DNA of 38,303 bases from Candidatus Aegiribacteria sp. (GTDB lineage: Bacteria; Fermentibacterota; Fermentibacteria; Fermentibacterales; JCC-6), in the NCBI GenBank assembly GCA_021108005.1, contig JAIORS010000144.1, forward strand, positions 1 to 38,303, in the 5' to 3' direction. Both the position numbers and the translations under genes were made by a program. This document shows, piece after piece, positions 1 through 38,303 of this stretch (within the stretch, counting starts at the first letter, position 1; each line of letters opens with the position of its first letter). Under the pieces are notes generated by a model. The model made no database searches. It was given only the letters and a program-made list of their open reading frames with translations, and was not told where the DNA came from.

Positions 1-1
1 T

Positions 2-78
2 CGGGGCGTGGCGCAGTTCGGTAGCGCACCTGCTTTGGGAGCAGGGGGTCGCCGGTTCAAATCCGGCCGCCCCGACCA
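2..78 (+). tRNA. tRNA-Pro (anticodon TGG)
   Basis: A full cloverleaf can be drawn. The 7-bp acceptor stem pairs bases 2-8 with 68-74, discriminator A is at 75, and CCA is encoded at 76-78. The anticodon stem is 29-33 with 41-45, and its 7-base loop places TGG at 36-38. The T-arm carries the usual GGTTCAAATCC. TGG reads proline CCN codons. The gene is convergent with the RCK gene, whose stop codon is at 80, so the two nearly touch. No integrase or duplicated tRNA end is visible near it. Confidence 0.97.
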
Positions 79-79
79 T

Positions 80-838
80 TTATTTTCGGAACACATGCCG
101 GAGACTGCCCCATTTTTCTTTTCTATCCTGTTGTGTCGCGAGAAGGTTCTGTATGGCTTTCCTGTCATCCCCGGTGCCGAAGCAGATAAGATTGTCTCCC
201 ACTGAGAGCCTGTAATCCCCGGACGGACTGTAAACATAGCTGCCATCATTCTTTTTAACGGCTATTATCACAACACCTGTCCTGTTATGCAATTCAAGCT
301 TTTTAAGTGTTTTTCCAATTGAAGGGCACTTCTTATATATCTCTATACTGATATATCCTTCGGTCTTATCACGGGCGAAGACAATTCCATCAAGAAATTT
401 CGCGACATCGGGACGGAGCATCTCGTTTGAGATCCTGAGCCCTTCCGCCGCGTCCTGATTAACGGTTCTTCTCGTTCCTACGAGTTTAAGCTTCCTTTCG
501 GCAGAAATGTCAGAAGCTACAGAATATATCTCGAGTTCGGGGTTGATTCTTCTTGCTGAAAGGCTGAGGAATACATTACTTCTGTCATCCGGAAGCACAC
601 AGAACAGAGCCCTGGCATTCAAAAGGTCAGTTTTCTTTAATATATTATCAATCAGGCAGTTGCCTTGTACCGCTGTTATAGTTATCCCCATATCCTCTAT
701 CGTTTTCAGAGCATCGGGATCTTTATCCACAACCGTAGCTGTAAAACCGTGACTAACGAGTTCCTTGATAACGCAAAGTCCGGTATCACCCGCACCTGAC
801 ACTACGCATACTTTACTACTGTTATCAGAAGGGCTCAC
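80..838 (-). CDS. Soluble RCK (TrkA-N/TrkA-C) protein, probable channel partner
   Basis: This 252-residue cytoplasmic protein has the layout of one RCK domain. An N-terminal Rossmann fold carries the dinucleotide motif GAGDTG near residues 16-21, with an acidic VVDKD at the end of strand 2. A C-terminal TrkA-C lobe runs from about residue 165 to 235 (CPSIGKTLKKLEL...YSPSGDYRLSVGDNL). It starts with GTG, whose GTGA overlaps the TGA stop of the upstream channel gene, and AGGAG lies about 9 bases before the start. Such domains bind NAD(H), nucleotides or ions and gate K+ transport. Translational coupling to a channel that already has its own RCK domain suggests a second, separately encoded half of a gating ring. 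A subunit of a Trk-type transporter encoded elsewhere is the alternative. Confidence 0.88.
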   Translation of the reverse strand: MSPSDNSSKVCVVSGAGDTGLCVIKELVSHGFTATVVDKDPDALKTIEDMGITITAVQGNCLIDNILKKTDLLNARALFCVLPDDRSNVFLSLSARRINPELEIYSVASDISAERKLKLVGTRRTVNQDAAEGLRISNEMLRPDVAKFLDGIVFARDKTEGYISIEIYKKCPSIGKTLKKLELHNRTGVVIIAVKKNDGSYVYSPSGDYRLSVGDNLICFGTGDDRKAIQNLLATQQDRKEKWGSLRHVFRK

Positions 839-2091
839 AGCGTTTTTCTCCTTTTGCGCCGCTGCAGTGTCCTGGCAAGAAGTCCGAGTTGTTCCGGAGA
901 TGCTATAGTTAGTATAACATCATCCTGCTCAAGCGTATAGTCCGCTCCAGGATTGTAAACAACTGAACCGTCCTGCTTCATTACCGCGAATATTCTTGTT
1001 CCGGTTTTCCGGCCGAGGTTCATCTCTCCCAGTGTACTTCCGATTGATGGACAGTCACTGCTGATTATGTATTCTTCCATTCTGTAATCATGGTCGCCGC
1101 TGTCTATCATCTTTTCCATGAAATCCATTGTTTCTATGTTGAGAAGATCCGCTACAAGTTTTTTTCCAACCGCGATGGATGGCGTGAAGGACGCGTCAGC
1201 TCCGACAAGCAACAGCTTTTCCTCGTTTTCCTCACCGGATGCCCTGCTTACTATCTTGAGATCTTTATTCAAAAGGTGCGCTGCAAGTGTCAGATACAGA
1301 TTATCGCTGTCGTCCGGCAGCACTGATACAAGGCCTCGGGCTTTCTTTATTCTGGCTTCGGAGAAGAGTACTTCGTCCGATCTGTCTCTTGAGAGATAAA
1401 AGAAGCCGTTTGTCTTTCTGAGGTTGTGTGGTGGATTCGCATCGGAATCAATACCCACTACAGGTATCCCGAACCGCAGGAACTCGGATATGATCACACT
1501 TCCCGCTCCGCCGCATCCGCAGACGATAAAATGACCGTTTAAACGTGATATGTTCCTCAGGATAACACGCCTTTTCATATTCTCCGCCAGGCGCGTTCCT
1601 ACGAGATAAGCAACGAAATTCGCGTTTACATAAAGAATTGCCATATATGCAATAATCACGAAAACCGTGACCCATATATTGTAAGCCCTCCGCCATTTCT
1701 CGTTCATGTAATCGTAAGCATAATTCCTGATGACATCGTCGAAACCGACGGTAGTTATGGTTATTGCTGTCATATAACTTGAAAGAAGAAGTTCCCCCGC
1801 AAAGGAGCTTTCATCCAGCTGCATCTGTATATCGGCGATTTCGGACAGCTGGGCATCGGTGGGAGATTCAATACTACGAAGGTTCTGAAGGGTTGAGATA
1901 GACTGGTTCTTAAGAATGCCTGATCTATGGGTGGTGAATATCATGAAGCCCGATATGCCGATAACGTTCACGAGCATGAAGAGAGTCAGTGCAACGGCGA
2001 TCTTGCTCGAAAGGAAGTACGCGAAACCGCGCCATGTTTTCATCTTACTGAATGACCTGTCGTATTTCCCGTATCTGTTCAAGCGAAACAT
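835..2091 (-). CDS. Two-TM potassium-channel-like protein with RCK domain
   Basis: This 418-residue protein has an MthK-like layout: TM1 at about 30-52, a long periplasmic loop, a pore helix and filter at about 104-120, TM2 at about 138-160, and a cytoplasmic RCK domain with GCGGAG near 192-197 and a TrkA-C lobe near 345-410. The filter reads TTVGFDD (residues 113-119) where most K+ channels have TVGYGD, so the second filter glycine is Asp and selectivity cannot be assumed. It lies 3 bp after the PHP-glycosyltransferase gene and overlaps the next RCK gene by 4 bp, so the three genes form one operon. The start has only a weak upstream purine stretch. The ion-channel assignment is firm; potassium as the ion is inferred. 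Confidence 0.88.
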   Translation of the reverse strand: MFRLNRYGKYDRSFSKMKTWRGFAYFLSSKIAVALTLFMLVNVIGISGFMIFTTHRSGILKNQSISTLQNLRSIESPTDAQLSEIADIQMQLDESSFAGELLLSSYMTAITITTVGFDDVIRNYAYDYMNEKWRRAYNIWVTVFVIIAYMAILYVNANFVAYLVGTRLAENMKRRVILRNISRLNGHFIVCGCGGAGSVIISEFLRFGIPVVGIDSDANPPHNLRKTNGFFYLSRDRSDEVLFSEARIKKARGLVSVLPDDSDNLYLTLAAHLLNKDLKIVSRASGEENEEKLLLVGADASFTPSIAVGKKLVADLLNIETMDFMEKMIDSGDHDYRMEEYIISSDCPSIGSTLGEMNLGRKTGTRIFAVMKQDGSVVYNPGADYTLEQDDVILTIASPEQLGLLARTLQRRKRRKTL

Positions 2092-2094
2092 ATT

Positions 2095-4473
2095 CTACAC
2101 TTTCATCTGCTTGAAACTGTCAGGTGAAATGCTCCACAGTTCATTGAACGCTTTCTCCCATGTTCTGTCAATTGCCATCATCCTGGCATTTCTACTCATC
2201 GAATCCAGTAATTCCCTGTTCTGAGCGATCTCCAGAATACTATTCGCAAGGGATTCGGGATCGTGACTGGTGAATACCAGACCGGTTTTACCCGGTTGAA
2301 TTATCTCCTGAGGCCCCCCCATGTCGCTGACAACGGCGGGAAGTCCTGATGCCTGTGCTTCTAGAACTGAGTTTCCATAGGTATCCGTGGAACTGGGGAA
2401 TACGAAGATATCACCTGAAGCGTAGGCTCTTGAAAGGTCTTCTCCGTGCAGCTCACCGCAAAAGAAGCATCCCCTTCCACCGAGCTGGTTTACAAGTTCT
2501 CCAAGGTATGGGCCATCTCCCGCAAGATAAAGCTCAAGGTTGGGCATTGCGCTGCGGGCAATTATGAATGCCTTCACCAGGACATCAAGATCTTTTTCTC
2601 GCGAAATCCTGCCGGCGTAGATCAATTTCACTGATTCTGTATTACCACCGAATCTGCGAATGAATTCATCCGATTTCCAGTCAGGTGAGAAGAGATCGCA
2701 GTCAGTTCCCCTTGGGAACAGCTTCATTTTATCCCTGGAAATTCCCATTTTTTCCAGATCGTCCATGTAGTATCTGCTGGGTACAAGAACTATATCTACA
2801 TTGCTGTAGAACCATGCCGCCGCCGCTCCGGCGAATTCTCCCATCTTGCCGTCCTGTACTATGTGATTTACATGTCTTGGATAATCCGTGTGATAAATAC
2901 CCGCGGCAGGTATGCCAAGAATCCTTGAAATTCCAAGCGCCGCGAATCCAACCGGACCGGGTGTTGAAATGTAGATCATCCCGAAATTTTCATCCTCCAC
3001 GAATCGCAGAACCTCAAGAAAAGGTGGAATTGAGAGTAGTTTAGATTGATAATCCGGAACAGGAAACTCACGGATAGGAGGGAAATTAACAACCCATCCA
3101 GGAAAGGATAGCGGTCGGCTCTGTGAGGCTATAACAGCCATTTTTCTGCAGCTGTCCATCGCGAGTCTGCTGAATTTCTGAATTGTCCTCGAAACACCGT
3201 TCAAATCGTCTATCGTATCTGTAAACCAGACCCTTTTGTCAGGATTTTGAAGATTTTCCAAAATACCCGGTGAGACCTCCGAAGCGATGCTTTCTACTGC
3301 CTCTTTCCCCTTCTTCCTGCTCAAATAGGCCATGGGGTAAGGAATATTCAGGAGAATAACAGGGATAAGGGCGGTAAAGGCTTCCAGGGCATCAAGAAGC
3401 CTTCCATCGGCAATCCTCTTTACCAGAAGTGAGGAGTAGTGCTGGAATAATCGATTGCTCAGTCTGTTCAATATTTCAAAGGTTCGCTCATCTATTCCCT
3501 CGGTTTCCAGCTCGGGGCTTCCGGAACGAAGGTTAAGATCCTTACCGATTTCAATAAGCTGATCGGCGAAAATAGTTTCAAAATCTGATTCACCGGATTT
3601 TTTTGCTTTCTTCATAAGCTGGTGGAAAAGAAAGTCCGCTTTATGCCATACGGTAGGTTCATCGGAAGATATGGATGGTCTGAAGAACCGGTCTGCCGCC
3701 ATTGTGGCTATTGTAGGCATCTTCTTTGCTGTAAGCCTGTCTCTGTAGAAGGAATACGCGATGGAGTATACCGAATAGGCGGAACGGATGGCGTTGCCGT
3801 GCTCTCCTCTGGGAATGCCTCTGCCCTGGCTTACACCCTTCAGATAATCTTCCAGACTGTCCGCATCCTCAACCTCCGTATAAGTCAACCCCATGAACCT
3901 GCCGCAGTGGTCATCAGAGCCGCCCGTAAACCCGGTAAATCCGGGGTCATGCTTTATGCATCTTGTTATGGGGATCACGGAATCGTTCTCGACCGCTGAC
4001 CGGGTGCCGTTAAGGGATTCAATGAGATCAACATTCGCGATAACATTTCTGAATTCACTGTTCAAAAGATCTGTTCCAGGAAAGTAGAAGGGATGAACAA
4101 GGGAGTGAATGATGCTTCTGTCTTTGAGGTATTCCATGAGGGCGGGAAAAGAATCTCTAACCGCTATCATTTCCTCGTGTTCTTCGGGGGAGATGTTGTA
4201 AGCAACGATATGAACTGAAGTTCTGGTTCCATGCAGAAAAGTTCTTATCTCTTCGCTGATGAATGTTCCCGGCAGTTGGGCTATGCTCAAAGATCCTTCG
4301 ATTGTATTGATATCCGTTATGGTGACGAAGTCCATTCCCCGTTTGCGGGCAAGTTCGTATATAAGCTCTGGTGGAGTGAAGCTTTCGGGGGCTTTGAGTG
4401 ATCTGAGAACCCATCTTCCGGATTCCTTTGAATACTTCGAATGAACGTGAAGATCACATGAAAGACCCGCCAT
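2095..4473 (-). CDS. PHP-domain / GT4 glycosyltransferase fusion
   Basis: This 792-residue protein has two parts. Residues about 5-230 are a PHP metal-dependent phosphoesterase-like domain, with CDLHVH at 6-11, TD at 53-54, HP at 127-128 and GGSDDH at 184-189, which match PHP metal-ligand motifs. Residues about 400-785 are a GT-B glycosyltransferase of the GT4 type, with a KLIYAGRISREKDLDVL donor-domain start and FVFPSSTDTYGNSVLEAQASGLPAVVS, including the usual acidic E-x7-E region. A helical stretch of about 170 residues separates them. GGGAGGT sits just before the ATG. GT4 enzymes move sugars from nucleotide or lipid donors to lipids or glycans. The PHP half may hydrolyse a phosphate of the acceptor or donor, which is inference. 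It is the first gene of the operon with the channel genes, a surprising partnership. A C7 run lies at 2314-2320. Confidence 0.85.
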   Translation of the reverse strand: MAGLSCDLHVHSKYSKESGRWVLRSLKAPESFTPPELIYELARKRGMDFVTITDINTIEGSLSIAQLPGTFISEEIRTFLHGTRTSVHIVAYNISPEEHEEMIAVRDSFPALMEYLKDRSIIHSLVHPFYFPGTDLLNSEFRNVIANVDLIESLNGTRSAVENDSVIPITRCIKHDPGFTGFTGGSDDHCGRFMGLTYTEVEDADSLEDYLKGVSQGRGIPRGEHGNAIRSAYSVYSIAYSFYRDRLTAKKMPTIATMAADRFFRPSISSDEPTVWHKADFLFHQLMKKAKKSGESDFETIFADQLIEIGKDLNLRSGSPELETEGIDERTFEILNRLSNRLFQHYSSLLVKRIADGRLLDALEAFTALIPVILLNIPYPMAYLSRKKGKEAVESIASEVSPGILENLQNPDKRVWFTDTIDDLNGVSRTIQKFSRLAMDSCRKMAVIASQSRPLSFPGWVVNFPPIREFPVPDYQSKLLSIPPFLEVLRFVEDENFGMIYISTPGPVGFAALGISRILGIPAAGIYHTDYPRHVNHIVQDGKMGEFAGAAAAWFYSNVDIVLVPSRYYMDDLEKMGISRDKMKLFPRGTDCDLFSPDWKSDEFIRRFGGNTESVKLIYAGRISREKDLDVLVKAFIIARSAMPNLELYLAGDGPYLGELVNQLGGRGCFFCGELHGEDLSRAYASGDIFVFPSSTDTYGNSVLEAQASGLPAVVSDMGGPQEIIQPGKTGLVFTSHDPESLANSILEIAQNRELLDSMSRNARMMAIDRTWEKAFNELWSISPDSFKQMKV

Positions 4474-4553
4474 TGATACCTCCCGGATAAGCAGGTGAGT
4501 ATCATAAGAAAGTATCAGGCTTCGGTCACGTCAAGCTGAGTGCCAAGCTGGGT

Positions 4554-4649
4554 GCCGGGCCTAACATCTAAACATTTTGTCTTATTATATCTATGTAACT
4601 TATAGTAAAATTTCCTATTGTTAAAACATGTACGAATGTTATGCCCGGC
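4554..4649. repeat. Spaced inverted repeat around an AT-rich core
   Basis: The arms are GCCGGGC-CT-AACAT (4554-4567) and ATGTT-AT-GCCCGGC (4636-4649). They pair at 12 of 14 positions and enclose 68 bases of AT-rich DNA. The space lies between the PHP-glycosyltransferase start and the BtuG-like gene end, and the core contains the promoter-like boxes listed separately. It could be a small non-autonomous element or a structured leader. No T-tract follows either arm, so it is not a simple terminator. Confidence 0.45.
4584..4610 (-). promoter_or_regulatory. Possible promoter of the PHP-GT / channel operon
   Basis: Read on the minus strand, TTTTAC (4610-4605) is followed after 15 bases by a perfect TATAAT (4589-4584), about 110 bases before the start codon of the glycosyltransferase fusion. 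The -10 is excellent, but the -35 and the short spacer are poor, so this is tentative. Confidence 0.35.
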
Positions 4650-4670
4650 CAAATTCTACGCGACCCCGCC

Positions 4671-5702
4671 TTACCTTTCTACAATGACGATTCCCTGGGG
4701 ACCATTTCCTGCTGTTAGTGTATCGAGCATGACCTTTGATGTCCAGTTTGAAACGTAAACTAAATCATCTTCGAAATCGGTCATATATAGAGTGTCACCA
4801 CTGACTGCCAGACCCGCTAGAGTAATCGATGAATCGGGTGTCCAAGTCGATTGAAGTGTTCCTGATTCATCATAGAAGAATATTGAAGATCCGAATCCAT
4901 CACAGCAGGCGAAGGAACTACCCACTCTAACTGGTGAGAAAGGAGTACCTCCAGTGGGAATCTGAGCTTTGATAGTCGCTGTAACAGGATCGATTATTGA
5001 AACAACACCGTCATCCGTATAGGTGTAAGAGAATGCATGAATGTTGCCCGTTTCAGGGCAGTACCACAACTCGGTTGTGTTCTGCCCAGTGTCGATCCAA
5101 CCGGTTTCCTCGAGAGTTACCGCATCGAAGACGGTTACTCCTCCGGGGGGATTGGGTGCGGAATAGTCGCCGTGACTTACGAATATGCTACCGGAAGCGA
5201 TGGCGATTCCGTACGGATAGTCGGAGACATCCACTGCTTCGCCAAGTGTCCAGGTTTCAGTTGATACAGGTGTTATCTTGTTATTGAGCAGGAGAGTAAC
5301 CCAGATGTTGTCGTTGTAGTAAGCCATGGCCCAGGGATTGCTGCCAGCTGGAAAGGTAATCTCGTGCAGGAGTGATCCCGACATGGAAAGATCGACGACC
5401 TGGAGAATAGAGGAAAGGGAGCTCAGAACTGCCAGCTTATCAGAACCAAGGTAGAGCATATCATTTGGGGCGTTTCCGGTAATGTAGGCCGTCGATACAA
5501 GAAAATCGCTTTCAGGGAAGTATAGATCAACGGTATTACTCAGGCCGTTGAACCACGCAACCAGATTCCCATCGGGATGAGGTTCAGAATTCGGTTCAAC
5601 AGGTGAATTGCATGATGCCGCAACAAGGATTATCAGTATTATACAGGTCAGAGTTATCAGTCCGGGATGATCTTTTTTCATCCTTTTCATTTCAGTTTCC
5701 AT
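4671..5702 (-). CDS. BtuG-like surface beta-propeller lipoprotein
   Basis: This 343-residue lipoprotein has a basic N-terminus, a hydrophobic stretch and lipobox VAASC with Cys31. The rest is a run of short beta-rich repeats of the YVTN/YncE propeller kind (for example WAMAYYNDNIWVTLLLNNKITPVSTETW and PYGIAIASGSIFVSHGDY). It overlaps the 3' end of the BtuB-like gene by 11 bp and so shares the B12 riboswitch. In Bacteroides, BtuG is a surface propeller lipoprotein that captures cobamides and sits as a lid on BtuB. The gene order and fold make that role likely here, but the assignment rests on context because propeller sequences diverge quickly. In-frame ATGs at 5690 and 5681 are alternative starts that keep the signal peptide. 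Confidence 0.8.
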   Translation of the reverse strand: METEMKRMKKDHPGLITLTCIILIILVAASCNSPVEPNSEPHPDGNLVAWFNGLSNTVDLYFPESDFLVSTAYITGNAPNDMLYLGSDKLAVLSSLSSILQVVDLSMSGSLLHEITFPAGSNPWAMAYYNDNIWVTLLLNNKITPVSTETWTLGEAVDVSDYPYGIAIASGSIFVSHGDYSAPNPPGGVTVFDAVTLEETGWIDTGQNTTELWYCPETGNIHAFSYTYTDDGVVSIIDPVTATIKAQIPTGGTPFSPVRVGSSFACCDGFGSSIFFYDESGTLQSTWTPDSSITLAGLAVSGDTLYMTDFEDDLVYVSNWTSKVMLDTLTAGNGPQGIVIVER

Positions 5703-7638
5703 TCCATTCTATTCCAAAGTGAAATGTTCTTGGTTTTCCGGCATATCCGCTGGTTTCCTGATAGTCTTCGTCGAGAAGGTTCTCAACAGAGGCGTTCAGA
5801 GAGAAATTTCCCATGAATTCAGGATTCAGGTTTACTCCCGCTGAAAAGGTTGTATATGCGGGCATCCATGAAGTTTCGCTGTAATTCTTGAACCTTATGC
5901 CCATTCCGCTCGCGGATATGGACCAGTAAGCCCAATCGGGAAATTCAATTCCCGCCTGAAGACCGAATGTGTAATCGGGTGTATAAGGGAGTGTTTTACC
6001 GTAATTAACTGATTCATTGCAGTTATCGGTGATTTCCAGCAGTGTAAGTGTACCTCTGATTTCAGCGGGACCTTCGGAAAACCATGCTTCGGCTTCGATG
6101 CCCTTTCTGAGAGCTTCCGCTATGTTGACAGGGGACCATTTTCCCCCCTGTCCCGGTTCCCATCTGATGAGATCACTGGTTTCCGCGATAAAACCTGTCG
6201 CGGAGAATCTGAAATTCTGAAGGCCGTTGATTGAAATACCGCTTTCGAATTCCACTGAGGTTTCAGGAAGAAGATCCGGATTCCCCTGTGCGAAGTTATC
6301 CTCTGGCCAGTACAGATCGTTGAGTGAGGGGCGCCTGAAACCTGTCGATGCGGAAGTATGCAGAAGAAGAAGCGAATCCTGCACAGGCAGTCCCACAGAA
6401 AATACTGATCCAAGCATGGTGCGTTCCGAAGGAATCACATTAACGCATGCTGAAGCTGAAAGCGAGAACCCGCTGGAGTATCCTGCTGCAAGCGCTGTTT
6501 CACCCGTCAACCTGTTCCTTTCGCCTATTGAGGTGCTCCATACCTTATCAAAGGAGGAACCTGCGGATACGCTCATATTGAACGGCAGCATCGGCAAATC
6601 GTATCCGATGGTGATATCACCGCTTAATTCATCATGTTTATCATCCACTGTTGATGGTGTTGTAGACTTGTATTCATGCCTTCCTGTCCTCATGCCGGCG
6701 TTCAGGCTGAAATTGCCCGGATCCCAACTGCCCCATCCATCAAAACTGTACCTTTTCCTTGTGCCATCTGTTGGAACTGTCCAGTCCGGGCTTTCTGTTT
6801 CACCGGAAGAAACAGCCGTCATTAAACCGTACCTGAAATGGTAACTGTTTCCATGAAAGAGCAGGGCTCCATCGTGTGCAACGGATTCGGATATGCCTGT
6901 AAGTTTCCTGATACTAAGTGAAAACCGGTTCTGACCGGCTGAGATTCCTCCTGAAATAGATATGGATTTATCATCTCCAGCGGTAAGTGAACCTCTGGGA
7001 GGCAGTCCCGGGGATTCAAGAATAAAATTCAGTGTCCCGGCCATTCCGCCTTTAAGATAACCCGACCCCCCCCCTCTTGAGATTTCCATTCCGCCGAACA
7101 GTACAGGATCAAGTGTAATTCCGGGTAGCCCGTCCATCGAACCTGTGATGTCATGTCCATCGATATAGTATTCGGAATGCGCCACATCGCTTCCACGGAT
7201 GGAAATGGAGATTACCGGCATGGCCCCGCCATATTCACGGATAAAGATACCGCTGCATCTGCTGCCAAGCTTTCCCAGCCCGGATCTGCCCATATATTCC
7301 ATGTCGTCCCTGTTCAGAACAGTTGTCGCGGGAAACAGGTCTCTGAAGCCCCCGCGAGAAGCAGTTACCAGTATAACCATGCCCGATGGGACCGGCACGG
7401 TTGTAAGAAATACCTTACCAGAAGATGGTACCGCTCCGTTCCATATCTCGTATCCGATGGCCCTGACTTCAATAAAATCAGTTCCATCGGGAAGAGGCAC
7501 TTCTCCCCTCATGTCGGAAATGCCGATGAGTGTGCTGTCTGTGCATATTGAAGCTCCGATAATTGGAAAGCCGCTTGTATCAGTTACAGAAAGATTTGAC
7601 TGTGATATAGTAATCAATACCAAAAGCAATTGTACCAA
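5692..7638 (-). CDS. btuB: TonB-dependent vitamin B12 receptor (BtuB-like)
   Basis: The product is an outer-membrane receptor of about 648 residues with, in order, a signal peptide, a carboxypeptidase-regulatory-like domain (SVTDTSGFPIIGASICTD), a TonB-box-like ILVTASR, a plug (RGSDVAHSEYYIDGHDI, LKGGMAGTLNFIL) and a beta-barrel ending in the typical GKPRTFHFGIEWNGN strand. The cobalamin riboswitch upstream indicates that corrinoids are the substrate. I prefer the TTG at 7638, 6 bases after a clean GGAGG. The frame also opens 24 bases earlier at a TTG (7662), but that codon lies in the loop of the riboswitch terminator. A G9 tract at 7066-7074 encodes part of the plug. The gene is followed, with an 11-bp overlap, by the BtuG-like gene. 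Confidence 0.9.
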   Translation of the reverse strand: MVQLLLVLITISQSNLSVTDTSGFPIIGASICTDSTLIGISDMRGEVPLPDGTDFIEVRAIGYEIWNGAVPSSGKVFLTTVPVPSGMVILVTASRGGFRDLFPATTVLNRDDMEYMGRSGLGKLGSRCSGIFIREYGGAMPVISISIRGSDVAHSEYYIDGHDITGSMDGLPGITLDPVLFGGMEISRGGGSGYLKGGMAGTLNFILESPGLPPRGSLTAGDDKSISISGGISAGQNRFSLSIRKLTGISESVAHDGALLFHGNSYHFRYGLMTAVSSGETESPDWTVPTDGTRKRYSFDGWGSWDPGNFSLNAGMRTGRHEYKSTTPSTVDDKHDELSGDITIGYDLPMLPFNMSVSAGSSFDKVWSTSIGERNRLTGETALAAGYSSGFSLSASACVNVIPSERTMLGSVFSVGLPVQDSLLLLHTSASTGFRRPSLNDLYWPEDNFAQGNPDLLPETSVEFESGISINGLQNFRFSATGFIAETSDLIRWEPGQGGKWSPVNIAEALRKGIEAEAWFSEGPAEIRGTLTLLEITDNCNESVNYGKTLPYTPDYTFGLQAGIEFPDWAYWSISASGMGIRFKNYSETSWMPAYTTFSAGVNLNPEFMGNFSLNASVENLLDEDYQETSGYAGKPRTFHFGIEWNGN

Positions 7639-7672
7639 AAAAAACCTCCGGCAGCTTTGCAAGCCGCGGAGG
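7637..7672 (-). terminator. Riboswitch expression platform: terminator containing the SD
   Basis: On the minus strand, CCTCCGCGGC (7672-7663) folds back on GCTGCCGGAGG (7655-7645), and eight T residues follow (7644-7637), a standard intrinsic terminator. The 3' arm ends in GGAGG, which is also the Shine-Dalgarno of the preferred TTG start at 7638. The hairpin could therefore stop transcription and also hide the ribosome site in any read-through transcript. Confidence 0.8.
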
Positions 7673-7713
7673 CTGAGGCCGGAGCAGCATCCCTTAAGCG
7701 GGGATCTGTTTCC

Positions 7714-7858
7714 AAGCCGCGGTGCAATATCCTGACTTCCGGATCATCCCTACCCCCGCCTTCCCACCTTTCGGCAGTGGCTTTTATTGGGGTTCAGTAC
7801 CCGGTTACAGTGGCGCTACCGTGGCGGATTCACACCGCCTTCCTGCACCCCGCGACCA
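7714..7858 (-). promoter_or_regulatory. Cobalamin riboswitch aptamer
   Basis: The minus strand carries the conserved elements of the cobalamin riboswitch (Rfam RF00174 class): GGTGTGAATCCGCCACGG, GCGCCACTGTAA, the B12-box core AGCCACTGCCGAAAGGTGGG with AAGGC, and GATGATCCGGAAGTCAGGAT. The closing stem pairs CGCGGGGTGCA (7854-7844) with TGCACCGCG near 7726-7718. The 3' side of that stem contains CCGCGGCTT, which recurs exactly in the 5' arm of the terminator. Because CCGCGG is self-complementary, the free P1 strand could pair with the terminator arm and act as antiterminator when B12 is absent. The element controls the B12 receptor operon. Confidence 0.95.
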
Positions 7859-7872
7859 GCATTTCAAAGGAA

Positions 7873-7901
7873 TATATAATGACTTAAAAGCGTAAGAACA
7901 A
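7873..7901 (-). promoter_or_regulatory. Promoter of the B12 uptake operon
   Basis: On the minus strand, TTGTTC (7901-7896) and TATATA (7878-7873) are separated by exactly 17 bases. The predicted start of transcription falls just before the riboswitch aptamer, as expected. Confidence 0.6.
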
Positions 7902-8039
7902 TGGAGTATCGCAATATCAGAAATCCAGGATGAGGCTGCAGCAGGTTATACCTCCTTCAGCTTTCGCAAACTCAGACATGTCTATTGATATAGGGCTTTA
8001 CTATATCCCTCGTCATGTGTTCGGTACCAGCTGTGGTTC

Positions 8040-9347
8040 TTACTGTTTCCAGAAGTCTTTAGCGAATGTGTTTCCCGAGGAAATGGCCAGAGCTTCTCCT
8101 ATGGAATGATCCATATTGTTGTACCAGAAAGAGCCACATCTGCCTGTAAGACTTAGCCCTTCAGTCATTTCCAGCTCCGAGACTCTATCCCTGTAACCAA
8201 GGTCGTACAAAGGGTATGTTTCAGTAATAATATGCCAGTCCATGAAGATGATATCTGAGGCTTTTAATGCCTCTACCCTTTCAAGTTCTTCTACAAGCCT
8301 GTCTTTCAGGCTTTCAGGATTTTCCCTGTATTTCTGATTATTCAGTGTAATCTCAACGATAAGACTGTCGCAATTCTCCGGGACAGAATCGGCTCTGAAA
8401 TTTCGGGGGACGGTAAGCCTGCTGAATAGAGTATCCTCCTGGCCGAAGTAGCACCACTGATAATTGTTTGATTGCTTTCTTGACAGAGCGATGTTGCAGA
8501 TAATGGTGTCCATGAATCTGAAACCCGCATCGGGGAAGAGTATCGATAAGGGAGCTGACCAGTATACATGGTCGGCGGGGATCGTACCGTTTTCAACGGT
8601 TCTGACTCCTGAAACCTTTTTTCCATCAGTATCAATACCCAGAGCTCTGCAGCCGTACAGTATTCTACCTCCGTTTTTCTGAATGCGTTCAGCCTGCTTG
8701 TCGCAAAAGGTCTGAATGCCGCCGGTTGACGGGTAATAGAACATGATTGTTAACGGTTTTGGGAAAAGCAGACTTTTAAGGAGAGAGAACAGGTCGTCAG
8801 CTTTTACGTTCTTATCAATGACTGCCCTGTTTACACCGGCTTCAGCCCAGTCAACATGCAGTTCATCGGCATTGCATCCGGTGAATTTTTTTGTGTATCC
8901 ACTGAAAAAATAGTCGTATATATTCTTCCCGTATTTTGAAATAACATAATCGGCAAAGTTGCCTGGCTCCCTTTTAGGCCTTCTGCTGAAAAGGTCAAAA
9001 AAACTTCTGATAAGAACAGGCAGTGGAAGACCGATTACAGATTTCAGCGTCAGGGGCCAGCTGCGGTATTTTCCCGCCATATACACGTTGCTTGACCTTG
9101 GTATGGTCACATGCTCATCACCGAGAATATCAAGAAGGTAATCATTGACTTCACTGTCACATGTATGAAAACGGTGAGGACCGATGTCAAAGAGAAACCC
9201 GCTCTTCTCGAATGTTCTCGCAAGCCCCCCGGGAGAATTTTCTTTGTCGAGCACGGTAACGGATATATCTTTACCGGACGCCGTCAGTCTTTCGGCCAGC
9301 GTTAATCCTGAAACACCTGCACCGACTATTACAATATTTCTGCTCAA
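8040..9347 (-). CDS. FAD-dependent oxidoreductase (amine oxidase / UGM-like)
   Basis: This 435-residue soluble flavoprotein begins with a textbook FAD motif (IVIVGAGVSGLTLAERL, then VTVLDKENSPGGLART). An FDIGPHRFHT segment near residue 55 is typical of the protoporphyrinogen-oxidase/UDP-galactopyranose-mutase-like group. The C-terminal LTGRCGSFWYNNMDHSIGEAL is the second flavin-contact region. The substrate cannot be read from the sequence. Members of this group act on polyprenyl, carotenoid, porphyrin or sugar-nucleotide substrates. The gene follows the flippase-like membrane protein by 22 bp in the same operon, so a role in envelope lipid or glycan synthesis is the best guess. The B12 promoter begins about 140 bp downstream, with no clear terminator between. 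Confidence 0.82.
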   Translation of the reverse strand: MSRNIVIVGAGVSGLTLAERLTASGKDISVTVLDKENSPGGLARTFEKSGFLFDIGPHRFHTCDSEVNDYLLDILGDEHVTIPRSSNVYMAGKYRSWPLTLKSVIGLPLPVLIRSFFDLFSRRPKREPGNFADYVISKYGKNIYDYFFSGYTKKFTGCNADELHVDWAEAGVNRAVIDKNVKADDLFSLLKSLLFPKPLTIMFYYPSTGGIQTFCDKQAERIQKNGGRILYGCRALGIDTDGKKVSGVRTVENGTIPADHVYWSAPLSILFPDAGFRFMDTIICNIALSRKQSNNYQWCYFGQEDTLFSRLTVPRNFRADSVPENCDSLIVEITLNNQKYRENPESLKDRLVEELERVEALKASDIIFMDWHIITETYPLYDLGYRDRVSELEMTEGLSLTGRCGSFWYNNMDHSIGEALAISSGNTFAKDFWKQ

Positions 9348-9369
9348 TTCAAATCCTTTATTAAGTAAT

Positions 9370-10377
9370 TCAGTTAGTAACGCAACGTGTTTTTAGTTTA
9401 GAATCGTACCACAGCAGCGGAATCGCGAGAATCATCATAACTACTGCCATAAGCATCCAGATTATATGAACACTGAAACCCAATTCTACAATGTTTGTAT
9501 TCGCGGTTACAAGACCTTCAATTCCAACCATGGCGAACCCGGCGGTCCATCCGGCTTCAACCGTTCCTATACTTAAAAGACCATTGATAGGAAGAGCTAT
9601 CATGATATTGGTAACACCGCTTGCCAGGAATACTTTCCATAAGGGTATTCCGGTGATTCCAAGGGATTCAAGCAAAAAACAGAACATCAAAAGTTTACTG
9701 ATCCAGACAAACAGGGAGATCAGAAAAGCTGATGTCAGCTTCCCTTTCCTGCCCTTTACAGAAGATGCTTCAAGAAGATCATTGAACCAATGTGGTTTCT
9801 CAACATGCAATATCCTGTTAAAAAACCACTGAACCGGTTTTCTGAGTGCTCTTAAAAAGGGAAACATGAATACTATTCCCAGACATCCGACGAGCACCAG
9901 AAGGGGTGCCAGAATAGCCATTTCGCCTACACCGGCGGCAACTGCTGAACCGACAACGATACCCAATGCGATCAGGTCGAGGAGTTTCGCGAAAAATACA
10001 TTTGCCGCACCATGCCCCACAGGAACCTCACCGAAATGCCTGAAAAGCCCTACAAAGGCAACGTCTGTCAGTCTGAAAGGAAGAAGGTGTCCCAGTCCCA
10101 CATGTATGGCTGTCACAGCCATCGAAAGAGAAAAGCGGTACTTCCTTCCGAAACTCAAAAGCATCCATCTGAGTGCCCTGAGTATCTGGCTTAGAAGGAA
10201 GAGCAGGAACGCTCCGAGCAGCGGAAGGGTGTCTACCTCGGCTATACGGCTGAAGATGCTGCAAATCGCCTGAGTGACACCACCGTTTTCAACTGAGAAT
10301 TTAAGAAGAAGCCAGGCTAGTATAAGCCCGATTATCGTTCCGAAGATTGCGCCTGCTAATTTTTTGCTATATTTCAA
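9370..10377 (-). CDS. Flippase-like / LPG synthase TM-domain membrane protein
   Basis: This 335-residue polytopic membrane protein of the lysylphosphatidylglycerol-synthase TM family (UPF0104/AglD-like) has about eight hydrophobic segments. The family signatures are visible: an RALRWMLLSFG stretch after TM2 and GHLLPFRLTDVAFVGLF near the middle. The soluble aminoacyl-transferase domain of MprF is absent, so lipid aminoacylation is unlikely. Stand-alone members are usually linked to lipid or polyprenol-linked intermediate handling. It is transcribed divergently from the ABC exporter, with only 54 bp between the starts, and probably with the FAD oxidoreductase downstream. Confidence 0.82.
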   Translation of the reverse strand: MKYSKKLAGAIFGTIIGLILAWLLLKFSVENGGVTQAICSIFSRIAEVDTLPLLGAFLLFLLSQILRALRWMLLSFGRKYRFSLSMAVTAIHVGLGHLLPFRLTDVAFVGLFRHFGEVPVGHGAANVFFAKLLDLIALGIVVGSAVAAGVGEMAILAPLLVLVGCLGIVFMFPFLRALRKPVQWFFNRILHVEKPHWFNDLLEASSVKGRKGKLTSAFLISLFVWISKLLMFCFLLESLGITGIPLWKVFLASGVTNIMIALPINGLLSIGTVEAGWTAGFAMVGIEGLVTANTNIVELGFSVHIIWMLMAVVMMILAIPLLWYDSKLKTRCVTN

Positions 10378-10431
10378 TGGAGTCCTGTTCTGTTAATTCA
10401 ATCAAGCAAATATATACTAAAGGAAACGCAC

Positions 10432-11352
10432 TTGAAAAAAGATCACATCATCGAAGTCGAAAACGTTTCAAAATCCTTCAAGAAAGTACGGGCACTTTTG
10501 GATTTCAGTCTTGAAGTATCTCCCGGAACGATTTTTTCACTCCTTGGTCCAAACGGTGCTGGAAAGACAACGCTGATGAAAATCCTTCTGGGGCTTGTGA
10601 GGTCTGATTCAGGCTCCGTGCGTATTTTTGACCTCCCCGTTTCCTCCCCGCTCTCACGAAAGGGTGTCAGGTATCTGCCCGAGAATGTCACTTTTCCCCC
10701 ATGGGCGACTCCTGCTGTGCTTTTCAGACAACTGGAACGGATCAGGCATGAATCCTCTATTGAGGAATTTCGGTTCCGATGTGGTGAGCTTGAATGTATA
10801 GATCTCATGAAAAGGCCTGTAGGAAAGATGTCCAGGGGGCAGAGACAAAGAGTTGCTCTATCACTGGTCACTTCCGGTAAACCTGAACTCGTGCTGCTTG
10901 ATGAACCATCTTCAGGACTTGATCCCGGTGGAAGGATCCTTGTGCGTAATCTGATTGGAAAACTGGCTTCCGAGGGGTCCACAGTACTCATCAATTCGCA
11001 CCTTCTGGGAGAAGTTGAAAGGGTTTGTGATATGGCTGCGTTTATTAGCAAGGGCAGGCTCATTGCAGAGGGAGAACTGAATTCCCTCTCAAGGCAGACC
11101 GGCCTTGCGTACGTAGAGACTGATAATGCAGGAAAAATGAAACTGTTCCTTGAAATGAAGGGTTATTCATGCCGTCTTGAACTGAAGGGTGTGATCGCGC
11201 AGCTTGCAGATACTGCCGTATTCCCGGAGATGGTTCGCACAGTACTTGACGCGGGTGTGCAATTCTCTGGAATAAACCAGATGAGAGAAAGCCTGGAGGA
11301 TGTCTTCCTCAGAATCATGGATTCGGAACGGGAGGGCGACATTGTTTCTTAA
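10432..11352 (+). CDS. ABC-2 exporter ATP-binding protein
   Basis: This 306-residue ATPase has Walker A LLGPNGAGKTTLMKILLGL, signature MSRGQRQRVALSL, Walker B LVLLDEPSSGLDP and the switch region SHLLGEVE. A C-terminal extension of about 90 residues is typical of NatA/CcmA-like drug or polymer exporters. The start is TTG, preceded at 7 bases by AAGGA. It overlaps the permease gene by 11 bp. The AT-rich 54-bp divergent gap must hold promoters for both directions; a TATACT near 10414 is the only good -10 I see. The substrate is unknown. Confidence 0.92.
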   Translation: MKKDHIIEVENVSKSFKKVRALLDFSLEVSPGTIFSLLGPNGAGKTTLMKILLGLVRSDSGSVRIFDLPVSSPLSRKGVRYLPENVTFPPWATPAVLFRQLERIRHESSIEEFRFRCGELECIDLMKRPVGKMSRGQRQRVALSLVTSGKPELVLLDEPSSGLDPGGRILVRNLIGKLASEGSTVLINSHLLGEVERVCDMAAFISKGRLIAEGELNSLSRQTGLAYVETDNAGKMKLFLEMKGYSCRLELKGVIAQLADTAVFPEMVRTVLDAGVQFSGINQMRESLEDVFLRIMDSEREGDIVS

Positions 11353-12190
11353 CAGCGTAGAACAACTTCTTAGAAGGAAAATCGTACTGACAGCTGTCAT
11401 AGCAACCGTTGTTTTTCTCGGGCTGTACTGGTGGGGAGTTTCAGCAGCTTCCAAAGCCGATCTACATATGGGGCAGCATCAGGCCGATATGGCGGTTGAT
11501 ATGCTTGGACCTGCTGATGCTGCTCTGGCAGCGATAATTACAGCTGGCCCGCTTGCCGCTACCCTCGTTACCGCTCTTATCATCGTAATAGGGTCAACTA
11601 TGCTGCCGGAGGAGATTGAACAGGGACGTATGCCCTTCTGGCTCTCACTTCCTCAGACGAGGTTCAAAGTCTACCTGTCCGTCGGACTCGCGCCCCTTGC
11701 GGTTTCCTATGTCCTTTCACTGATACTTTTCGGTGGGATATTCATTATTACAAGGATTTACTTTCCATTCGTACCCAAAGATATACCGCTGGTGTTCATT
11801 TCCATGTTTTTATGGCTGATTGTGATATGGTCTGCTGTAACGCTTCTTTCCCTGGTTATAAAAAAAGTTGCATCCATGCTTATCGCCTTTTTTCTTGCGG
11901 CTGTAGCTTCCCTTTTTGGCGGGATGCATGAAATGATACAGATGTTCCCCGGAGATGCGCCCGATGTTCTTGTAACTATCACGAACACCATCATTTACAT
12001 TTTTCCGGCAGACAGAGGTTACCGTGGCGTGATATACGGCATGATTCCAAGGAATGCTGTCATAACGGAAAACCTTGCCTTTTTCGGCGTTACATCCAGT
12101 GTGCCGCCTATACATTTGATTTACGCGTTTGCATGGAGTCTGATACTTCTCTCAATAGGGTACTTGAAATTCAAAAGGATAGATTTTTAA
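11342..12190 (+). CDS. ABC-2 type permease
   Basis: This membrane protein of about 282 residues has six hydrophobic segments: one at the N-terminus after RRK, then AAIITAGPLAATLVTALIIVIGSTML, and others through to a final LILLSIGYLKFKRIDF. I place the start at TTG 11342, because GGAGG (11331-11335) is 6 bases upstream. The first in-frame ATG (11300) lies deep inside the ATPase gene and would add charged residues. The long loop DMLGPADAAL before TM2 is typical of ABC-2 permeases with PILP-like motifs. It forms the exporter with the preceding ATPase. Confidence 0.88.
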   Translation: MFLNSVEQLLRRKIVLTAVIATVVFLGLYWWGVSAASKADLHMGQHQADMAVDMLGPADAALAAIITAGPLAATLVTALIIVIGSTMLPEEIEQGRMPFWLSLPQTRFKVYLSVGLAPLAVSYVLSLILFGGIFIITRIYFPFVPKDIPLVFISMFLWLIVIWSAVTLLSLVIKKVASMLIAFFLAAVASLFGGMHEMIQMFPGDAPDVLVTITNTIIYIFPADRGYRGVIYGMIPRNAVITENLAFFGVTSSVPPIHLIYAFAWSLILLSIGYLKFKRIDF

Positions 12191-12246
12191 CTGTTGACCG
12201 TACTGCTCAATGTGGATTATGCTTTTCGTAACAGAAGGGAAATCGT

Positions 12247-12600
12247 ATGAACAGAATTATCCATGTTAAGATTACATCTGATGAACCTGACAAAATAACT
12301 GAATTTTACCGCGAGGCGTTCAACTGGAAAATCAACAAATTTCCTGACCCGCCGGATGGGTGGCGAATGGACTCGGGTAAAGGCCCAGGAGTGAACTCCT
12401 CGGTATATCGAAGCGAGGATTCCCCATTGGACAGGCATATATCGATTGCTGTATCTGTTCCATCTATCGACGAAGTGGCTGAGAAATTAATCGAAGCAGG
12501 TGGCAGGATCATGTATAACAAGATAAATGCTTTCGGTAACAGTTACCTTTACTGCCAGGATCCAGACGGGAATGTTATCTGTCTGGTGCAATTCGGATAA
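12247..12600 (+). CDS. VOC (glyoxalase-like) family protein
   Basis: This 117-residue single-module vicinal-oxygen-chelate protein begins IIHVKITSDEPDKITEFYREAFNWKI, the standard first VOC strand and helix. It ends GNSYLYCQDPDGNVICLVQFG, the standard last motif. Likely metal positions are His6 and the C-terminal acidic residue region, but the usual final Glu is replaced (ICLVQF), so activity is uncertain. Many such proteins bind metals, antibiotics or small carbonyls. AAGGG lies 7 bases before the ATG. It follows the ABC permease by 56 bp and converges on the M18 peptidase gene. Confidence 0.85.
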   Translation: MNRIIHVKITSDEPDKITEFYREAFNWKINKFPDPPDGWRMDSGKGPGVNSSVYRSEDSPLDRHISIAVSVPSIDEVAEKLIEAGGRIMYNKINAFGNSYLYCQDPDGNVICLVQFG

Positions 12601-12609
12601 TCGGAGTTT

Positions 12610-13899
12610 TCAGCTGCTGATAATAACAGAGCTATTCATGTGTTGTGTCAGAACCTTTATCATAGCTTCATGATCCGATTTCCCGGCTGTTTCACGCACC
12701 GAGTGCATTGAAAGCATTGGATTCCCCACATCTACGCTCAAAATTCCCGTTCTGGCGGACGTGACAGGTCCTATCGTGCTTCCGCAGGGCATATCGTTCC
12801 TGTTGATGAAATACTGAACATTAACATTTGATTCCTCAGCGCAGATTATGAAGTATGCGGATGTTATATCGGTAGATGTGTACTTTGCTGATGCGTTCAC
12901 TTTTATAACAGGCCCTCCATTAAGAACGGGGCGGCACCCCGGATCGTGTTTTCCCGGATAGTTAGGGTGAACTCCATGAGCCCCGTCGGCGGAAACCTGA
13001 ATGCTTCTTGAAATACACCTGAAGTACTCGTCTCTCCCTCCCGCGAGCCTCTCTATTACCGTATCAAGGAATGCCGAGTCGGCTCCATTAAGTGTTTTTG
13101 AACCCACTTCCTCATTGTTGAAAAGGCTGACCAGCCTTGTCCTGGCGGATTCATCGGAAGACAGCAGAGCCTCAATTGAAGCATGGCACATCGCAAGATT
13201 ATCAAGCCTTCCTGAGAAAATGAAATCATCCTCAATACCACCAAGAACTGCAGGTTGAGGATCCCATACTTCCATAGACCAGCCTGAGACGGATTCTTTA
13301 TTCACATGTGCTGATTCGCATGCAAGTGACAGAATATCATCGAATACAGCGCCGGATGTGGAGAAAAGCAGCGGTGTATTCATCTCGGGGTTAACCTTGA
13401 AGCCATCTTTGTTAACCTCCCTCTCGATATGTATGGCGGGAGATGCTATTCGGCATATCGGTTTTCTGATCATGAATTGTTTTCGGGAAATGCTGTTGCC
13501 TTCGCGGATGGCGAGTGCTCCGGCAATCGAAAGATCGCGGTCGAACCAGGTCGCGAGTATTGGGCTGCCGTAAAGTTCAACACCAAGAACGTTGATGTTA
13601 TCTATCTTTCTGTCTGGCAGTGGCTTGATTCTGAAACCCGGTGAATCTGTATGCGCTCCGGTTATTCTGCATCCGGCTGTTTCACATTTTTCCGTGCCGG
13701 TTATTCCGGCGATGATGGATGCATCGGAGCGAACGATGTAGAATTTTTTATTTGCTCCAATATTCCAGGAATCACTCTCTTTGAGTCTGGTGAAACCGTT
13801 TTCATCGAGTTTCGATGCTATCTGTGAAACAGCCAATGAGGCTGTTGGCGAGTTGTTAAGGAAGGAAAGAAGATCCGGCAGATACTTGTTGGTTTTCAT
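12610..13899 (-). CDS. M18 family aminopeptidase
   Basis: This cytosolic zinc aminopeptidase of about 429 residues carries the M18 metal and catalytic motifs in order: GAHTDSPGFRIKP, GRLDNLAMCHAS (bridging Asp), FNNEEVGSKTLNGADS (catalytic Glu pair), SADGAHGVHPNYPGKHDP, and the C-terminal MHSVRETAGKSDHEAMIKVL. Family members cut acidic or neutral N-terminal residues from peptides. The ATG at 13899 follows AGGA closely and is preferred over the GTG at 13917. The gene starts about 20 bp after the stop of the large activase gene, so the two are probably co-transcribed. The length matches the family. Confidence 0.92.
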   Translation of the reverse strand: MKTNKYLPDLLSFLNNSPTASLAVSQIASKLDENGFTRLKESDSWNIGANKKFYIVRSDASIIAGITGTEKCETAGCRITGAHTDSPGFRIKPLPDRKIDNINVLGVELYGSPILATWFDRDLSIAGALAIREGNSISRKQFMIRKPICRIASPAIHIEREVNKDGFKVNPEMNTPLLFSTSGAVFDDILSLACESAHVNKESVSGWSMEVWDPQPAVLGGIEDDFIFSGRLDNLAMCHASIEALLSSDESARTRLVSLFNNEEVGSKTLNGADSAFLDTVIERLAGGRDEYFRCISRSIQVSADGAHGVHPNYPGKHDPGCRPVLNGGPVIKVNASAKYTSTDITSAYFIICAEESNVNVQYFINRNDMPCGSTIGPVTSARTGILSVDVGNPMLSMHSVRETAGKSDHEAMIKVLTQHMNSSVIISS

Positions 13900-13919
13900 T
13901 GTTTCCTGCGCTTTCACTA

Positions 13920-16900
13920 TTACAGCTTCGTTTCAATGGCTTCCATAGTATTTTCCGATATGCTCGATGATCTCGCATCGAAGTTCTGCTTAACCTGGTA
14001 CATGAACGCCTGAAGCCTTGCTTCGTTATCGGTGTCCTCCTGGCCGTCGAATGCAAGGTTTAGCCATGGAAGGTTCCTGTGTTCCTTTCTTATCTTCTTG
14101 CTTATTGCCGTCACAACGGTTCCCGGAAGACATGTGAAGGGGAAAATATTGACGGCTCCATCTATTGCTGATTTCATGGTAAGGGCAAGCGGAGTACCGA
14201 CGCAAAGGATAGCTTCCCCCCCGATGTTTTCTTTCATGTAGGGATGCGCGGCTTTCATGATCTCCTCAGGCTCTACTCCGGGGCGGTCAGCGAGAATGTC
14301 TGCAAAGGGGGCTTCAAGTTTTCTTCGAAGTTTTTTCATTAACTTCGTTCTTGAATATCCCCTGATAAGGTCGATGAATTTCCTCCTGTCCTTCGATTTA
14401 TTTACGAAGGAGTAATTTACGTATTCGAACCATTCCATAAGCGGAGTATGAAGTACTTCCCCTCCCAGCGCTTCAATATGCTGATCGGTAAAGGAATGCG
14501 CGAAAGAGTCGTTCCTTACATAGATCTCTCCGAACATAAGTACAAGAGGCTTCGGAATATCTACTCTGGGAATGTTTCCGAATTCCATTGCAGCATCTTT
14601 AAGAACCGGAATAAGAGTATTTCCATTTTCCATGGCTTCGGATACGGCATTGAGGTACCTCTTCATTACGAGGTCTGTTGAGCCTTCTTCAAGCTCGTAG
14701 GGGCGTACTCTGTAAAGAGCGCTTTTGAGGACATCACCGGCTATGGCGGCCTTCAGCATATCGATCTGGAACCCAATTGAAGAGAGTTCTTTAATGTTGG
14801 TGTACGAATCACTCGAGGTTGCGGTAATTATTGGAACATCGTTGTAGCCAAGTCTGTCAAGAAGTATCCTGTGGTAACTGCAGTACTGGCCAAAACGGCA
14901 TGGCCCCGACGCGGTACCCATGAAAAACGCTACTTTGGATGGATCGTTGTCCCTTAGAACGGAAAGCATGTTTCCAGCGGTTATAATTGCCGGATAGCAT
15001 TCTTTGCCCGTTGTTACTGATCGGCCCAGTGCAACGGAATCTCTGTTTGTAGGAGGAATTTTTACCGCATCGACACCGTGCTTCCTTGCAGCGGCAACAG
15101 CAACAGGGGTAGCATTACCAAGCCAGGGAATCCAGACTTGTCTTTTCCCGATATCCATGTTTCTGTTTCCAAGCATTTGCCGGAATGGGGAAGTTCCCTG
15201 TTGTCTTCTTCCTGAAATAGCGTCCATAAAGGCTTCGCATCTGGTTATGACCCCTGCGTCGGCAGCATGTTCATCAATCTCTATTGTAAGCATGGGTTTC
15301 TCACCCATTATTCTTGCCACCTCGTGTTGAATGAACGAATCCGGGCCGCAGCCGAAATTGGTAATGTAGACGCCGTTGAGCCTTGGATCCTCCCTGATAG
15401 CAAGTGCCGCGGCTATTATTCTCTGGCCGTATTGCCAGTACATGTTACGATGCATTTCAGCGGTACGTTTCATAGGAAGGTCAAGGAAGTCCGTGGGAAT
15501 TACCGTTGCCCCCATCCTGGCAAGCTTATCCGGAAGATCTACGTTCACTGCGGGATCTGATCCGTTGTATGGCCTGCTGATTATCACAAAAACAACCTGG
15601 TCTTTACCGATCTCCGCAAGTGCCCTCTCCCCTGCTTTAAGTAGGGATTTGCTGAACCGAAGCTGGTTTCTTCTTGCCTCTGTACAGGCGCTTCTTGCAG
15701 TGTCTGCATCGATATCGAGCCTGGTGGCCATTTCAAGCAGACCTTTCATCCACTCGCTTCCGGACAGCGAGAAATCGAGGACAGGGCTAAGAGTGGTTAC
15801 ATTTTCCTCGGAGGAAAGACCTAAGCCTGAATCGATGATATAAGGTGAAGCTTCGATGTAAGGGCAGTTGTAGGATTCTGTAAAATCACCCTGGGGAAAA
15901 GATCTGAGTATGGAAGGAAGGAACAGGTAATCAACGTCCGATTCAAGCAGGTCTAAAACATGTCCGTGGGCTAACTTCACCGGGAAACATGTCTCTGCGG
16001 CCACACTTTCAACACCGGAATGTATGAGGCTGCTGGTTGAGGTTCCCGATATGACAACATCAAAACCACATTCTTCGAAGAAAGTCCTGAAAAAGGGAAA
16101 GAACTCCCAGAACCATAACGCTCTGGGTATTCCAACAACCGGTTTGTTTCCCGAAGTACAGCCCGTATAGCCTTCGAGGAGAAGCTTTTTCCTTTCTTCG
16201 AACCAGTTCGTTCCAGGGTCAACCTGGTGGGAAGAAGCACTATCCGTTTCGTACTTCTCGCATCTTCCTCCGTAGAAGAGGTCTTTACCATCATGCAGTA
16301 TTACCCGGTGTATTTCGCATCGGTTGGGGCATCCTTTACACACGAAAGTTTCCTGCCTGTACTTTTCATCTGCCAGACTGAACCCTTTGAATTTGGATGG
16401 GCCGGGGGATTTTTCTTCTTTAGCCAGCAGGGCTGCGCCTATTGCACCTGTTACATGATGGTTTTCCGGGATTGTGACCTTTCTGTCATGGAGGATGGAA
16501 TTGAAAGCGGCCGCTACTCCGGTGTTAAATGCTGTCCCGCCCTGGAAAAATATACGATTACCGATTTTTTTCTCTCCCACGACTCTGTGCAGATAGTTCT
16601 TCACAATTGAATACGACAGGCCAGCGACAATATCTTCTACCGAGGCTCCAGCTGCCTGATGGGAGAAGACGTCACTTTCCATGAATACGGTACATCGTTC
16701 TCCAAGACTGCATGGAGCTTGAGCGCCTATCGCCAGGGGGCCGAATTCCCGTATATCCAGTCCGAGTTTTTCAGATTGTTCTTCAAGAAAGGAGCCTGTT
16801 CCGGCTGCGCAGACTTTATTCATTTCAAAGTCAACCACTCTTCCCTTCTCAAGTGATATGAATTTCGAATCCTGACCGCCTATTTCGAATATCGTATCTA

Positions 16901-18113
16901 CTTCGGGATCAATTTGCACCGCAGCCCGGGCCTGAGCGGTAATCTCGTTTCTGACTACATCCGCGCCGGTAAAATCACCGGTCATGTATCTGCCGGAACC
17001 GGTTGTACCGAGCCCGAGAACAGGTCTGTTTTTACCAAGAGTATGTGAAAGCCTTGAAAGCCCCTGTTTCACTGCTTCGAGAGGTCTTCCGGCAGTCATC
17101 AGGTATTCGGACGCATGAAGTTCTCCGGAAGCAGCTCCTATTGCCACAAGATTCGTACTGATGGATCCAACATCGATACCTATATAGACCGGCTCATCCG
17201 TGTTCTCAGGTATGTCCGGGGATACCGGGCAGGGAATTGAGAAATTTCTGAGAGAAGGCATTGTGCTTTCTGAAAAATTCCCCTTTTCTATATTGAGGAG
17301 CCTGGCGGTGAAATCAGCATCGATTATGCTCGATTTGCAATCATCAGCGGTAAGCGCGGCGCCTGCGGCTGTCAGGCATCTGAAATTATCGGGAATAGCA
17401 AGATCAGAATATTCACGGCCGAGAACTTCACGGAAGGCAGTGACCATCCCCTGGTTTGCCGCTACTCCTCCTACAAAGGCAACCGGAGGACGAAAATCTC
17501 TGCCGGACGCAATTGAACTTTTGAAATTCCTTGCGACAGCGAAGCAAAGCCCGGCTACGATATGGGCTACAGGCGTTCCTATCTGCTGGAGATGTATCAT
17601 ATCCGTTTTAGCGAAAACGCTGCATCTACCCGCAATTCTGGGTGGATGACTGCACTGAAGGGCGAGTTCACCGAGTTCTTCCGTCTTGAGTCCCAGTCTT
17701 GACGCCTGCTGGTCAAGGAAAGAGCCTGTCCCTGCAGCGCATACGGAATTCATTGAAAAATCATCAAATACAGAGCCGCCGGGAGTCTGCCTGAAAAGAA
17801 GAAGTTTCGAATCCTGACCACCCATCTCAATAACCGAATTGATACCCGGACAATAAACCGGAATTGAAGCTGCAAGGGCAACTACTTCGTTAACAATTTC
17901 GCAACCTGCGGCTGACGATGCCCCCTTTGAAGCGCTGCCGGTAAAAGCTGCTGGACATCCCTCCCAGCCATCAAGATCCGTAAGAATTTCCAGCAGAGAA
18001 TCAACCGGTTTTCCGTGGTGTCTTCTGTAGAGAGCAGCGAGAATGTTTTTTTCGTCCATGAGTACTACTTTTGTACTCACGGATCCCATATCTATACCGA
18101 TCCTTCTAGTCAT
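13920..18113 (-). CDS. Giant activase/dehydratase: tandem BadF/HgdC ATPases plus HgdB-like region
   Basis: This protein has about 1397 residues, counting from the ATG at 18113, where the first ATPase strand (RRIGIDMGSVSTKVV) begins; a longer frame opens at 18158. Two ASKHA ATPase domains lie at about 1-290 and 309-570. Each has the cluster-ligating Cys pair of HgdC-type activators (VCAAGTGSF and RC[ST]VF: Cys125/164 and Cys435/474). A CxxCxxxC...C group follows (592, 595, 599, 618), then a long region resembling the activase-related domain and 2-hydroxyacyl-CoA dehydratase subunits. Classic HgdC is a 260-residue homodimer holding one [4Fe-4S] cluster between subunits; here the dimer is fused in one chain. 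It probably makes low-potential electrons by ATP hydrolysis. The substrate is unknown, and no acyl-CoA genes lie nearby. Confidence 0.9.
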   Translation of the reverse strand: MTRRIGIDMGSVSTKVVLMDEKNILAALYRRHHGKPVDSLLEILTDLDGWEGCPAAFTGSASKGASSAAGCEIVNEVVALAASIPVYCPGINSVIEMGGQDSKLLLFRQTPGGSVFDDFSMNSVCAAGTGSFLDQQASRLGLKTEELGELALQCSHPPRIAGRCSVFAKTDMIHLQQIGTPVAHIVAGLCFAVARNFKSSIASGRDFRPPVAFVGGVAANQGMVTAFREVLGREYSDLAIPDNFRCLTAAGAALTADDCKSSIIDADFTARLLNIEKGNFSESTMPSLRNFSIPCPVSPDIPENTDEPVYIGIDVGSISTNLVAIGAASGELHASEYLMTAGRPLEAVKQGLSRLSHTLGKNRPVLGLGTTGSGRYMTGDFTGADVVRNEITAQARAAVQIDPEVDTIFEIGGQDSKFISLEKGRVVDFEMNKVCAAGTGSFLEEQSEKLGLDIREFGPLAIGAQAPCSLGERCTVFMESDVFSHQAAGASVEDIVAGLSYSIVKNYLHRVVGEKKIGNRIFFQGGTAFNTGVAAAFNSILHDRKVTIPENHHVTGAIGAALLAKEEKSPGPSKFKGFSLADEKYRQETFVCKGCPNRCEIHRVILHDGKDLFYGGRCEKYETDSASSHQVDPGTNWFEERKKLLLEGYTGCTSGNKPVVGIPRALWFWEFFPFFRTFFEECGFDVVISGTSTSSLIHSGVESVAAETCFPVKLAHGHVLDLLESDVDYLFLPSILRSFPQGDFTESYNCPYIEASPYIIDSGLGLSSEENVTTLSPVLDFSLSGSEWMKGLLEMATRLDIDADTARSACTEARRNQLRFSKSLLKAGERALAEIGKDQVVFVIISRPYNGSDPAVNVDLPDKLARMGATVIPTDFLDLPMKRTAEMHRNMYWQYGQRIIAAALAIREDPRLNGVYITNFGCGPDSFIQHEVARIMGEKPMLTIEIDEHAADAGVITRCEAFMDAISGRRQQGTSPFRQMLGNRNMDIGKRQVWIPWLGNATPVAVAAARKHGVDAVKIPPTNRDSVALGRSVTTGKECYPAIITAGNMLSVLRDNDPSKVAFFMGTASGPCRFGQYCSYHRILLDRLGYNDVPIITATSSDSYTNIKELSSIGFQIDMLKAAIAGDVLKSALYRVRPYELEEGSTDLVMKRYLNAVSEAMENGNTLIPVLKDAAMEFGNIPRVDIPKPLVLMFGEIYVRNDSFAHSFTDQHIEALGGEVLHTPLMEWFEYVNYSFVNKSKDRRKFIDLIRGYSRTKLMKKLRRKLEAPFADILADRPGVEPEEIMKAAHPYMKENIGGEAILCVGTPLALTMKSAIDGAVNIFPFTCLPGTVVTAISKKIRKEHRNLPWLNLAFDGQEDTDNEARLQAFMYQVKQNFDARSSSISENTMEAIETKL

Positions 18114-18174
18114 AAAATATTGTCTTTCTAAATACGTAAGACTGCCGGAGATCTTCATGTATCTGCATTATGCG

Positions 18175-18525
18175 TCAGAAATGATAGAGTACCTCGAAGC
18201 AATCTTTGTCAGGTAGAATGGAGAACATAACAGTTTTAGCACGGTTAACACTGTCAATCAGTGTTTTTTCGAATTCCCTGTGCTGATCGTTCTCGATCCA
18301 ACTCAATTCGATTCTTTCTCTTTCCTGTAATATAACGGTGTCCTCGAGTATACAACTGATTGAAATGGAAGTTCCCGTTATGGTATCAGTTGCGGTTGTC
18401 AGCTGAACATCGGTGATGGTATATCCTGTTTCGTTGGATATCCTTACGATTGTTCCAGATTGTTGTTTTCCACAGCAGCAGATTGCGCATACAGTAAAAA
18501 TAGCTGGAAAAAAATACTTGTTCAT
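18175..18525 (-). CDS. Small hypothetical lipoprotein
   Basis: Starting at the ATG at 18525 gives 116 residues with a lipoprotein signal (MNKYFFPAIFTVCAICCCG) and several adjacent Cys as candidate lipid sites. The frame opens 44 codons earlier, but that extension is not signal-like and overlaps the divergent promoter space. The mature part is rich in beta-strand residues (TVRISNETGYTITDVQLTTATDTITG), resembling a small Ig-like or sandwich fold. I do not recognise the family. It lies 60 bp upstream of the giant activase gene in the same direction. Confidence 0.6.
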   Translation of the reverse strand: MNKYFFPAIFTVCAICCCGKQQSGTIVRISNETGYTITDVQLTTATDTITGTSISISCILEDTVILQERERIELSWIENDQHREFEKTLIDSVNRAKTVMFSILPDKDCFEVLYHF

Positions 18526-18620
18526 TACACATCCAGAAAATTGAAGTTGTCGCGTTTGCCGGAACCGAAAGATAAACAAATTAGTTATATTGCGGTAGAT
18601 GAACGAGACGGAAAACCTTA

Positions 18621-20723
18621 ATGATATTGCGATATCAATGCGAAGGGGTGAGTGCAATAGTTTCAGATAACCTGGGAATCCGCATAAACCGGCTTCCCTT
18701 TTTCCTCATTGTGATATTGTTTATTACTGCACCCGCTATGGCTTACGTAGGCCCGGGAGCCGGTTTCGGTATAGTTACGTCTTTCCTTGTGTTTCTGAAT
18801 GCCATTTTCGTTTCATTGCTGTCAGCACTTATATGGCCCGTTACCATCATCATAAGGTCTCTTAAAAAAAGAAGAAGACAGTATACAGGAACTGCGAGAA
18901 GAGTTGTAATACTTGGACTTGACGGTTTTTCCCCTGTTATCGCGGAAAGAATGATGGCTGATGGAGAACTCCCCAATCTTAAAAAACTCTCCGATGAAGG
19001 CTCGTTTTCCAGGCTGGGAACAACCTGTCCGGGTATTTCGCCTGTTGCGTGGTCCTCATTCCAGACCGGTGTTAATCCAGGCAAACACGGAATATTTGAC
19101 TTTCTCGCTCCCGACAGGGAAAGGTATCTAGCTAAATTGTCATCTGTGACCTCGGGCGAAGCTCCATCAAGGGTCGGCCTGGGACTCATCAACAGAACAG
19201 TGATGAAACCCTTTGTAAAGCTGTTGCGGAAGAGTAAACCGTTCTGGAAACTGCTTAAGCGTTACGGTATAAGATCTACGGTTCTCAGGGTTCCCATCAC
19301 TTATCCTCCCGAATCGCTTGACGGGCATTTACTCAGCGGTATGTGTGTTCCGGATCTTCGTGGAACCCAGGGCAGTTATACGATATTCACTGAAGAGGAG
19401 TCAGAAGAGACTTTTACGGGCGGCATTCAGCGAAGGCTTGAAAAACTGGATGAGAACAGATGGAAACTGGAAATGCCCGGCCCTGAAAAACCTGACGGCG
19501 AATATGTCACAGCCAGGCTTGAACTCGACATTTCCGGCAAAACAGCTCTACTGCGAACCGATAACGGACACGTTGAACTGAAAACCGGTGTGCTTTCCGA
19601 TTGGCTTGAAATGCTTTTCAGTCATGGTCGGAGTAAAGTCAGGGGAATATCGAAATTCTGTCTTACGGAGGATATGGCTGGAAGACCTGTTCTTTACTCT
19701 ACCGCAATTAATGTTGACCCGTTCTCCCCCTCTGTACCCATCTCGCATCCCGTTCATTATTCGAAGTACCTTTCCGGACTGTACGGTCCTTTCGCAACAC
19801 TTGGTCTTGCCGAGGATACCTGGGCATTGAGTAACGGGGCTGTTTCTGAAGAAGTTTTCCTTGAACAGGCATGGTCCATCTACAATGAGAGAAGGAAGAT
19901 GTTCTCAGACGCCCTGAAGCATACAAGGGATGGTCTTGTAGTATGTGTATTTGACACGTCTGACAGAATACAGCACATGTTCTGGGGTGACGGTTCGTTG
20001 AAAGGCACTCCAATCCATGATATGTACAAAGAAATGGATTCGCTGATAGGAAAAACTGTCAGTGAGCTTGGCAGGAAAGATATGCTCATAGTAATGTCAG
20101 ATCATGGTTTTACTTCTTTCCATACGTGCATAGACTTTAACAGGTGGCTTCTTGATAACGATTATCTTGTTCTCGATAACGGCGTTGAAACAGTTGACAC
20201 ATCGTTCAAGGGGGTTGACTGGTCAAGAACAAGGGCATGGTCTATGGGGCTGGCCGGCATAATGCTCAATATCAGTGGTCGTGAGGGCAAAGGTATTGTA
20301 GAATCAGGAACTGAAGCTGCAGAGCTTCTTGAAGAGATATCCGCGAAGCTTTTGAAGCTTGAAAACGGTGAAGGCGAAAGGGTGATTAACGCGGTTTATC
20401 CTTCCGAGAGTGTTTACAACGGACCCTATACTTCCAGGGGGCCAGATCTTGTGATCGGCACAAAAGACGGTTACAGATCCGGCTGGGGATGTGTCACGGG
20501 GGGTATTGGAAAGGAAATTATCTATCCCAACGAAAGGCACTGGAACGGGGATCACTGTCACGATCACAAACTTGTTCCCGGTACGCTTGCTTCCAATGTA
20601 AAACTGAACACCGAAGATGCGACGATTATCGATATCGCGCCAACAGTACTCAGAGCTTTTGGTGTTATGGCCCCAGCCTACATGGAGGGTAAGTCCCTTA
20701 TCCGGGAAGGTGCGGAAAGATGA
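18621..20723 (+). CDS. Membrane-anchored alkaline-phosphatase-superfamily phosphodiesterase
   Basis: This 700-residue protein has an N-terminal module of two hydrophobic segments with the AYVGPGAGFG motif (residues 41-50), then a basic RSLKKRRR stop, then a type I phosphodiesterase/nucleotide-pyrophosphatase domain. Catalytic markers are VVILGLDGF (Asp101), GISPVAWSSFQTG with Ser140 as likely nucleophile, GKHGIFDF, MSDHGF and the late GDHCHDH. The AYVGPGAG module also occurs as small stand-alone proteins in envelope loci. The catalytic domain should face outward if the second segment is a TM anchor, but the basic cluster could instead hold it inside. It overlaps the next, paralogous gene by ATGA. 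The ATG at 18621 lacks a good SD, so a start slightly downstream is possible. Confidence 0.85.
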   Translation: MILRYQCEGVSAIVSDNLGIRINRLPFFLIVILFITAPAMAYVGPGAGFGIVTSFLVFLNAIFVSLLSALIWPVTIIIRSLKKRRRQYTGTARRVVILGLDGFSPVIAERMMADGELPNLKKLSDEGSFSRLGTTCPGISPVAWSSFQTGVNPGKHGIFDFLAPDRERYLAKLSSVTSGEAPSRVGLGLINRTVMKPFVKLLRKSKPFWKLLKRYGIRSTVLRVPITYPPESLDGHLLSGMCVPDLRGTQGSYTIFTEEESEETFTGGIQRRLEKLDENRWKLEMPGPEKPDGEYVTARLELDISGKTALLRTDNGHVELKTGVLSDWLEMLFSHGRSKVRGISKFCLTEDMAGRPVLYSTAINVDPFSPSVPISHPVHYSKYLSGLYGPFATLGLAEDTWALSNGAVSEEVFLEQAWSIYNERRKMFSDALKHTRDGLVVCVFDTSDRIQHMFWGDGSLKGTPIHDMYKEMDSLIGKTVSELGRKDMLIVMSDHGFTSFHTCIDFNRWLLDNDYLVLDNGVETVDTSFKGVDWSRTRAWSMGLAGIMLNISGREGKGIVESGTEAAELLEEISAKLLKLENGEGERVINAVYPSESVYNGPYTSRGPDLVIGTKDGYRSGWGCVTGGIGKEIIYPNERHWNGDHCHDHKLVPGTLASNVKLNTEDATIIDIAPTVLRAFGVMAPAYMEGKSLIREGAER

Positions 20724-22690
20724 AAAGAAGGGAATTCCTCAAGCTCGCGGCTCTGTCACCCGCGGCTCTCATCGCATTGAATACAGGCTGCAGACGTACA
20801 GCATCTCCTGCAAAGCGTGTTATTGTACTTGGAATTGACGGGATGGACCCATTCCTTCTGAGAAGCTTTATCCATGAAGGGGTGATGCCTAACGCTGCTA
20901 TACTCATGTCATCGGGAGGATTGAACAGGCTTGGAACAAGCAATCCTCCCCAGAGTCCGGTAGCATGGTCTAATTTCATAACAGGTTACGGCCCGAACGT
21001 ACACGGAATATTCGATTTCATTCACAGGGACCCTTCCAGCAGGCTACCCTACCTCTCTACATCCAGGGTTATCGGCCCCGACAGGATAATCAGCATCAGC
21101 GACTGGCGTCTCCCCCTGTCCGGAGCAAAGGTAGAACTGCTTAGAAAGGGAGAGCCATTCTGGAACCGGCTTACCGATGAAGGAATACCTGTTAAACTGA
21201 TCAAACTTCCGGTTGATTTTCCTCCCGACAAGGGGAAGGCTAAAATACTATCGGGGCTGGGAACACCGGATATGCGGGGAAGCCAGGGAAGCTTCACGTT
21301 TTTTACGGATGACGCGAGATCGATTACAGACGTAACTTCCGGAGGGATAATCGTTCCTGTGCGTGATTACGGCGACAAATGCTACGTCTGTCCTATAAGA
21401 GGGCCGGAGAACTCAATGAGAGCCGGTAATCCTGATATGAGAGTTGAAGCGAAGGTCTGGGTTGACCGCGATGCGGATGCATTGAGAATAGACATTCAGG
21501 ATGAAAGCACTGTACTGGCAGCCGGAGAATGGAGCCGGTGGTTAAAAATAAGATTTGACGCGATACCGCACATTTCCAGCGTTAACGCTATTGGAAGGTT
21601 CTACGTAAAGGAAATATCGCCAAGGCTTAAACTTTACCTTTCGCCGCTGAATATCGACCCGATGAATCCCGCTCTTCCCATTTCGGAACCCGCTGACTTC
21701 AGCAGCAATCTCGCAAGGGACCTTGGATCGTTCTACACACAGGGTTTCCCGGAGGACACAAAGGCCCTTTCTAGGGGTATACTTTCGGATGAGGAGTATC
21801 TGCAGCAGGCGTGGATAGTCCTTGATGAACGGCTGAACCTTTTCCATCACGAATTGAGCAATTTCAAAGAGGGCATGTTCTTCTTCTATTTCAGCTCGCT
21901 GGATCTTAACGTACACATGTTCTACAGGGTTCTTGACCACAATTCGCCCCTTTATACAAGCACAAACCCCCGTTTTAAAAGCTCAATACGAGAACTGTAT
22001 ATGCAGATGGACAGAGTTATAGGAGATGCGCTTTCTGCAAAGGACGCTAATACGGAAATAGTGCTGCTTTCCGATCATGGATTTGCGCCTTTCAACAGAT
22101 CTTTTAACCTGAATACATGGCTTGCGGAGGAAGGTTACGCTAATATAACGTCCCCTCATTCCAGGAATCAGGATATGTTCGCCGCAATCGACTGGGCTTC
22201 CACGGCAGCTTACGGCCTTGGATTGAATTGCCTTTACATCAACAGATCAGGCCGTGAAGAGAACGGAATAATATCTCCGGATCAGGTTCCTGATCTTCTT
22301 CTAAGGTTGAAACGTGACCTTGAATCGATAACAGATCCCGCCACCGGAAGGCGAGTTATAGATAATGCCTATATTACATCTGATATCTATCCGGGGCCCC
22401 TTCCACCCTTCTCGCCGGATATGATAATCGGTTACGCAAGGGGTTACAGATCTTCCTGGGAGACAACTCTCGGGAGTTATCCTGAGGAAGTAATAACGGA
22501 TAACCTTGATCCCTGGAGCGGAACACACTGCGTAGACCCCGGGGTTGTTCCAGGAACACTCCTCTCAACTGTGCCGCTTTCACTGCCTGACCCGAATCTC
22601 ATGGATATGGGAAGAAGCATATCCTCGCTTTTCGATGTACCCGTTCTTCCCCCCGGAGGAAGAAATATTTTCAGTGATACAGATGATTAG
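20720..22690 (+). CDS. Tat-exported lipoprotein, alkaline-phosphatase superfamily
   Basis: This 656-residue paralogue of the preceding enzyme begins MKRREFLKLAAL...LNTGC, a twin-arginine signal that ends in a lipobox with Cys24. It is thus folded in the cytoplasm, exported by Tat and lipid-anchored. The catalytic markers match its neighbour: VLGIDGMDP (Asp40), PQSPVAWSNFITG (Ser79), NVHGIFDF, LSDHGFAPF and a late THCVDPG. The late metal-site His pattern (GTHCVDP) differs from the neighbour's (GDHCHDH), so their metal content or activity may differ. Tat export fits a metal-loaded enzyme. Its stop overlaps the ATG of the following membrane protein. Confidence 0.87.
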   Translation: MKRREFLKLAALSPAALIALNTGCRRTASPAKRVIVLGIDGMDPFLLRSFIHEGVMPNAAILMSSGGLNRLGTSNPPQSPVAWSNFITGYGPNVHGIFDFIHRDPSSRLPYLSTSRVIGPDRIISISDWRLPLSGAKVELLRKGEPFWNRLTDEGIPVKLIKLPVDFPPDKGKAKILSGLGTPDMRGSQGSFTFFTDDARSITDVTSGGIIVPVRDYGDKCYVCPIRGPENSMRAGNPDMRVEAKVWVDRDADALRIDIQDESTVLAAGEWSRWLKIRFDAIPHISSVNAIGRFYVKEISPRLKLYLSPLNIDPMNPALPISEPADFSSNLARDLGSFYTQGFPEDTKALSRGILSDEEYLQQAWIVLDERLNLFHHELSNFKEGMFFFYFSSLDLNVHMFYRVLDHNSPLYTSTNPRFKSSIRELYMQMDRVIGDALSAKDANTEIVLLSDHGFAPFNRSFNLNTWLAEEGYANITSPHSRNQDMFAAIDWASTAAYGLGLNCLYINRSGREENGIISPDQVPDLLLRLKRDLESITDPATGRRVIDNAYITSDIYPGPLPPFSPDMIIGYARGYRSSWETTLGSYPEEVITDNLDPWSGTHCVDPGVVPGTLLSTVPLSLPDPNLMDMGRSISSLFDVPVLPPGGRNIFSDTDD

Positions 22691-23501
22691 CATTGCGGCA
22701 AGTGTTTTAAGCGGATTCTTCGATATTATCCTGCTGCCTTTCAGAATGCTGCCTCCTTTCTGCGGACTGCTGTTCATCTCTCTGGTATCGGGCCTTGGTA
22801 TGATTTTTGTTTTCAGCCGTGTTTCAAATCAGAAGAAGATTTCCAGACTGAGAAAGAGAATGGGCGGCGAAGTTCTGGGCATACTGCTTCATGTTAGCAG
22901 CCCGGGAACCGTAATAAGATTCGCCTGGAGGCTTATATGCAGTAATACGCTTTACCTGGCGTATATTCTGAAGCCGCTTCTTGTTATTGCCGTTCCCTTT
23001 ATGCTTGTCTGGGGTCAGCTGGACGCTAGATACAGCACGGAAGGGATGAAAAAGGATTTGCCCATAACTGTAACTGTGCAATACGGCAATGGTCTGCCGG
23101 CAAGGGAGAACCTGGATATAAAAACAACCGGAGTGGAACTGATCCCTCCCGTTGTAATGGTCGATACACTCGATGAAGCAAGTTTCAGGATGTTACCCGA
23201 GTCTGACAACCTCAGAAGCCTGGAGATTGGCGGAACAGTGATTCGGGTGGGAAGAACCGGAAACTGGAGCGGATGCAGAATTCTGAGGGGATTCGATTCA
23301 GGCGGTTCGCTTAAAAGGCTCTTCTGCCCTTGGATAGGACGTATAAATCGAACGGAAGAAGGTCCCGGTTCCGGGTCGTATTCGTTACCCGATGTAAGGT
23401 ACGGTGTTCTTGGAGGTTACTGGTCCTGGATTGCTGTATTTCTTGTGTTTTCCACGCTTTCCGCAATCGTGGGAGCCAGAGTATTCAAAGTGAAGATCTA
23501 A
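22683..23501 (+). CDS. Membrane protein linked to the phosphodiesterase pair
   Basis: Starting at the ATG that overlaps the previous stop (22683) gives 272 residues. There are hydrophobic segments at about 2-20 and 24-44, a basic cytoplasmic loop (NQKKISRLRKRMGG), another segment near 90-110, a periplasmic domain of about 130 residues, and a final TM (WIAVFLVFSTLSAIVGA) with FKVKI at the end. The frame extends 46 codons upstream, but that stretch lies inside the phosphodiesterase gene. I do not recognise the family. Coupling to two extracytoplasmic phosphodiesterases suggests a membrane partner or a glycan/lipid carrier handler. Confidence 0.72.
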   Translation: MISIAASVLSGFFDIILLPFRMLPPFCGLLFISLVSGLGMIFVFSRVSNQKKISRLRKRMGGEVLGILLHVSSPGTVIRFAWRLICSNTLYLAYILKPLLVIAVPFMLVWGQLDARYSTEGMKKDLPITVTVQYGNGLPARENLDIKTTGVELIPPVVMVDTLDEASFRMLPESDNLRSLEIGGTVIRVGRTGNWSGCRILRGFDSGGSLKRLFCPWIGRINRTEEGPGSGSYSLPDVRYGVLGGYWSWIAVFLVFSTLSAIVGARVFKVKI

Positions 23502-23514
23502 AGAATGGAGCGTT

Positions 23515-23712
23515 ATGGCAAAGCTCAAACTGAAAATCGATAGCTCAACTATCGAGAGGATAAGAAAAGTCTCCGAGGCGGGCGGCTATTCGTCTCCAGA
23601 GGAATTCGTAATACACATCATAGAACGAGAACTTGATACACTTGATCCGGGTGAGGGCGAATCGGAAGAAGATATCCGCAAAAAGATGGAAGGCCTTGGT
23701 TACATCGAATAG
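23515..23712 (+). CDS. Small protein, possible ribbon-helix-helix
   Basis: This 65-residue protein begins MAKLKLKIDSSTIERIRKVSEAGGYSSPEEFVIHIIERELD. That is a short strand and two helices, the pattern of an RHH (MetJ/Arc-like) DNA-binding protein, followed by an acidic tail. GGAG lies 4 bases before the ATG. It follows the membrane-protein gene by 13 bp. It could be a regulator of the neighbouring operon, but the fold call is from pattern only. Confidence 0.65.
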   Translation: MAKLKLKIDSSTIERIRKVSEAGGYSSPEEFVIHIIERELDTLDPGEGESEEDIRKKMEGLGYIE

Positions 23713-23815
23713 AGTCCTTTATCTCTTTTCGCACTGTTTACTCACAATAACAGAGACTGGTTGGAAAACCTGTTATGCCCTATTTTCGATGATAATGAAT
23801 TGAAAGGCGGATTTC

Positions 23816-24697
23816 ATGGAGGATTATCCACTGCATGTCAAAGAACTTGAAAAATCTTTCAAGAAGAAACTCGGTCTATCGAGTTTCAAAGCAGTAGACA
23901 ATATTAATTTCAGCCTGTCCGAAGGAGAAATACTTGGGTTCCTGGGTCCTAATGGCGCGGGAAAAACTACAGCCATCAAATGCATACTGGGACTTTTAAA
24001 GCCAACTTCAGGAAACGTAACGCTCTGGGGATTACATCCGGCATCTTCTGAAGTGAGAAAAAGAATAGGTTACGTTCCCGAAAACCCCGATTACGATGAT
24101 GCTTTTACTCCTGTTGAATTCATGACGATGTTCTCCCATATGCGTAAATTGAACATGCGGAAGGATCGGATGCTTGCGATTCTTGGCAGAGTAGGTCTTT
24201 CAGAATGGGAAAATGTCAGGATAAGAAATTTCTCAAAAGGAATGCGTCAGCGTGTAAGCCTTGCGCTTGCCCTTCAGTCCGAACCTGACCTTATGATCAT
24301 GGATGAGCCTACAGGTGGCCTGGATCCAGCAGCACGGAAGGAATTCCGAGACATTATCCTTGAAGAAAATCAGAGGGGCGCATCAATATTTCTTTCATCA
24401 CACCTGCTGTCAGAAGTTGAGACCATTTGTGACAGGGCAATAATTCTTTCGAAAGGGAAAAAGGTTGCAGAGGGCAATCTTGAAGACCTCATGCGGACGG
24501 AAGATAACTACAGAATCACGTACTTGCAGCCTGACAAAGAAGAAGATGAACCCGAAGAGCTTGAAATCAAATCGGAAGTACTTCAGAAAACCATTGATGA
24601 TCTCAGGGGCGACGGGTACAACATTATTAGCGTAAGACCTGTATACAGAAGCCTTGAGGATGTTTTCCTTTCCGCCACTGGTGGAGGTGGCAGATGA
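23816..24697 (+). CDS. ABC-2 exporter ATP-binding protein (second system)
   Basis: This 293-residue ATPase has Walker A FLGPNGAGKTTAIKCILGL, signature FSKGMRQRVSLALAL, Walker B LMIMDEPTGGLDP and SSHLLSEVE. A C-terminal tail contains a strongly acidic stretch (PDKEEDEPEELEIKSE). It starts after an AAAGGCGG ribosome site and overlaps the permease by ATGA. The layout parallels the exporter at 10.4-12.2 kb, but the sequences are clearly separate paralogues. It leads a four-gene, fully coupled operon. Confidence 0.92.
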   Translation: MEDYPLHVKELEKSFKKKLGLSSFKAVDNINFSLSEGEILGFLGPNGAGKTTAIKCILGLLKPTSGNVTLWGLHPASSEVRKRIGYVPENPDYDDAFTPVEFMTMFSHMRKLNMRKDRMLAILGRVGLSEWENVRIRNFSKGMRQRVSLALALQSEPDLMIMDEPTGGLDPAARKEFRDIILEENQRGASIFLSSHLLSEVETICDRAIILSKGKKVAEGNLEDLMRTEDNYRITYLQPDKEEDEPEELEIKSEVLQKTIDDLRGDGYNIISVRPVYRSLEDVFLSATGGGGR

Positions 24698-25449
24698 AAC
24701 CTGTAATGACCTTTGCTCTAATGACACTGAGAAACCTTCTGAGAAGAAGAACGATCTGGGGAATCAGCATTGTAATCCTCATTGCACTTTTCGGGATCGG
24801 TCAGATACCTACGTACGGCGTTTCCAACGAAGGAAGATTCATACTCGATTTTGGGCTTTTCGGCCTTGAAATAGGCGCCCTCCTTCTGGCAATAGGGCTT
24901 GCTTCCAACATCTACCCAAGGGACAAGGAACAAAGAACTGTAATGCCGATAATTGCGGTTCCCCTTTCCCGAGGCCAGTACCTTATGGGCAGGTTTATTG
25001 GCGCTGCCATCGTTGAGGCCGCAGCGATGCTTGCTGGCTGCACCGGTCTTATGATAATACTTCTGACAAGTGGAAACGCGATTCCACCTGACATGTTCCC
25101 CGCTACCGTACTTCTGCTTGTAGAAGGATGGTTCCTTCTTGCGGTTGTCTTCTTTTTCAGTTTCTGGACATCTCCCCCGCTTAATGCCCCTCTTACCATT
25201 CTTTTGTTCATAGTTTCACAGATGTCTGTTTCCGGATTCATAGGTCTATTTCCCCAGGCACCAGCCTTCATGCGGGTGCTGAGGTTACTGCTGCCCCATA
25301 TGGATGTGTTCCATATAAAGGACCCCATAGCTCATGGAATGAATGTCCCTGGTCTATATTTCCTTCTGGCGATACTTTATGGATTGGCTCACATGGCTTT
25401 CATGCTATCCCTGGCACTGGCCGTTTTCAGAAGCAGGGACCTGAAATGA
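24694..25449 (+). CDS. ABC-2 type permease (second system)
   Basis: This 251-residue polytopic protein has six hydrophobic segments, starting FALMTLRNLLRRRTIWGISIVILIALFG. The YPRDKEQRTVMPIIAVPLSRGQYLMGRF segment after TM2 is the usual ABC-2 permease pattern. Both ends overlap neighbours by 4 bp, so ATPase, permease, lipoprotein and helical-repeat protein are made together. It pairs with the preceding ATPase. The transported substance is not evident. Confidence 0.88.
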   Translation: MKPVMTFALMTLRNLLRRRTIWGISIVILIALFGIGQIPTYGVSNEGRFILDFGLFGLEIGALLLAIGLASNIYPRDKEQRTVMPIIAVPLSRGQYLMGRFIGAAIVEAAAMLAGCTGLMIILLTSGNAIPPDMFPATVLLLVEGWFLLAVVFFFSFWTSPPLNAPLTILLFIVSQMSVSGFIGLFPQAPAFMRVLRLLLPHMDVFHIKDPIAHGMNVPGLYFLLAILYGLAHMAFMLSLALAVFRSRDLK

Positions 25450-25826
25450 AGCCGGCAGCTGTGTTAATTATCGTCTTTTTCGTATTACTGTCGCTGGCGT
25501 GCAAAACGGACTACGACATAGCGGAAGTAGCCTCACAGGAATATTTGGGAGCAACTCACCACCATGAAACTCATGATTCTGATCACGAAGCAGTCGAGCA
25601 GGATTCCGTGGATGATGAAAATCATGAAGATGATGCTTCAGGAATAGCCGGAACGGATAGACATGTTCATGACGCAGGTCAAAGAAACCATGGTACTGGT
25701 TGGTTTTTCAACCAGCCATGGGCTGCCAGTTTCATCTGGGGTAAGATGATTAGAGACACAGTAATTCTTCTTGCCCTTGCCGCAGCCGTTCTGTTAGTGT
25801 CAGGATACAGGCGAAAACACAGATGA
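25446..25826 (+). CDS. His/Asp-rich lipoprotein with C-terminal TM
   Basis: This 126-residue protein has a lipobox (LLSLAC, Cys19), then a segment crowded with His, Asp and Glu (THHHETHDSDHEAVEQ, DDENHEDD, DRHVHDAGQRNHG), then a C-terminal TM (IRDTVILLALAAAVLLVSGY) with a basic end. Histidine/acid-rich stretches like this commonly bind Zn2+, Ni2+ or Co2+. The family is unknown to me. Its fixed place between an ABC exporter and a membrane-anchored repeat protein suggests a periplasmic metal-binding accessory of the transporter. Confidence 0.72.
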   Translation: MKPAAVLIIVFFVLLSLACKTDYDIAEVASQEYLGATHHHETHDSDHEAVEQDSVDDENHEDDASGIAGTDRHVHDAGQRNHGTGWFFNQPWAASFIWGKMIRDTVILLALAAAVLLVSGYRRKHR

Positions 25827-26470
25827 GGAAAAAATACTATCTGTACGTGTTTGTCGCTGTTTTCCTGCTAATAGCGGTTGTTACCGGAAAAATAGCGAGT
25901 GAGACTACCGGTGAAAACAATACCGCTTCGGAAGCAGTTTCTTCAGGCACAGGCATGATTGGAAGAGTTCTTGCCGATGTTCTCTGGCTGCAGCTCGATC
26001 GGTACCACCATATCTGGATGTATCAGGGAAACGAATGGATGACCGCGACAGATTACCTCCCACAGCTCTGGCTGATAATAGAACTGAATCCGTCATTTGC
26101 TGAAGCGTATATAGACGGTGGTTACCATCTCACCATGAACCTCGACATGCAAGAAGAAGGGCTGGAACTGCTGCAGGAGGGTGTAAGGAGATGTCCTGAT
26201 AATGAGAAGGTATTCTGGGAAAAAACTGTAGTTCTATGGGAATCGGATTATTACGGCTCCAGGGCAACCGAGGAGGCTGCCTGGGATTACCTGAATCTTG
26301 TTAAATGTAAGCGCGGTCAGATCGAAGATCCCTGGAACGAGGCGAATGCCGCAATGATCCTTGAATTCGTTTTCGAGGATGACAGCCTCAGGCGCAACCA
26401 TATGCGAATATCCGACAGATACGCCCAGAGATGCGATTTCTTAAGATTCGCCCGCAGCGAAGACTTCTGA
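25823..26470 (+). CDS. Membrane-anchored TPR-like protein
   Basis: This 215-residue protein has an N-terminal anchor (YYLYVFVAVFLLIAVVTGKIA) followed by helix pairs with TPR-like spacing (LPQLWLIIELNPSFAEAYIDGGYHLT, EEGLELLQEGVRRCPDNEKVFWEKTVV). The domain lies outside the membrane. It ends the ABC operon, coupled by an ATGA overlap. Such proteins often scaffold complexes. The motif ADVLWLQLDRYHHIW near residue 55 may be the contact with its partner; that is inference. It converges on the M23/T9SS gene with only 31 bp between. Confidence 0.68.
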   Translation: MRKKYYLYVFVAVFLLIAVVTGKIASETTGENNTASEAVSSGTGMIGRVLADVLWLQLDRYHHIWMYQGNEWMTATDYLPQLWLIIELNPSFAEAYIDGGYHLTMNLDMQEEGLELLQEGVRRCPDNEKVFWEKTVVLWESDYYGSRATEEAAWDYLNLVKCKRGQIEDPWNEANAAMILEFVFEDDSLRRNHMRISDRYAQRCDFLRFARSEDF

Positions 26471-26472
26471 AC

Positions 26473-26563
26473 AGAGGATATATGGCCGCCTATCTTCTAT
26501 TCTAACGCACGATACTGATACTTCTGGCTTCTTCGATCCCTCCAATCTCTGTTTTCAGTATGT
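26473..26563. repeat. 91-bp repeat, original copy at the 3' end of the M23/T9SS gene
   Basis: This stretch covers the last 21 or so codons of the M23/T9SS gene and 29 bp beyond its stop. It recurs at 34838-34928 in direct orientation with one difference (tatggccg here, tatagccg there). This copy is the intact one, since it completes an open reading frame. Confidence 0.95.
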
Positions 26564-29500
26564 AAACTCCCGATGGAAGATTTTCAACGCCTATACTAAG
26601 AACAGAACCACTTTCATGAAGAACTCCCGATTCCGATACAACACAACGTCCGGATAAATCGTAAAGATCAAGCTTCCACCTCTCACCCGATTCATGGGAG
26701 ACCATGACATCAAGGGTTTCAAGGACAGGGTTGGAAAGAACCGTGAATAATTCATCATCGGCAACCGAATCGTTAATACTCTGCCTTGATGAAGATGATT
26801 CTTCTAGGGTATTCATTGTTCCATCACCTGGGGGATGCAATATTCTGAATTTCTCTATGTAATGATCAGGTCCGGTGCAGATGAAATACCGAACAAGAGC
26901 CGAGCCTGATTTGTAGATATTTTCGATATTAGCTGTACAACAATGGAATTGGGAATCAATCCGATGTGTATTTGAACACCATCCCGAGCATAGGCGATAG
27001 CTCTTTCTTCCCGTTTCTGAATTAACACAGTACGCGTATGCGGAACTTGAATTAAAGCCACACTCACTGCCAGTTATCCAGAAATACTTTGAATCAGTGG
27101 AAAGATACGGCATTATCGTACCGGGTCCGCCCATCCAAAAAGCTCCACCGGAATTGTTAAAAACATGATATTTAGTATAGAAGGTATGACGAAGAATTGA
27201 CCCATCGGGTTTAACTATTGGAATATAGAAATTTAAATGACCAGGTTCGTCATGGTACATCCAGAAACCGCACCAGTAGAAACAGCTGCCCATAAAATCG
27301 GCTTCCTCAAGTCCTATCCGGGAAAGATTGACTTCCGCAACTATATCGGCAGCGACATGTCCTTTTGCAATGTTACCATACCTGCCCCACCAGGGTCGTC
27401 CCCAGCGATTACTTAAATCAGGACCAGTTTCGTATCCCTGTGGATAAAATGAAGGATTCTCGCTCCTTCTCCCTCTGATCCAGTTCCAGCTTTCGTAACC
27501 TGCTCTGGTTGCCGGTACTGTTTTTGGAAATCCGTCCATCGGGTGTGCCGCAAGATCCCTGGGACCCTGATTACTCTCAGGATACCACTTGCCTATGTGT
27601 ATCTGTATAGTACCCGCAAACTCCGAAGGAAGATCTCCATCGTATGTATAGTGTACCGCGTAACTGGCATCAGGCTCTTCAGGGAACTCTCCCCCAAGAT
27701 TGTTCTGAAGAATGTCAACCTGCTCAGCGTTTCCCGAAGGCGTATCCCTTATAAAATCTCCATGATCCCTGGAATCCCAGTCTACCATCTCGGCGATTTC
27801 CCCGCTCATCCATATTACGTCTGTAAGTTCAGCTCCGGATGAATTCTCAACCATTGCAGGTTCGGAGTAGATCACAAGCATGTTAAGGGCTTCGTTGTCG
27901 CTTTCTCCGGGGATGTATCCGTAAACGTTTTTGTACAGGTTTCTGTTGCCATCACCGGAATCCATTTCCCCTTCAACACGGTCAATCTCCTCCAGAAGGA
28001 ACTCCACCGGATCCTGCCCGATATCATCTGAAAGACAGTAATCGCATTCGGTATTACCGAACTCTCCGTATTCCGTACTTCCTATGGTAATTGCATCTCT
28101 CATATTCAGTTCTGAATTTACAGCAGTTTCTTCATGAGACCTTGCCGGAAACGTATTGAAACGTTCTTCATGCATTTGAAGACTTGGTGGCGAAAGTATT
28201 TCATCCACTGCTTCATTTCGCTCAAGTTCCTGGAAAAACCGGAGATCCTCCCTCAGTTCCTCAAGGTATTCCAACGAAGCTGAATTTCCTGAATGATCCT
28301 TTCCGCCACCCTTCCAGGTTCCTATGTATTTAACATCAACACCATCGGATTCTACAGTTGATCCGGAAGTGTAGATTATCACAGCACCAATACTGGGAAG
28401 GAAATTGTCAACGATGATCCCTTCGGTATCATGGTTCGCACTCCCGAGATCATCTACGGGAAGCAGCATACTTCCCTCTGACCTTGAACCATGGCTTACA
28501 GCTGTAACGTTTACAGCGTACCTTCCATCCGGAAAGAAAGCCTCCCTGTTGCTTGCAGGTTCTCCTGAAATACCCCGCCTGGCAAGAAAAGTATCCCAGG
28601 CTCCCTGACAGATGCCGGTTCTCCAATCGTTTATATAACCTGCGCCGGTAAAGACATTGTCCCAGCCGGTTTGCCAGATCGAAGGATTCAAATAGCTGCT
28701 GTTGGTGACGATGTAGGCGTTCATGTTGTACCACCAGGCGGGGTCAAGTGCCCCACCACCATTGGGTAATTGGCCATCCGGAAATATCGCCCGGTATCCG
28801 GGCGAGTCTCCATTAGGAAGCTCATCACGCATCTGCATAAGGAATCTTTCTCCGAAAATCCCGGGTGCTGCAGGTAAATAGTCAACAGGTGACTGTGGAT
28901 CCTGTCTTAGGATTTCGTACGAAACGGAATAGACTCCGGCTGAATCTCTGTCAGATAATCCCTGAAATGCTGAGAATGGTGATACCGCAATATCTATAGC
29001 CCCGCTTACAAATTTCTGAAAAACGTTCCGGTTTGGATTCCCCGGAGCATATCCTAATTGAGCATATGATTCGTATCCATCAGGGGTGAACCAGATCCCT
29101 CTATTAGCAGCTGGGGACAGCATTTCTTCCCACTTCACATGATTGAATTGTATTTCATCGTAGTCAGAAAGATCATCATCGAAATAATCGAACGGATTGT
29201 ACAAACCTGGCGGTGATCCCGGCTGGATAGGATCCACCCATTGCAGATGCATATGCAACGGTGCTGAAACATTATACAATGAACATGGAGCTAAGGGTTG
29301 ATGGTTAAGTACCATCGAACCGGTTGAGAATGGCCATAAAGCGGGATTGTCAATGGCCAAGTGGGCAATACCCCATCCTTCTTGGCTGGCCGGATCAAGT
29401 CCAAATACCATTGTATATCCAAGTCCGGAAAAAGTCCCGAGAGTATAGCGAGTTCCGTTTGTCGGGAGAAGAACTGGATCTTCGAAATCTGCTCCAAAAT

Positions 29501-29687
29501 CCAATCCCGGATGTGCACCCTCTGACTTTATACACCAGTCACCATAACCACCGTTTATACTGTGAGGTGCTTGAGCATTTTGGAAGAAAGGCCAGGAGAC
29601 CAACCAGGGTATACCTCTATCATCAGAAAAGGCAGCAGTTTGTATGATGAGCAGAAATGCTGTTAAGTAGGTAGATATGCTTTTCAT
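26502..29687 (-). CDS. Secreted M23-type peptidase with T9SS sorting domain
   Basis: This 1061-residue protein has a signal peptide (about 1-21), then an M23/LytM-like domain at about 40-170 with HPGLD (His59, Asp63), IAHLA (His109) and LHMHLQW (His145, His147) followed by NPFDYF, the complete zinc-peptidase pattern. A long central region of about 800 residues is unrecognised and contains Cys pairs (CDYC, CFYWC, CSGWCSN). The last 75 residues are a type A T9SS sorting domain (LDLYDLSGRCVVS...LPSGVYILKTEIGG). M23 enzymes cut peptidoglycan cross-bridges or glycine-rich peptides. T9SS export suggests an external or cell-surface target. It is coupled by 4 bp to the propeller gene upstream. Its 3' end is duplicated at 34.8 kb. 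Confidence 0.85.
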   Translation of the reverse strand: MKSISTYLTAFLLIIQTAAFSDDRGIPWLVSWPFFQNAQAPHSINGGYGDWCIKSEGAHPGLDFGADFEDPVLLPTNGTRYTLGTFSGLGYTMVFGLDPASQEGWGIAHLAIDNPALWPFSTGSMVLNHQPLAPCSLYNVSAPLHMHLQWVDPIQPGSPPGLYNPFDYFDDDLSDYDEIQFNHVKWEEMLSPAANRGIWFTPDGYESYAQLGYAPGNPNRNVFQKFVSGAIDIAVSPFSAFQGLSDRDSAGVYSVSYEILRQDPQSPVDYLPAAPGIFGERFLMQMRDELPNGDSPGYRAIFPDGQLPNGGGALDPAWWYNMNAYIVTNSSYLNPSIWQTGWDNVFTGAGYINDWRTGICQGAWDTFLARRGISGEPASNREAFFPDGRYAVNVTAVSHGSRSEGSMLLPVDDLGSANHDTEGIIVDNFLPSIGAVIIYTSGSTVESDGVDVKYIGTWKGGGKDHSGNSASLEYLEELREDLRFFQELERNEAVDEILSPPSLQMHEERFNTFPARSHEETAVNSELNMRDAITIGSTEYGEFGNTECDYCLSDDIGQDPVEFLLEEIDRVEGEMDSGDGNRNLYKNVYGYIPGESDNEALNMLVIYSEPAMVENSSGAELTDVIWMSGEIAEMVDWDSRDHGDFIRDTPSGNAEQVDILQNNLGGEFPEEPDASYAVHYTYDGDLPSEFAGTIQIHIGKWYPESNQGPRDLAAHPMDGFPKTVPATRAGYESWNWIRGRRSENPSFYPQGYETGPDLSNRWGRPWWGRYGNIAKGHVAADIVAEVNLSRIGLEEADFMGSCFYWCGFWMYHDEPGHLNFYIPIVKPDGSILRHTFYTKYHVFNNSGGAFWMGGPGTIMPYLSTDSKYFWITGSECGFNSSSAYAYCVNSETGRKSYRLCSGWCSNTHRIDSQFHCCTANIENIYKSGSALVRYFICTGPDHYIEKFRILHPPGDGTMNTLEESSSSRQSINDSVADDELFTVLSNPVLETLDVMVSHESGERWKLDLYDLSGRCVVSESGVLHESGSVLSIGVENLPSGVYILKTEIGGIEEARSISIVR

Positions 29688-30958
29688 TCCTCATCACACC
29701 CTTCAACACGAGATATCAGAACCTGATTATAATCAGAGTAAATAAAACGTTTTCCATTAGACTGGATGCTAAGTGTATTACCGGTTAATTCATATTCAAG
29801 ATTATTATTGGGTCCATGGATAATAAGAGAACTAGAATCAACACTGTATGGAGATGAAACCCAGAGAATCATTCCATTACTATCAGTGTAGATAACCTTT
29901 CTCAAGTTATGATTTTGATAAAGGGGAGGTAAGCAAACTGAAATTGACAATGAAGACCCGTTACATGCAACTGCAACAGGAACTCCATGATCCCAGTTTT
30001 CTGTAGGATAGTACATTTCATTAATTGATTCCATGCTTTGAATATCTGAGCCAAACGCAAGACCTCTGTGAACAATATGAGATGCCCATCCAGTGCGGCT
30101 AACGCTTGGAACAGGTGCATTCATCTGTGTGTCAAACTTTGCCCAAAGAAGCTCACCGGTGAAACCATTATGGCATTCTAATCCGTGTAGAGTAGCCAGC
30201 AAAACGATAGAACCATCAGCATTCACAAGAGGAGGGCAAGGAAGCCCTCTCTCCAATTCCATCTCCCAAAGAAGCGTTCCATATTTATCGTATGCCGAGA
30301 GCAAATTCCATGATGCAAAAAGTATTAGTGAACCATCTGAGGCGTGTGCAAAGTGTGTGAACATATCAATTGGTATTTCTGTAGAACAAAGTAGATTGAA
30401 ATCAGGGTCGTAGAATTCAAGCAGACGATAGGGATTGTAATTGTTCCAGCGGAAAATAGATCCATCATCGTTAACAAACTGAAAGCCTGTCCAGCCAGTG
30501 TTCTGAAGAGGCTCAAAGGTTCGAACTTCACCGGTCTCTATATCTACAAATTCAGCTTCACGGGAGTATATTGATTCCCGGCTGCCATCCAATACCGGTC
30601 CCATGATAAGTGCATACTTCCCATTACGGGAATAGATGATACCCCTTGGAGAGCAAGTTAATGGAATATCACGGACTTCTTCATCCTCCTGAAGAACAAC
30701 CAGTCTGTCTTTCAGAAGCATTATGATACGCCACTTCTCACCATTTTCTGTAGGTATGAAAAAGCCCTGGCAACCAATGCTTGCCACGGGGCCGTTGCAG
30801 TTCTCTCCCCATCCAATTGGTTCACCATAATCAAGCGGGTTGATCACAGCTTCTTCAACTACTCTATACCCCGGCGCAGTCCATTCCTCATCCGTCTGGT
30901 CAAGAATGGCTGGCTGGGTTGTTGTTATTCCTATAAGCGCCATCAGTAATAAAAGCAT
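29684..30958 (-). CDS. Secreted PQQ/WD-like beta-propeller protein
   Basis: This 424-residue protein has a short signal (MLLLLMALIGITTTQPA) and repeated beta-blade patterns such as YDKYGTLLWEMELERG, NGFTGELLWAKFD, SNGMILWVSSPY and RNGKYALIMGP, resembling PQQ-like propellers. No T9SS tag is present, so it may stay periplasmic or leave by another route. It starts 10 bp after the FG-GAP gene and overlaps the M23 gene. Its local base usage is more AT-rich than its neighbours, which may mark separate ancestry. It could be a partner or chaperone of the two tagged proteins; that is inference from the operon. Confidence 0.75.
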   Translation of the reverse strand: MLLLLMALIGITTTQPAILDQTDEEWTAPGYRVVEEAVINPLDYGEPIGWGENCNGPVASIGCQGFFIPTENGEKWRIIMLLKDRLVVLQEDEEVRDIPLTCSPRGIIYSRNGKYALIMGPVLDGSRESIYSREAEFVDIETGEVRTFEPLQNTGWTGFQFVNDDGSIFRWNNYNPYRLLEFYDPDFNLLCSTEIPIDMFTHFAHASDGSLILFASWNLLSAYDKYGTLLWEMELERGLPCPPLVNADGSIVLLATLHGLECHNGFTGELLWAKFDTQMNAPVPSVSRTGWASHIVHRGLAFGSDIQSMESINEMYYPTENWDHGVPVAVACNGSSLSISVCLPPLYQNHNLRKVIYTDSNGMILWVSSPYSVDSSSLIIHGPNNNLEYELTGNTLSIQSNGKRFIYSDYNQVLISRVEGCDEE

Positions 30959-30968
30959 ATCGTTCTCC

Positions 30969-32804
30969 TCAGTTTATTATTACAATTCTTTGTGTCTTAA
31001 TATCATTCATGTCGGTCTGCAGGAAGTAAATACCTGGAACAAGGTTTTCTGTATTGTAAGAATATGTCCCTGAATCAGGCGTAGTGAATTCTTCTACGAC
31101 TCTGCCTGATATATCAAGCAGTCTTATCGATGTTTCCTGATAAGTGCTCACCGAAAATTTAATTGAATTATGCGACGGATTGGGTGATGTAATGCTGAAA
31201 GATTGCATGGGGACTTCTAACGGAGATGTTTCACCGATGGCAACATCATCCCATGAAACCGTGATACTGTTCAGAACAGGAGTCTGAACTGAATCGGGGC
31301 TGTTCATGAGAATCCTGTACTGGAAATACCTTGTGGTGTCAGCAAGTATACCGTAAAGCTCCTGCGGTTCGTAAAGCTCTTCTGACCAGCTTCCCATATT
31401 CTCCCAGTCGTCGGAGCTTCTTACCTGTACGGTCAGTGTGGAATCAACGGGACATTCCGATGTCCATGAAATATCACTCCACAGCTGCTGCACCTGCGCA
31501 TCAAGGATGGTTGAGACAAGTTCACCTGCATGAGAGATAAAACCAGGGCTCCAGTATTTGATTGCTTCTCCCACACCTGCGGCTCCAACTATCTCAAGAC
31601 CGGGTACAGTGTCTATTTCAGCGGCACAAACAGCGGTGGCTCCATCGAGTTCGCCGATAAGGTATTCTTTCCACTCATCTTCGTATGTGTATTCGTACCA
31701 GCGCACCTCGCTTGCATTACGACCCGCGGCTACGATATTCAGCCAGTCATCACCATCCGACGCGATATCACAGATGCATACACCAGAAGCGCCCCGAAGG
31801 GTATCGGTTACCGTGTGTTTGTACCAGCAGGCGCCGTGGTCTGCGTTTTCGTACCAGTATACGGCATCATCATCGTAACTGCATACGGCTATATCCGGTA
31901 ATTCAAGCGCGTCACCATTGATATTGCCCAGTCGGATGCACATGGGATGGAAAACGAGTGAATCGATAACATGTTCCTCAAAATCGTCGAACCAGCTAAT
32001 GCATTCCAGGTAAACTATTCTGGCGTTGTTGTACTCGGCAAGAACTATGTCCAGATCACCGTCGAGATCAATATCCATAACGTCAATCGAGGATATATTC
32101 GGATATTCACCTGGTATCTGAAAATGCTCCCATGTGACACTGTCACCTTCCATAGAAGAAACATAGTTGTGAAGAATGCCCGTTGCAGACTCGCATACAA
32201 GAAGATGAACACTGTCACCTACCATTACAGGATAAATCTCCCCGGGATTGTCTATTCTATCAATGGGATGTGGTATCCATAGATATTCACATGAATCACA
32301 CTCGAACCAAAACAGTGAATCATCGTAGAAAGCGGAAGCTGCCACATCCATGTAACCATCGTTGTTAACATCGCAGGGCCTGGCGCAGTTGGCGCCATCG
32401 AATTGGGCGGCTATTTCAACAAGTGTCCAGGATTGTCCGTTGCCTTCGTTCCTGTACCACGCAACGATATCATCCGACCATGAGGCAACAAGAAGATCAA
32501 TATCGGTATCGGAATCCATGTTCACGGGAACAACCGAGTACGGAGCACTCGCTGAAGCGTCTATAACATGCTCGGGACAGTTCTCAGCATAATCAAGATA
32601 AAGACTGGTTTCTGAATTGAACCAGTTCATGTTCTCGGAGGAAGTGAAGAAATTGCTCCAAGATGTTACCGGACCCATCTCACCCGGGCCGCCCTGCCAT
32701 GTGGACTGGGTTTCATCGAAATCCCCGAAGCAGTTCAAAGCGCAAACAAGCATGTAAGCTGTTAATACCATTAATACCCCCGCCTTTATGCATCTTTTAA
32801 TCAT
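30969..32804 (-). CDS. FG-GAP/VCBS repeat propeller with T9SS sorting domain
   Basis: This 611-residue protein has a signal peptide (KRCIKAGVLMVLTAYMLVCAL). At least five FG-GAP-like blades follow with Ca-binding style Asp motifs (DTDIDLLVASW, NNDGYMDVAASAF, DLDGDLDIVLAEY, LPDIAVCSY, GLEIVGAAG), then a beta domain, then a type A T9SS sorting domain over the last 80 residues (SPNPSHNSIKF...VPGIYFLQTDMN). These integrin-like propellers bind ligands or partners at the surface. The ATG at 32804 gives the basic signal n-region but has no SD. An ATG at 32771 follows GGCGGGGG but would lose the basic residues. The poly-C promoter lies just upstream. Confidence 0.87.
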   Translation of the reverse strand: MIKRCIKAGVLMVLTAYMLVCALNCFGDFDETQSTWQGGPGEMGPVTSWSNFFTSSENMNWFNSETSLYLDYAENCPEHVIDASASAPYSVVPVNMDSDTDIDLLVASWSDDIVAWYRNEGNGQSWTLVEIAAQFDGANCARPCDVNNDGYMDVAASAFYDDSLFWFECDSCEYLWIPHPIDRIDNPGEIYPVMVGDSVHLLVCESATGILHNYVSSMEGDSVTWEHFQIPGEYPNISSIDVMDIDLDGDLDIVLAEYNNARIVYLECISWFDDFEEHVIDSLVFHPMCIRLGNINGDALELPDIAVCSYDDDAVYWYENADHGACWYKHTVTDTLRGASGVCICDIASDGDDWLNIVAAGRNASEVRWYEYTYEDEWKEYLIGELDGATAVCAAEIDTVPGLEIVGAAGVGEAIKYWSPGFISHAGELVSTILDAQVQQLWSDISWTSECPVDSTLTVQVRSSDDWENMGSWSEELYEPQELYGILADTTRYFQYRILMNSPDSVQTPVLNSITVSWDDVAIGETSPLEVPMQSFSITSPNPSHNSIKFSVSTYQETSIRLLDISGRVVEEFTTPDSGTYSYNTENLVPGIYFLQTDMNDIKTQRIVIIN

Positions 32805-32813
32805 AATATTGAA

Positions 32814-32845
32814 TTAATATGGGGGGGGGGGATTCTGTAAGTCAA
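32814..32845 (-). promoter_or_regulatory. Promoter with C11 homopolymer spacer
   Basis: On the minus strand, TTGACT (32845-32840) is followed by 20 bases including eleven consecutive C residues (32831-32821), then TATTAA (32819-32814), which lies 10 bp before the FG-GAP gene start. The -35 is strong and the -10 moderate. The spacer is 3 bases longer than ideal, so loss of three C residues would make a near-optimal promoter. Confidence 0.5.
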
Positions 32846-32899
32846 TGTGCATGGGGTCGGACGTAACTTCTGGTTACTTCACAAGCTTAGATCCTTGGT
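32845..32899. repeat. 55-bp direct repeat, left copy (bracketing the AbiE locus)
   Basis: This matches 34925-34979 at about 48 of 55 positions. The core is GGGGTCGGACGTAACTTC, followed by GGT-ACTTCA and an AAGCTTA. GGGGTC-type sequences resemble the flanks of IS200-like (REP-associated) elements, but no transposase is present here. The rest of the 315-bp gap between the FG-GAP and AbiE genes holds the promoter and operator listed and nothing else I recognise. Confidence 0.85.
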
Positions 32900-33069
32900 G
32901 TCCCATATGATTCGAAGCTCGAAACTATTCTTAGATTGAATCACAAGACTTGCTGAATTACTGAGAACTCTTACGGCGCGATCTAACAGTATTTTTTCAT
33001 CTTTATCTCAGAATGCACATGGCTGGACAATTGTATACAGTAATTCTCATAACAACGGACATTATTGAC

Positions 33070-33103
33070 TATGAAACAAAAAATGGGTAGTTTTTGTTTC
33101 ATA
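33070..33103. promoter_or_regulatory. Perfect 13-bp inverted repeat before AbiE (candidate operator)
   Basis: TATGAAACAAAAA (33070-33082) and TTTTTGTTTCATA (33091-33103) are perfect inverted copies around 8 bases, ending 16 bases before the antitoxin ATG. A TTGACT box (33065-33070) touches the left arm, and a CATAAT box overlaps the right end. AbiEi antitoxins are known to repress their own promoter by binding inverted repeats, so this is the likely operator. A terminator is less likely, since it has no GC core. Confidence 0.7.
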
Positions 33104-33119
33104 ATACTTGGACGGAGAT

Positions 33120-33725
33120 ATGAAACATTCTATTGATAACAAAGTGTTTAAGCGGATCACTGGTCATGGTCGCGGTTGGGTCTTCACTCCGGCAGACTTC
33201 AAGGATCTCGGAAGCAGAACTGCTGTGGCCCTGGCTCTTATGCGCTACAAGCGGGACGGAACCATCAGGCAGATCTCCCGGGGCCTATACGACTATTCTC
33301 GCAAGGATCCCATTCTTGGTATCCTGGCCCCCTCGATTGATCAGATTAAAGCCGCTCTGGAGTTACGCGATGCAGTTCGGCTCCAGCCTTCTGGAGCATA
33401 CGCCGCCAACCTTTTAGGTTTAAGTGACCAAGTTCCCATGAAGATCGTATTCTTGACCGACGGACCCGCTCGGAAACTGCAGATTGGAAACAGTCAGATC
33501 CTCCTGAAGCGAACCACACCCCGTAATATGGCAACGGCTGGTAGGATCAGCGGGACAGTTATCCAAGCGCTAAGATGGCTTGGAAATACAAATGTGGATG
33601 ACCGCGTTATATCAATCCTCAAACAAAGACTGAGCACCGAGGACAAAGCTCAGTTGTTTAAAGATATCCGCTACGCGCCCATCTGGATCGCCCAGATCAT
33701 ACGTACTATATCGGGGAGGGAATGA
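33120..33725 (+). CDS. AbiEi-family antitoxin / transcriptional regulator (DUF6088-like)
   Basis: This product of about 201 residues starts with a winged-helix region (GHGRGWVFTPADFKDLGSRTAVALALMRYKRDGTIRQISRGLYDYSRKDP), typical of AbiEi antitoxins. The C-terminal domain carries the conserved LRLQPSGAYAANLLGLS-like and ILKRTTPRNMATAGRISGTVIQAL stretches. In type IV systems the antitoxin blocks the toxin's effect and represses the operon. I chose ATG 33120; the frame also opens at TTG 33108, 4 codons upstream. It overlaps the toxin gene by ATGA. Confidence 0.9.
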   Translation: MKHSIDNKVFKRITGHGRGWVFTPADFKDLGSRTAVALALMRYKRDGTIRQISRGLYDYSRKDPILGILAPSIDQIKAALELRDAVRLQPSGAYAANLLGLSDQVPMKIVFLTDGPARKLQIGNSQILLKRTTPRNMATAGRISGTVIQALRWLGNTNVDDRVISILKQRLSTEDKAQLFKDIRYAPIWIAQIIRTISGRE

Positions 33726-34762
33726 ATTTTATGGATGGGTATCTTAAGCTACCTCCCGAACGAAGGCGCCTTATCTGCGAGCAAGCCGATGTACGCCTCA
33801 ACCTACCCGCTTCGTCACTGGAAAAAGATTACTGGGTTTGTTGGATTCTCCGAGAGCTTTTCAGTATTCCAAAGTGGTGTGAGAGCATTACGTTCAAAGG
33901 TGGTACGTCTCTCTCCAAATGCTGGGGATTGATCAACCGGTTCTCCGAGGACATCGACATTGTGATTGATAGGAATTTCCTTGGATTCGGAGGCGAAAAG
34001 AGCCCGGAAAACGCTTCAAGCAGGAAGCAGACAAGTAAGCGTCTAAAGGAATTGAGAGAGGCATCACAGACTAAGATTCATAACAGTCTTGCACCTATTC
34101 TGAAGACAAGAATTAGAGCATCCCTCCCCTACTCTGATGAGTGGGATCTTTTTCCCGCTTCAGAAAAAGAAGACCGCGACAGACAGACAATCCTGTTCAA
34201 ATATCCGTCAGCTATGAACGATACGAGAACATACGTTCGACGAGTGGTTAAAATAGAGATGGGCGCTAGATCGGATAATGAACCTGTCGAGGAGAAGGAA
34301 GTACATCCTTATGTATTTAATGTCTTCCCAGATATTATTGGTCCCAGTCAGTTTTCTGTGAAAGCTTTAGCACCGGAAAGAACATTCTGGGAAAAAGCGA
34401 TGTTATTGCATGAGGAGACATATCGACCTGCTGATAAAATACGGAGAGATATACGGATGGCCCGGCATTACTATGATCTATGGTGCCTGATCACAAAGGG
34501 TGTTGCCAAGAGAGCAGTTGATCGCGAGGATATCTTCATTCGTACAGCAATACATCGGGAAGTTTATTTCAAACGGTCATGGATGGATTACAGCACTCTA
34601 ACAAGAGGGAAGCTTCGAGTTATTCCGCCTCCAGGACAAGAAGCGGAATGGCGTCAGGACTATAAGGTGATGAGCAGGGAGATGTTCTTCGGTGAAGTCC
34701 CGGAGTTCGATGAGGTTCTTCGTGTGGTAACGGAGTTTCAGGATAAGTTCAATGCCGGCTGA
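33722..34762 (+). CDS. AbiEii-family nucleotidyltransferase toxin
   Basis: This 346-residue protein has the AbiEii signature: FKGGTSLSKCWGLINRFSEDIDIVID (residues 58-83), which combines the GGTSLSK nucleotidyltransferase motif with the DID metal site, and the later KALAPERTFWEKAMLLHEE and ARHYYDLWCL motifs. The DNA polymerase beta-like fold transfers nucleotides; characterised relatives modify tRNA 3' ends. It forms a type IV toxin-antitoxin pair with the preceding gene, giving phage defence or element stability. All visible key residues are intact, so it should be active. The pair is bracketed by 55-bp direct repeats. Confidence 0.92.
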   Translation: MNFMDGYLKLPPERRRLICEQADVRLNLPASSLEKDYWVCWILRELFSIPKWCESITFKGGTSLSKCWGLINRFSEDIDIVIDRNFLGFGGEKSPENASSRKQTSKRLKELREASQTKIHNSLAPILKTRIRASLPYSDEWDLFPASEKEDRDRQTILFKYPSAMNDTRTYVRRVVKIEMGARSDNEPVEEKEVHPYVFNVFPDIIGPSQFSVKALAPERTFWEKAMLLHEETYRPADKIRRDIRMARHYYDLWCLITKGVAKRAVDREDIFIRTAIHREVYFKRSWMDYSTLTRGKLRVIPPPGQEAEWRQDYKVMSREMFFGEVPEFDEVLRVVTEFQDKFNAG

Positions 34763-34837
34763 TACTCATGGATTACGTACAGAGAATTCTCCAATAAGCA
34801 AACAGATTATTTATTTTGGTCCCATCAAAGCGACCAA

Positions 34838-34928
34838 AGAGGATATATAGCCGCCTATCTTCTATTCTAACGCACGATACTGATACTTCTGGCTTCTTCG
34901 ATCCCTCCAATCTCTGTTTTCAGTATGT
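34838..34928. repeat. 91-bp displaced copy of the M23/T9SS gene 3' end
   Basis: This is a direct copy of 26473-26563 with a single mismatch. On the minus strand it encodes the last 21 or so residues of the T9SS sorting domain (LKTEIGGIEEARSISIVR) and the stop, but no gene leads into it. It joins directly to the right-hand copy of the 55-bp repeat. The near identity implies a recent event. Confidence 0.95.
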
Positions 34929-34979
34929 GTGTGGGGTCGGACGTAACTTCAGGTAACTTCATAAGCTTAAATCGTTGGT
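34925..34979. repeat. 55-bp direct repeat, right copy
   Basis: This is the second copy of the GGGGTCGGACGTAACTTC repeat (compare 32845-32899), offset by 2080 bp and in the same orientation. It directly follows the 91-bp fragment, sharing its last ATGT. The AbiE pair and its operator lie between the two copies. Confidence 0.85.
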
Positions 34980-35069
34980 ACGGAATTTTGAACCGGGTCA
35001 TAACCTTTTTCGTGCCGGAATATCGTCAGAATGAGTGATTTTCAGGAGATTTCGGTTAAAAGCTCGACC

Positions 35070-35264
35070 GCAGCGCACCGCTGAGGTTCTGCCGACTGTG
35101 GTGCGCTGCTCTCCACCTCCGCTCCGCTCCGGTTCTGTCGGTCGCCCCACACATCACGCGGACTTCCGGGTCATGGAGTTCAGCGCGGGGCGTCCTCTGG
35201 CTGCTCCGTCCCTGAACATTGTCCAGGGACTCCGCAGGAGTTGTGACCTGCGGCCACATTTTTT
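35070..35264. other. GC-rich, hairpin-rich non-coding block
   Basis: This island is clearly more GC-rich than the AT-rich DNA on both sides. It contains three perfect hairpins: GCAGCGCACC/GGTGCGCTGC (35070-35079, 35100-35109), GTCCCTG/CAGGGAC (35208-35214, 35224-35230), and CCGCAGG/CCTGCGG (35232-35238, 35247-35253). The last is followed after five bases by six T, like an imperfect plus-strand terminator. Open frames here (35035-35298 plus, 35056-35259 minus) have no recognisable protein features. It could be a structured RNA, an integron-like site or a repeat element. Confidence 0.55.
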
Positions 35265-35274
35265 ACTGTTGGTA

Positions 35275-35810
35275 TTGGATTCCTGTCCACTCATTTGACT
35301 TTTTCTCTCCTGAATTACAGATAGACCCTGGAACTGGAAGTGCATTTTGATTTCAAGAAGTATTGGAAGCTCCTTGTTGTCATGAATTAAGATTCTCCCG
35401 GATCCTCTGGCAGCTTGAATTCAATAGGATGCAAAGACATTGAGAGCCCCACTTCCGAACGATTTTATTTTCAGCCTCGGGACGCGTATAATCATTTTAG
35501 AAAAACCAGAGTACAACACAACTGGATCAGCGACAATTAATATTCCCGTCCGGAGAGGAAAATGCCGCTGGACAATTCATAACTTGGATTACTGATCAAC
35601 TACCCATACTATAGATATTAACATTATTGAAATACTAATATACTTAATAATCTTCATGTTATGAATCTTTCAGTAGTACGGATTTCCAAGAAGTTATATT
35701 CCATTGATTCACTCTCTCCAACTCTTCACCCGTTTCCCATTTCACCTATTGCTCAACATATGCATCAGCCGCAGCCTTTAGGATGTCGGCTGGAGGATGC
35801 TTTGGTTCGG
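35275..35810. other. AT-rich stretch with no recognisable feature
   Basis: About 535 bases lie between the GC-rich block and the stop of the frameshifted gene. I see no open frame with protein-like composition, no strong promoter pair facing a gene, and no clear terminator. It may be degraded sequence left by earlier insertions. Confidence 0.5.
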
Positions 35811-36691
35811 TCACTCAATGGTGTCTGAATGTTGTTCCCACCAACTTAGCAAGGGGTCTATCTGGAAGGGTTGCCATTTCAACTGGCTATCCGCAGCAGC
35901 TTTCAAAAAGAAATCAGCGGCATAATATCTTGCGGTAATACTATTACTTGTTTTCAGCACGTCTACAAGAAAAGCCATTTTGTCCTTCTTTGAGAGGTTA
36001 TATCGGCCACAGACAACATGAACAAGATGAGCATGGTTGATCGGATCTAGTTCCAAGTAAGTCTGCTCCAGTTGACTAAGGGACAGTTCCGAGGGATCAA
36101 TGCAGGAAACCAAGTTCATGTTAAGATAGCCAGGCCTGATCGGTGAACCGTATGATATCTGGATGCTCACATATGCGTTGGCAGCAACTTTTCGAAGAGG
36201 AAAAGACTTGTCTTCGGAAAATTCCCGAAGTTGATCGAAAGCTTTCCAATTGTCGTTTTGCGCTGCAAGGAGGACAGTCGCAAATTCAGTTGCAGTTTCT
36301 ATGTTCTTTAGGGCTGTGTGGGCTTGTTGCGTCATCTTGTCAACTTGGCTAAGCTTCTCGTCTGTGGCTTTGCTTTTCTTCGTGAACTCATCAACAAGAC
36401 CGTGTGCCTTGTTTGCACTCTTAGCCACGATGCGCTTTGTGCCTCAACTCTTTCTTTCACGCATGCAATGTCGGATGCATCAGTTGTAGCTTGTCGGGCT
36501 GCTGCTTTGATTTTTCCGACCCACTTGAAGGAAACCTCTATTGCTCTGTCCTGCAAAGTGAGAAATACACCCGCGAACAATGCGATAATACAAATTGTGA
36601 CAGCCCATTCTTTATGCGCATGATCAGAGCAAACCCACCATGCTGTAACGAGAAGCGCAATGATGATGATCAGGATCCCGACTATTCTCAT
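35811..36691 (-). pseudogene. Frameshifted membrane/coiled-coil protein gene
   Basis: Two frames form one protein. The first (ATG 36691, GGAGG just upstream) encodes two TM segments (RIVGILIIIIALLVTAWWV and TICIIALFAGVFLTL) and a coiled-coil start (IKAAARQATTDASDIACVKERVEAQS). The second, from about 36434 down to 35811, continues the coiled coil (VAKSANKAHGLVDEFTKKSKATDEKLSQVDK) and adds a helical C-terminal region of about 150 residues. The join near 36430 needs one extra base, so a deletion or a sequencing error broke the gene. The coiled-coil register runs straight across the break. Proteins of this build occur widely as hypothetical proteins in environmental bacteria. The frame can also be read from 36769, but that part overlaps a repeat. 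Confidence 0.72.
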
Positions 36692-36704
36692 TCTACCTCC
36701 AGTG

Positions 36705-36766
36705 ACCGACGGAACGCTTAGGCTCAGTGGATTGCCATTCACTTTGTTAGTAACAGGCGGCAATTC
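36705..36766. repeat. Cassette-like repeat, copy between S41 gene and frameshifted gene
   Basis: ACC-AC-GAACGCT-AGGCTCAGTGGATTGC and a terminal GCGGCAATTC are shared with 38241-38303, with a divergent middle and a 1-bp length difference. On the minus strand it lies about 14 bp upstream of the preferred start of the frameshifted gene and just after the S41 stop codon. Confidence 0.75.
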
Positions 36767-36793
36767 CACTGCAGCCGCTTGTTCAGTATTTAT

Positions 36794-38212
36794 TTATACA
36801 AATTTATCAATACTATTAACTATATCGGTTATTGCCTTCACTCCATGCAAATCAATCCCAAAGTCTTTGGCGTGATAGTCAGGGGAAATGGGAGCCGGTT
36901 CATTATTCCCATCTGGACCGATGAAGAATTTATGTGAAACACCGCAAAGAAGTTTTGTATTGGGAAGAGTGTAGGAGAATACATCACCATAGCAGCTTGA
37001 GCATCCTCCGGTAGGCTCTCCTATCAATTTACCAAGTCCATTTTCTTTTATCATTGCTGCGAGAGATGAGGCAGCGGAGAATGTGATATGACTTGTAATA
37101 ACAAACACTTTCCCATCAAATAGTGGGCTTCTCTCGAGTGGAATTACTTTATCTACACTCATTGAAAAAATTGAGCCTGAAGACATTCTCAGGGGTGCCC
37201 AGAGAAAGGAAACTGGAATCATATTCTTAGGGAATATTGCTGTTTTTCTATATCGTCCGGCATACATCTTTTTAATCTTTTCCGATATTTTCATCTTCAT
37301 TCCGGTGAACTGACAAATCGGTTGATTTGTAAGATAGGCACACAATTCATCGCCAATTGATGAGGATCCTCCACCGTTATGCCTAAGATCAATAATAAGG
37401 TTATTAACTCTATCCTTGGCCAGATTTTCGAAGACTTTTTGAATAAATGCTTTAAACTTGGTCTCGTCTTCGCAGCGAAGTAACGTGAGAACAGCACAGC
37501 TATTATCAGCATGTATATCAATTGTGTAAGATTCTGCAAGTATTGGATTAGTTCTTGTTTTGTCATTCATTGAATCTGCCCGATTAATCCCAGGTACTAC
37601 AACTTCCTCAGGTCCAGAATCTCCTACTAACTCAAGCAAATACTTCTCTGATCCATCTCTCAGCAGGAACAGCAACTTTGAAAATTCACTGGAAGTATGA
37701 CCATATTTGAAATGGAGATTTTCTCCACTTAGCATAGAGGTCATCTCAGTCATCAGATGGCTAACAGGTTCATGGTTTATCTTACATATCCGCCTTCCAG
37801 ATAGATTATCAAATTCCTCTAGAATAGATCCGGTGATGGTCATTTCTACAGGTGAGCACTTCACTTTTAAGGGGAACCTTACACTTCCGAAATGATCCGA
37901 TTTGACATATTCTTCATGTGGGATATTTATCATTGTATGACCATCATTGAAATTAGCGGTAAATGGTGCAATTCGTGTATAAAACTCTGTCCTTGAAATG
38001 CCATCTTTTAACTGTGTTCTCACTTTATCCAGATGTTGTGCAGCCTTTTCCTTCGAAAAGCTGAAGTACAGATTGGGGTGAACCTCTTCATTAGTATTAA
38101 CCATGTAATTGAGATCTTCAATTAGTTCTGCTTTAGTGTATCGTTTCCATAACTCAGCATCTTGAAGTTGGGTAACAAATGGGTAGCTTTTTTTTCTGCT
38201 AAATTTAAACAT
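36794..38212 (-). CDS. S41 family peptidase (C-terminal processing peptidase-like)
   Basis: This 472-residue protein has the S41 catalytic half at about 270-440: LIIDLRHNGGGSSSIGDELCAYL, then KVFVITSHITFSAASSLAAMIKENGLGKLIGEPTGG, where the Ser in TFSAAS is the likely nucleophile and the following Lys/Glu-rich GKLIGEPTGG holds the usual tail of the active site. The N-terminal 250 residues contain an S41-associated helical part (FNDGHTMINI). I see no clear PDZ domain and no signal peptide, so unlike most CtpA/Prc proteins it appears cytoplasmic. No SD precedes the ATG. It is bracketed by two copies of a cassette-like repeat, and its AT-rich composition differs from the core region. Confidence 0.85.
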   Translation of the reverse strand: MFKFSRKKSYPFVTQLQDAELWKRYTKAELIEDLNYMVNTNEEVHPNLYFSFSKEKAAQHLDKVRTQLKDGISRTEFYTRIAPFTANFNDGHTMINIPHEEYVKSDHFGSVRFPLKVKCSPVEMTITGSILEEFDNLSGRRICKINHEPVSHLMTEMTSMLSGENLHFKYGHTSSEFSKLLFLLRDGSEKYLLELVGDSGPEEVVVPGINRADSMNDKTRTNPILAESYTIDIHADNSCAVLTLLRCEDETKFKAFIQKVFENLAKDRVNNLIIDLRHNGGGSSSIGDELCAYLTNQPICQFTGMKMKISEKIKKMYAGRYRKTAIFPKNMIPVSFLWAPLRMSSGSIFSMSVDKVIPLERSPLFDGKVFVITSHITFSAASSLAAMIKENGLGKLIGEPTGGCSSCYGDVFSYTLPNTKLLCGVSHKFFIGPDGNNEPAPISPDYHAKDFGIDLHGVKAITDIVNSIDKFV

Positions 38213-38240
38213 CTAAATCTAAGCCCTTCGCTATTATTTT

Positions 38241-38303
38241 ACCTACTGAACGCTAAGGCTCAGTGGATTGCTGTATACTTTACCTTTAATCTAGCGGCAA
38301 TTC
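38241..38303. repeat. Cassette-like repeat, copy upstream of the S41 gene
   Basis: This is the second copy of the repeat at 36705-36766, in the same orientation, ending at the window edge with GCGGCAATTC. On the minus strand it lies about 28 bp before the S41 start codon. It may continue beyond the window. Confidence 0.75.

Follow-up and report, generated by a model that had tools for sequence, protein, structure and literature searches.

The window, by which we mean the whole stretch of 38,303 nucleotides that was analysed, belongs to Candidatus Aegiribacteria, of the phylum Fermentibacterota. Between positions 26502 and 32804 it contains three co-directional ORFs on the minus strand, in the order FG-GAP, propeller, M23, which form a putative operon. 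The initial annotation had described an M23 hydrolase with two propeller partners here, and the three ORFs are real and placed as claimed. In a scan for promoters and terminators, predicted promoters were no more frequent than in shuffled sequence. The following features were distinguished:

26502-29687, minus strand: predicted M23 metallopeptidase of 1061 aa, with an N-terminal signal peptide and a C-terminal T9SS type A tail (ORF, family profile)
29118-29609, minus strand: predicted M23 catalytic domain, residues 27-190, with H59, D63, H109, H145 and H147 (invariant residues, lysostaphin profile alignment)
28368-29117, minus strand: conserved residues 191-440, including the segment (about 347-427) where the sequence type switches in exchanged relatives (alignment)
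28008-28367, minus strand: variable linker, residues 441-560, missing from distant relatives (alignment)
26808-28007, minus strand: exchangeable C-terminal half, residues 561-960, without Pfam family
26529-26732, minus strand: T9SS type A sorting domain, residues 986-1053
29684-30958, minus strand: putative partner beta-propeller of 424 aa, with a hydrophobic signal-like N-terminus and no T9SS tail; 4-bp overlap with the M23 start
30969-32804, minus strand: FG-GAP propeller protein of 611 aa, T9SS tail at 30978-31184
33108-34762, plus strand: AbiEi/AbiEii toxin-antitoxin pair, between the FG-GAP gene and an M23 remnant
34838-34928, minus strand: 91-bp copy of the M23 gene 3' end, 99% identical to 26473-26563

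A predicted remote M23 peptidase with a T9SS tail

An intact M23 motif set had been noticed at the start of the 1061-aa protein; it consists of HxxxD (H59/D63), GW..H (H109) and HxH (H145/H147). A Pfam search of the window's protein gave no PF01551 match and a single-sequence PDB search retrieved no M23 domain. We therefore assembled homologues from related genomes into an 18-sequence alignment and a 21-sequence profile, and it was only by this family profile that the domain could be detected. The profile matched lysostaphin (4qp5, E = 5.3e-7), LytM (E = 2.7e-6) and additional M23 entries of the PDB; the HxxxD, H and HxH motifs lined up with those of lysostaphin. G47-Y48-G49 and the five motif residues were invariant in all 18 aligned homologues, down to 20–25% identity, and the five were also kept in 21 of 21 sequences of the wider set. 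The motif set is thus confirmed, and the zinc ligands, whose failure to line up had been named as the point on which the proposal could fall, do so in the profile alignment to lysostaphin, i.e. at sequence level. In one relative PF01551 reached 26.5 bits, under the cutoff of 28.7, and relatives in other taxa exceed that cutoff. Based on the comparison of the family profile with the PDB, the protein is predicted to be a genuine, remote M23 peptidase.

With lysostaphin and LytM it shares the three motifs in register and the GYG at the start of the domain. It differs from them in its low identity (about 20%, Pfam-invisible), its large C-terminal half, its T9SS tail, its obligate neighbour propeller and the lack of a propeptide; the M23 domain begins directly after the signal peptide, leaving no room for one. 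Beyond the catalytic domain, residues 190-440 are conserved family-wide, and a linker of some 120 residues (441-560) is specific to the lineage. Residues 560-960 contain motifs, among them DLAGxxxD, reminiscent of bacterial Ig-like domains; in some relatives from other taxa a Big_13 Ig-like domain follows M23. The 800-residue middle that the initial annotation had left unrecognised is thus partly resolved: conservation extends to around residue 440, the linker follows, and then the exchangeable half, but for the C-terminal half of the window's protein no named domain or Pfam family was found. The AF2 model of the whole protein, made from an alignment of five rows, had a pLDDT of 30, too low for use. 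Two other kinds of match were discarded: weak M23 matches on C218 proved to be RNA polymerase subunits, and a similarity to the translocation domain of colicin S4 (E = 0.04) was attributed to chance.

The sorting tag reported for the M23 protein was borne out by TIGR04183 (24.7 bits, cutoff 23), with PF18962 marginally under its cutoff (26.6 bits against 27). The description of the 611-aa protein as a tagged FG-GAP propeller also stands: its domain is clear (PF13517, 1.4e-18) and its tail scored 36.7 and 36.1 bits with the two models. The genome encodes about 130 proteins with T9SS tails, a SprA_N match above cutoff and three sortase homologues that are full-length but score slightly below the cutoff. 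Like T9SS type A cargo (TIGR04183), the M23 protein combines a C-terminal tail with a Sec-type N-terminus, whereas the partner propeller is without the tail. The best reading of the sequence is a T9SS-exported endopeptidase. Gram-negative M23 enzymes commonly are housekeeping enzymes of the cell's own wall, and work in the periplasm on that wall was considered here too. It is highly improbable, given that a tail match was found in 13 of 14 members of the family, that four ordinary M23 genes are already present in the same genome, and that the family (first profile) occurs in 24 of the 42 genomes of the phylum and so is not universal. M23 enzymes that Pfam overlooks are frequent T9SS cargo in Fermentibacterota. 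The finding also raises the question how a T9SS cell passes a wall-cutting enzyme through its own wall.

Pairing and joint inheritance of propeller and M23

The untagged 424-aa protein was identified as a PQQ/WD40-type propeller, in agreement with the initial annotation. Its family profile matched designed and PQQ propellers in the PDB (E = 1e-17), and its AF2 model (pLDDT 66, moderate confidence) matches propellers as well. In the window's branch every propeller begins with a short hydrophobic segment, as would suit a Sec signal, and export of the propeller is likely. Pfam and TIGR04183 searches detected no T9SS tail in the window's propeller.

Among the 44 M23 genes that have 300 bp or more of upstream sequence, 41 directly follow a propeller gene, and in most of these cases the two genes overlap by 4 bp. 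For 28 of the 44 loci, their own propeller genes had gone into the profiles used; the remaining 16 loci gave 13 matches. Other ORFs of the same loci matched in 11 of 363 cases, several of them beside broken or partial M23 genes. In one of the three exceptions (L117_3) the preceding protein is propeller-like by eye. In the two others (L118_5 and L119_6) about 300 N-terminal residues give a propeller-profile match that is weak and not proven, ranking above all decoys. The L119_6 protein (755 aa, L119 7024-9291, from another taxon) may thus be a single chain of propeller-like N-terminus, M23 and T9SS tail. An M23 branch of 1300–1390 aa has a different, more distant propeller family as its partner, and the two propeller families are related over about 107 columns (hhalign probability 97%).

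In seven genomes a tagged FG-GAP gene lies ahead of the propeller gene. The conserved unit is therefore propeller plus M23, with FG-GAP as an optional third gene. The original reading of a secreted M23 hydrolase with propeller partners is supported, but of the two partners assigned to it the untagged propeller is the most conserved and FG-GAP is optional; the search for homologous operons suggested at the time found a recurring pair and no constant three-gene set. In the 1300–1390 aa branch an FG-GAP propeller is contained in the M23 protein itself, which makes a functional link between FG-GAP and M23 plausible.

The family comprises two sequence types. Three loci (L035, L036_9 and L016) form one clade, with support 100/99, both in the propeller tree and in the tree of M23 residues 27-345. 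The tree of residues 440-960 rejects this clade (p-AU 7e-7) and places L035 with L032/L033 (100/99) and L034 with L036_9/L016 (86/94); these alternative groupings are in turn strongly rejected by the propeller and N-half trees. The groups for these tests were picked after inspecting the alignment. Between genomes G027 and G029, synonymous difference is 0.41–0.72 in the propeller and the earlier M23 segments, and 0.03–0.40 from about residue 320 of M23 onward. The conflicting trees and the low synonymous difference indicate that the C-terminal half was homogenised by recombination. Positive selection alone was rejected as the cause of the divergence valley, since synonymous divergence rises there too and recombination is the simpler explanation.

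Propeller identity correlates with M23 domain identity (r = 0.96) and not with that of the adjacent FG-GAP (r = 0.07; six loci). The propeller and the N-terminal half of M23 have thus travelled together, the C-terminal half has been exchanged between lineages, and the adjacent FG-GAP gene did not follow. Linkage explains part of this joint inheritance, as the propeller and the M23 N-half are neighbours, but probably not the whole, because FG-GAP, on the other side of the propeller, is uncorrelated. From these sequence patterns the propeller is probably the dedicated binding partner of the enzyme, and physical binding to the M23 catalytic half is likely. Literature searches for an M23-propeller-T9SS pair returned nothing relevant.

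Possible functions of the pair

We tentatively propose, at somewhat less than even odds, a two-gene module in which an exported propeller binds the catalytic half of a T9SS-exported lysostaphin-type M23 endopeptidase and may keep it inactive. The propeller would be translated just before the zinc endopeptidase, and both proteins would reach the periplasm by Sec. There the propeller, bound to the catalytic half, would keep the enzyme folded and inactive during its passage of the cell's own peptidoglycan. Recognising the tail, the T9SS would then deliver the enzyme to the cell surface or into the medium, and there it would cut peptidoglycan or similar peptide cross-links, a substrate we infer. 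FG-GAP, where present, would be a second surface protein, perhaps binding cells or glycans.

M23 enzymes such as LytM, LasA and ShyA are often restrained by an N-terminal propeptide or inhibitory domain. As the M23 domain here follows the signal peptide without a propeptide, and the propeller is made just before it, the propeller may act in trans as escort or inhibitor, perhaps as a safety catch; we regard this role as slightly less likely than not. The closest functional likeness is Bdellovibrio Bd3460, a periplasmic protein that binds the exported endopeptidases Bd3459 and Bd0816 and shields the wall of the predator itself (PMC4686830). Both cases would combine an exported wall endopeptidase with an adjacent periplasmic repeat protein. 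Bd3460 is an ankyrin protein encoded downstream, whereas the partner here is a propeller encoded upstream; Bd3459 and Bd0816 are DD-endopeptidases of another family, and inhibition was shown there and is proposed here.

The main rival to an escort or inhibitor is a co-exported binding subunit. The propeller and FG-GAP would then belong to a scavenging complex, in which they bind substrate for a surface enzyme, and this enzyme would feed a fermenter by breaking down the peptidoglycan or protein of dead cells. The fusion of FG-GAP into the enzyme in the 1300–1390 aa branch agrees with this, and the possible propeller-M23-tail chain of L119_6 seems to fit a co-exported subunit as well. Aegiribacteria have been described as fermenters rich in proteases and peptidases (PMC4846661). 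However, the window's separate propeller has no T9SS tail and would need another export route. In its inheritance it also goes with the catalytic half, and neither with the remainder of the enzyme nor with FG-GAP, although a substrate-binding subunit could do the same. We consider scavenging rather unlikely. An escort or inhibitor could itself be part of a so far undescribed control module, in which the propeller replaces the propeptide, is swapped between strains with the M23 catalytic half, and serves against neighbouring cells; this more specific proposal is unlikely. The two-protein pair is phylum-wide in uncultured bacteria and directly testable.

Locus history and the AbiE neighbourhood

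The 91-bp copy at 34838-34928 is a remnant of a second unit, beyond the AbiE pair. Tandem units do occur, since in G008 the end of an M23 gene is followed by another FG-GAP gene and the start of a propeller. Decayed copies were found in G006, G011 and G013. Besides the present M23 gene, the window's genome contains two paralogues, on C202 and C219, and a partial one on C61; a propeller accompanies every one of these genes. AbiE genes lie beside M23 loci or remnants in four genomes. AbiE was rejected as part of the module: the genome contains 8 AbiEii genes and the association is seen in few loci, so that we regard it as neighbourhood.

These observations bear on the antagonistic or predatory weapon that the initial annotation had considered beside a substrate-capture machine. 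As a further explanation it takes the form of an antagonistic toxin with immunity, in which the propeller would protect the producer and its kin from an enzyme aimed at neighbouring cells. Tandem and decayed copies and the adjacent AbiE genes would suit such a system, as would the joint inheritance of the catalytic half and its neighbour gene; joint inheritance of the active domain with the adjacent gene and decayed copies are also known from polymorphic toxin-immunity systems. Those systems have a variable C-terminal toxin domain and a downstream immunity gene, whereas here the catalytic domain stands at the N-terminus and the partner is encoded upstream. Moreover, arrays of orphan immunity genes are absent beyond the few decayed units, the literature search found no such pair, and the family is ordinarily present across a fermenting phylum, which argues against a weapon. 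A toxin with its immunity protein is quite improbable.

The AbiE pair is bracketed by 55-bp direct repeats (32845-32899 and 34925-34979), each containing an 18-bp REP-like motif. Allowing for up to one mismatch, the genome contains this motif 24 times, in some places as closely spaced inverted pairs. Three genomes have a second AbiE-type pair adjacent to an M23 gene or fragment (L034 8442-9831, L037 2361-3759 and L050 8221-9619), with a Fic-domain gene nearby in L034.

Elsewhere in the window, the 792-aa protein at 2095-4473 (minus strand) joins a PHP-type phosphoesterase-looking start to a GT4 glycosyltransferase; Pfam confirms the glycosyltransferase only. At 18621-22690 (plus strand) two paralogous type I phosphodiesterases (PF01663) are encoded in tandem, of which the second has a Tat-like start. 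At 4671-7869 (minus strand) a TonB-dependent receptor and a 343-aa lipoprotein that looks like a beta-propeller are encoded behind a cobalamin riboswitch (7704-7869), a set resembling the BtuB-BtuG vitamin B12 uptake pair.
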